This document shows positions 1-64,000 of a stretch of 64,000 nt of DNA, in pieces. The DNA comes from Ascidia mentula (Eukaryota > Chordata > Ascidiacea > Phlebobranchia > Ascidiidae): assembly GCA_947561715.1 (NCBI GenBank), contig OX387197.1:6011001-6075000 (forward strand), written 5' to 3'. The position numbers and the translations under genes are program-made. The notes beneath the pieces were generated by a model. The model was not told the DNA's origin. It worked only from the letters and a program-made list of their open reading frames with translations, and made no database searches. Every line of letters starts with the position of its first letter. The first letter of the stretch is position 1.

Positions 1-152
1 TAAATGCATTGATATTTTGTTGATATTTCAAGCAAATCAAATGATCTTTATTTTGCGGCAAAAAAAAAAAATTCGCGGATGGAATAAACACAAGAAAATA
101 AAGTGGCGTGGACTTTTGTATTGAACCATCGCTTTAACGTGTATAAATTCAG

Positions 153-2236
153 ATGTCTACGTATTGACCGCCAGCGGAATACTTACGGGAATTGCTGCAG
201 CTTTAACTTGGCCTTCGCTCGTGATATATTGCGCTCATTTCGGAAAAAGATACGCCAGGTTTGGAAAAAGGGAATGTGACTTCTACAACGCTCGGTTCCT
301 TGGCCAGTTTTCATGCATGGTCTATATATCTATGGTAACAATGTTGTTTAGGTAGAATATTTAGGGAGTTTCAACACAATGAAAATATATTTGTTTCATT
401 AACAATTTTGCAGCTTATCAGCAACCTTGTGTGCTATTCTATACTCTATATTGGGGGGTCCACCCAAGTATCCACTTTCAACTTAACGAACCCGAACAAA
501 ACATCACAGCAACGGGATTATTCGATTTGTGGAGCCAACGACTGTCAAGACCCGAATGTGACGCAACAAAATCTGGTGCAGTATGTTCCCCCTCAAACCA
601 CACTGTTTATCACGCTCGGTGTTTTAATGGGACTGATTTTGATCGCCGCAACCATTCAGGGTTGTTTTGTAGAAAACGCGGAATTGTGTGTGGATGACAA
701 AGGTAATTAGCACATTAAAAAACAGGTTTCATCGTTGGTAAATAAGATATTATATTATGATTTGCTAAACCTTATGATTTGAGTTGGAAATGTACTTTTA
801 TCACAGATGCCACACGACGAACGCCTTACATTCAACAAGAAATTCCCTTTCATGAGCCTGTAAACCCGATAATGAATCAACGTGATGATATTGCTGTTAA
901 AAATCAAATTAAAGTAAAAGTTCTCACAAAACTCTTTTTGCAAAGTTTTAACAGGTGAGAATATTTTTTAATCGCCCGTAGTCTCAATGGCTAACAGAGA
1001 CTCACTAACGGATTAATGCAAATTATTATTAATAATCCCGAGTCGTATGTCTGTTTAAAAATTTCTACGATATATACATTTCGCCTGTGTTTGCAGGCAT
1101 CATCAGTATCACTTATTCAAATCTATTTCTATATAACGTAGGAACTTTAAACAGACAGACGACTCAGGATTATTAATAATAATTAGTTATAACATGGCTA
1201 CAATTTTTAATGCCAAACATTATTTTAAAAGGTGTTTCCAATTGCTCTGTATTCTCTAAAAAGTGCGTTTCATCAAATGTTGAAAACAAAACAACTTCTT
1301 ATAATTCCCACTTCGTGCAGTCGTTCGTTTATGTGGAAATGCAAAGAGCTCTAACCTCATGCATTGTTGGTGTTGATCAGGTAATATTCACAGCACCACA
1401 AATTTATGTAATCGAAACTACTAAAGTCATACTATCTTGACTTAAAATTCACAACTTTATCTGTTTTTTTTTTAATTTAAGGTGCCTCTGTGCATGGCCA
1501 CATTCAGTGCCAGTAACGCTTTCGTTGCATTTTATTGTGGCAAAATATCGGGTAAATATGGAAGGCAATTGCCACTATTTTTGTGTACAATGCTGGAAAT
1601 TGGAACATTCTTAACCATTTTGTTGTGGAGTGCAACTGAATCATCCAAGTGGATTGTTTACTGCCTAATCGGGTTGATGGGTATTGCAAACGGAATTCGT
1701 TCCCCCGTTAGTGCAGGTATTTTGTTTTTGTAGCTCAGTCCCATATGGCGTATCGTGTGTTCAAATTGACATTGGCAAAACAATAACTTTGTGATCTTCT
1801 GCGTTTGTGGTAAATTAGCAGAAGACGAAAAATTAAAAAAAAGGGTTTTCAATCCAGCAACACCATGCAAGCTGATAGATTTTTCGTTGTTGTTGCAAAT
1901 ACCCGTTTTAACAGAAGCTCACGCTGCTTTCTTCCCTGAGAACCAAAAGACAGCTATGGTGGTTTGGTCTTTTTGGTATCTTGCTGGTTATGCTTTTCAA
2001 TCTGGTTGGAGTACTGCAGTGTGCGTGAGGTACAAGATTTACTTTCAGCTCGTTCTGTTGGTGATCAGCATGGCAGCATTTAGTAAGTTTTCCGTATTGT
2101 GGTTATTTACACTTGTATAGATTAAATCCTTGTTTTTTTTGTTCCGCCAGGCGTGGCAGAGTTTAAACACAGTAACGATGGAAACCTGCTAAGAGAGGTG
2201 GCCTCACGAATTTTGAAATGTAAATCGAAAATGTAA
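153..2236 (+). CDS. UNC-93-like multi-pass membrane protein, 3' part of gene
   Basis: This is the C-terminal part of a UNC-93 family (MFS-fold) membrane protein; the 5' exons lie left of the window. Exons read from splice sites are 153-334, 414-702, 807-954, a small exon ending at 1380 (start 1347 by phase, or 1321), 1482-1716, 1915-2082 and 2151-2236 (stop TAA 2234-2236). Family hallmarks are LTASGILTGIAAALTWPS in the first exon, a glycosylatable loop with two Cys in the second, a helix ending IQGCF, GKISGKYGR in the fifth and the AHAAFFPENQ stretch in the sixth. UNC-93 proteins are K+ channel regulators in worms and Toll-like-receptor chaperones (UNC93B1) in vertebrates; which role applies here cannot be told. 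Phases fit at all junctions except around the fourth exon, whose 5' edge is uncertain. Intron 3 contains a palindromic element. Confidence 0.82.
1007..1195. repeat. Palindromic element in UNC-93 intron 3, with hammerhead-like core
   Basis: Arms of 36 bp at 1021-1056 and 1149-1184 are inverted copies with about two mismatches. Between them the minus strand reads CTGATGA (1106-1100), a 5-bp hairpin stem (GCCTG/CAGGC at 1083-1087 and 1094-1098), then GAAA (1082-1079). This is the conserved order of a hammerhead ribozyme core. The minus strand also carries TTTGAATAAG just upstream of the core, a string shared with the palindromes of the discoidin units. Self-cleavage is not shown. Confidence 0.6.
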
Positions 2237-2840
2237 GAAACCTTGGCCCGCACAACTGGATTCGGAAATTGTTTTTAATTTACTGATGAATTCATGATAG
2301 GGTTTTGTTACGTCCGTGTATGTTGGCAAACAAAAAGAATCTATTGTGAAATGAAAAAGGACGTTTTGCGACCTTCCACTTTGCTTAATGTGCAAACCTT
2401 TTTAATGCGCGAAAATGTGGGTTACGCATAGATTAACCACCTTGAAACGACCCACAAAAAATGCCTGGTACGCTGCAGTGCATGTGCTTGAATTGCATTT
2501 TGATACAAAGTGGCGATGCACAAGAGCAATTGTTTTGTATGGGCGAAAATCGCTTATCTTGCACATACATTTCGCAAAAGCAAAATTTTTTGACAATTGA
2601 TCCATATAAATTCACTTATCTCCAGAAATACGATTTTACAGAGTTGCGTTGGATGAAATATAACAAGCCAATAAAAGTGTGTGTAAAGTTATTTTTTGTC
2701 CCAGATAAACATCACCTAAACTGCATATCTCGTAGAGCATGTACATATTTGCAACGCCACATAAACAGCACAAACAATTATTGAACAATAATAAAAAATA
2801 ATAAAACTAAAAATTAAAAATCAGTCAGATTATGTAACGG
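2237..2840. other. Intergenic, no recognised gene
   Basis: A 107-codon open frame at 2461-2784 (+) has no recognisable motif and no splice context, so I do not call it. AATAAA-type hexamers around 2787-2805 could serve as polyadenylation signals for the UNC-93-like gene, about 550 bp past its stop. Confidence 0.5.
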
Positions 2841-3264
2841 GAATGCGAAAAGCGTTACCGATGCGTAAAAAATCTTGCTACGAATCGTCGCAGTTATTTT
2901 TAGCAGTTTTGAAAAAGTTCCAAAATATCTGTTTGGGCTTGTTTGAATCTAACTGGAAACAGCATTATGCAAAGTCATTTGCATCGCCGCATGTCAGACG
3001 AAGCGGCGAAGAAATACAGCACGTACATTTTATGACAGAAGAGCAGTACATTTTTAAATTGGAATAAATTATGATCGAAGGCCATGTAAAAGCTTTACCA
3101 ATTCCCAAAACAACTCCAATGACCGTCAACATGTATATATCTGTATTGTTCATTTTGAAGCAAAGTGTATTTGATATATTAAATATACTCTCTATTAGCC
3201 ACACGAAAATAGCATTTGTTTCTGCCCATGCGGTTGGAGTGAAATGGAGATGGAAAAACGACAT
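2840..3264 (-). pseudogene. Decayed UNC-93 paralogue fragment
   Basis: On the minus strand, IYMLTVIGVVLGIGKAFTWP followed by SIIIYSNLK (about 3060-3145) aligns with VYVLTASGILTGIAAALTWP in the first exon of the neighbouring plus-strand gene. The preceding residues (IFNISNTLCFKMNN) fit the helix that lies just before this segment in UNC-93 proteins. After SNLK the reading frame no longer matches the family, and stops occur within about 40 codons. Weak similarity seems to go on in another frame (SNKPKQIFWNFFK). No other UNC-93 exon is visible on this strand nearby. The best reading is a host-gene relic from an old inverted duplication; a lone exon of a fast-evolving gene is less likely. Confidence 0.55.
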
Positions 3265-3269
3265 ATTAA

Positions 3270-4315
3270 GTGAGATCTTTTGGGCAAGATTTCGTTCAAA
3301 AATTAAACAAACATATAAACTTCATTGAAACTTTCAAAAGACGAATATACGAGAAACAATGACAAATTAATATATCGGAGCGCTTCAAGCAGCAAATGAG
3401 AAGGCAGCAATACAAGGATTACGTGATTTTGTCCAAACAAATAAACTTTTTCTGGTAGTGGTTGGAGCAGATGTAGAGAGGGTGAATGACGTAAGCAACT
3501 GTTGGCGCTCATTTTACACCCATATACTGGAAAAGCACCGGAGTAGATATGATCACGAAAACAGCTGCGGTGGAGTATATATATAGAAAGCAGCAACACA
3601 AGTAAAATTACATGAATATTTCTGTTAATGTTTTATGTCGATAAAACATATCATTGCACAGTAACACATTAAAAAGCGTTCATTTGGCAACACGATAAGG
3701 TACGCATTCACCGTTTAGTCTCGTTAGGTTAATGTAGATGCAAAAACGTTACAAAAGGTCATTGAATAAAATTATTTCCTATTTTACCTGTTACAATCCT
3801 CACATAGTATTGTTTTTTTTGTAAATGATTGACAAAAAATGCGCCATAAAACCAATACCAGTTTGCAGAAATAACGAATTTAAATACTTGTGGAAAACAT
3901 TTCACGTGTACTCCGCAAACACAAATATTGGCTAAAACACTTCCCGGCTTCATGAATATCAAAAAAGTAGGTGAGTAATTGAAATTACTACGATGAGAAA
4001 ACGAAACCAACTAAACAGCGACTGCTGGTGAGGCTGCCACGCTCCACTACCTGTAAATAGGATAATTTTTGTCATTTTTTTGAAAAAAGTGTAACAAAGT
4101 AATACAGGCTCCAAAATACAATGCACTAAACATGCGTGACGTAAATGAAGTAGCACTTAGTGGTAGAATGGTTGTTTTTGTTTGTTAAAATCGGCATGCT
4201 TGTTACTGAAGTAATGTTAGTTTGGCAGCCTGCTAAAACACAGGGATATTGTACATAACTTTCGGTGTCTTACGTCATGCGATTTTGGCCATCCAAGAAG
4301 TTAAATCAGTGATGT
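3270..4315. other. Intergenic, no recognised gene
   Basis: A 98-codon open frame at 3303-3599 (-) shows no domain motif or plausible splice pairing. I see nothing else here. Confidence 0.45.
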
Positions 4316-7300
4316 TTAGTTATCTCGTACAAATAATATAAATAAATTAGTAAAGCAATAACTGGATTTGCAGAGCATGAGCGCAGATGAAAGCAATAAA
4401 TCAAAAGTACTAGAGTAGATGTTATGCTGCGTTGATTGTTCGTTGACATTGCTCCAGATTGTATTCCTACTGTTTTCTTGAATCCAGTTGTAGAATGAGG
4501 CAACATCCGTGAAAACTCCGGGAAACTTTGGATCGGCGCAGTCAACTGCGAACGAAGTGATTCCAACTTGGAACCAGGTTTCACCAGCCAAGCATAAAAG
4601 CGGCCCTCCGGAATCACCCTGCATTCATATCAAGTTAAACCTTTTATATGCAGAAACCACAAACGGCAGGTAATCGCATACCGTTCTGCAAACAATATCT
4701 TAACAACCAACCATTTTGTACTTTAGAAAATATTTGGAACAGTTTAATGATTAAACAAATATTTTTCTTGGTGATAACATTTGCAAACAACAACAATTTA
4801 AATTGTGTAAGGTGATACTAATGACCACTGTTTCGACCTATAAGGGTCTCATCAGTGCAGCTGGTGTGACTATCAGACGACTTTGCTGACCAAACGGCAA
4901 AAACAAAGACTTCCATTTTCGTTATGACTATACAATCACCGTCATCCGTTGGGCACCAAACTAGGTGTAACCTCACAGGGAAAACAAAGTGGAAACACTA
5001 TGGCCAAGCAAAGCTTAACCAATAGTGCCGTCAGGCCACGTGTCACAATAATCATATGATAAGCAAAACCATCTGCGTATAACTTACACAATTCATATTA
5101 TTGGCACCACTTTGTTTAGCAACAATTTATTTCACACCGTTTCATGATACTAATTACTTCACCTGACAAGCGTCCACGCCCCCTTTTGTAATATCACCCG
5201 CACACAGTTGAGAGTCCAGCAGTGTGACCCGATTCATGGCATAATTGCTGGCACAGATATCTTTGTTGGCGATCGGTAGTCGCACTTGGAAAAGTCTGTC
5301 CGGTGGTTCGCCGTCATAAGCTTGAACATAATATAAATATATAAGAGTTAACATCAGAATTATGTGAAAATCTGTATTTCAACTAAACGTATACGTCGAC
5401 AGCTCAAAAAATTAAACTTTAGATTAAGTTTGGAAACAATTTGGAAATGGCCAGGCTGCAATCTTTTGCATGATTTACCAAAAAAGTTTCAAGTGAGCAG
5501 AGAGCTCGAAAAGCATTGCAACTACTCCATTAAGCGCAGTGAAAAGCAAATTCAACCAATATCAATCCCGCTATTTTGTTCTGATCCCCCAAATTGGTTA
5601 ATATTAAATACTTTGTGTTTACCGAGAACTCCCCATCCAACCGCGATACAGATCATTCCATTTTCCAATTGAAGCTGACCGGGCATCGGCAAACATACCG
5701 GCTTGACAATGGAGGTGTAATTTATTGGCCTTTCAAGCGTAATAATTGCTAGGTCGTATCCTTGATCTGATTGCCTTTGAACAAAATTCAGTTACAGTGG
5801 TTTAAAATTTTAAACATGCGTATCGTCAAGTACCCGGTAAAATTGGGATGCACCGTTATTTTAGACACCGGCAGTCTTTGTTCACCATCGTTTCCGCTTG
5901 TGCTGTATCTTCCCACATACACAATGTACGAAAAACTAAAAGAATTAAGTTTACTTATTGTCAGATTGGACACATATTCCTCATGCTTGTTTACACCATG
6001 TTAAAGCACTCTAAATCAGTGTTGCACAAATAAAATTAATGACAATTGATGACTGCTTGTGTAAACGCTAGCCCAGTGCCGCAGTCACCAGCTGCACGTA
6101 TAAGACCTTACAGGTCGAAAACAAGGTGTGCATCTATCTGCATCTCTTAATAACATTATTATTTAATTTGCCCACATGTTCAACTCCTACTTACCAACGT
6201 GTAAACCAATGTTTAATGCCAGTAATTCAGTTTACATTATATTTTAGCAAATAATATTTTCTTAAGTCAATCCAATCTGCTTGGAGCAAAGGTATAATTA
6301 CGGAGTTTAGGTCGAGCTGAAAGTGATTGCCGGAATACTTACGGAAGTGGTTGGCGATCCTCAAAGCAGTGCGCTGCAGTTAAAAGGTTGTGGTGGTTTA
6401 TAACGGAGACGCCGCATAGAAACTGTTCGTCGTTATTCATTCGATACAACATCCCGACCCAAGGATAGGAATCCTTCACTGCTGCATTTCCACCAACTAT
6501 TCTAGGATCCTGTTAAGAAAATTTCTATAAAATGACTGAAAGCCAAAAATTCATTAGATTACTTGACCAAATGCCAGCACCCAAGTCCTGCCACCATTGA
6601 TTCGCTTTAGGTTACGTTAACTTATTTTGTGACATGTTTATACGTGCCTTACTTACTGTTTGCGTTGTTGGGCGGAAACTTCTGTTATTTGCTTGGTTTC
6701 ATTGAGCGTAACTTTTGTTTACTACCGTTATACCCATGCAAAAAGTATCTTGACCCATAAAGCCCCAACGCAATCATTCATCTTAAACACATTTTTTAAG
6801 CAATACGAATAATAACACTGTTGGTAAAGTGAATAGGTTTGGCAAGAAGGCAATAAAATCAATTTACTTAAACATTCATGCTAAGGAAAAGGCACCATAT
6901 CTCACCCAGGTAAACTCAATAGGAACGTTCGTTTTTCCGCACTGTTCCAAATCTGATGATACGTGAGCTACAGAAATAATATAGATTTGTGGTAAACATA
7001 AACCACAGGTTGGTTCATTAAACTCTACATTTTATTTTAGTTTTGATATTCAAGACTTAAAATTGTTCGTCTCAGATTGTGAATTTTAAACATTTAAAAC
7101 TAACAATTTAAAAAAAGGTATTTGTTTGATAGGGAATAAAATAATATTTGGTACAGAACTTTGCCAGCAAGGCAAAACAGACTACATAAATCTACCTACC
7201 GCACTCAATTTCATCGTCGCCATTTGCACAGTTTTTATTTCCATCACATTTATTTACCAAGGGAATACATTGTCCATCCCAGCAAGTATATTCGTCGCGT

Positions 7301-8698
7301 GGACATTGGTCTAAAATGTGAGGTTACTAATGAATCTTTTCTTTTTCTGTTTTTTACCAAACTTAAATTAGTAAAAAAAAAGTTTCTGTGTTTACTATGC
7401 GGTGATTTACAGCTGGATGATGACATTTTTGTATTTATATGCAAACAGCGATATGTCTTTTGCTCACTAGTTTGACCAAAATCGTCGAAAACTACAGCAT
7501 ATCTGTGCTTAAGTACATTAGTGTTTTTAAACACTGTGCTTTATTGAGATATCAGAAATTTGCTTCATGCCGCATTCACTCAAAGAACCTCAACGCAATG
7601 CATGTATAGCTGCACGGAACGATATCTTTTTTACATCGCAAAAAAAATAGTTTAAATTGTGGCTGTTTAACTCGCAGTTAGTTTTATACTTTAAGCTAAT
7701 CCCGCTTGAAATCCGGCAGATTGGTTTTGGGCTTACCTACGCTGTTCCAAGATAACCAGAATCCTTCTTCTTCCCTGTCATTATCGGAGCGGAACACAAC
7801 CCTCACTGTATTGCTGGACGAAATAAAGTTGTGAGGGGAAACTTGTCCGCATAGTTTTCTTCCAGTGTACTGTATTTAATACAGCATGTTTTCAGGTTTT
7901 TGGTGTTGGTTTAGAGTTCATTCCTGTTACAATTGACACAAGACTAGGCGACAATACGGCATGGCCACGTTAACTCACACACCACATTCTCCCAGTGAAG
8001 GAATACGTTAGTCGGACATTCAAATATTAATTTTTTTGCGAAAGAGAATGTTGTCCTTATCTTACCAACTCGTCACCGTTGTACACAGCCAAGGAGTCGT
8101 ACTTGCACAATTTATGCGTTTCTATGGAGAAGACGTAAAATGTGATTGCTATAACCTGTAAAACATCATAAGTCAGTGACCAAGAATGTTTTCATATACA
8201 CTGTACTTGCTTTGTTAGAAGGCGCTTCAATAATCCATTCACAAGCGATGTTGCCAGGGTAGCGTTCCGGATAACCCGGTGAAGTGATATTGCCTGACAC
8301 CGCTGTTGACGTCATATTTCCACATACTGTGAAAGAGGGACATGATTTCATACCAAACCGTTTTTATGTACAGTTTGGGAATAACACAGTGATGAATAAC
8401 ACAGTCTTTATTCGGTGACAACTTATTCTTTGAAAACAAAATCTTATGAAAATAAAATAACTAAATAAGCTATAATAAAGCGCTTATTTGGGGATTTAAA
8501 AGCAAAAAAGCATATGGTTTGACAAAAAAAAATTTTCTGTCATTACAAGCAATTTATAATATGTTGTCACAAAAGCGCAAGTAGAAATGCACGTTAATTT
8601 ACACAAAATGTAACATTCATACCTGATGTGGCGCATATGCGTTTTTGTAGGCCCACGAAGAACCCGCTCAATAACAAATTTATCCAAGCGGAACGCAT
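4316..8698 (-). CDS. Secreted CUB-LDLa-trypsin-like serine protease, complete
   Basis: Eleven exons join in frame: 8698-8623, 8326-8202, 8155-8066, 7869-7737, 7310-7200, 6967-6906, 6509-6343, 5935-5834, 5774-5623, 5320-5163 and 4618-4316 (492 aa). It starts with a signal peptide (MRSAWINLLLSGFFVG). A CUB domain with four Cys follows, then an LDL-receptor class A repeat with six Cys (exon 7310-7200). A linker (EQCGKTN) probably supplies the inter-chain disulphide. The S1A catalytic domain begins at R|IVGG. The triad is His in TAAHC, Asp in YDLAI and Ser in GDSGG. DACQGDSGG places Asp at position 189, so cleavage after Arg or Lys is expected. The protein should act outside the cell as an activated zymogen, like complement-type or developmental proteases. 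The C-terminal tail after the catalytic domain ends in a hydrophobic stretch (FTNLFILFV) that could anchor it. Two introns contain copies of a dispersed hammerhead-like element. Confidence 0.93.
4800..4875 (-). repeat. Dispersed element with hammerhead-like core, protease intron
   Basis: On the minus strand CTGATGA (4855-4849) is followed by a perfect 4-bp stem, GACC/GGTC (4848-4845 and 4838-4835), and GAAA (4834-4831). This is the exact core order of a hammerhead ribozyme. I could not find a convincing stem I. Related copies are at about 6085-6125 (+) and about 16,076-16,110 (-). Confidence 0.5.
6085..6128 (+). repeat. Degenerate copy of the same hammerhead-like element
   Basis: AGCTGCAC, then AAGACC, a short loop, AGGTC and GAAAA match the element at 4800-4875 on the other strand. 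The CTGATGA block is not conserved, so this copy should be inactive. It lies in the intron between the His and Asp exons of the protease. Confidence 0.45.
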
Positions 8699-10329
8699 TG
8701 TGAACATGCGGAACGCATACGTGTCTGTCCGTTGTTTTAAAAAATGCCACAGTAGCTTCAAAATTCCGTACTTAGTGTTCTACACTGGACTGATAAAGTC
8801 ATAAGGTTCTCACATATATTTTATAATGTGCATGCACTAATCCTTCATGTTCCAAATAACTAACTTTACAATGTAGACTAACATCTCTGCTGTAGTGTCT
8901 TGAATAAAGGTTATTTAACTTAATAATCTGTTCTTCTGGCATTACCTTGAGGAAGCCTTGTTGAATAACAGGCGAAACGTCGGTGAATAAAGTTACGTTT
9001 TATATATGCCAGAAGAACAGATTATTAAGTTACCATATGCCTGGCAGCAACAGGTTATTTAGTCTTCTACTGATTAAATTAGGCGCCAAACAACTTGTTA
9101 GTTGTCTAAACCGTCACTACAGATATCACACAGTTTTGATGATACAGCGAAGAAACGGTACAACTTTCGAAAACACCCTTCGTTCAGCCGTGGTACGATT
9201 TCAGACGGCTGACGTGGGGACGCCTAATGGAATGCCCCATGTCATCACAGCCCCAGCGCATTTCGCCCCATCGACGTAATCGCTGCCTGTCAAGCGTATC
9301 ACTGAAGACAGGAGAAACACAAAGGATCCAAATTGTTGTTCACATCATAGGCTAAATTGTTTTTATGTATTTTTGTGCGTGTATTTCAAGTTATTATTGA
9401 TTAATTTATTTTTTAAATTGAATTGGTCGACACGTATATCAAATATGAACAGACTAAGCTTAAATTACAATGTTTCAAACTTGTATTTCATTGGTCAATA
9501 AATACAAGGTGTCAATTTATGTCCAAATGGGAATAAGTTCCAAATTCTCGAGTAGTTATATATTTCCAAAAAAAGTTTGCCTAAAAATATTAAAATATAT
9601 TTGTGCTTGTTTGGGGAATTTGACAGAAAAATCCCCTCATGGAAAACTTTTTAAGGAACAATGCAAAAGAATAAAAATAAACATAGGTCACGTGGTAACA
9701 AAACGTCCAATACATTTTTTAATTGTTTGTGGTATTTTCCTGTGACAACTGTAGTTTTCGAGTAGTTCTGTATGTTTAGGAATGCATTTCCACGTTCAGT
9801 ACCTTCATTCTGCCACAATCGCAAAACAATTTTTTCAAATAAAGTTCTACATGATTGAGTAGCACTTCTCACTAAGGTTCATCCGATTATTGCAAATTCA
9901 GTTCTTTTCAAAATTCAAATGAATTTTGTTTCAATAATGTCGGTTTAAATTAAATTTTAACGGCAGTTACTGAACCTATTTCACCACAAAAAAATACTTT
10001 TGCATTGATCAGCACATCGGTGCAAATATGGAGATTTTTGGGAAAGTTGGCGGTCGGAGTTAAGGTGGGGTCAATATTGTTCACTGTTGCGGAACGCTTT
10101 TGCCAAAAGTTTTAGGTTATTGCTTGTGTCACTGGATAATACTTTTACTTCCTCTTTTGACTTTGGAAGATCATTGTATTCGAAACTGTGGCCAATAGGA
10201 AAAGCCCACCAGAAAATGGTTTTATAAAACCTAAAACAAGTATATCAAAGAAAATTTGTGTGTCCTGCTTTGATGTTAGTTAGTTGTTTTGTCTATAATC
10301 TCCACAAAGTTTATGTGTGCTGTAGCAAC
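8699..10329. other. Divergent intergenic region between protease and kelch gene
   Basis: The two flanking genes point away from each other, so both promoters should lie here. Apart from the hairpin element at 8917-9031 I see only AT-rich sequence, with a GC-richer stretch at about 9150-9290 that I do not recognise. No gene is supported. Confidence 0.5.
8917..9031. repeat. Hairpin MITE-like element with 26-bp perfect inverted repeats
   Basis: Positions 8917-8942 and 9006-9031 are exact reverse complements. The plus-strand interior reads TTGAGGA (8947-8953), a hairpin with GCCT/AGGC at its base, then GAAACGTC from 8974. This resembles the hammerhead-type order CTGANGA/stem II/GAAA, but the first core base is T instead of C. 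Confidence 0.7.
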
Positions 10330-13300
10330 ATGGATTGTGATGATGATAAACATGGTTTACTGATCCACCAAGCATGGATGACAAATCAATTGAATGAGTA
10401 GGTATTTTTTAGTTAATTGGTATAACTGTGAACTATTTATGTGGTATTAGTTTCGACACTGCCAACTACATGCTGTTTTCCAAAAGTTTTAAAAATTTAA
10501 CCCATTCAACATAAGAGTGTATTGTGTGTTTCGATTAAAAAAAAATTGCAACAAATTGTCAAACTTTAATTTGCATTTTGATCGTCAAAGGTTGATGGGT
10601 CCGACTTTCCTTAATTTGACCAGGTTACAATACTGATGTATGTCATATTATTGCAATTCGAAAGTCATCACAAACTTTTAATGTGTTTGTGGCGACAAGC
10701 ACTTTTTGACCCATTGCTCCTCTTCTATTTTGAGCTAAAAATTTTGTAAAACATGTTTGCTTCTTGATTGACTAATAAGTTTCTCAAAGTGAACTTTCCA
10801 AATGATGTGTTCGAGATAACCTCTTTGAATCACATGTTTTTGTTATTTCATTAAGTCATGTAAGCAATACTTTTGTTGCTTACTTCTTTAATTTGTTATT
10901 CCTTGCCTTTGTTAGAGATCGTTTGGGAGAAAAGGCAACATGTGATTTGGTCCTTAAATCTGGAGAGTCATCTTTCTGGGTTCACAAATGTATGATCATG
11001 ATTGCATCAAAATTCTTCAAAAACATGTTTACTGTTGAGGTTGGTGGATTTTCGAACACGAACATCTAGAGCGAAATTAATGTCCTTTTCATGGTTCAAC
11101 TAAGATACACAATCTTTGATGGGTTTGAATAAATGCTCATTAGCAAACACTTTTATATAAAATCGTAAATGTGATGTTCCAAAATTTAAGAAAAGTTATT
11201 GTTGTTTTTCATTAAAATTTTATATACAGCATGTCATTGAGCAGGATCTTAGCTTTGTCTTTTCTATTTAAAATACTTGTTTTCTTTTAAAAAAACGGCA
11301 TTTATATAACTATGCTATTAAGCTCAAAATGATTGGTTGGATAAGCTTATTCTACTGCATTAAGATGAAAGAGAAGTATTCGGAAGGTGTTGAAATTCAA
11401 CACATTCCTCATCATCGACTTGGAAACCTGATAGACTTTGTTTACACTGGTCAAATTGAACTTACTGAAGACAATGTAATAGATGTTTTGGATGATGCAG
11501 AATACACACAAATCGAAGGTTAGATTCTAATTGTTGAAAAAAAATGATGGTACTATTGGTTGTCATAAAAAAATTATTTATTTGACAGAGTTTGAGCTTT
11601 AATTTTGTGATTACTAAATAGTTTTTGAATGTGTTTCTTTTCTCCCTAACTATATGGATACCACTACTTGTGTTGTGTTATATTTCCTGCAGCCCTAAAA
11701 AACCAATGCGAACTGTTTCTTATAAAAGCCATTGATGCCAACAATTGCCTCAGACTTCGAGCATATGCACAAAGGTACAATCTTGAGACTGCATTTTGTG
11801 AATGCAGCCAATGGATTGCCCAACACTTAGCGGCTGTAGTAGAACTTGAAGACTTCATGAAACTTGAAGTCGATGATGTTTTGTGCATAATAAAGATAAG
11901 AAAAAAAGTGGGTGCAATAAATCACTTTTTTATCTTGTCGGTCAAACATGCGTTTGCTTTGTGAATTTAATTGAATTTGGATGTTCGCTGTGTAATATAC
12001 ACCAGCCACAACAGAACAACAATGTTCTAACTTTTACAGAACTGTGAAGAAATTGCATTTAAAGGAATAATGGGATGGGTTAACCACAACCCCAGTCAAC
12101 GACAAACTCAATTCGCGAGCCTTTTTTCTTTGCTTGATCTCTCATTAATGGCCACTGACTTCAGGACGAAGGTGTTTAACGAGGTACATCATTTACCTCC
12201 ACACTGGCGTTTCCATCCATTTTGTCACAACAAATGTGTCTTCTTTTTGTTTGCAGACACTCGTGAAGCAAAATCAAACTTGTGCCAACGTTTTGGAATA
12301 TTTGTTGAAACTCACAGCAGTTCCACAAAGAGCAGCTGGTGGTGGGTTTTGGTATTTAAACGTTTGTTTGTCCTGAACAAATCGTATCGGCTTACTACCT
12401 TTAATTTACACAGAGTCCATGATGAACTAAAATATATTTTTCTAACCTTTTGTTCAACTGGTAAATTTTTTTTTTTAAATACATTAAAGTTATTTTGTAC
12501 ATTTTGTGTTTTTTTTGCAGATCAATTTCTTTTGATCGGTGGATCTGTCTCCCTGGAAACTTCGGTGAAGAGCTGCATTGTGTATGACGTTATCACCAGA
12601 CAATCGGAGCATTTACCAGTGAGCAAGTTTATTAGCGATAACAATTGCCTTTTGCTGCTACATAACAACCTATTGATACGACCTCTTAAATTTTAAACTT
12701 GGGTCTTCTGAGATTTTTACAATGACAACTCCTTCTCTTTGTTTTCGGTTGATTTCAGTGTACTTACGTTTTTTTTGTTCGAATGACGTTTATGATTGAC
12801 AAAGGAATAACAACAGAACAGCGCAAGACAGTGATACTGCCATGCTTTTCAGGACCTTGATCGCAACTGCTGTGCTCCGACCTCGATAAAAGTTGGAAAT
12901 AATGTTTACGTTATGGGAGGTGCACATGATACTTATGGGAGATTGACACAAAAACGTTGCCTTGTTCTTGACTGGACAGATAAAACCAAATGGACTAAAG
13001 TTTCTGACATGTTGGAACCTCGCTTGTTTTGTGGTTCGGCATATCTTAAAGGTATTGTTAAATGTTTTGTTTATTTCACGCTTTCTAGCATACAGATTCC
13101 TAGTTTATGGGCAAAATCTAAGTGTGCGAAGAAATTGACTGGTATCAAAAAAGTTATCGTATATCTTTTGCCGTCGTTGAGGGTACAAAGCTTTGGCTCA
13201 AAATCTTATGTTGTGAAAAGATTACATTTACGTGGTTGGCGGAAGTTCCTTTCGAACGCACTTGGCTAGTGGTGAAAAGATGGACATCGGATCGGGAAGA

Positions 13301-14198
13301 TGGACCAAAATTAGTGACATGTCAAGTGCAAAAGATGAACACGGAATTGCAGTGTGTAATGGTAAAGCTTGATATGTAAAGTCTTTTCTCGTGTTTGTTA
13401 CGCATTATAACAATTCTCAACGTCGTTCCATTTTTTAATATTATACAATGATGTTTAAACACTTCTATTGAAAGCGCACAATATGATACACCAAGCCTTA
13501 TATGGGGTTCAGTTTTGCAGTAAATCTGTGGTTAGTTATGAAGTGGAGTAACTAAATTATAATTTCTACGTTCATTTGCCATTAGTACCCACTAATGATA
13601 AACAAATATTTCAGATTTGATTTATAGCATTGGTGGTCAAGACGAATTCTTCAAACCGTTATCTGTGTGCGAATCGTATGACCCACGCTGCGAAAACTGG
13701 AACAAAGTTGCTTCTCTCGATGTTCCCACATATGGAATGGCATGCGTGGAAAACAATGGAATGATATATTCCATAGGTAGGGGAAGTCTTTTTCGACAGC
13801 CTGCTGTAACAAGCTAAAGCATCAAATTCCTAAGCTTGTATATGTATGTTATCTCGATTATCCTGCTATTATATCACGTACAGGAGGGTGCAGCAAAGAC
13901 CAGAGACAAGTTGTCCGCTACGACCCAAGAGCAAACAAGTGGGAGAACTTATCACCACTTCGAATCCCACGTGAACGTACTTGTGGTTGCGTTGTGGGGA
14001 ACAAAATTTTCGTCATTGGCGGAACGTAAGTAAGTGTTAAAAAAATTTTATCAGCAAACGCATTGTGTTTAATATTGCAGAAATGGTTTGGCTCCATCAT
14101 CATCATCGGTGGAGTGTTATAATTCAAGTACAGACATCTGGACAACTTGTTTTGATGTGGAAGTGCCGATATTTGCGGCAACAGTTGTTGCTGTTTGA
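10330..14198 (+). CDS. Kelch-like protein (BTB-BACK-kelch), complete
   Basis: Twelve exons join in frame: 10330-10397, 10916-11039, 11365-11518, 11693-11907, 12040-12183, 12257-12341 (or 12338), 12521-12618, 12853-13051, 13221-13361, 13615-13776, 13884-14025 and 14081-14198, giving about 549 aa. Residues about 23-120 form a BTB domain (CDLVLKSGESSFWVHKC, LGNLIDFVYTGQIELTEDNV). About 120-240 form a BACK domain (NCLRLRAYAQRYNL). From about 265 to the end come kelch blades, seen as IGG/VGG/MGG turns with spaced Trp and Tyr. KLHL proteins are usually Cullin-3 adaptors: the BTB domain binds CUL3 and the propeller binds the substrate. The substrate here is unknown. The acceptor of the ninth exon has a weak pyrimidine tract but is fixed by phase. 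The nearest polyadenylation-like hexamer is AATAAA at 14,639-14,644. Confidence 0.93.
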
Positions 14199-15340
14199 AA
14201 GCAAATTATGAAGTTTGAAATTTGAGTCAGTGTTCACTTTTTGCTTCCCCTGCACTTTTATGGCCATCACGCTTAGTTTCATTTTGATAATTTCATATTA
14301 TATATGTTTCAATTTTTTTAAAAAATTACGATTTAAATTTTTTCAAAAAAGGCGGACTTATTTTAACACTGTAAATACACCTCAGGTGCAAGAAAAGTCA
14401 AATTTCTGCCGAATGCCCCCCTTTCATTCCTCTGTAGCAAGTTAATTAAAATGACGTAACAAAGCAATTTGTATTCAACAATATTGAAACTACTGCTTGA
14501 TTATCAATAAGCCCCATGCGCCTTTTTTAAATTGATTGACCATCTTATGCAAAAGCAATAATTTACAAGTGAAACACGATGTTTCCAAGTTGTTGTAGTA
14601 TTCCATGAAGTCTTGTTTATTTTCTTCTGTGCGCTATGAATAAAAACTAGTGGAAAAAGGTGATTCACATTCAATATCTCTTTCTGCTTTTGTACCGCCT
14701 TTGGGCCGCATATCGGTATTTCTATTGAAGAAAGATTCGCCGGTGGGAAATGTCTCACTAATACTCTGCCATGTCAGCACGTAGCATAGCAACCGGTGAT
14801 GCAAGCAGGTCAAATTTAGGGTTAAATAGGCAGGGACGTATGTGCTGTGGCCAGAGTTTATTTGCGTGTTTGAAGCAGTTTCAGTGCATTTTTTTGACAT
14901 TTTCATTAAGCTGGTCATTTGGTGCTTGGTGTTGTCAAAAAGTTAATTTAAAAAGCATCAAAATGTTCATTGGATTTAGCTAAAAATTAAATCACAGATG
15001 CAGTTTACTGTCATTTGTCATTTTATGTTAGGCCTGCCTCTTGTTTACACATTCAAATTAGTTGCAGAATAGTTGCTTCAAATAAAAAAAAGGGGCATTT
15101 CACCCCTCGTTTGGACATTTTTTTAGCAAAAAAGCTGCAAGATATCCTCCAGTGGGCAAAAGGGCTGCAATCATTTCTTTTTCTTTGAATAGTATTTTTC
15201 TTCAGTTATTTTTCTGTGGTTTGTTTAGCGGCAACTACTTGCAAATTCCGCCAATTGGAATAAGAACACCAAACAACTAATGGCCGAAATATTTTCAAAG
15301 GAACCTTGGCCGCAGTGTTTTCAGACCTTTGAGTTTTTGG
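14199..15340. other. Intergenic, no recognised gene
   Basis: AT-rich sequence with several overlapping short open frames, none with motifs or splice support. Confidence 0.5.
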
Positions 15341-15454
15341 CAGCAAGCTGTAACGAGCTTAAGTATCAAATTCCTAAGCACCGCGTAAGCTTCTACATGT
15401 ATGTTATCCCGATAATCCTGTTATTATATCACGTACAGGAGGGTGCAGCAAAGC
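15341..15454 (+). pseudogene. Duplicated fragment of kelch gene intron 10 and start of exon 11
   Basis: This stretch repeats most of the kelch intron at 13,795-13,883 plus the first bases of its exon 11 (GAGGGTGCAGCAAAG), then diverges at once. The acceptor (ACGTACAG) is preserved. No other kelch exon follows. It lies about 60 bp left of the edge of the discoidin duplication cluster, so it may mark a rearrangement breakpoint. Confidence 0.75.
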
Positions 15455-16699
15455 CCTGACATCGCACACCGCAATTACGCTGCTGGATAACCGTCATTAT
15501 TTCTTAAAAAAAACAGCAGCTCAGGTGAACCTAGTCTATAACTAGTATATGTCAAATATGTATTGTCAAAAATGTAAAAAAAAAATTAAAATTATGTATT
15601 GTCAAATATATCTCACGAACAAAACCAATGCAAGTACAAAACCTCATCAAATACCGTTATAACTTTATTCCCCATGTAACGCACGATGATACAGCCAGGC
15701 GCAGGTAGGCAACAGATCTAAGGCGCATGTGACACGGAAAAATAAAACATGTTAACAGTTTAAATAAGAGTTGGTCATAACTTTAAAACAATTTTGGCGA
15801 AAAAAGTAGCTTGATACGGCGACTGGTTTCTGAGATACAGCTGATCAAAGTCGCACTTTTACCGCTGCGAACGAAATCGTGCGAAAGCGGAATTATTGTT
15901 GCGTGACGTCATATTAGGCGCTTTGGCCGTGCGAGTGCTGGCAGCAAGCCACATGCGTAGGAATGGAAAACATTGTAAAACTGGTTTAGTATAGTATTGC
16001 ATTAAACGTGGGACAACAAGTGAACAAGAGCTACAATCAAATTTTGATGTTAATTTGAGCTGCAGACATATGGCCGCTGTTTCGACCTATTAAGTCTTAG
16101 TTAGTTGCGTACTAATAAAATAGTTACTGGGACAGGGTGTTCTTGTTGTTACAGCATTTATGATCGCTAACGTGATACATAAAATTTTGAAAACAAGACA
16201 GAGACAAACCTAGGACTGGCAATTTGACGGTAAGCCTTTGCAAACGACCTCCCCTCCCCCCCACGTGCTGTCTTAATGCAACTGCAATCAATTTTTTTTC
16301 TGTTAAGTAATAGTAGTCCCCCTTCGTGAGTCATTTGACCCGGAAACTGTTTTTGGCAAACAAGAGAAACTGTTACCAGGTGCAGAAAGGCGAATTACCT
16401 CTAAAGCTAAATTTTCAAGATTCCTTAAAGGTGTGTTTATATATCGTTTATACAATAATATTATTTAATTTTGTGGGATTCGTATTCCACACAAAAGGGG
16501 TTGGTCGTGTCGTAAGTATGGTATAAATGCAGTTTAAAGCTTCTACCTGCCCAGAATACAACAACAGTTACATTAAAAAAAGATGTATTTTTCCAATCAG
16601 TTTTTATTTTTCAATGTTAGTTCTGTTACAAATAATATCGCTGATATGCTGCATGTTAAATATATACATTGTGATATTGTTGTTTGCCACAAGTCACTC

Positions 16700-17976
16700 T
16701 TATGAAGACGTCAAGTATTCGTGACGCACACTAATGCCATCATTCCACTCTTGGACGACAAGACGAAGTTTCACTGCAACCACCGGTTCGTGGAAGACGT
16801 TGATTACCTTTGTGTCCCTATCGCTGTTCCCATGAAAAAGCTGCGAAAAATGTTAGGGAGTAGTACCAAAAACTGACTAAAACAAACGATTGGTTAGAAG
16901 TTTTTTGGTATTTCATGTCTTAACCAGAATGTTTCCAAAAACAAGTTTCAATGAAAGTGGGAACAAAGATCCTGTTTAACGTGAACTGATTTTTTTTGCA
17001 ATAAAGGGTTAGGAAGGTGCAAAAACCAAATTTAAACTATTTCAACAATCAACGTAAAAACCTCGTCCTTTTCGCCCGTAGAGTCCTGGACTGTTTTCAG
17101 TCATTGTCGAAAGGGCCCATGAACATTATATTATATCGCGTCACCCATTGTCTAGGTTCGAAGCCATTTCTACCTTGTGTAATAACACCGGTAACTTTGG
17201 TTGGTTTGTCCAAAGTGACTTGAATCCATTCCCCAGGCTTATCTAACAAACATTACTGATTTTTTATAATTGACAAATAGAGGAAATTGTACGTCTAAGT
17301 GCTTGTCACATATACATACTGATTTTAGCAGCCCAAGCCCCGATATGCAGACCCGGTCTGTTGGGTGTGTTCAGTCGACCATAACGGGCGTGATGTTTAG
17401 CATCCCATTGGCTTGAAGATGACAAGGCGTGGTTCGGGACTTTTCCAGACTTCAGCCCAAGTTTTTTAAATGAATCTGAGAACAAACGTTGCTTGTAACC
17501 GTAGGCTATGCAAATTTCGACTTGACTTGGCACAATTTCTGTTATGTCTATGTACGTGATTAAGGTGCATATAGTGAAGCAAAAAGCCTCTGATTTATGT
17601 CAGCAGATTTTATATTGACAAATCGATTTCGCTTGTGTAGGTTACCAAAGGCATCGTCAGTTTCTTATTCAAATAGACTGACGATGTTATGGTAACCCAT
17701 AAGCGAAATCGAAATTATTGAAAAAATATAATCTGCTGACGTAAATCATTGACTGGTTGCTTCACTATATACACCAACTAAAGTAATTTGCTGTCGCAGA
17801 TAAAAAACAATGCCTAACCGAGGGCTAGATCCCTCTACGTGTATACACGGTTTCAAACCAGTGGTTTATGGCACACTTTTGTAAAACGCTAATATCACAG
17901 TACTTATGATGTGTGATGATTATTCTGATAAATCGTGCTTGTTATTATTCTCACCAATACATGGAATTGCTGCCAT
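16700..17976 (-). pseudogene. F5/8C (discoidin) domain gene copy A, frameshifted
   Basis: Four exons are recognisable: 17976-17955 (MAAIPCI), 17547-17320, 17242-17062 and 16840-16700. Compared with intact copies, the third exon is 181 nt instead of 182 because one C is missing in the stretch encoding DNDW (around 17,097). This shifts the frame before the last third of the discoidin domain. The last exon still encodes HGNSDRDTKVINVF and ends RHEYLTSS. An AATAAA on the minus strand lies about 90 bp past the stop. The same deletion is in copy B. Confidence 0.85.
17564..17775. repeat. 212-bp palindromic element in intron 1 of copy A
   Basis: The ends are inverted copies (GGTGCATATAGTGAAGCAA and its near-complement), and the similarity runs through most of each arm. 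Each arm carries CTGACGA, a hairpin, then GAAATCG: minus strand at 17660-17654 with GAAA 17630-17627, plus strand at 17678-17684 with GAAA 17705-17708. The loop minus strand reads AGTCTATTTGAATAAG. The element ends 16 bp from the splice acceptor of exon 2. Equivalent copies lie in the other units. Confidence 0.85.
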
Positions 17977-20404
17977 AGTTGACGATGAAAGCCGATTTGA
18001 TAAAATAATATTGCCTGCTTGTCAGTACAGGTTTATTCAATTCCGATCTTAAAAAAACTCACTGTTTTAGTTCGTAAATAGCCACACAATATCAAAATAT
18101 ATGATAAGTAACTGTAACGTGTTTCATGTCACGTTTATGTGAGTTCATATTTCACATACTTATTGGATTTACCAGACAAATAGTTAACTTCCTTTTACAG
18201 AACATAAGCCTTTTCATTTACAAAATTATTCTGTCGCAACTTATTTTGTAAAAGCACAGTTATTTACAATATTGGTTAATTCGCTACAAACCTGTTAGAG
18301 TTTTCAAAATTACGAAAGTTACATCAAAAAAGTTGAACACAGGGTTTGACACGGAGTTACTTTTCATGACTTCACGCAAATTAACACAATTCACATTCAA
18401 AAGTGCATCTAAAACTCCATCTAATCTCAGCTCTTACATGACGGGGTTTTATGCATATTTGCAGAAAGGAAAAAAGTCATAAACGTTTAAGTTTTACGTG
18501 AAAACGTGTTGACATTTCGAAACCAGGAACCAGAATTGCAAGGATAGTCAGAACAGGATCAGGACGATGGGGTAATTAAGCACGCGTCAGTGCGTTTGAC
18601 GCGATTTCACGCCAGTTTGCACACAATTCTAATAAACATAGAAGAATTTCCAATGTTTTCAAAAATAGTTTTGCGGGTTTGTTTACGCCAAGACCAAGCG
18701 GCCCACGCGATGAATGCGTGATGAATGCATGATCGGTGCGTGTTTTGGGAGGCGCATTGCGAGCAAGTAAAAATCAAAGGCGAGTGCTTTCTGCATCTTA
18801 ACAATTTACAAAGCAATTTGTCCTAACAAAGGTTTGTGGTGTTATTTAGCAACGACGTGCATAATAAAAACATTTTTGCATTGCATTCCTTTATTGATGT
18901 TGTTGAGGCCTGACAGCAGACGGGACAATGCGTACTCAGGAAAAATACTGATGCGAAACACTTAACGATGGCAAAACTGCAGTTTTCTGGTGTATTATAG
19001 CAAACAGGAAATCACTTTGAGTCAAGTTCAAAGTTAACGTCTCGTACATCGTACAATCAAACTAACTCACAAAATAACATTGCCTAGCTTGGTACACTAC
19101 AGCGCATCTCACGAAATCACCCACAGTTCATTGTTCATGTAAAGTGTATGACTTAAGCCATTACGTAACAGCAGCTCAGGTGAACCTAGTCTATAACTAG
19201 TAAATGTCAAACATGTATTGTCAAAAATGTAAAAAAATAAATTAAAAATACGTATTGTCAAAAATGTAAAAAAAAAATTAAATATATGTATTGTCAAATA
19301 TATCTCACGAACAAAACCAATGCAAGTACAAAACCTCATCAAATACCGTTATAACTTTATTCCCTATGTAACGCACGTTGATACAGCCATGCGCAGCTAG
19401 GCAACAGATCTAAGGTGCATGTGACACGGAAAAATAAAACATGTTAACAGTTTAAATAAGAGATGGTCATAACTTTAAAACAATTTTGGCGAAAAAAGTA
19501 GCTTGATACGGCGATTGGTTTCTGAGATACAGCTGATCAAAGTCGCACTTTTACCGTTGCGAACGAAATCGTGCGAAAGCGAGATTATTGTTGCGTGACG
19601 TCATATTAGGCGCTTTGGTCGTGCGATTGCTGGCAGCAAGCCTCATGCGTAGGAATGGAAAACATTGTAAAACTGGTTTAGTATAGTATTGCATTATTTG
19701 CATTAAACGTGGGACAACAAGTGAACAAGAGCTACAATCGAATTTTGATGTTAATTTGAGCTGCATATATATGGCCGCTGTTTCGACCTATTAAGTCTTA
19801 GTTAGTTGCGTACTAATAAAACAGTTACTGGGACAGGGTGTTCTTGTTGTTACAGCATTTATGATCGCTAACGTGATACATAAAATTTTGAAAACAAGAC
19901 AGAGACAAACCTAGGACTGGCAATTTGACGGTAAGCCTTTGCAAACGACCTCCCCTCCCCTCCCCCCCACGTGCTGTCTTAATGCAACTGCAATCAATTT
20001 TTTTTCTGTTAAGTAATAGTAGTCCCCCTTCGTGAGTCATTTGACCCGGAAACTGTTTTTGGCAAACAAGAGAAACTGTTACCAGGTGCAGAAAGGCGAA
20101 TTACCTCTAAAGCTAAATTTTCAAGATTCCTTAAAGGTGTGTTTATATATCGTTTATACAATAATATTATTTAATTTTGTGGGATTCGTATTCCACACAA
20201 AAGGGGTTGGTCGTGTCGTAAGTATGGTATAAATGCAGTTTAAAGATTCTACCTGCCCAGAATACAACAACAGTTACATTAAAAGAGATGTATTTTTCCA
20301 ATCAGTTTTTAATTTTCAATGTTAGTTCTGTTACAAATAATATCGCTGATATGCTGCATGTTAAATATATACATTGTGATATTGTTGTTTGCCACAAGTC
20401 ACTC

Positions 20405-21681
20405 TTATGAAGACGTCAAGTATTCGTGACGCACACTAATGCCATCATTCCACTCTTGGACGACAAGACGAAGTTTCACTGCAACCACCGGTTCGTGGAA
20501 GACGTTGATTACCTTTGTGTCCCTATCGCTGTTCCCATGAAAAAGCTGCGAAAAATGTTAGGGAGTAGTACCAAAAACTGACTAAAACAAACGATTGGTT
20601 AGAAGTTTTTTGGTATTTCATGTCTTAACCAGAATGTAACCAAAAACAAGTTTCAATGAAAGTGCGAACAAAGATCCTGTTTAACGTGAACTGATTTTTT
20701 TTGCAATAAAGGGTTAGGAAGGTGCAAAAACCAAATTTAAACTATTTCAACAATCAACGTAAAAACCTCGTCCTTTTCGCCCGTAGAGTCCTGGACTGTT
20801 TTCAGTCATTGTCGAAAGGGCCCATGAACATTATATTATATCGCGTCACCCATTGTCTAGGTTCGAAGCCATTTCTACCTTGTGTAATAACACCGGTAAC
20901 TTTGGTTGGTTTGTCCAAAGTGACTTGAATCCATTCCCCAGGCTTATCTAAAAAACATTACTGATTTTTTATAATTGACAAATAGAGGAAATTGTACGTC
21001 TAAGTGCTTGTCACATATACATACTGATTTTAGCAGCCCAAGCCCCGATATGCAGACCCGGTCTGTTGGGTGTGTTCAGTCGACCATAACGGGCGTGATG
21101 TTTAGCATCCCATTGGCTTGAAGATGACAAGGCGTGGTTCGGGACTTTTCCAGACTTCAGCCCAAGTTTTTTAAATGAATCTGAGAACAAACGTTGCTTG
21201 TAACCGTAGGCTATGCAAATTTCGACTTGACTTGGCGCAATTTCTGTTATGTCTATGTACGTGATTAAGGTGCATATAGTGAAGCAAAAAGCCTCTGATT
21301 TATGTCAGCAGATTTTATATTGAAAAATCGATTTCGCTTGTGTAGGTTACCAAAGGCATCGTCAGTTTCTTATTCAAATAGACTGACGATGTTATGGTAA
21401 CCCATAAGCGAAATCGAAATTATTGAAAAAATATAATCTGCTGACGTAAATCATTGACTGGTTGCTTCACTATATACACCAACTAAAGTAATTTGCTGTC
21501 GCAGATAAAAAACAATGCCTATCCGAGGGCTAGATCCCTCTACGTGTATACACGGTTTCAAACCAGTGGTTTATGGCACACTTTTGTAAAACGCTAATAT
21601 CACAGTACTTATGATGTGTGATGATTATTCTGATAAATCGTGCTTGTTATTATTCTTACCAATACATGGAATTGCTGCCAT
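20405..21681 (-). pseudogene. F5/8C domain gene copy B, frameshifted
   Basis: Exons 21681-21660, 21252-21025, 20947-20767 and 20545-20405 match copy A at an offset of 3,705 bp, including the same one-base deletion in the third exon. The AATAAA hexamer downstream has also mutated (TTTAATT on the plus strand where other copies read TTTATT). The copy looks dead. It shares its inactivating change with A, so it was probably duplicated after inactivation. Confidence 0.85.
21269..21480. repeat. Palindromic element in intron 1 of copy B
   Basis: Same element and same position as in copy A, with the same two hammerhead-like cores. On the minus strand GAAA precedes CTGACGA, and TTTC follows the putative cleavage position, so a 4-bp stem I is possible here. 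Confidence 0.8.
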
Positions 21682-22749
21682 AGTTGATGATGAAATGCCG
21701 ATTTGATAAAATAATATTGCCTGCTTGTCAATACAGGTTTAATCGATTTCGGTCTTAAAAAACACACGGTTTTAGTTTCTAAATAGCCACACAATATCAA
21801 AATATCTGATAAGTAACTGTGACGTGTTTCATGTCACGTTTGTGTGAGTTTGTATTTCACATATTGGATTTACCAGAGAAATAGTTAACTTCCTTTTACA
21901 GAACATAAGCCTTTTCATTTACAAAATTATTCTGTCGCAACTTATTTTGTAAAAGCACAGTTATTTACAATATTGGTTAATTCGCTACAAACCTGTTAGA
22001 GTTTTCAAAATTACGAAAGTTACATCAAAAAAGTTTAACACAGGGTTTTGACACGGAGTTACTTTTCATGACTTTACGCAAATTAACACAATTCACATTC
22101 AAAAGTGCATCTAAAACTCCATCTAATCTCAGGTCTTTCATGACGGGGTTTTATACATGTTCGCAGGAAAGGAAAAAAGTCATGAACTTTTACGTTTTAC
22201 GTGAAAACGAGTTGACATTTGGAAATCAGGAACCAGAATTGCAAGGATAGTCAGAACAGGATTAGGACGATGGGGTAATTAAGCACGCGTCAGTGCGTTT
22301 GACGTGATTTCACGCCAGCTTGCACACAATTCTAATGAACATAGAAGTATTTCCAATGTTTTCAAAAATAGTTTTGCGGGTTTGTTTACGCTAAGACCAA
22401 GCGGCCCACGCGATGAATGCGTGATGAATGCATGATCGGTGCGTGTTTAGGGAGGCGCATTGCGAGCAAGTAAAAATCAAAGGCAAGTGCTTTCTGCATC
22501 GTAACAATTTACAAAGCAATTTGTCCTAACAAAGGTTTGTGGTGTTATTTAGCAACGACGTGCATAATAAAAACATTTTTGCATTGCATTCCTTTATTGA
22601 TGTTGTTGAGGCCTTATAGCAGAAGGGACAATGCGTACACAGGAAAACTGCTGATGCGAAACAGTTAATGATGGCAAAACTATAGGTGCAGTTTCTTTGG
22701 AAAAGACAATATTTCAGGTGCATTTTAGGAAACAGGAAATCATTTTGAG

Positions 22750-22923
22750 CAGTGGTGAAATTCAAATTTTTACTCAGCCAGCTCTATCACAAAAGTCATA
22801 TTTTTAAGCGGGTTTTAAAATGCAAAAATCCATTAACAGTAAACGGTGATGCTAACCGGTTCGCTGATCTCATAAAATTCCGTGAGGCGGTACTGGAAAA
22901 CCGGTGAAACCGGCTGAATCCTG
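22750..22923. mobile_element. hAT-like non-autonomous insertion, 174 bp
   Basis: Flanks without the insertion (at about 19,020, 23,910 and 54,185) read ACTTTGAGTCAAG once. Here the 8-bp ACTTTGAG is present on both sides, the left copy having one substitution. The insert begins CAGTGGTGAAATTC and ends CTGAATCCTG. An 8-bp target duplication and CAG...CTG termini are typical of hAT elements. The terminal repeats are short, so the family call is tentative. The interior is rich in ACCGG repeats. Every 1.19-kb array monomer carries it. Confidence 0.65.
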
Positions 22924-25068
22924 ACTTTGAGTCAAGTTTAAAGTTAACGTCTTGTACATCGTACAATCAAACTAACTCCCAAAATAACATTCCCTAGCTT
23001 GGCAGACTACAACGCATCTCACGCAATCACGCACAGTTCATTGTTCATGTGAAGTGAATGACTTAAAAGCCATTACGTAACAGTAGCTTCAGGTGAACCT
23101 AGTGTATTACTAGTATAGATGTCAAATATATAGCACGAACAAAACCAATGCAAGTGCAAAACCCCATCAAATACCGTTAGCACTTTATTCCCTATGTAAC
23201 GCACGTTGACACAGCCAGGCGCAGCTAGTCAACAGATATAAAGTGCATGTGACACGGAAAAATAAAACATGTTAATAATTAAAATAAGAAATGCTCATCA
23301 CTTTAAAACATTTTTGGCGAGAAAATTAGCTTGATACGCGATTGGTTTCTGAGATTCAGCAAATCGAAATCGGATTTTATTTAAGTTTTACATGAATACG
23401 TTCCGACATTACGAAACCAGGAACCAGAATGCCAAGGATAGTCAGAACAGGAAAAGGGCTATGGGGTAATTAAGCACGCGTCATTGCGTTTGACGTAATT
23501 TCTCGTCAATTTGCAGATGATTCTAATAAACATAGAAGTATTTCCTTTTTTCCAAAAATAGTTCTGCGGGTTGGTTTACGTCACCACCAAGCGGCCCACG
23601 CGATGAATGCGTGATGAATGCATGATCGGTGGGTGTCTGGGACGGCGCATTAATTGCGAGCAAGTGAAAAATCAAAGGCAAGTGATTTCTGTATCGCAAC
23701 GATTCACAAAGCAATTTGTCCTAACTAAGGTTTGTGATGTTATTTGGCAACGACGTGTATAATAAAAACATTTTTTCATTGCATTCCTTTATTGATGTTG
23801 TTGAGGCCTTACAGCAGACGGGACAATGCGTACTCAGGAAAAATACTGATGCGAAACACTTAACGATGGCAAAACTGCAGTTTTCTGGTGCATTATAGCA
23901 AGCAGGAAATCACTTTGAGTCAAGTTCAAAGTTAACGTCTCGTACATCGTACAATCAAACTAACTCACAAAATAACATTGCCTAGCTTGGTACACTACAG
24001 CGCATCTCACGAAATCACGCACAGTTCATTGTTCATGTGAAGTGAATGACTTAAGCCATTACGTATCAGCAGCTCAGGTGAACCTATTCTATTATTAGTA
24101 TATGTCAAATATGTATTGTCAAAAATATAAAAAAAAATTGAAAATATGTGTTGTCATCTGGTGCATGTGACACGGAAAAATAAAACATGTTAACAGTTGA
24201 AATAAGAGATGGTCATAACTTTAAAACAATTTTGGCGAAAAAAAAGCGAGATTATTGTTGCGTGACGTCATTTTAGGCGCTTTGGTCGTGCGAGTGCTGG
24301 CAGCAAGCCTCATGCGTAGGAATGGAAAACATTGTAAAACTGGTTTAGTATAGTATTGCATTAAACGTGGGACAACAAGTGAACAAGAGCTACAATCGAA
24401 TTTTGATGTTAATTTGAGCTGCAGACATATGGCCACTGTTTCGAACTATTAAGTCATAGTTAGTTGCGTACTAATAAAACAGTTACTGGGACAGGGTGTT
24501 CTTGTTGTTACAGCATTTATGATCGCTAATGCGATACATAAAATTTTGAAAAGAAGACAGAGACAAACCTAGGACTGGCAGTTTGGCGATAAGCCTTTGC
24601 AAACGCCCCCACCCACGTGCTGTCTTAATGCAGCTGCAATCAATTTTTTTTCTGTGAAGTAATAGTAGTCCCCCTTCATAAGTCATCAGACCCGGAAACT
24701 GTTTTTGGCAAACAAGAGAAACTGCCACCAGGTGCTGAAAGGCGAATGACCTCTAAAGCTCAATTTTCAAGATTTAATTGTGAGATACGGCCTTAAAGGT
24801 GTGTTTATATATCGTTTATACAATAATATTATTCAATTTTGTGGGATTTGTATTCCACACAAAAGGGGTTGGTCGTGTCGTAAGTATGGTATAAATGCAG
24901 TTTGAAGCTTCCACCTGCCCAGAATACAACAACAGTTACATTGAAAGAGATGCATTTTTCCAATCAGTTTTTAATTTTCCATGTTAGTTGTATTACGAAT
25001 ATTATCGCTTATATGCAGCATGATAAATGTATACACATTGTGATATTGTTGTTTGTCACAAGTCACTT

Positions 25069-26440
25069 TTACGAAGACACTAAGTATTCGTGACGCAAAC
25101 TAATATGATCATTCCACTGTTGGACGACAAGACGAAGTTTCACTGCAACCACCGGTTCGTGGAAGATGTTGATCACCTTTGTGTCTCTATCGCTGTTCCC
25201 ATGAAAAAGCTGCGAAAAATGATAGGGAGTTGTACCCAAAACATAACAAACATTTGGTCAAAAGTTGTTAGCTACTTTATGTCTTGACCAGAATGTAACC
25301 AAAAACAAGTAACAAGGAAAGTGTGAACAAAGTTCATGCTTAACGGATTGAAAAATTGTTACCTGTTTTTTTACAATATAGGATTAGGAAGGTGAAAAAT
25401 TGTAGTTAAATAGTATAGACCCTACCCTTTGCAACAAAGTAAACCAAATTTAAACCAATTCAACAATCAACGTAAAAACCTCGTCCTTTTCGCCTGTAGA
25501 GTCCTGGACTGTTTTCCATTCCTCGTCGTGAGGGCCCATGTACATTATATTATATCGCGATACCCATTGTTTAGGTTCGGGGCCATTTCTACCTTGTGTA
25601 ATAACACCAGTCACTTTGGTTGGTTTGTCCAAAGTGACTTGAATCCATTCCCCAGGCTGTTCTAAAAATACATTACTGATGTTTAATAATTGACAAATCG
25701 AGGAAATTGTACGTCCAAGTGCTTGTCACATATACATACTGATTTTAGCAACCCAAGCCCCGATATGCAGACCCGGTCTGTATGGTGTGTTCAATCGACC
25801 ATAACGGGCGTGATGTTTAGGATCAATTTGACTTGAAGCTGACAAGGCATGGTTCGGGACTTTTCCAGACTTCAGCCCAAGTTTTTTAAATGAATCTGAG
25901 AACAAACGTTGCTTGTAACCGTAGGCTATGCAAATTTCGACTTGACTTTGCGCAATTTTAATTTCTGTTATGTTTATGTAAATGATTAAGGTGTATGTAG
26001 TGAAGCAAAAAGCCTCTTATTTATGCCAGCAGATTTATATTGAAAAATCGATTACGCTTGTGTAGGTTACCCCAAGCATCGTCAGTTTCTTATCCAAATA
26101 GACTGACGATGCTTATGGTAACCCATAAGCGAAATCGAAATTATTGAAAAAACAAAATCTACTGACGTAAATCATTGACTGGTTGCTTCACTGTATAAAC
26201 CAACTAAAATAATTCGCTGTCGCTGATAAATAAACAATGCCTAACCGAGGTCTAGATCCCTCCACAGCTATTAAGCAAGTCCTAAGTGATTAAGGTATGT
26301 ACACGGTTTCAAACTAGTGACATATGGCACACTTTCGAAAAACAATAATATCACTGTACTAGTGTATTTATGATGTGTGATGCTTATTGTGATAAATCGT
26401 GCTTGTTATTATTCTCACCAATACATGCAATTGTTGCCAT
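25069..26440 (-). CDS. F5/8C domain protein, copy C
   Basis: Exons 26440-26419 (MATIACI), 25964-25740, 25661-25480 and 25209-25069 give a frame of 189 codons. The usual acceptor of exon 2 (TAG before ACATAACAG) has mutated to TAA. An AG 11 bp further on (AACAG) restores phase, giving MATIACI-EIKIAQSQVEIC, so the gene may still work. Within the domain a Trp conserved in the other copies (SSQWDPKHH) is Ile, and the downstream AATAAA is mutated. Like its relatives it has no signal peptide. I rate it as possibly functional and less secure than D-F. Confidence 0.6.
25990..26201. repeat. Palindromic element in intron 1 of copy C
   Basis: Equivalent of the element at 17,564-17,775, with both arms and the CTGACGA/GAAA cores preserved. 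Confidence 0.8.
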
Positions 26441-26939
26441 AGTTGACGATGAAATGCCGATTTGATGATATAAAATTGCCTGCTGATCAATACAAGTTTA
26501 TTAAATTCAGATCTTAAAAAAAACACACGGTTTTAGTTTCTAAATAGCCACACAATATCAAAATATCTGATAAGTAACTGTAACGTGTTTCATGTCACGT
26601 TTATGTGAGTTCGTATTTCACATACTTATTGGATTTACCAGACAAATAGCTAACTTACAAATTAGCTCATTTACAAAAGTATTCTGCCGCAACTTATTTT
26701 GTAAAAGCACAGTTATTTACAATAGATTAATTCGCTACAAACATGTTAGAGCGTTCAAAATTACGAAAGTTATATCAACTAAAGTTTAACACAGGGTTTT
26801 GACACAGAGTCACTTTTTATGACTTTGCGCAAATTAACACAATTCACATTCAAAAGTGCATCTAAAACTCCATCTAATCTCAGCTCTAACATTACGGGGT
26901 TTTATACATGTTCGCAGGAAAGGAAAAACGTCATAAACT

Positions 26940-29900
26940 TTTAAGTTTTACATAAATACGTTCCGACATTACGAAACCAGGAACCAGAATGCCAAGGATA
27001 GTCAGAACAGGAAAAGGGCTATGGGGTAATTAAGCACGCGTCATTGCGTTTGACGTAATTTCTCGTCAATTTGCAGATGATTCTAATAAACATAGAAGTA
27101 TTTCCTTTTTTCCAAAAATAGTTCTGCGGGTTGGTTTACGTCACCACCAAGCGGCCCACGCGATGAATGCGTGATGAATGCATGATCGGTGGGTGTCTGG
27201 GACGGCGCATTAATTGCGAGCAAGTGAAAAATCAAAGGCAAGTGATTTCTGTATCGCAACGATTCACAAAGCAATTTGTCCTAACTAAGGTTTGTGATGT
27301 TATTTGGCAACGACGTGTATAATAAAAACATTTTTTCATTGCATTCCTTTAATGATGTTGTTGAGGCCTTATAGCAGAAGGGACAATGCGTACACAGGAA
27401 AACTGCTGATGCGAAACAGTTAATGATGGCAAAACTATAGGTGCAGTTTCTTTGGAAAAGACAATATTTCAGGTGCATTTTAGGAAACAGGAAATCATTT
27501 TGAGCAGTGGTGAAATTCAAATTTTTACTCAGCCAGCTCTATCACAAAAGTCATATTTTTAAGCGGGTTTTAAAATGCAAAAATCCATTAACAGTAAACG
27601 GTGATGCTAACCGGTTCGCTGATCTCATAAAATTCCGTGAGGCGGTACTGGAAAACCGGTGAAACCGGCTGAATCCTGACTTTGAGTCAAGTTTAAAGTT
27701 AACGTCTTGTACATCGTACAATCAAACTAACTCCCAAAATAACATTCCCTAGCTTGGCAGACTACAACGCATCTCACGCAATCACGCACAGTTCATTGTT
27801 CATGTGAAGTGAATGACTTAAAAGCCATTACGTAACAGTAGCTTCAGGTGAACCTAGTGTATTACTAGTATAGATGTCAAATATATAGCACGAACAAAAC
27901 CAATGCAAGTGCAAAACCCCATCAAATACCGTTAGCACTTTATTCCCTATGTAACGCACGTTGACACAGCCAGGCGCAGCTAGTCAACAGATATAAAGTG
28001 CATGTGACACGGAAAAATAAAACATGTTAATAATTAAAATAAGAAATGCTCATCACTTTAAAACATTTTTGGCGAGAAAATTAGCTTGATACGCGATTGG
28101 TTTCTGAGATTCAGCAAATCGAAATCGGATTTTATTTAAGTTTTACATGAATACGTTCCGACATTACGAAACCAGGAACCAGAATGCCAAGGATAGTCAG
28201 AACAGGAAAAGGGCTATGGGGTAATTAAGCACGCGTCATTGCGTTTGACGTAATTTCTCGTCAATTTGCAGATGATTCTAATAAACATAGAAGTATTTCC
28301 TTTTTTCCAAAAATAGTTCTGCGGGTTGGTTTACGTCACCACCAAGCGGCCCACGCGATGAATGCGTGATGAATGCATGATCGGTGGGTGTCTGGGACGG
28401 CGCATTAATTGCGAGCAAGTGAAAAATCAAAGGCAAGTGATTTCTGTATCGCAACGATTCACAAAGCAATTTGTCCTAACTAAGGTTTGTGATGTTATTT
28501 GGCAACGACGTGTATAATAAAAACATTTTTTCATTGCATTCCTTTAATGATGTTGTTGAGGCCTTATAGCAGAAGGGACAATGCGTACACAGGAAAACTG
28601 CTGATGCGAAACAGTTAATGATGGCAAAACTATAGGTGCAGTTTCTTTGGAAAAGACAATATTTCAGGTGCATTTTAGGAAACAGGAAATCATTTTGAGC
28701 AGTGGTGAAATTCAAATTTTTACTCAGCCAGCTCTATCACAAAAGTCATATTTTTAAGCGGGTTTTAAAATGCAAAAATCCATTAACAGTAACCGGTGAT
28801 GCTAACCGGTTCGCTGATCTCATAAAATTCCGTGAGGCGGTACTGGAAAACCGGTGAAACCGGCTGAATCCTGACTTTGAGTCAAGTTTAAAGTTAACGT
28901 CTTGTACATCGTACAATCAAACTAACTCCCAAAATAACATTCCCTAGCTTGGCAGACTACAACGCATCTCACGCAATCACGCACAGTTCATTGTTCATGT
29001 GAAGTGAATGACTTAAAAGCCATTACGTAACAGTAGCTTCAGGTGAACCTAGTGTATTACTAGTATAGATGTCAAATATATAGCACGAACAAAACCAATG
29101 CAAGTGCAAAACCCCATCAAATACCGTTAGCACTTTATTCCCTATGTAACGCACGTTGACACAGCCAGGCGCAGCTAGTCAACAGATATAAAGTGCATGT
29201 GACACGGAAAAATAAAACATGTTAATAATTAAAATAAGAAATGCTCATCACTTTAAAACATTTTTGGCGAGAAAATTAGCTTGATACGCGATTGGTTTCT
29301 GAGATTCAGCAAATCGAAATCGGATTTTATTTAAGTTTTACATGAATACGTTCCGACATTACGAAACCAGGAACCAGAATGCCAAGGATAGTCAGAACAA
29401 GAAAAGGCCTATGGGGTAATTAAGCACGCGTCATTGCGTTTGACGTAATTTCTCGTCAATTTGCACATGATTCTAATAAACATAGAAGTATTTCTTTTTT
29501 TCAAAAATAGTTCTGCGGGTTGGTTTACGTCACCACCAAGCGGCCCACGCGATGAATGCGTGATGAATGCATGATCGGTGGGTGTCTAGGACGGCGCATT
29601 AATTGCGAGCAAGTGAAAAATCAAAGTCAAGTGATTTCTGTATCGCAACGATTCACAAAGCAATTTGTCCTAACTAAGGTTTGTGATGTTATTTGGCAAC
29701 GACGTGTATAATAAAAACATTTTTTCATTGCATTCCTTTAATGATGTTGTTGAGGCCTTATAGCAGACGGGACAATGCGTACACAGGAAAACTGCTGATG
29801 CGAAACAGTTAATGATGGCAAAACTATAGGTGCAGTTTCTTTGGAAAAGACAATATTTCAGGTGCATTTTAGGAAACAGGAAATCATTTTGAGCAGTGGT

Positions 29901-32900
29901 GAAATTCAAATTTTTTCTCAGCCGGCTCTATCACAAAAGTCATATTTTTAAGCGGGTTTTAAGATGCAAAAATCCATTAACAGTAAACGGTGATGCTAAC
30001 CGGTTCGCTGATCTCATAAAATTCCGTGAGGCGGTACTGGAAAACCGGTGAAACCGGCTGAATCCTGACTTTGAGTCAAGTTTAAAGTTAACGTCTTGTA
30101 CATTGTACAATCAAACTAACTCCCAAAATAACATTCCCTAGCTTGGCAGACTACAACGCATCTCACGCAATCACGCACAGTTCATTGTTCATGTGAAGTG
30201 AATGACTTAAAAGCCATTACGTAACAGTAGCTTCAGGTGAACCTAGTGTATTACTAGTATAGATGTCAAATATATAGCACGAACAAAACCAATGCAAGTG
30301 CAAAACCCCATCAAATACCGTTAGCACTTTATTCCCTATGTAACGCATGTTGACACAGCCAGGCGCAGCTAGTCAACAGATATAAAGTGCATGTGACACG
30401 GAAAAATAAAACATGTTAATAATTAAAATAAGAAATGCTCATCACTCTAAAACATTTTTGGCGAGAAAATTAGCTTGATACGCGATTGGTTTCTGAGATT
30501 CAGCAAATCGAAATCGGATTTTATTTAAGTTTTACATGAATACGTTCCGACATTACGAAACCAGGAACCAGAATGCCAAGGATAGTCAGAACAGGAAAAG
30601 GGCTATGGGGTAATTAAGCACGCGTCATTGCGTTTGACGTAATTTCTCGTCAATTTGCAGATGATTCTAATAAACATAGAAGTATTTCTTTTTTTCAAAA
30701 ATAGTTCTGCGGGTTGGTTTACGTCACCACCAAGCGGCCCACGCGATGAATGCGTGATGAATGCATGATCGGTGGGTGTCTTGGACGGCGCATTAATTGC
30801 GAGCAAGTGAAAAATCAAAGGCAAGTGATTTCTGTATCGCAACGATTCACAAAGCAACTTGTCCTAACTAAGGTTTGTGATGTTATTTGGCAACGACGTG
30901 TATAATAAAAACATTTTTTCATTGCATTCCTTTAATGATGTTGTTGAGGCCTTATAGCAGACGGGACAATGCGTACACAGGAAAACTGCTGATGCGAAAC
31001 AGTTAATGATGGCAAAAATATAGGTGCAGTTTCTTTGGAAAATACAATATTTCAGGTGCATTTTAGGAAACAGGAAATCATTTTGAGCAGTGGTGAAATT
31101 CAATTTTTTTCTCAGCCGGCTCTATCACAAAAGTCATATTTTTAAGCGGATTTTAAGATGCAAAAATCCATTAACAGTAAACGGTGATGCTAACCGGTTC
31201 GCTGATCTCATAAAATTCCGTGAGGCGGTACTGGAAAACCGGTGAAACCGGCTGAATCCTGACTTTGAGTCAAGTTTAAAGTTAACGTCTTGTACATCGT
31301 ACAATCAAACTAACTCCCAAAATAACATTCCCTAGCTTGGCAGACTACAGCGCATCTCACGCAATCACGCACAGTTCATTGTTCATGTGAAGTGAATGAC
31401 TTAAAAGCCATTACGTAACAGTAGCTTCAGGTGAACCTAGTGTATTACTAGTATAGATGTCAAATATATAGCACGAACAAAACCAATGCAAGTGCAAAAC
31501 CCCATCAAATACCGTTAGCACTTTATTCCCTATGTAACGCACGTTGACACAGCCAGGCGCAGCTAGTCAACAGACATAAAGTGCATGTGACACGGAAAAA
31601 TAAAACATGTTAATAATTAAAATAAGAAATGCTCATCACTTTAAAACATTTTTGGCGAGAAAATTAGCTTGATACGCGATTGGTTTCTGAGATTCAGCAA
31701 ATCGAAATCGGATTTTATTTAAGTTTTACATGAATACGTTCCGACATTACGAAACCAGGAACCAGAATGCCAAGGATAGTCAGAACAGGAAAAGGGCTAT
31801 GGGGTAATTAAGCACGCGTCATTGCGTTTGACGTAATTTCTCGTCAATTTGCAGATGATTCTAATAAACATAGAAGTATTTCTTTTTTTCAAAAATAGTT
31901 CTGCGGGTTGGTTTACGTCACCACCAAGCGGCCCACGCGATGAATGCGTGATGAATGCATGATCGGTGGGTGTCTTGGACGGCGCATTAATTGCGAGCAA
32001 GTGAAAAATCAAAGGCAAGTGATTTCTGTATCGCAACGATTCACAAAGCAACTTGTCCTAACTAAGGTTTGTGATGTTATTTGGCAACGACGTGTATAAT
32101 AAAAACATTTTTTTATTGCATTCCTTTAATGATGTTGTTGAGGCCTTATAGCAGACGGGACAATGCGTACACAGGAAAACTGCTGATGCGAAACAGTTAA
32201 TGATGGCTAAACTAAGGGTGCAGTTTTCTGGGAAAAGACAATATTTCAGGTGCATTTTAGGAAACAGGAAATCACTTTGTTCAGTGGTGAAATTCAAATT
32301 TTTCTCAGCCGGCTCTATCACAAAAGTCATATTTTTAAGCGGGTTCTAAGATGCAAAAATCCATTAACAGTAAACGGTGATGCTAACCGGTTCGCTGATC
32401 TCATAAAATTCCGTGAGGCGGTACTGGAAAATCGGTGAAACCGGCTGAATCCTGACTTTGAATCAAGTTTAAAGTTAACGTCTTGTACATCGTACAATCA
32501 AACTAACTCCCAAAATAACATCCCCTAGCTTGGCAGACTACAACGCATCTCACGCAATCACGCACAGTTCATTGTTCATGTGAAGTGAATGACTTAAAAG
32601 CCATTACGTAACAGTAGCTTCAGGTGAACCTAGTGTATTACTAGTATAGATGTCAAATATATAGCACGAACAAAACCAATGCAAGTGCAAAACCCCATCA
32701 AATACCGTTAGCACTTTATTCCCTATGTAACGCATGTTGACACAGCCAGGCGCAGCTAGTCAACAGATATAAAGTGCATGTGACACGGAAAAATAAAACA
32801 TGTTAATAATTAAAATAAGAAATGCTCATCACTCTAAAACATTTTTGGCGAGAAAATTAGCTTGATACGCGATTGGTTTCTGAGATTCAGCAAATCGAAA

Positions 32901-35900
32901 TCGGATTTTATTTAAGTTTTACATGAATACGTTCCGACATTACGAAACCAGGAACCAGAATGCCAAGGATAGTCAGAACAGGAAAAGGGCTATGGGGTAA
33001 TTAAGCACGCGTCATTGCGTTTGACGTAATTTCTCGTCAATTTGCAGATGATTCTAATAAACATAGAAGTATTTCTTTTTTTCAAAAATAGTTCTGCGGG
33101 TTGGTTTACGTCACCACCAAGCGGCCCACGCGATGAATGCGTGATGAATGCATGATCGGTGGGTGTCTTGGACGGCGCATTAATTGCGAGCAAGTGAAAA
33201 ATCAAAGGCAAGTGATTTCTGTATCGCAACGATTCACAAAGCAACTTGTCCTAACTAAGGTTTGTGATGTTATTTGGCAACGACGTGTATAATAAAAACA
33301 TTTTTTCATTGCATTCCTTTAATGATGTTGTTGAGGCCTTATAGCAGACGGGACAATGCGTACACAGGAAAACTGCTGATGCGAAACAGTTAATGATGGC
33401 AAAAATATAGGTGCAGTTTCTTTGGAAAATACAATATTTCAGGTGCATTTTAGGAAACAGGAAATCATTTTGAGCAGTGGTGAAATTCAATTTTTTTCTC
33501 AGCCGGCTCTATCACAAAAGTCATATTTTTAAGCGGATTTTAAGATGCAAAAATCCATTAACAGTAAACGGTGATGCTAACCGGTTCGCTGATCTCATAA
33601 AATTCCGTGAGGCGGTACTGGAAAACCGGTGAAACCGGCTGAATCCTGACTTTGAGTCAAGTTTAAAGTTAACGTCTTGTACATCGTACAATCAAACTAA
33701 CTCCCAAAATAACATTCCCTAGCTTGGCAGACTACAGCGCATCTCACGCAATCACGCACAGTTCATTGTTCATGTGAAGTGAATGACTTAAAAGCCATTA
33801 CGTAACAGTAGCTTCAGGTGAACCTAGTGTATTACTAGTATAGATGTCAAATATATAGCACGAACAAAACCAATGCAAGTGCAAAACCCCATCAAATACC
33901 GTTAGCACTTTATTCCCTATGTAACGCACGTTGACACAGCCAGGCGCAGCTAGTCAACAGACATAAAGTGCATGTGACACGGAAAAATAAAACATGTTAA
34001 TAATTAAAATAAGAAATGCTCATCACTTTAAAACATTTTTGGCGAGAAAATTAGCTTGATACGCGATTGGTTTCTGAGATTCAGCAAATCGAAATCGGAT
34101 TTTATTTAAGTTTTACATGAATACGTTCCGACATTACGAAACCAGGAACCAGAATGCCAAGGATAGTCAGAACAGGAAAAGGGCTATGGGGTAATTAAGC
34201 ACGCGTCATTGCGTTTGACGTAATTTCTCGTCAATTTGCAGATGATTCTAATAAACATAGAAGTATTTCTTTTTTTCAAAAATAGTTCTGCGGGTTGGTT
34301 TACGTCACCACCAAGCGGCCCACGCGATGAATGCGTGATGAATGCATGATCGGTGGGTGTCTTGGACGGCGCATTAATTGCGAGCAAGTGAAAAATCAAA
34401 GGCAAGTGATTTCTGTATCGCAACGATTCACAAAGCAACTTGTCCTAACTAAGGTTTGTGATGTTATTTGGCAACGACGTGTATAATAAAAACATTTTTT
34501 TATTGCATTCCTTTAATGATGTTGTTGAGGCCTTATAGCAGACGGGACAATGCGTACACAGGAAAACTGCTGATGCGAAACAGTTAATGATGGCTAAACT
34601 AAGGGTGCAGTTTTCTGGGAAAAGACAATATTTCAGGTGCATTTTAGGAAACAGGAAATCACTTTGTTCAGTGGTGAAATTCAAATTTTTCTCAGCCGGC
34701 TCTATCACAAAAGTCATATTTTTAAGCGGGTTCTAAGATGCAAAAATCCATTAACAGTAAACGGTGATGCTAACCGGTTCGCTGATCTCATAAAATTCCG
34801 TGAGGCGGTACTGGAAAATCGGTGAAACCGGCTGAATCCTGACTTTGAATCAAGTTTAAAGTTAACGTCTTGTACATCGTACAATCAAACTAACTCCCAA
34901 AATAACATCCCCTAGCTTGGCAGACTACAACGCATCTCACGCAATCACGCACAGTTCATTGTTCATGTGAAGTGAATGACTTAAAAGCCATTACGTAACA
35001 GTAGCTTCAGGTGAACCTAGTGTATTACTAGTAAAGATGTCAAATATAAAGCACGAACAAAACCAATACAAGTGCAAAACCCCATCAAATACCGTTAGCA
35101 CTTTATTCCCTATGTAACGCACGTTGACACAGCCCGGCGCAGCTAGTCAACAGATATAAAGTGCATGTGACACGGAAAAATAAAACATGTTAATAATTAA
35201 AATAAGAAATGCTCATCACTTTAAAACATTTTTGGCGAGAAAATTAGCTTGATACGCGATTGGTTTCTGAGATTCAGCAAATCAAAATCGGATTTTATTT
35301 AAGTTTTACATGAATACGTTCCGACATTATTAAACCAGGAACCAGAATGCCAAGGATAGTCAGAACAGGAAAAGGGCTATGGGGTAATTAAGCACGCGTC
35401 ATTGCGTTTGACGTAATTTCTCGTCAATTTGCACATAATTCTAATAAACATAGAAGTATTTCTTTTTTTCAAAAATAGTTCTGCGGGTTGGTTTACGTCA
35501 CCACCAAGCGGCCCACGCGATGAATGCGTGATGAATGCATGATCGGTGGGTGTCTGGGACGGCGCATTAATTGCGAGCAAGTGAAAAATCAAAGGCAAGT
35601 GATTTCTGTATCGCAACGATTCACAAAGCAATTTGTCCTAACTAAGGTTTGTGATGTTATTTGGCAACGACGTGAATAATAAAAACATTTTTTCATTGCA
35701 TTCCTTTAATGATGTTGTTGAGGCCTTATAGCAGACGGGACAATGTGTACACAGGAAAACTGCTGATGCGAAACAGTTAATGATGGCAAAACTATAGGTG
35801 CAGTTTCTTTGGAAAAGACAATATTTCAGGTGCATTTTAGGAAACAGGAAATCATTTTGAGCAGTGGTGAAATTCAAATTTTTTCTCAGCCAGCTCTATC

Positions 35901-38900
35901 ACAAAAGTCATATTTTTAAGCGGGTTTTAAAATGCAAAAATCCATTAACAGTAAACGGTGATGCTAACCGGTTCGCTGATCTCATAAAATTCCGTGAGGC
36001 GGTACTGGAAAACCGGTGAAACCGGCTGAATCCTGACTTTGAGTCAAGTTTAAAGTTAACGTCTTGTACATCGTACAATCAAACTAACTCCCAAAATAAC
36101 ATTCCCTAGCTTGGCAGACTACAACGCATCTCACGCAATCACGCACAGTTCATTGTTCATGTGAAGTGAATGACTTAAAAGCCATTACGTAACAGTAGCT
36201 TCAGGTGAACCTAGTGTATTACTAGTATAGATGTCAAATATATAGCACGAACAAAACCAATGCAAGTGCAAATCCCCATCAAATACCGTTAGCACTTTAT
36301 TCCCTATGTAACGCACGTTGACACAGCCAGGCGCAGCTAGTCAACAGATATAAAGTGCATGTGACACGGAAAAATAAAACATGTTAATAATTAAAATAAG
36401 AAATGCTCATCACTTTAAAACATTTTTGGCGAGAAAATTAGCTTGATACGCGATTGGTTTCTGAGATTCAGCAAATCGAAATCGGATTTTATTTAAGTTT
36501 TACATGAATACGTTCCGACATTACGAAACCAGGAACCAGAATCCCAAGGATAGTCAGAACAGGAAAAGGGCTATGGGGTAATTAAGCACGTGTCATTGCG
36601 TTTGACGTAATTTCTCGTCAATTTGCACATGACTCTAATAAACATAGAAGTATTTCTTTTTTTCAAAAATAGTTCTGCGGGTTGGTTTACGTCACCACCA
36701 AGCGGCCCACGCGATGAATGCGTGATGAATGCATGATCGGTGGGTGTCTTGGACGGCGCATTAATTGCGAGCAAGTGAAAAATCAAAGGCAAGTGATTTC
36801 TGTATCGCAACGATTCACAAAGCAACTTGTCCTAACGAAGGTTTGTGATGTTATTTGGCAACGACGTGTATAATAAAAATATTTTTTTATTGCATTCCTT
36901 TAATGATGTTGTTGAGGCCTTATAGCAGACGGGACAATGCGTACACAGGAAAACTGCTGATGCGAAACAGTTAATGATGGCAAAACTAAGGGTGCAGTTT
37001 TCTGGGAAAAGACAATATTTCAGGTGCATTTTAGGAAACAGGAAATCACTTTGATCAGTGGTGAAATTCAAATTTTTTCTCAGCCGGCTCTATCACAAAA
37101 GTCATATTTTTAAGCGGGTTCTAAGATGCAAAAATCCATTAACAGTAACCGGTGATGCTAACCGGTTCGCTGATCTCATAAAATTCCGTGAGGCGGTACT
37201 GGAAAACCGGTGAAACCGGCTGAATCCTGACTTTGAATCAAGTTTAAAGTTAACGTCTTGTACATCGTACAATCAAACTAACTCGCAAAATAACATTCCC
37301 TAGCTTGGCAGACGACAGCGCATCTCACGCAATCACGCACAGTTCTGTGTTCATGTGAAGTGAATGACTTAAAAGCCATTACGTAACAGTAGCTTCAGGT
37401 GAACCTAGTGTATTACTAGTAAAGATGTCAAATATAAAGCACGAACAAAACCAATACAAGTGCAAAACCCCATCAAATACCGTTAGCACTTTATTACCTA
37501 TGTAACGCACGTTGACACAGCCAGGCGCAGCTAGTCAACAGATATAAAGTGCATGTGACACGGAAAAATAAAACATGTTAATAATTAAAATAAGAAATGC
37601 TCATCACTTTAAAACATTTTTGGCGAGAAAATTAGCTTGATACGCGATTGGTTTCTGAGATTCAGCAAATCGAAATCGGATTTTATTTAAGTTTTACATG
37701 AATACGTTCCGACATTACTAAACCAGGAACCAGAATGCCAAGGATAGTCAGAACAGGAAAAGGGCTATGGGGTAATTAAGCACGCGTCATTGCGTTTGAC
37801 GTAATTTCTCGTCAATTTGCACATGATTCTAATAAACATAGAAGTATTTCTTTTTTTCAAAAATAGTTCTGCGGGTTTGTTTACGTCACCACCAAGCGGC
37901 CCACGCGATGAATGCGTGATGAATGCATGATCGGTGGGTGTCTTGGACGGCGCATTAATTGCGAGCAAGTGAAAAATCAAAGGCAAGTGATTTCTGTATC
38001 GCAACGATTCACAAAGCAACTTGTCCTAACTAAGGTTTGTGATGTTATTTGGCAACGACGTGTATAATAAAAACATTTTTTCATTGCATTCCTTTAATGA
38101 TGTTGTTGAGGCCTTATACCAGAAGGGACAATGCGTACACAGGAAAACTGCTGATGCGAAACAGTTAATGATGGCAAAAATATAGGTGCAGTTTCTTTGG
38201 AAAAGACAATATTTCAGGTGCATTTTAGGAAACAGGAAATCATTTTGAGCAGTGGTGAAATTCAAATTTTTTCTCAGCCGGCTCTATCACAAAAGTCATA
38301 TTTTTAAGCGGGTTTTAAGATGCAAAAATCCATTAACAGTAAACGGTGATGCTAACCGGTTCGCTGATCTCATAAAATTCCGTGAGGCGGTACTGGAAAA
38401 CCGGTGAAACCGGCTGAATCCTGACTTTGAGTCAAGTTTAAAGTTAACGTCTTGTACATCGTACAATCAAACTAACTCCCAAAATAACATTCCCTAGCTT
38501 GGCAGACTACAACGCATCTCACGCAATCACGCACAGTTCATTGTTCATGTGAAGTGAATGACTTAAAAGCCATTACGTAACAGTAGCTTCAGGTGAACCT
38601 AGTGTATTACTAGTATAGATGTCAAATATAAAGCACGAACAAAACCAATGCAAGTGCAAAACCCCATCAAATACCGTTAGCACTTTATTCCCTATGTAAC
38701 GCACGTTGACACAGCCAGGCGCAGCTAGTCAACAGACATAAAGTGCATGTGACACGGAAAAATAAAACATGTTAATAATTAAAATAAGAAATGCTCATCA
38801 CTTTAAAACATTTTTGGCGAGAAAATTAGCTTGATACGCGATTGGTTTCTGAGATTCAGCAAATCGAAATCGGATTTTATTTAAGTTTTACATGAATACG

Positions 38901-41900
38901 TTCCGACATTACGAAACCAGGAACCAGAATGCCAAGGATAGTCAGAACAGGAAAAGGGCTATGGGGTAATTAAGCACGCGTCATTGCGTTTGACGTAATT
39001 TCTCGTCAATTTGCAGATGATTCTAATAAACATAGAAGTATTTCTTTTTTTCAAAAATAGTTCTGCGGGTTGGTTTACGTCACCACCAAGCGGCCCACGC
39101 GATGAATGCGTGATGAATGCATGATCGGTGGGTGTCTTGGACGGCGCATTAATTGCGAGCAAGTGAAAAATCAAAGGCAAGTGATTTCTGTATCGCAACG
39201 ATTCACAAAGCAACTTGTCCTAACTAAGGTTTGTGATGTTATTTGGCAACGACGTGTATAATAAAAACATTTTTTCATTGCATTCCTTTAATGATGTTGT
39301 TGAGGCCCTATAGCAGACGGGACAATGCGTACACAGGAAAACTGCTGATGCGAAACAGTTAATGATGGCAAAAATATAGGTGCAGTTTCTTTGGAAAAGA
39401 CAATATTTCAGGTGCATTTTAGGAAACAGGAAATCATTTTGAGCAGTGGTGAAATTCAAATTTTTTCTCAGCCGGCTCTATCACAAAAGTCATATTTTTA
39501 AGCGGGTTTTAAGATGCAAAAATCCATTAACAGTAAACGGTGATGCTAACCGGTTCGTTGATCTCATAAAATTCCGTGAGGCGGTACTGGAAAACCGGTG
39601 AAACCGGCTGAATCCTGACTTTGAATCAAGTTTAAAGTTAACGTCTTGTACATCGTACAATCAAACTAACTCCCAAAATAACATTCCCTAGCTTGGCAGA
39701 CTACAGCGCATCTCACGCAATCACGCACAGTTCATTGTTCATGTGAAGTGAATGACTTAAAAGCCATTACGTAACAGTAGCTTCAGGTGAACCTAGTGTA
39801 TTACTAGTATAGATGTCAAATATATAGCACGAACAAAACCAATGCAAGTGCAAAACCCCATCAAATACCGTTAGCACTTTATTCCCTATGTAACGCACGT
39901 TGACACAGCCAGGCGCAGCTAGTCAACAGACATAAAGTGCATGTGACACGGAAAAATAAAACATGTTAATAATTAAAATAAGAAATGCTCATCACTTTAA
40001 AACATTTTTGGCGAGAAAATTAGCTTGATACGCGATTGGTTTCTGAGATTCAGCAAATCGAAATCGGATTTTATTTAAGTTTTACATGAATACGTTCCGA
40101 CATTACGAAACCAGGAACCAGAATGCCAAGGATAGTCAGAACAGGAAAAGGGCTATGGGGTAATTAAGCACGCGTCATTGCGTTTGACGTAATTTCTCGT
40201 CAATTTGCAGATGATTCTAATAAACATAGAAGTATTTCTTTTTTTCAAAAATAGTTCTGCGGGTTGGTTTACGTCACCACCAAGCGGCCCACGCGATGAA
40301 TGCGTGATGAATGCATGATCGGTGGGTGTCTTGGACGGCGCATTAATTGCGAGCAAGTGAAAAATCAAAGGCAAGTGATTTCTGTATCGCAACGATTCAC
40401 AAAGCAACTTGTCCTAACTAAGGTTTGTGATGTTATTTGGCAACGACGTGTATAATAAAAACCTTTTTTTATTGCATTCCTTTAATGATGTTGTTGAGGC
40501 CTTATAGCAGACGGGACAAAGCGTACACAGGAAAACTGCTGATGCGAAACAGTTAATGATGGCAAAACTATAGGTGCAGTTTCTTTGGAAAAGACAATAT
40601 TTCAGGTGCATTTTAGGAAACAGGAAATCACTTTGAGCAGTGGTGAAATTCAAATTTTTTCTCAGCCGGCTCTATCACAAAAGTCATATTTTTGAGCGGG
40701 TTTTAAGATGCAAAAAACCATTAACAGTAAACGGTGATGCTAACCGGTTAGCTGATCTCATAAAATTCCGTGAGGCGGTACTGGAAAACCGGTGAAACCG
40801 GCTGAATCCTGACTTTGAGTCAAGTTTAAAGTTAACGTCTTGTACATCGTACAATCAAACTAACTCCCAAAATAACATCCCCTAGCTTGGCAGACTACAA
40901 CGCATCTCACGCAATCACGCACAGTTCATTGTTCATGTGAAGTGAATGACGTAAAAGCCATTACGTAACAGTAGCTTCAGGTGAACCTAGTGTATTACTA
41001 GTATAGATGTCAAATATAAAGCACGAACAAAACCAATGCAAGTGCAAAACCCCATCAAATACCGTTCGCACTTTATTACCTATGTAACGCACGTTGACAC
41101 AGCCAGGCGCAGCTAGTCAACAGATATAAAGTGCATGTGACACGGAAAAATAAAACATGTTAATAATTAAAATAAGAAATGCTCATCACTTTAAAACATT
41201 TTTGGCGAGAAAATTAGCTTGATACGCGAATGGTTTCTGAGATTCAGCAAATCGAAATCGGATTTTATTTAAGTTTTACATGAATACGTTCCGACATTAC
41301 GAAACCAGGAACCAGAATGCCAAGGATAGTCAGAACAGGAAAAGGGCTATGGGGTAATTAAGCACGCGTAATTGCATTTGACGTAATTTCTCGTCAATTT
41401 GCGCATGATTCTAATAAACATAGAAGTATTTCTTTTTTTAAAAAATAGTTCTGCGGGTTGGTTTACGTCACCACCAAGCGGCCCACGCGATGAATGCGTG
41501 ATGAATGCATGATCGGTGGGTGTCTGGGACGGCGCATTAATTGCGAGCATGTGAAAAATCAAAGGCAAGTGATTTCTGTATCGCAACGATTCACAAAGCA
41601 ATTTGTCCTAACTAAGGTTTGTGGTTTTATTTGGCAACGACGTGTATAATAAAAACATTTTTTTATTGCATTCCTTTAATGATGTTGTTGAGGCCTTATA
41701 GCAGAAGGGACAATGCGTACACAGGAAAACTGCTGATGCGAAACAGTTAATGATGGCAAAACTATAGGTGCAGTTTCTTTGGAAAATACAATATTTCAGG
41801 TGCATTTTAGGAAACAGGAAATCACTTTGATCAGTGGTGAAATTCAAATTTTTTCTCAGCCGGCTCTATCACAAAAGTCATATTTTTAAGCGGGTTCTAA

Positions 41901-44900
41901 CATGCAAAAATCCATTAACAGTAAACGGTGATGCTAACCGGTTAGCTGATCTCATAAAATTCCGTGAGGCGGTACTGGAAAACCGGTGAAACCGGCTGAA
42001 TCCTGACTTTGAGTCAAGTTTAAAGTTAACGTCTTGTACATCGTACAATCAAACTAACTCCCAAAATAACATTCCCTAGCTTGGCAGAATACAACGCATC
42101 TCACGCAATCACGCACAGTTCATTGTTCATGTGAAGTGAATGACTTAAAAGCCATTACGTAACAGTAGCTTCAGGTGAACCTAGTGTATTACTAGTATAG
42201 ATGTCAAATATATAGCACGAACAAAACCAATGCAAGTGCAAATCCCCATCAAATACCGTTAGCACTTTATTCCCTATGTAACGCACGTTGACACAGCCAG
42301 GCGCAGCTAGTCAACAGATATAAAGTGCATGTGACACGGAAAAATAAAACATGTTAATAATTAAAATAAGAAATGCTCATCACTTTAAAACATTTTTGGC
42401 GAGAAAATTAGCTTGATACGCGATTGGTTTCTGAGATTCAGCAAATCGAAATCGGATTTTATTTAAGTTTTACATGAATACGTTCCGACATTACGAAACC
42501 AGGAACCAGAATGCCAAGGATAGTCAGAACAGGAAAAGGGCTATGGGGTAATTAAGCACGCGTCATTGCGTTTGACGTAATTTCTCGTCAATTTGCACAT
42601 GACTCTAATAAACATAGAAGTATTTCTTTTTTTCAAAAATAGTTCTGCGGGTTGGTTTACGTCACCACCAAGCGGCCCACGCGATGAATGCGTGATGAAT
42701 GCATGATCGGTGGGTGTCTTGGACGGCGCATTAATTGCGAGCAAGTGAAAAATCAAAGGCAAGTGATTTCTGTATCGCAACGATTCACAAAGCAACTTGT
42801 CCTAACGAAGGTTTGTGATGTTATTTGGCAACGACGTGTATAATAAAAACATTTTTTTATTGCATTCCTTTAATGATGTTGTTGAGGCCTTATAGCAGAC
42901 GGGACAATGCGTACACAGGGAAACTGCTGATGCGAAACAGTTAATGATGGCAAAACTAAGGGTGCAGTTTTCTGGGAAAAGACAATATTTCAGGTGCATT
43001 TTAGGAAACAGGAAATCACTTTGATCAGTGGTGAAATTCAAATTTTTTCTCAGCCGGCTCTATCACAAAAGTCATATTTTTAAGCGGGTTCTAAGATGCA
43101 AAAATCCATTAACAGTAACCGGTGATGCTAACCGGTTCGCTGATCTCATAAAATTCCGTGAGGCGGTACTGGAAAACCGGTGAAACCGGCTGAATCCTGA
43201 CTTTGAATCAAGTTTAAAGTTAACGTCTTGTACATCGTACAATCAAACTAACTCGCAATATAACATTCCCTAGCTTGGCAGACGACAGCGCCTCTCACGC
43301 AATCACGCACAGTTCATTGTTCATGTGAAGTGAATGACTTAAAAGCCATTACGTAACAGTAGCTTCAGGTGAACCTAGTGTATTACTAGTAAAGATGTCA
43401 AATATAAAGCACGAACAAAACCAATACAAGTGCAAAACCCCATCAAATACCGTTAGCACTTTATTCCCTATGTAACGCATGTTGACACAGCCAGGCGCAG
43501 CTAGTCAACAGATATAAAGTTCATGTGACACGGAAAAATAAAACATGTTAATAATTAAAATAAGAAATGCTCATCACTTTAAAACATTTTTGGCGAGAAA
43601 ATTAGCTTGATACGCGATTGGTTTCTGAGATTCAGCAAATCGAAATCGGATTTTATTTAAGTTTTACATGAATACGTTCCGACATTACTAAACCAGGAAC
43701 CAGAATGCCAAGGATAGTCAGAACAGGAAAAGGGCTATGGGGTAATTAAGCACGCGTCATTGCGTTTGACGTAATTTCTCGTCAATTTGCACATGATTCT
43801 AATAAACATAGAAGTATTTCTTTTTTTCAAAAATAGTTCTGCGGGTTGGTTTACGTCACCACCAAGCGGCCCACGCGATGAATGCGTGATGAATGCATGA
43901 TCGGTGGGTGTCTGGGACGGCGCATTAATTGCGAGCAAGTGAAAAATCAAAGGCAAGTGATTTCTGTATCGCAACGATTCACAAAGCAATTTGTCCTAAC
44001 TAAGGTTTGTGATGTTATTTGGCAACGACGTGTATAATAAAAACATTTATTCATTGCATTCCTTTAATGATGTTGTTGAGGCCTTATAGCAGACGGGACA
44101 ATGCGTACACAGGAAAACTGCTGATGCGAAACAGTTAATGATGGCAAAACTATAGGTGCAGTTTCTTTGGAAAAGACAATATTTCAGGTGCATTTTAGGA
44201 AACAGGAAATCACTTTGAGCAGTGGTGAAATTCAAATTTTTTCTCAGCCGGCTCTATCACAAAAGTCATATTTTTGAGCGGGTTTTAAGATGCAAAAAAC
44301 CATTAACAGTAAACGGTGATGCTAACCGGTTAGCTGATCTCATAAAATTCCGTGAGGCGGTACTGGAAAACCGGTGAAACCGGCTGAATCCTGACTTTGA
44401 GTCAAGTTTAAAGTTAACGTCTTGTACATCGTACAATCAAACTAACTCCCAAAATAACATTCCCTAGCTTGGCAGACTACAACGCATCTCACGCAATCAC
44501 GCACAGTTCATTGTTCATGTGAAGTGAATGACGTAAAAGCCATTACGTAACAGTAGCTTCAGGTGAACCTAGTGTATTACTAGTATAGATGTCAAATATA
44601 AAGCACGAACAAAACCAATGCAAGTGCAAAACCCCATCAAATACCGTTCGCACTTTATTACCTATGTAACGCACGTTGACACAGCCAGGCGCAGCTAGTC
44701 AACAGATATAAAGTGCATGTGACACGGAAAAATAAAACATGTTAATAATTAAAATAAGAAATGCTCATCACTTTAAAACATTTTTGGCGAGAAAATTAGC
44801 TTGATACGCGAATGGTTTCTGAGATTCAGCAAATCGAAATCGGATTTTATTTAAGTTTTACATGAATACGTTCCGACAGTACGAAACCAGGAACCAGAAT

Positions 44901-45972
44901 GCCAAGGATAGTCAGAACAGGAAAAGGGCTATGGGGTAATTAAGCACGCGTAATTGCATTTGACGTAATTTCTCGTCAATTTGCACATGATTCTAATAAA
45001 CATAGAAGTATTTCTTTTTTTTAAAAAATAGTTCTGCGGGTTGGTTTACGTCACCACCAAGCGGCCCACGCGATGAATGCGTGATGAATGCATGATCGGT
45101 GGGTGTCTGGGACGGCGCATTAATTGCGAGCAAGTGAAAAATCAAAGGCAAGTGATTTCTGTATCGCAACGATTCACAAAGCAATTTGTCCTAACTAAGG
45201 TTTGTGGTTTTATTTGGCAACGACGTGTATAATAAAAACATTTTTTTATTGCATTCATTTAATGATGTTGTTGAGGCCTTATAGCAGAAGGGACAATGCG
45301 TACACAGGAAAACTGCTGATGCGAAACAGTTAATGATGGCAAAACTATAGGTGCAGTTTCTTTGGAAAAGACAGTATTTCAGGTGCATTTTAGGAAACAG
45401 GAAATCACTTTGATCAGTGGTGAAATTCAAATTTTTTCTCTGCCGGCTCTATCACAAAAGTCATATTTTTAAGCGGGTTCTAACATGCAAAAATCCATTA
45501 ACAGTAACCGGTGATGCTAACCGGTTCGCTGATCTCGTAAAATTCCGTGAGGCAGTACTGGAAAACCGGTGAAACCGACTGAATCCTGACTTTGAGTCAA
45601 GTTTAAAGTTAACGTCTTGTACATCGTACAATCAAACTAACTCGCAAAATAACATTCCCTAGCGTGGCAGACTACAGCGCATCTCACGCAATCACGCACA
45701 GTTCATTGTTCATGTGAAGTGAATGACTTAAAAGCCATTAGGTAACAGTAGCTTCACCTATGTAACGCACGTTGACACAGCCAGGCGCAGCTAGCCAACA
45801 GATATAAAGTGCATGTGACACGGAAAAATAAAACATGTTAATAATTAAAATAAGAAATGCTCATCACTTTAAAACATTTTTGGCGAGAAAATTAGCTTGA
45901 TACGCAATTGGTTTCTGAGATTCAGCAAATCGAAATCGTATTTTTTTTTAAGTTTTACATGAATACGTTCCG
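26940..45972. repeat. Tandem array of about 16 monomers of about 1,194 bp
   Basis: A fixed anchor recurs at 27520, 28715, 29909, 31103, 32297, 33490, 34684, 35877, 37071, 38265, 39459, 40653, 41847, 43041, 44235 and 45430. The spacing is 1,193-1,195 bp. Each monomer corresponds to the 5' flank of the discoidin unit, with the 174-bp hAT-like insertion (first at 27,505-27,678). Monomers are nearly identical. Shared private variants show higher-order repeats of 2, 3 and 5 monomers. The last monomer lacks about 110 bp near 45,755. The minus strand keeps open frames of 79 and 84 codons in most monomers, but differences between copies change amino acids freely, so I do not call them genes. Confidence 0.95.
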
Positions 45973-46039
45973 ACGTTCCGACAGAGTTCGCGTCATAAAT
46001 GATTTTTTTGATTCGCTACGATCGTTGAACAGTTAACAG

Positions 46040-46760
46040 TGAAATACGAAGATGGAGGCCCAATCCTTACACTGAAAATTTATGAGCGTAATTTTGTTTC
46101 CATTTATTTACAAGAGCGTGTTCGCAGAATCCTTTAAAAAAGCTGGGACTGAAGTCTGGAAAAGTGCCGAACCACGCCATATCATCATCAGGCTGCTGGG
46201 ATCCTCAGCATGAACACCGTTTCGGACGACTTAGCACACCCAACAGACCGGGTTTACATATCGGGGCTTGGGCTGCTAAATCCAGTCTGTAAATGGGAAA
46301 AAGGTTTATTGTATCTCTGACTATGTTGCAACAATTTAGATGACAGAACTCAGTGGATTCAAGTGGATTTGGACAGAGCGACTAAAGTAACTGGAGTCAT
46401 AACGCAGGGAAGAAACGGTTACGATCCAGGTCAATGGGTTACACAGTACCATATTTTATATATGGGTCAATTCGATAGGGACTGGAAAACAGTGAAGGAT
46501 TCTTCGGGGAGCAAAACTGAGGTAGGATTATTTTCTTCATATCTGTTGATATAATGCAACGTTTCGTCTGTAAGTCATTATTGTCTGAAAACACTTGTTT
46601 TAATAAACAACAGCTTTTTCATGGGAATAGCGATGCGGACACGAAGGTGACCAACATCTTTTACTCGCCGGTGGTTGCAGTAAAACTTCGTCTGGTCCCT
46701 GTTGAGTGGAAAGATCATATAAGTTTGCGTCACGAATACTTGACGTGTTCTGAAATGTAA
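46040..46760 (+). pseudogene. F5/8C domain gene copy G, 5' truncated at array edge
   Basis: Three exons: about 46040-46284, 46340-46521 (182 nt) and 46614-46760 (stop TAA). They encode a discoidin domain: NPLKKLGLKSGKVPNHAISS, TQWIQVDLDRATKVTGVITQ, then RHEYLTCSEM. Compared with copy J the first exon has two extra bases (near 46,122 and 46,135) that break the frame from VKYEDGG into the domain. No start exon is seen, because array DNA begins only about 65 bp upstream. The second and third exons are intact, so a start elsewhere cannot be excluded. Confidence 0.7.
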
Positions 46761-47872
46761 AATGACAACAGGCTACCATTTATTTAGACGTCAGGCTACT
46801 ATTTAAGCGGAAAGTGTTATATTTACCATTGTGATATTGCAGTCATTTTATTAATAGCCTATAATAGTACTGCTATAAGTCTGTCTTCGATTACTTTTAA
46901 TGTCGACCACACTTAAAGTAAACTACTTCTGACGTAAATAAACATAGAATTATAACAGTAACAGAGGGTAATATGTTTGTGAATTGTTGTCTTGGCATTT
47001 TAAGTTGTTACGTCATTTTGTCGACGTGATCAATTGGCTGATTAATAACAGTGATTTACACACGACGTAATTACAGCGTTCCTATAACACCAAAATCCAT
47101 AGTAAACCAGCACAACAAGTACGTCTGTTTTAGACCCTACCACACAAATTCCGTTTACAATTCGTCATTTTCTTGCGTTTATACGTCCGATATTGGTTGT
47201 TTTAAATGATGGTAAGGGAATGAACACAAGAATTTATGCCGAGGGTTTGAAATCAAATTTCTCCGTGAGCGAAATTAAAACTTGAGAAGCAACTGGAAGG
47301 TTGCACTGTGAATGTCAATAAAATAATACATACTAGGAACACAGTTAGCAACGAGTTATTCTGCCTAATGTCATATTATCACATCTTATACCTGGACGCT
47401 ATCCTAAGACCAACATAGCAGAGGAACTGTGACACGCATTGACTCAAAAGTGTTATTACCTGATACTTTGATTTCTATTGACTCGTCTCAAACGCCGCGC
47501 TACGGCGCATTTGTTTAAGACAAAAAAGGGGCAAGGCTGCTGACTAGGATGAATTCGAATTAGCTATTTTCAATTAAAGCGAATCGTAACCATCGATACT
47601 AAGCAACAGCAGTTGGAAAAGCAGCTATATTCAGTTTGATAAAGTGAGTGCGGGTGCGCACGAAGTAGATAAGTTCAATGTTTGAGATCAAGCTTACGTC
47701 AAAACTCATGTCAACGATTCCGAAATTTTATTCGCTAGACAGTTTGATTGTGAACCTACAGTACAATATTGTGTTACTGCTAGTTCGAATTTGCTGAAGA
47801 ATCAACCGTTTTTTTGATCAAGCCGAAGTTTGAATTTACTTGGTACTGTTATTCAATAGTGCAGAATCAACT
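46761..47872. other. Intergenic, no gene; 5' flank of copy H
   Basis: The part from about 47,340 to 47,640 is similar to the 5' flank of copy I (about 50,280-50,520), so the two plus-strand copies duplicated with their upstream regions. Confidence 0.5.
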
Positions 47873-48918
47873 ATGACAGGTAAGTAATTGATAAAACGAA
47901 AATTTGTAGTTTAACAATGTGGTTTGTACGTATGCATAACTGAATATAAAACTAAATTTTGCTTCCTAGATTTCAATGAAATTACAGCGAATTATCATCA
48001 AATTATCATTTACGAAGTTCAATGTTAAATTTAAATGTAATCCATTCTAACTTTGTTTTGTTGTTTAAAGCTTACCACGAAGGAACATTCCGAAAACCCC
48101 TTCAAAAACTAGGTTTAAAGTGTGGAACAATTCCTAACCACGCCATATCAGCTTCAAGCAGTTGGGACGGCCGACATGAACCACGTTACGGACGACTGAG
48201 CACACCCAACAGACCCGGTCTACATATCGGCGCATGGGCTGCCAGGACAAGTGAGTAAATATAAAGTTTTGTTGAATCTCTATTTTCACACTCCAATTAC
48301 TATTAATTTAGATAACTCTAACCAATGGATTCAAGTTGATTTGGCAAGTCCAACCAGAATAGCTGGGGTCATAACACAAGGAAGAAATGGGTCTAAACCT
48401 GAACAGTGGGTTACACGGTACAAAATTTTGTATGTTGGCCCTTCCGATTTCAACTGGAAAACAGCAAAAGATTCTAACGCAAATGGAAATGAGGTTGCCT
48501 TTCTCATCTTAATTTAGGTTATTGTCAGATCAATGAAAAAAACCCAGCAGATTAACGTGACTAAACTATTTTAAAAATTTACGTGAAAACGTGTGACAGC
48601 ACTTATAACAGATGGAAGTTACAATCGAATTAGTAATTAATTTTCTGTTCCGGTCTATCACCTCACGTTACCATGCTTGTTGTTCCTCGGCAAGTACACA
48701 AAAACTTTACTAATGTTCATTTTTTGTGCTATCGTAATTTATTCCCTCGAACACATAGTAAAACGTTGTGGATTTTACAGGTTTTTTATGGCAACAGTGA
48801 TAAGGACACGAAGGTGACCAACATCTTCCAGTCGCCTGTGGTTGCCGTCAAGCTTCGTCTGGTCCCTGTTGAGTGGCATGGTCATATTAGTTTGCGTCAC
48901 GAATACTTGGTATCTTAA
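47873..48918 (+). CDS. F5/8C (discoidin) domain protein, copy H, complete
   Basis: Five exons: a 7-nt start exon ATGACAG (47873-47879) with donor GTAAGT, then 47970-48023, 48071-48250, 48312-48493 and 48781-48918, giving 186 aa. The donor at 48,024 (GTTAAA) is weak but phase supports it. After a 30-residue N-terminus without a signal peptide (MTDFNEITANYHQ) comes one full discoidin domain. It is seen as LGLKCGTIPNHAISASS, NQWIQVDLASPTRIAGVI and FYGNSDKDTKVTNIF, and it ends RHEYLVS. F5/8C domains bind phospholipids, glycans or collagen. The lack of a leader suggests a cytosolic or unconventionally exported protein, as for Dictyostelium discoidins. It is plus-strand, opposite to copies A-F, and the second exon is split differently from theirs. 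Confidence 0.82.
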
Positions 48919-50523
48919 GAGTAAACTTGATGTCATTTTATGAAGAATTTGTTGCTTCCAGTGAATTGTGTTTGAGTCATTTCGTAATACTCAAACTCAT
49001 GCGAAGTTAGAATGTAATTAGTGAACTCGTTTGAAATGGATTTCAGTTTCAGTATCTTGTTCATTGTTCTAGGTGAGATAATTCATCAAATATGGTAAAT
49101 TGGGATGTGCACAAATTCAATACACTTGGTAGGTGTCAATCTGCATGCTATTTATGAAAATGTTGGGAAAACGTATTTGGACGACTCGAATTGATCAAGT
49201 ACTCAAACGATTGTTCCGAGAGATTTGTGGGCCTATTTTGGCGATGTTGTGTACGCATTTGTGAGGCGCACAATATTAATGATTAATCGTGTCTGCCGAC
49301 TCTTCCATTCAGCTATATTACTTTCCGTTATGTACACAGGCAACCTGGTGTGCTTGTTGTGTTGTACAGAACTGAAACGTTCAGTGCATCTGATGTGTAC
49401 TTATCGTAAAATTCCAATCATGTTTTGTCTGCGCAAGTAAGTTCCATTACCTTCCTGGGCATTAGAAATTTTTACTGGCAATCTCAACAACAACTTGTCA
49501 ATGAACAATAAAACAGAACCCAACAAGTAAAAGTTCCTCCCAGTTGATGAAAGTAGCCGTGAAAGGCATTCTGTGTTGAACTAACCATAGTACTTGCTGG
49601 TGCACTGTTTTGTTTTGACAATCAGTCTCTTATCAAAACAGTGGTACAGAAATACTTTAGGTGTAGATCAGAGACTGACACGGCGCATTGAAGAAATTGT
49701 CAACCAGTATATGGTCTCAAGAGTTTTAATATGCAGTTATTAAAATAACACTAATACAACCTACATACTTAAAATAAAATGACAAATCAAAAAACTTTGA
49801 AGCAAATTCAATAGCCTTTTTAGGTGTCAATCTGCATACTATTAATGAAAATGTTGGGAAAACGTATTTAGACGACTCGAAGTGAATCAAGTCCGCAAAC
49901 GATTGTTTCAAGAGATTTGTAAGCCTATTTTGGCGATCTTGTGTACACATTTGTGAGGCGCACAATTTTAATGATTAATCGTGTCTGCTGACTTTTGCAT
50001 TCAGCTTTATCACTTTCCGTTGTGTACACAGGCAATCTGATGTGTTTTATTGTGTTGTGCAGAACTGAAACGTTCAGTGCATCTGATGTGTACTTATCGT
50101 AAAAATCCAATCATGTTTTGTCTGCGCAAGTAAGTTCCATTACCTTCCTGGGCATTAGAAATGGTTACTGGCAATCTCAACAAAAAGTTGTCAACGAACA
50201 ATAAAACAGAACCCATACAACAAAGAAAATCTCCTCCCAGTCGATGAAAATAGCTGTGATAAGCATTCTGTTTTATAGTTATAAACAAATTATTCTGCCT
50301 TATTTCACGTTATCACAGACTTCGTAACATGAATTCTGTTTTAAAAACAAACAAACAGTGGTACAGCTGAAATATGATTTCTATTGATTTGTTTGGAACG
50401 GTGCACCGCAGCGCGATAGTTATAGTAAAAAAAATAAGGCAGCTGAAAAAGGTGAATTCGAATTAGTTATGTTCCATTAAAGCCAAGCGTACAAAGCAAC
50501 AGCAGTAGGCAAAGAAACCATCT
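48919..50523. repeat. Gene-free region with tandem duplication of about 690 bp
   Basis: The sequence from 49,132 on (AGGTGTCAATCTGCATG) recurs from 49,822 on, with about 10% differences over some 430 bp. A further diverged copy seems to lie at about 62,340-62,760. No coding potential was recognised. Confidence 0.75.
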
Positions 50524-50808
50524 TTGGGGCTTAGAAGCCAGACAAGTTCACTGTATGAGAAGTTGCTTTCACCTGAAGCGCAATTAACATTCGCGTCAAC
50601 TCTCTATTCATGTCGTGTAACGAATCGTGACTCGCTAGCTAGACTGATGGGAGGAAGCTGTGAAGCTGAACCGCAGACGGGCTTGTTTTTGCGACGTACG
50701 CTTTCTGTACTCCAGCAAAGACCACAGGCTAGTGACTGTGTGGTTTCAGATTACCGCAATGGAGAGTTGGTTCATGCTGTGTTAACTAGTGAACAATTTA
50801 TAGGATAG
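50524..50808 (+). other. 94-codon open frame, not recognised
   Basis: An open frame without introns just upstream of copy I. I see no domain motif, leader or transmembrane segment. Its base composition is less AT-rich than its surroundings. It may be part of the degenerate 5' region of copy I or a chance frame. Confidence 0.2.
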
Positions 50809-50881
50809 GTGGGATTTTCGCGTGGAAGCTCGTTTCGTATGTGAGTGCTATTCAGCATTAGATGAAGCCTAATACGCTTAA

Positions 50882-51310
50882 ATGCCCACTTACTGTACAA
50901 CCCCTTCAAAACTTGGTCTGAAGTGTGGAACAGTTCCTAACCACGCCATATCAGCTTCAAGCAGTTGGGACGGCCAACATGAATCACGTTACGGACGACT
51001 GAGCACACCAAACAGACCCGGTCTACATATCGGCGCATGGGCTGCCAGGACAAGTGAGTTAATGTGAAACATTCCAATTATTGTTTTGCCAAGTAAAAAA
51101 CTTAATCACTGAAATTTAGATGATTCAAACCAATGGATTCAAGTTGATTTGGCAAGTCCAACCAGAATAGCTGGGGTCATCACACAAGGTAGAAATGACT
51201 TCGAACCAGGACAATGGGTTACACGATACAAGTTTTGTATGTTGGTCCCGATTTCAACTGGAAAACAGCAAAAGATTCATACGGAAATGGAAATGAGGTT
51301 GCCTTTCATT
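50882..51310 (+). pseudogene. F5/8C domain gene copy I, truncated
   Basis: Two exons related to copy H are present, ending at 51053 and spanning about 51120-51300. They encode LGLKCGTVPNHAISASSSW and NQWIQVDLASPTRIAGVI. Near 51,232 one base is missing compared with copy H, and three more are missing shortly after, so the frame is lost before the end of the exon. The last exon is absent: at about 51,308 the sequence joins the 3' flank of minus-strand unit D. Confidence 0.8.
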
Positions 51311-51826
51311 ACTAAGACAGAGACAAACCTAGGACTGGCAGTTTGGCGATAAGCCTTTGCAAACGCCCCCACCCACGTGCAGTCTTAATGCAGCTGCAAT
51401 CAATTTTTTTTCTGTTAAGTAATAGTAGTCCCCCTTCATGAGTCATCAGACCCGGAAACTGTTTTTGGCAAACAAGAGAAACTGCCACCAGGTGCTGAAA
51501 GGCGAATGACCTCTAAAGCTCAATTTTCAAGATTTAATTGTAAGATACGGCCTTAAAGGTGTGTTTATATATCGTTTATACAATAATATTATTCTATTTT
51601 GTGGGATTCGTATTCCACACAAAAGGGGTTGGTCGTGTTGTAAGTATGGTATAAATGCAGTTTAAAGCTTCTACCTGCCAAGAATACAACAACAGTTACA
51701 TTGAAAGAGATGCATTTTTCCAATCAGTTTTTATTTTTCAATGTTAGTTCTGTTACAAATAATATCGCTCATATGCAGCATGTCAAATGTACATATTGTG
51801 ATATTGTTGTTTGTCACAAGTCACTC

Positions 51827-53187
51827 TTAAGTAGACATCAAGTATTCGTGACGCAAACTAATATGACCTTTCCACTCTTGGGCGACAAGACGAAGTTTTA
51901 CTGCAACCACCGGTTCGTGGAAGACGTTGATCACCTTTGTGTCCCTATCGCTGTTCCCATGAAAAAGCTGCGAAAAATGTTAGGAAGTAGTATTAAAAAC
52001 ATACTAAAACAAATAAATGGTTAGAAGTATTTTGATACTTGTGTCTTGACCAGAATGTATCCAAAAACAGGTTTCAATGAAAGTGTGAACAAAAAACCTG
52101 CTTAACGTGGATTGAAAAATTATTAACTGTTTTTCACAATAAAGGGTTAGGAAGGTGCGAAATTGTAGTTAAATAATATAGACCCTCCCCAATGTAACAA
52201 AGTAAACCAAATTTAAACCAATTCAACAATCAACGTAAAAACCTCGTCCTTTTCGCCTGTAGAGTCCTGGACTGTTTTCCATTCATTGTCAAAAGGACCC
52301 ATGTACATTATATTATATCGCGTTACCCATTGTCCAGGGTCGAGGCCATTTCTACCTTGTGTAATAACACCGGTAACTTTGGTTGGTTTTACCAAAGTGA
52401 CTTGAATCCATTCCCCAGGCTCATCTAAAAAACACTACCGATGTTTAATAATTGACAAATCGAGGAAATTGTACGTCTGAGTGCTGGTCACATATACATA
52501 CTGATATTAGCAGCCCAAGCCCCGATATGCAGACCCGGTCTGTTGGGTGTGTTCAGTCGACCATAACGGGCGTGATGTTTAGGATCCCATTGGCTTGAAG
52601 ATGACAAGGCGTGGTTCGGGACCTTTCCAGACTTCAGCCCAAGTTTTTTAAATGAATCTGAGAACAAACGTTGCTTGTAACCGTAGGCTATGCAAATTTC
52701 GACTTGACTTGGCGCAATTTCTGTTATGTCTATGTACGTGATTAAGGTGCACATAGTGAAGCAAAAAGCCTCTGATTTATGTCAGCAGATTTTATATTGA
52801 AAAATCGATTTCGCTTGTGTAGGTTACCAAAGGCATCGTCAGTTTCTTATGCAAATATACTGACGATGTTATGGTAACCCATAAGCGAAATCGAAATTAT
52901 TGAAAAAATAAAATCTGCTGACGTAAATCATTGACTGGTTGCTTCACTATATACACCAACTAAAGTAATTTGCTGTGGCAGATAAATAAACAATGCCTAA
53001 CCGAGGGCCAGATCCCTCTACAGCTATAAAGAAAGTCCTAAGTGATTAAGGTATGTACACCGTTTCAAACCAGTGGCTGATGGCACACTTTCGTAAAACA
53101 ATAATATCACTGTACTTATGATGTCGATGATTATTCTGATCAATCGTGCTTGTTATTATTCTCACCAATACATGCAATTGTTGCCAT
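51827..53187 (-). CDS. F5/8C (discoidin) domain protein, copy D, intact
   Basis: Exons 53187-53166 (MATIACI), 52729-52502, 52424-52243 and 51967-51827 join in phases 1, 1 and 0 to give 190 aa. There is no signal peptide. One discoidin domain fills residues about 36-190: KKLGLKSGKVPNHALSSSSQ, EWIQVTLVKPTKVTGVITQG, WVTRYNIMYMGPFDNEWKTV, FHGNSDRDTKVINVFHEPVV and RHEYLMST. The pair of Cys that usually joins the domain ends is missing, which fits a protein not made for the secretory path. AATAAA lies about 100 bp past the stop. The start codon context (TCAACTATGGCA) matches that of copy H (TCAACTATGACA), which supports the choice of start. Confidence 0.87.
52746..52957. repeat. Palindromic element in intron 1 of copy D
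   Basis: Equivalent of the element in copy A, with both arms intact. Confidence 0.8.
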
Positions 53188-54337
53188 AGTTGACGATGAC
53201 GTGCCGATTTGATGATATAAAATTGCCTGCTTGTCAATACAGGTTTAACCGATTTCGGTCTTAAAAAATACACGGTTTTAGTTTCTAAATAGCCACACAA
53301 TATCAAAATATCTGATAAGTATCTGTAACGTGTTTCATGTCACGTTTGTGTGAGTTCATATTTCACATGCTTATTGGATTTACCACACAAATAGTTAACT
53401 TCCTTTCACGGAACACTAGCCTTTTAATTTACAAAATTATTCTGCCGCAACTTACTTTGGAAAAGCACAGTTATTTATAATATTGGTACATTCGATACAA
53501 ACATGTTAGAGCGTTTAAAATTACGAAAGTTACTCCAACAAAAGTTTAACACAGTGTTTTAACACGGAGTCACTTTTTATGACTTTACAAAATTTAACAC
53601 AAATTCAGATTCAAAAGTGCATCTAAAACTCCATCTAATCTCAGCTCTAACATTACGGGGTTTTATACATGTTCGCAGGAAACATTAATAAGTTCCGACA
53701 TTACGAAACCAGGAACCAGAATGCGAAGGACAGTCAGAGCAGGGAAAAGGGCGATGGGGAATAAGCACGCGTCAGTGCGTTTGACGTAATTTCACGCCAG
53801 TTTGCAAACAGGTATGTCTTTTTTTTTCAAGAATAGTTTTGCGTGTTTGTTTACGCCAAGACCAAGCGGCCCACGCGATGAATGCGTGATGAATGCATGA
53901 TCGGTGCGTGTTTAGGGTGGCGCATTGCGAGCAAGTAAAAATCAAAGGCGAGTGCTTTCTGCATCGTAACAATTTACAAAGCAATTTGTCCTAACAAAGG
54001 TTTGTGGTGTTATTTAGCAACGACGTGCATAATAAAAACATTTTTGCATTGCATTCCTTTATTGATGTTGTTGAGGCCTTACAGCAGACGGGACAATGCG
54101 TACTCAGGAAAAATACTGATGCGAAACACTTAACGATGGCAAAACTGCAGTTTTCTGGTGTATTATAGCAAACAGGAAATCACTTTGAGTCAAGTTCAAA
54201 GGTAACGTCTCGTACATCGTACAATCAAACTAACTCACAAAATAACATTGCCTAGCTTGGTACACTACAGCGCATCTCACGAAATCACGCACAGTTCATT
54301 GTTCATGTAAAGTGTATGACTTAAGCCATTACGTAAG

Positions 54338-57300
54338 AGCAGCTCAGGTGAACCTAGTCTATAACTAGTAAATGTCAAACATGTATTGTCAAAAATGTAA
54401 AAAAAAATTAAAAATATGTATTGTCAAAAATGTAAAAAAAAATTAAATATATGTATTGTCAAATATATCTCACGAACAAAACCAATGCAAGTACAAAACC
54501 TCATCAAATACCGTTATAACTTTATTCCCCATGTAACGCACGTTGATACAGCCAGGCGCAGCTAGGCAACAGATCTAAGGTGTGACACGGAAAAATAAAA
54601 CATGTTAACAGTTTAAATAAGAGATGGTCATAACTTTAAAACAATTTTGGCGAAAAAAGTAGCTTGATACGGCGACTGGTTTCTGAGATACAGCTGATCA
54701 AAGTCGCAATTTTACCGTTGCGAACGAAATCGTGCGAAAGCGAGATTATTGTTGCGTGACGTCATATTAGGCGCTTTGGTCGTGCGATTGCTGGCAGCAA
54801 GCCTCATGCGTAGGAATGGAAAACATTGTAAAACTGGTTTAGTATAGTATTGCATTAAACGTGGGACAACAAGTGAACAAGAGCTACAATCGAATTTTGA
54901 TGTTAATTTGAGCTGCAGATATATGGCCGCTGTTTCGACCTATTAAGTCTTAGTTAGTTGCGTACTAATAAAACAGTTACTGGGACTGGGTGTTCTTGTT
55001 GTTACAGCATTTATAGTCGCTAACGTGATACATAAAATTTTGAAAACAAGACAGAGACAAACCTAGGACTGGCAATTTGACGGTAAGCCTTTGCAAACGA
55101 CCTCCCCTCCCCCCCACGTGCTGTCTTAATGCAACTGCAATCAATTTTTTTTCTGTTAAGTAATAGTAGTCCCCCTTCGTGGGTCATTGGACCCGGAAAC
55201 TGTTTTTGGCAAACAAGAGAAACTGTTACCAGGTGCAGAAAGGCGAATTACCTCTAAAGCTAAATTTTCAAGATTCCTTAAAGGTGTGTTTATATATCGT
55301 TTATACAATAATATTATTTAATTTTGTGGGATTCGTATTCCACACAAAAGGGGTTGGTCGTGTCGTAAGTATGGTACAAATGCAGTTTAAAGCTTCTACC
55401 TGCCCAGAATACAACAACAGTTACATTAAAAGAGATGTATTTTTCCAATCAGTTTTTATTTTTCCATGTTAGTTCTGTTACAAATAATATCGCTGATATG
55501 CTGCATGTTAAATATATACATTGTGGTATTGTTGTTTGCCACAAGTCACTCTTGTGAAGACGTCAAGTATTCGTGACGCACACTAATGCCATCATTCCAC
55601 TCTTGGACGACAAGACGAAGTTTCACTGCAACCACCGGTTCGTGGAAGACGTTGATCACCTTTGTGTCCCTATCGCTGTTCCCATGAAAAAGCTGCGAAA
55701 AATGTTAGGGAGTAGTACCAAAAACTGACTAAAACAAACGATTGGTTAGAAGTGTTTTGGTATTTCATGTCTTAACCAGAATGTTTCCAAAAACAAGTTT
55801 CAATAAAAGTGGGAACAAAGATCCTGTTTAACGTGAACTGATTTTTTTTACAATAAAGGGTTAGGAAGGTGCAAAAACCAAATTTAAACTAATTCAACAA
55901 TCAACGTAAAAACCTCGTCCTTTTCGCCCGTAGAGTCCTGGACTGTTTTCCAGTCATTGTCGAAAGGGCCCATGAACATTATATTATATCGCGTCACCCA
56001 TTGTCTAGGCTCGAAGCCATTTCTACCTTGTGTAATAACACCGGTAACTTTGGTTGGTTTGTCCAAAGTGACTTGAATCCATTCCCCAGGCTTATCTAAA
56101 AAACATTACTGATTTTTTATAATTGACAAATAGAGGAAATTGTACGTCTAAGTGCTTGTCACATATACATACTGATTTTAGCAGCCCAAGCCCCGATATG
56201 CAGACCCGGTCTGTTGGGTGTGTTCAGTCGACCATAACGGGCGTGATGTTTAGCATCCCATTGGCTTGAAGATGACAAGGCGTGGTTCGGGACTTTTCCA
56301 GACTTCAGCCCAAGTTTTTTAAATGAATCTGAGAACAAATGTTGCTTGTAACCGTAGGCTATGCAAATTTCGACTTGGCTTGGCGCAATCTCTGTTATGT
56401 CTATGTAAGTGATTAAGGTGCATATAGTGAAGCAAAAAGCCTCTGATTTATGTCAGCAGATTTTATATTGAAAAATCGATTTCGCTTGTGTAGGTTACCA
56501 AAGGCATCGTCAGTTTCTTATGCAAATGAAATGACAATGCTTATGGTAACCCATTAGCGAAATCGAAATTATTTAAAATAACATATGCTGACGTAAATCA
56601 TTGACTGGTTGCTTCACTATATACACCAACTAAAGTAATTTGCTGTCGCAGATAAAAAACAATGCCTAACCGAGGGCTAGATCCCTCTACGTGTATACAC
56701 GGTTTCAAACCAGTGGTTTATGGCACACTTTTGTAAAACGCTAATATCACAGTACTTATGATGTGTGATGATTATTCTGATAAATCGTGCTTGTTATTAT
56801 TCTCACCAATACATGGAATTGCTGCCATAGTTGACGATGAAAGCCGATTTGATAAAATAATATTGCCTGCTTGTCAGTACAGGTTTATTCAATTCCGATC
56901 TTAAAAAACTCACTGTTTTAGTTCGTAAATAGCCACACAATATCAAAATATATGATAAGTAATTGTAACGTGTTTCATGTCACGTTTATGTGAGTTCATA
57001 TTTCACATACTGATTGGATTTACCAGACAAATAGTTAACTTCCTTTTACAGAACATAAGCCTTTTCATTTACAAAATTATTCTGTCGCAACTTATTTTGT
57101 AAAAGCACAGTTATTTACAATATTGTTTAATTCGCTACAAACCTGTTAGAGTTTTCAAAATTACGAAAGTTACATCAAAAAAGTTTAACACAGGGTTTGA
57201 CACGGAGTTACTTTTCATGACTTTACGCAAATTAACACAATTCAGATTCAAAAGTGCATCTAAAACTCCATCTAATCTCAGCTCTTACATGACGGGGTTT

Positions 57301-58019
57301 TATGCATATTTGCAGGAAAGGAAAAAAGTCATAAACTTTTAAGTTTTACGTGAAAACGTGTTGACATTTCGAAACCAGGAACCAGAATTGCAAGGATAGT
57401 CAGAACAGGATCAGGACGATGGGGTAATTAAGCACGCGTCAGTGCGTTTGACGCGATTTCACGCCAGTTTGCACACAATTCTAATAAACATAGAAGAATT
57501 TCCAATGTTTTCAAAAATAGTTTTGCGGGTTTGTTTACGCCAAGACCAAGCGGCCCACGCGATGAATGCGTGATGAATGCATGATCGGTGCGTGTTTAGG
57601 GAGGCGCATTGCGAGCAAGTAAAAATCAAAGGCGAGTGCTTTCTGCATCGTAACAATTTGCAAAGCAATTTGTCCTAACAAAGGTTTGTGATGTTATTTG
57701 GCAACGACGTTCATAATAAAAACATTTTTGCATTGCATTCCTTTATTGATGTTGTTGAGGCCTTACAGCAGACGGGACAATGCGTACTCAGGAAAAATAC
57801 TGATGCGAAACACTTAACGATGGCAAAACTGCAGTTTTCTGGTGCATTATAGCAAACAGGAAATCACTTTGAGTCAAGTTCAAAGTTAACGTCTCGTACA
57901 TCGTACAATCAAACTAACTCACAAAATAACATTGCCTAGCTTGGTACACTACAGCGCATCTCACGAAATCACGCACAGTTTATTGTTCATGTAAAGTGCA
58001 TGACTTAAGCCATTACGTA
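54338..58019. repeat. Discoidin-gene duplication unit E
   Basis: Full unit of about 3.68 kb, closest to units A and B in sequence but with an undamaged gene. Confidence 0.8.
55546..56828 (-). CDS. F5/8C (discoidin) domain protein, copy E, intact
   Basis: Exons 56828-56807 (MAAIPCI), 56400-56173, 56095-55914 and 55692-55546 give 192 aa. It is very close to copies A and B but keeps the C that they lack, so its third exon has the normal 182 nt. The stop codon used by A and B has changed to CAA, which adds two residues (SSQE) before TGA. There is no signal peptide and the domain-closing Cys pair is missing. AATAAA is present downstream. The palindromic element of intron 1 is at 56,417-56,627, with its right arm more diverged than in other copies. 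Confidence 0.87.
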
Positions 58020-61000
58020 ACAGCAGCTCAGGTGTACCTAGTCTATAACTAGTATATGTCAAATATGTATTGTCAAATATATCTCACGAACAAAACCAAT
58101 GCATGTACAAAACCTCATCAAATACCGTTATAACTTTATTCCCTATGTAACGCACGATGATACAGCCAGGCGCAGCTAGGCAACAGATATAAGGTGCATG
58201 TGACACGGAAAAGTAAAACATGTTAGTTTTAAACACAGTTTAAATAAGAGATGGTCATAACTTTAAAACAATTTTGGCGAAAAAAGTAGCTTGATACGGC
58301 GACTGGTTTCTGAGATACAGCTGATCAAAGTCGCAATTTTACCGCTGCGAACGAAATCGTGCGAAAGCGAGATTATTGTTGCGTGATGTCATTTTAGGCG
58401 CTTTGGTCGTGCGAGTGCTGGCAGCAAGCCTCATGCGTAGGAATGGAAAACATTGTAAAACTGGTTTAGTATAGTATTGCATTAAACGTGGGACAACAAG
58501 TGAACAAGAGCTACAATCGAATTTTGATGTTAATTTGAGCTGCAGACATATGGCCGCTGTTTCGACATATTAAGTCTTAGTTAGTTGCGTAGTAATAAAA
58601 GAGTTACTGGGACAGGGTGTTCTTGTTGTTACAGCATTTATGATCGCTAACGTGATACATAAAATTTTGAAATCAAGACAGAGACAAACCTAGGACTGGC
58701 AGTTTGACGGTAAGCCTTTGCAAACGACCTCCCCTCCCCCCCACGTGCTGTCTTTCTGCAACTGCAACCATTTTTTTTTCTGTTAAGCAATAGTAGTCCC
58801 CCTTCGTGAGTCATTAGACCCGGAAACTATTTTTGGCAAACAAGAGAAACTGTTACCAGGTGCAGAAAGGCGAATGACCTCTAAAGCTCAATTTTCAAGA
58901 TTTAATTGTGAGATACGGCCTTAAATGTGTGTTTATATATCGTTTATACAATAATATTATTCAATTTTGTGGGATTTGTATTCCACACAAAAGGGGTTGG
59001 TCGTGTCGTAAGTATGGTATAAATGCAGTTTAAAGCTTCCACCTGCCCAGAATACAACAACAGTTACATTGAAAGAGATGCATTTTTCCAATCAGTTTTT
59101 ATTTTTCATTGTTAGTTCTGTTACAAATAATATCGCTTATATGCAGCATGTCAATTGTACATATTGTGATATTGTTGTTTGTCACAAGTCACAAGTAGAC
59201 ATTAAGTATTCGTGACGCAAACTAATATGACCTTTCCACTCTTGGGCGACAAGACGAAGTTTTACTGCAACCACCGGTTCGTGGAAGACGTTGATCACCT
59301 TTGTGTCCCTATCGCTGTTCCCATGAAAAAGCTGCGAAAAATGTTAGGAAGTAGTATTAAAAACATACTAAAACAAATAAATGGTTAGAAGTTTTTTGAT
59401 ACTTGTGTCTTGACCAGAATGTATCCAAAAACAGGTTTCAATGAAAGTGTGAACAAAAAACCTGCTTAACGTGGATTGAAAAATTATTAACTGTTTTTCA
59501 CAATAAAGGGTTAGGAAGGTGCGAAATTGTAGTTAAATAATATAGACCCTCCCCAATGTAACAAAGTAAACCAAATTTAAACCAATTCAACAATCAACGT
59601 AAAAACCTCGTCCTTTTCGCCTGTAGAGTCCTGGACTGTTTTCCATTCATTGTCAAAAGGACCCATGTACATTATATTATATCGCGTTACCCATTGTCCA
59701 GGGTCGAGGCCATTTCTACCTTGTGTAATAACACCGGTAACTTTGGTTGGTTTTACCAAAGTGACTTGAATCCATTCCCCAGGCTCATCTAAAAAACACT
59801 ACCGATGTTTAATATTTGACAAATCGGGGAAATTGTACGTCTAACTTCTTGTCACATATACATACTGGTTTTAGCAGCCCAAGCCCCGATATGCAGACCC
59901 GGTCTGTTGGGTGTGTTCAGTCGACCATAACGGGCGTGATGTTTAGCATCCCATTGGCTTGAAGATGACAAGGCGTGGTTCGGGACTTTTCCAGACTTCA
60001 GCCCAAGTTTTTTAAATGAATCTGAGAACAAACGTTGCTTGTAACCGTAGGCTATGTAAATTTCGACTTGGCTTGGCGCAATTTCTGTTATGTCTGTGTA
60101 CATGATTAAGGTGCATATAGTGAAGCAAAAAGCCTCTGATGTCAGCAGATTTTATATTGAAAAATCGATCTGATGACGTAAATCATTGACTGGTTGCTTC
60201 ACTGTATACACCAACTAAAGTAATTTGCTGTCGCAGATAAATAAACAATGCCTAACCGAGGGCCAGATCCCTCTACAGCTATAAAGAAAGTCCTAAGTGA
60301 TTAAGGTATGTACATACACCGTTTCAAACCAGTGGCTTATGGCACACTTTCGTAAAACAATAATATCACTGTACTTATGATGTCGATGATTATTCTGATC
60401 AATCGTGCTTGCTATTATTCTCACCAATACATGGAATTGTTGCCATAGTTGACGATAACGTGTCGATGTGATGATATAAAATTGCCTGCTTGTCAATACA
60501 GGTTTAATCGATTTCGGTCTTAAAAAACACACGGTTTTAGTTTCTAAATAGCCACACAATATCAAAATATCTGATAAGTAACTAGAACGTGTTTCATGTC
60601 ACGTTTATGTGAGTTCATATTTCACAAACTTTTTGGATTTACCACACAAATAGCTAACTTCCTTTCACAGAACATAAGCCTTTACATTTACAAATTTATT
60701 CTGCCGCAACTTATTTTGTAAAAGCACAGTTATTTATAATATTGGTTCATTCGATACAAACATGTTAGAGCGTTTAAAATTCCGAAAGTTACTTCAACAA
60801 AAGTTTAACACAGTGTTTTAACATGGAGTCACTTTTTATGACTTTACAAAAATTAACACAAATTCAGATTCAAAAGTGCATCTAAAACTCCATCTAATCT
60901 CAGCTCTAACATTACGGGGTTTTATACATGTTCGCAGGAAACATTAATACGTTCCGACATTACGAAACCAGGAACCAGAATGCCAAAGATAGTCAGAGCA

Positions 61001-61750
61001 GGGAAAAGGGTGATGGCCCCAATAAGCCCGCGTCAGTGCGTTTGACGTAATTTCACGCCAGTTTGCAAACAGGTATTTCTTTTTTTTAAGAATAGTTTTG
61101 CGGGTTAGTTTACATTAAACCAAGCGGCCCACGCGATGAATGCGTGATGAATCCATGATCGGTGCGTGTTTCTTTTTGGGAGGCGCACTGCGAGCTAGTA
61201 AAAATCAAAGGCAAGTGATTTCTGTATCGTTACAATTCACAAAGCAATTTGTCCTAACAAAGGTTGGTGTTATTTGGGAACGACGGGCAAATTACAAGGA
61301 TTTTTTTATTGTATTCCTTTATGGATGTTGTTGAGGCCTTACAGCAGACGGGACAATAGAGTTATACGCAATAAACAATTAACAATCAACAACAGCTCGC
61401 ACTGTAGCAGCAGTTGCTTGCGTAATTGCCAAAGTTATCATCTCGAATATCGTCCAGTCAAACTAACTAGTAAAATAACATTTCCTAGCTTGGCAGACCA
61501 AGCACATCTCACGCAATCACGCACAGTTCATTGTTCATGTGAAGTGAATGACTTAAGCCATTACGTAACAGTAGCTTCAGGTGAACCTATTCTATTACTA
61601 GTATAGATGTCAAATATATAGCACGAACAAAACCAATGCAAGTATAAAACCTCATCAAATACCGTAAGCACTTTATTTTCTATGTAACGCACGTTGACAC
61701 AGCCAGGCGCAGCTAGTCAACAGATTTAAGACTTAAAGTGCATGTGACAA
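58020..61750. repeat. Discoidin-gene duplication unit F and right end of cluster
   Basis: The last minus-strand unit. Its 5' flank continues to about 61,750 with increasing gaps: a break after about 61,355, resumed similarity from about 61,465, and loss of similarity after about 61,750. The hAT-like insertion is absent. Confidence 0.75.
59182..60446 (-). CDS. F5/8C (discoidin) domain protein, copy F, intact
   Basis: Exons 60446-60425 (MATIPCI), 60093-59866, 59788-59607 and 59331-59182 give 193 aa. Its domain is nearly identical to copy D. A small deletion past the old stop changes the C-terminus to MSTCDL, which adds a Cys. The Cys in VEIC near the N-terminus is Tyr. The intron-1 palindrome is shortened to 103 bp (60,110-60,212), leaving mainly its ends. 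AATAAA is present downstream. Confidence 0.87.
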
Positions 61751-63609
61751 CTTTGCGTAAAACTAACGGTACATTTACAATGAACATATATCCAAAGTTT
61801 TGCAGACCATGCTGAGATGATGCTACCCGACAAATATTCTCCACATGCCTAATCTAATGGTTTTCACTGCGACTTATTGTTCCGCCTGCAAAAGAAATAC
61901 GCCAAAGCTCACTGCAGTTTCCCAAGTTTGTTTTACTCTGGCAACTTGTCGCCTTTTTTTTTCAGGAAACAACGGCGTCATTCTGCTTATGGCCACTTTC
62001 CGCAAACAGTTTGCTGCCGTGACGTACTAAGTTCAGAACAAGAGACTTCTGAGGGAAATCTAGCCTTTTGCCTCCATAGTTCAGACAGTTAAGTCAACAA
62101 AACAGCTCAAACCACGTCTTCAAATTCTGAAACCAGACTGATAGGACTATATTGATCTATGATGCAAAAATGAAACCAGTCATTTTCACCGCAAAACTCA
62201 AAATAAACTTTTACTGTGTTTTCAACCGCTTTCGTTGCACAATCAGTCAAATTGACTTGTACTTGATTAGAAGACGATGATTTTTCATGCATTTCGTTTC
62301 TGCTGCAATATTTAATGCATAGTTAAAAACACTACAATAGCAAATATTGCTGCATTAGAGTCGGTTACGCAAACGATTGTTTAAGTTGAAAAAATTTACA
62401 TCGGCGGTTGTAGTAGCAGCCTCTGCGATGACGCACAGAAATATGTAAGGCGGAGAGAACCACGTTAATAAAAAAATGTTGGCCTCCCATTCAGTTTTTT
62501 TACTCTTTTTCGTAAATGGGTCCCTAATGAGTTTTTGTGGTGTTGCATCAACTCAAACGTTCATTATATCTGATGTGTACTTGTCGTGAATATGTGACCA
62601 CTGGCACCATCAGCTAGATCCGTATTAAGCGTTTTGTGTGCACAACAGAAGTTCGAAGTCCCTTCAACGAGTGTTACTCTGGCAATGTCAACATGGACTT
62701 GACAATGAACAATGAAACTGATTGAAGCTTAGCAAACATTAGGATCCGCCCATCAGTTATAACGTCCCTTCCACATAAACATGCTGTATTGTGCAAGTCA
62801 TTCCTCAAAAGTGCTGTTGCAATTCAAATTGTGGATTTACAGAGTATAATTAAACTTTGGCGTAAAGGTACTGTAAAGTAGTACTTTTTTTACCAATTTT
62901 TGGGCGTTTTTCCGATATCTGCCGTGATCATGCCATGAGCAGGGTTATGGAAAGTCCCATTTAGCCTAAAATTGTCTTGATGCCATATATCATTGCATGT
63001 TCGATGGTGGTAATGCTCTCGTCTTTAACTGCAAGTAAAGTATACATGTTTCACTGATTTGTAACGATCAATGTTGTGGTCTCTATCCGGGTGACTTTTG
63101 TGAGCAAACTGCAGCCAAGTTTAACAGCGCTGCTGGTAAAAAAAACGCTAAAACCAATAGTGGGAACAGCGACCGAAATGTTCTACAATAGCACGAACAA
63201 CTCGAAACAAAGAGAACATTACCTTTAGTTACTATTTGGTGTTTTTGGACTTGAGCATGAGCTTTAAACACTACTAAATTATCCATGACATCTGAATGCA
63301 AGTTAAAATATTGCACAAACATTGTAGATTGATTCACAAAAAAAAAACGAATTGGTATTTTCTACAATAAAACACTCCCAGAATTGTGCTTAATATGATA
63401 TAAGTTTGGATTGAAGGAAAAATTTATAGGTCATGTACCTATGCAGACAACCTAATGAAACAAGTGAGTGGCAAAATGCAACTCCTCACAGCAATGTGTT
63501 TTTCAGAATTGTGAAAATAATACTTTGGTGCAACATACATGTTGTTTATTATATGAAATGCAGTCAAGAAATAGTGAATGGGAATTATCAATGCAAATGC
63601 GTTAGAAAA
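61751..63609. other. Region right of the cluster, no supported gene
   Basis: A minus-strand open frame at 62,107-62,292 (with Cys and aromatic residues, possible acceptor upstream) and another at 63,083-63,337 (hydrophobic segment) look exon-like, but I recognise neither and cannot place them in a gene. The part 62,340-62,760 is distantly similar to the duplicated sequence at 49.1-50.3 kb. Confidence 0.4.
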
Positions 63610-64000
63610 ATGATCGGCGCTGTTATTCAAACAGTAGGTATGTAAACCTATTCACGTGGACTAATATTTGGAGATTATTTGAATGTGAGGCTAACATTTA
63701 TCATTTTCCCAAGTGAACAAACTTAATTACAAACATGTATGTTTAGTATTAGATAAAAATTATTGAATCAAAGAAGAGCAGTTTACGTGCTGGCCTCACC
63801 CGCGCACTGGGTCAACATTAACCATGGCAACGACAGCATGCATCGGTAAGAGCGTTGAACAGTAAACAGTGAAATACGAAGATGGAGGCCCAATGCTTAC
63901 ACTGAAAATTTATGAGCGTAGTATTGGTTCAAATTATTTACAAGTGCGTGTTCCAGAATCGTTTAAAAAGCTGGGACTGAAGTCTGGAAAAGTGCCGAAC
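63610..64000 (+). CDS. F5/8C domain gene copy J, 5' part, runs off window
   Basis: A start exon ATGATCGGCGCTG... (63610-63637, donor GTATGT) ends in phase 1. The next exon starts at 63870 (acceptor AAACAG) in the matching phase and is open to the window end: VKYEDGGPMLTLKIYERSIG, then ESFKKLGLKSGKVPN, the start of a discoidin domain. It is the unbroken counterpart of copy G. The alternative is a longer first exon from 63,564 that would encode an EGF-like half (NGNYQCKC). The short start exon fits the rest of the family better. Confidence 0.65.

Follow-up and report, generated by a model that had tools for sequence, protein, structure and literature searches.

Palindromes in a gene family of Ascidia mentula as probable head-to-head insertions of a Penelope-like element with a spliced leader and a minimal hammerhead motif

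A short palindrome recurs in the putative first introns of a tandem gene family of the ascidian Ascidia mentula, and its two arms, one on each strand, carry sequences resembling the core of hammerhead ribozymes. Is this a ribozyme element built on both strands, or does the palindrome have another origin? We analysed the window (the whole stretch of 64,000 nucleotides, G000:C1:6011001-6075000) and searched the genome (195.8 Mb). In the reading that we prefer, to which we assign a probability of about three in four, the palindrome is the scar of one jump of a Penelope-like element (PLE), in which two copies headed by a spliced leader (SL) were inserted head to head; as part of this reading, the window locus would represent one old insertion event, multiplied along with its host gene.

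Palindromes and their two cores in a duplicated gene family

Palindromes A–E and a gutted sixth copy, F, are found at equivalent places in duplicated gene units, some exons of which contain F5/8 type C (discoidin) domains. The reading frame adjoining copy A has no Pfam match. The palindrome is common to A–F because the host gene was duplicated. The features of the window, in window positions, are as follows.

17564..17838: insertion of copy A, consisting of the left arm (minus sense, 3'-truncated), an SL remnant at the joint and the right arm (plus sense) with the full 3' end
17613..17668, minus strand: candidate minimal PLE-type hammerhead of copy A, 42.7 bits with class model R1, one stem I mismatch
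17664..17679, minus strand: SL remnant of copy A, AGTCTATTTGAATAAG, matching ATTCTATTTGAATAAG at 15/16 positions
17678..17711, plus strand: decayed plus core of copy A, U16.1 lost, stem I of at most two pairs
17776..17838, plus strand: 3' 'tail' of copy A, on the right arm only (alignment done on copy B)
17553..17558: possible left target duplication TACGTG, weak, from flank comparison
17836..17841: possible right target duplication TACGTG, weak, from flank comparison
21269..21480: palindrome of copy B, candidate hammerhead at 21318-21373, minus strand, 49.0 bits
25990..26196: palindrome of copy C, minus motif with GTAA at 26038-26093, 40.2 bits, plus motif 21.4 bits
52746..52957: palindrome of copy D, candidate hammerhead at 52795-52850, minus strand, 49.0 bits
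56417..56627: palindrome of copy E, candidate hammerhead at 56466-56521, minus strand, 49.0 bits, plus core mutated
60110..60212: copy F, centre including both cores deleted
1021..1184: second window palindrome with different arms (39 nt, 95%), SL-like stretch (13/16) in its centre
1065-1114, minus strand: well-formed candidate minimal hammerhead of the second palindrome, 53.1 bits, its sequence included in the model's alignment

The pattern CTGANGA-N6-30-GAAATCG has eight matches in the window against 0.04 expected, so the predicted occurrence of CTGACGA and GAAATCG on both strands is not a matter of chance, but the pair is absent from some copies. Both cores had been ascribed to every palindrome; they are present in A, B and D only, since the minus core of C reads GTAA, the plus core of E reads ATGACAA and the centre of F is lost. 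Nor does the element end at 17775, as first proposed: the right limit of copy A lies at about 17835-17838, and the homology of many scattered copies ends at or before 17838. Minus arms keep CUGACGA, U16.1 and H17 in five of five copies and the GAAA box in four, copy C being the exception. The GAAA before and TTTC after the minus core, correctly recognized in B–E, give four stem I pairs there and three of four in A, where one base is broken. Likewise, the proposed AT-CG-AT stem III fits the minus strand, which reads ATCGAT, but not the plus strand, where the hexamer is ATCGAA. Plus arms have the CUGANGA core in four of five copies (E has ATGACAA instead of CTGACGA), U16.1 in none, and a stem I that never exceeds two pairs. 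Class-model scores of the five minus arms are 40.2–49.0 bits, compared with 21.4 bits for the plus arm of C and 16.3 bits for that of E, while the plus arms of A, B and D are unlisted at E<=10. Because the 32 sequences used to build the model include the copy B minus arm (49.0 bits) and the second palindrome, these two scores do not count as independent; the minus arms of D and E score the same as B.

The two cores are not independent of each other, each being approximately the reverse complement of the opposite arm. Over its 212 nt, either strand of the palindrome is predicted to fold into one hairpin (-109.4 kcal/mol with z about -18 for one strand, -107.4 kcal/mol with z about -17 for the other) in which all core bases are paired (P about 0.999). 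Minimum-energy folds of single cores, as monomers or dimers, did not give the full hammerhead shape, and the case therefore rests on covariation, not on energies. A search of 17400-17900 against Rfam at E<=10 returned no hammerhead family. Matches of the palindrome to Rfam plant and other miRNA families were all under the curated scores and were taken as artefacts of the long hairpin.

Comparison of the copies reveals no steadily better conservation of the palindrome relative to its surroundings. Copies A and C differ at 15/211 palindrome sites (7.1%) and by 8.8–8.9% in the two larger flanks, A and D at 5/212 sites (2.4%) with flanks at 7.6–7.9%, and A and E at 11/210 sites (5.2%) with flanks at 0.8% and 0.0%. 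Among A–E, 3/22 core columns are variable versus 24/190 elsewhere. These figures bear on the idea of a ribozyme element selected on both strands and kept as such through the gene-family expansion. The presence of cores on both strands in A, B and D would agree with it, but the plus core falls outside the motif class, both cores are buried in the predicted hairpin, core columns are about as variable as others, and cores drift in scattered copies (see below); we consider such selection highly improbable. A head-to-head PLE insertion, carried along when the gene was duplicated, accounts better for the layout. The arms of the window palindrome differ from each other by ~25%, implying that the palindrome predates the gene duplications or had two unlike templates.

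The motif class in the genome and its neighbours

Genome-wide, CTGANGA-N4-30-GAAATCG has 492 matches versus 54 for the reversed pattern, and the tighter CTGANGATG-N4-28-GCGAAATCGATTT has 237 versus 0. Chance matching as the source of the cores is ruled out by the window and genome counts when set against expectation and controls. The class has a layout that is constant across families: stem I, CUGANGA, an extra U, stem II, GAAA, six nucleotides completing AUnnAU and H17, and stem I again. Examples of stem I include GGAGAAA/UUUCUCU (L041), AGACA/UGUCU (L044), GAAUA/UAUUC (L067) and GAUA/UAUC (second window palindrome). In a 40-sequence alignment that includes rows with lost parts, standard pairs make up 85.3% of pair cells versus 78.3% after shuffling, and over the whole structure 36 cells are changed on both sides versus 15.8 (sd 2.8, 0/500 shuffles), on statistics that ignore relatedness among the 40 sequences. 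Sliding the pairing partners yields 5 to 18 double-change cells as against 36 in the true register. Two of five structure measures did not exceed the shuffles, namely, pairs changed on both sides (5 versus 4.5, 268/500) and further pair types (16 versus 13.9, 56/500). In stem I, four of five pairs show change on both sides and 74.5% of cells are paired; a first test of this stem, with 21 distinct pairs, was weaker (15/5000 shuffles as high). Covariation of stem II, suggested for testing alongside that of stem I, is seen at its third pair, changed on both sides in 10/40 sequences, and the first two pairs are invariant but largely fixed by the search patterns. The A15.1-U16.1 pair is present in 37/40 sequences.

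Alignment A1 was made without L128, L140 and L141 (hexamer lost), both L101 rows, L014, L024 and L017-minus; these rows were added in alignment A2, which left the main covariation result unchanged. Neither alignment contains the plus arms of the window, its remaining copies, L052, near-duplicates or rows of a second motif class. Three elements of L128-L147, ATTTGAATAAG, GATGC and GCGAAAT, were prescribed by the search pattern, and their constancy is therefore no evidence; the pattern placed no constraint on CTGA, stem I or the hexamer after GAAAT. Rfam at E<=1 found no family in L041, L044, L052 and L095.

Scattered copies give a different view of the core. Twenty were fetched with a query lying outside the core (40 of 146 candidates scored), and 17 of them are full-length. 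In these 17, core columns match the majority at 0.853 versus 0.91 in 38 other columns outside the query, the agreement inside the query being 0.945. The ten tested core columns are intact in 4/17 copies (one with an extra base, by eye); intact cores were counted column by column, as a later CTGACGAA could otherwise match falsely. The constraint on the core envisaged in the original prediction is thus not seen among scattered copies. Such drift is the behaviour of dead copies and is no argument against use of the motif by active elements, the motif being kept across families that are otherwise unlike.

GIY-YIG endonuclease sequences have at least 121 matches in the genome (150 of 382 candidates scored). 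The PLE at L095/L096, whose L095 GIY-YIG domain exceeds the Pfam cut-off, has GIY-YIG followed by TTTTCAG and the class motif. With the L095 domain as tblastn query, a GIY-YIG relative was found upstream of the motif and in the same direction at six loci, at distances of ~280-343 nt (L010, L015, L016, L017, L102) and ~370 nt (L074). The motif is preceded by TTGCAG in five of the six and by CGGCAG in L010. In L102, which carries the window's own subfamily, the GIY-YIG stretch had no Pfam match. At L023, exceptionally, GIY-YIG and motif point in opposite directions. RVT_1 was detected in loci other than those of the exact-module lineage, below the cut-off in L094 and over it in L098. Collectively, these contexts support a link of the module to GIY-YIG retroelements. 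Furthermore, the genome-wide class, the covarying stem I, the conserved AUnnAU and the GIY-YIG link support the original hammerhead reading of the minus core, which appears to be a small hammerhead of the PLE kind, and a putatively self-cleaving one.

Two other groups of sequences were observed. A second motif class, CTGATGAAGG..CCGAAACG or similar, is found at L068, L077, L085, L088, L092 and L094, in several cases near GIY-YIG sequences, and also has one extra base before stem II. The window itself contains, at 4825-4880 on the minus strand, CTGATGAGACC..GGTCGAAAC, which looks like a canonical hammerhead core, lacks the extra base and scores 23.3 bits with Rfam RF00008 (cut-off 48.5).

Spliced leaders, facing pairs and their joints

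The Ciona SL, ATTCTATTTGAATAAG (given in the available text of PMC7986045), occurs exactly at 2157 places in the genome, including a regular ~720-bp tandem array, and its reversed pattern at none. A long SL array with spacing mostly of 719-720 bp, possibly of SL RNA genes, lies at G000:C1:15239666-15297871. The 3' part of the SL, ATTTGAATAAG, is followed by the motif within 24 nt at 190 places, and TTGCAG by the motif within 6 nt at 189 (reversed controls 0 in both cases); these counts are of places, not of independent events. Judged by eye, ten of the 17 full-length copies start after CAG, and L125 starts at the same point after TTTGCTG. L109 and L117 start after the SL, L114, L120 and L121 follow another shared stretch ending GTTTAAGCTTTG(A/G)G, and L127 is preceded by none of these. 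The remaining fetched copies are truncated (L110, L124) or lie inside a head-to-head pair (L108). As in SL retrocopies, the SL occupies the 5' end where source copies have a splice acceptor. Most simply, these copies would be DNA made from an RNA that bears a 3' splice site and in many cases received the SL there by trans-splicing. At L018, L021, L114, L120 and L121 the module is joined at the splice point to a shared stretch ..GTTTAAGCTTTGAG, perhaps another captured exon, with several copies on C1 near 26.8-27.0 Mb. L101 (C69:20247700-20251400) consists of 3.4-kb tandem units, each headed by ATTTGAATAAG and the hammerhead motif, with a longest open frame of 128 aa.

Among the 121 GIY-YIG matches listed, neighbours within 6 kb are head to head in 17 cases, tandem in 6 and tail to tail in none. 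Head-to-head joints of two SLs occur at 5 places and the tail-facing arrangement at 0. One-SL joints followed by the motif occur at seven places, four of them window-locus copies and three elsewhere. L025 and C70:19380369 have an identical joint, letter for letter, and at least one of them is therefore not an independent event. Of the 100 SL-motif places listed (190 in all), 29, picked for near neighbours plus a few others, include 5 head-to-head pairs within 300 bp. Four pairs of one family, L148-L151, have 13–15 bp common to both flanks in 4/4 cases; random pairs of window 27-mers share at least 13 in 10/4000 and at least 6 in 527/4000. The joints are not alike: in L149 a single G separates two complete SLs, L150 has one complete SL and 13/16 bases of the other, and L148 and L151 contain filler bases, L148 lying outside the SL-SL pattern with one SL that has two changes. 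Counted from the AUG of the motif, the long arm reaches 162–163 nt, and the short arm terminates, to within about 3 nt, at a single internal position at 87 nt; L148 and L150 have the short arm at the left, L149 and L151 at the right. Corresponding ends are at 85 and about 143 nt in L025 and at 92 and 152–155 nt in the window. Since joints and sides differ and internal ends are constant, the events look separate and the arms appear to begin at two fixed start sites. A tail of about 58–76 bp is present on one arm, as aligned in window copy B, L025, L149 and L150 and as judged by coordinates in L148 and L151. In window copy A, the left arm reaches only to 17564, which corresponds to the start of the right arm's tail (17776-17838).

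At the window locus the SL remnant (15/16) belongs to the left arm, the only one to carry an SL, and the right arm begins ACTGACG. The TACGTG repeat of the flanks is, at 6 bp, too short to weigh much, and the flanks of the second window palindrome share only a 4-bp match. The one-arm SL, the divergence of the arms and the 6-bp repeat weigh against the preferred reading at this locus. A single cDNA of sense SL-headed RNA might instead have folded back at its SL end and copied itself into the second arm. The SL is partly self-complementary, and joints with one SL and a fragment or nothing of the other are found at C52:22191938, C67:13614309, C73:11515433 and the window locus. Folding back is at odds with the complete and nearly complete second SLs of L149 and L150, with the common internal end of the short arms of L148-L151, which a second start site would produce, and with window arms that are ~25% different. 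As a general account it is unlikely; for single-SL joints, including that of the window, it may hold.

The length and asymmetry of the insertion also bear on whether it is an ordinary fold-back DNA transposon (MITE) with an incidental resemblance to hammerheads. The window insertion is short and palindromic, and no long reading frame or GIY-YIG endonuclease was found in it. A MITE is nevertheless hardly credible, given the asymmetric ends, with a tail at the right end only and matching terminal inverted repeats absent, the SL at the joint, the GIY-YIG linkage and the covarying stem I.

Only sense RNA receives an SL, and it does so at the 5' end; an SL found at a joint therefore tells which RNA served as template and how far copying went. 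For rotifer PLEs, the sections of PMC3846280 available to us describe inverted repeats with a tail and duplications of 8–10 bp, in which head-to-head pairs are the commonest and palindromes occur at the joint; self-priming would there require an antisense template for head-to-head pairs. Self-priming on antisense RNA would agree with that frequency and with those palindromes, but both arms carry the SL in sense orientation, which points to sense RNA instead. The SL might nonetheless be present in antisense RNA transcribed from an SL-headed DNA copy; we regard self-priming on antisense RNA as very unlikely. For sense RNA copied from both strands, PMC11167929 offers a parallel: in the portions accessible, both strands of the target undergo extension by a PLE enzyme, which begins at two neighbouring sites within the RNA, the most frequent start being a stem loop 111–118 bp into the ORF, and the genomic tail of 30–40 bp lies between the two start sites.

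A proposed route and its relation to known systems

From features present in the DNA itself (the motif class, its covariation, the SL and acceptor contexts, the GIY-YIG linkage, the head-to-head excess, and the tails and flanking repeats of relatives), we infer trans-splicing of the SL to the element's RNA, priming on two strands, joining of cDNAs and, possibly, ribozyme cleavage. The PLE repeat would hold a 3' splice acceptor with the minimal hammerhead directly after it. Trans-splicing of the SL at that acceptor would give an RNA that reads SL, hammerhead and the rest, with the 5' end SL-AAACUGANGAUGCC. The PLE enzyme would nick both target strands, and each nick would prime reverse transcription of the sense RNA from either of two internal sites, about 85–92 or 143–163 nt past the motif's AUG. 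Both cDNAs would reach, or nearly reach, the SL end and be joined there, and the outcome would be a short head-to-head pair joined at the SL, flanked by a target duplication and bearing a 'tail' on only one of its arms. A bolder version, for which we see slightly less than even odds, is that PLEs of this SL-using chordate place a trans-splice acceptor just before the hammerhead and its AUG, so that splicing would produce a translatable SL-capped mRNA severed from the upstream coding region. Only unspliced tandem RNA would then move the gene, SL-capped RNA would give rise to short facing pairs, and head-to-head pairs would represent sense RNA copied from both target strands, a step left open in PMC3846280. 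The candidate AUG in the motif of the window left arm opens a frame that closes after 14 codons (by eye).

Several parts of this scheme are already known separately, namely, small PLE hammerheads, facing PLE repeats with tails, and SL-tagged retrocopies. Minimal hammerhead variants of PLEs have reportedly been described by Cervera & de la Pena 2014 and by Lunse et al. 2017. Accessible parts of PMC7761336 and PMC7229834 describe minimal PLE hammerheads with little or no helix III and possible action as dimers. The motif here resembles them in its location in a PLE repeat, its core, its near-absent stem III and the possibility of dimer action, but it differs in lying directly downstream of an acceptor, with the SL joining the 5' strand of stem I, and in being placed within facing SL-joined pairs. 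PLE inverted pseudo-LTR insertions, to the extent covered by the available text of PMC3846280 and PMC11167929, likewise have head-to-head repeats, one tail, a GIY-YIG enzyme and a target duplication, for which the flanking repeats are candidates here. In the present case, however, an SL shows which sense of RNA was copied and where its 5' end lay, and the tail exceeds the 30–40 bp of PMC11167929. A term search of PMC3846280 found neither 'spliced leader' nor 'trans-splic'. Dinoflagellate SL-tagged retrocopies (PMC6050394 and PMC12014239, in part) share the 5' SL relic that indicates origin from a mature RNA, but the present case involves an animal host, the RNA of a retroelement rather than host mRNA, and head-to-head pairing.

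Twin priming of LINE-1 uses two primers and yields an inverted 5' part and a target duplication. Two primers, an inverted part and a target duplication would be common to both processes; what differs here is that nearly the whole of each arm overlaps the other, with the meeting point at the 5' end of the RNA. The accessible text of PMC8008620 mentions PLEs and, separately, Oikopleura SL genes located with 5S rRNA in inverted repeats. An SL-headed PLE, or an SL beside a hammerhead in one element, is not described in the accessible portions of PMC7986045, PMC11167929, PMC7229834, PMC7761336, PMC6466107, PMC3846280, PMC5240408, PMC8008620 and PMC2770079. The combination of an SL on hammerhead stem I at the joint of facing PLE copies was not found in the open-licence literature, as far as its texts were accessible, which does not mean that it has never been published. 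Little is understood of PLE mobilization, and the large number of head-to-head PLE copies has lacked an explanation. An SL at the joint makes the question of the template testable from genomes. Moreover, a hammerhead motif, trans-splicing and retrotransposition meet here at one spot, where the splice site abuts stem I.

Two further features of the window are repeats of other kinds. Between the duplicated genes, positions 26940-45756 comprise a tandem array of about 16 copies of a ~1194-bp unit that are ~98% alike, with a further partial copy of the unit near 22189-23919, and positions 8916-9032 contain a perfect 27-bp inverted repeat whose halves are 63 nt apart.
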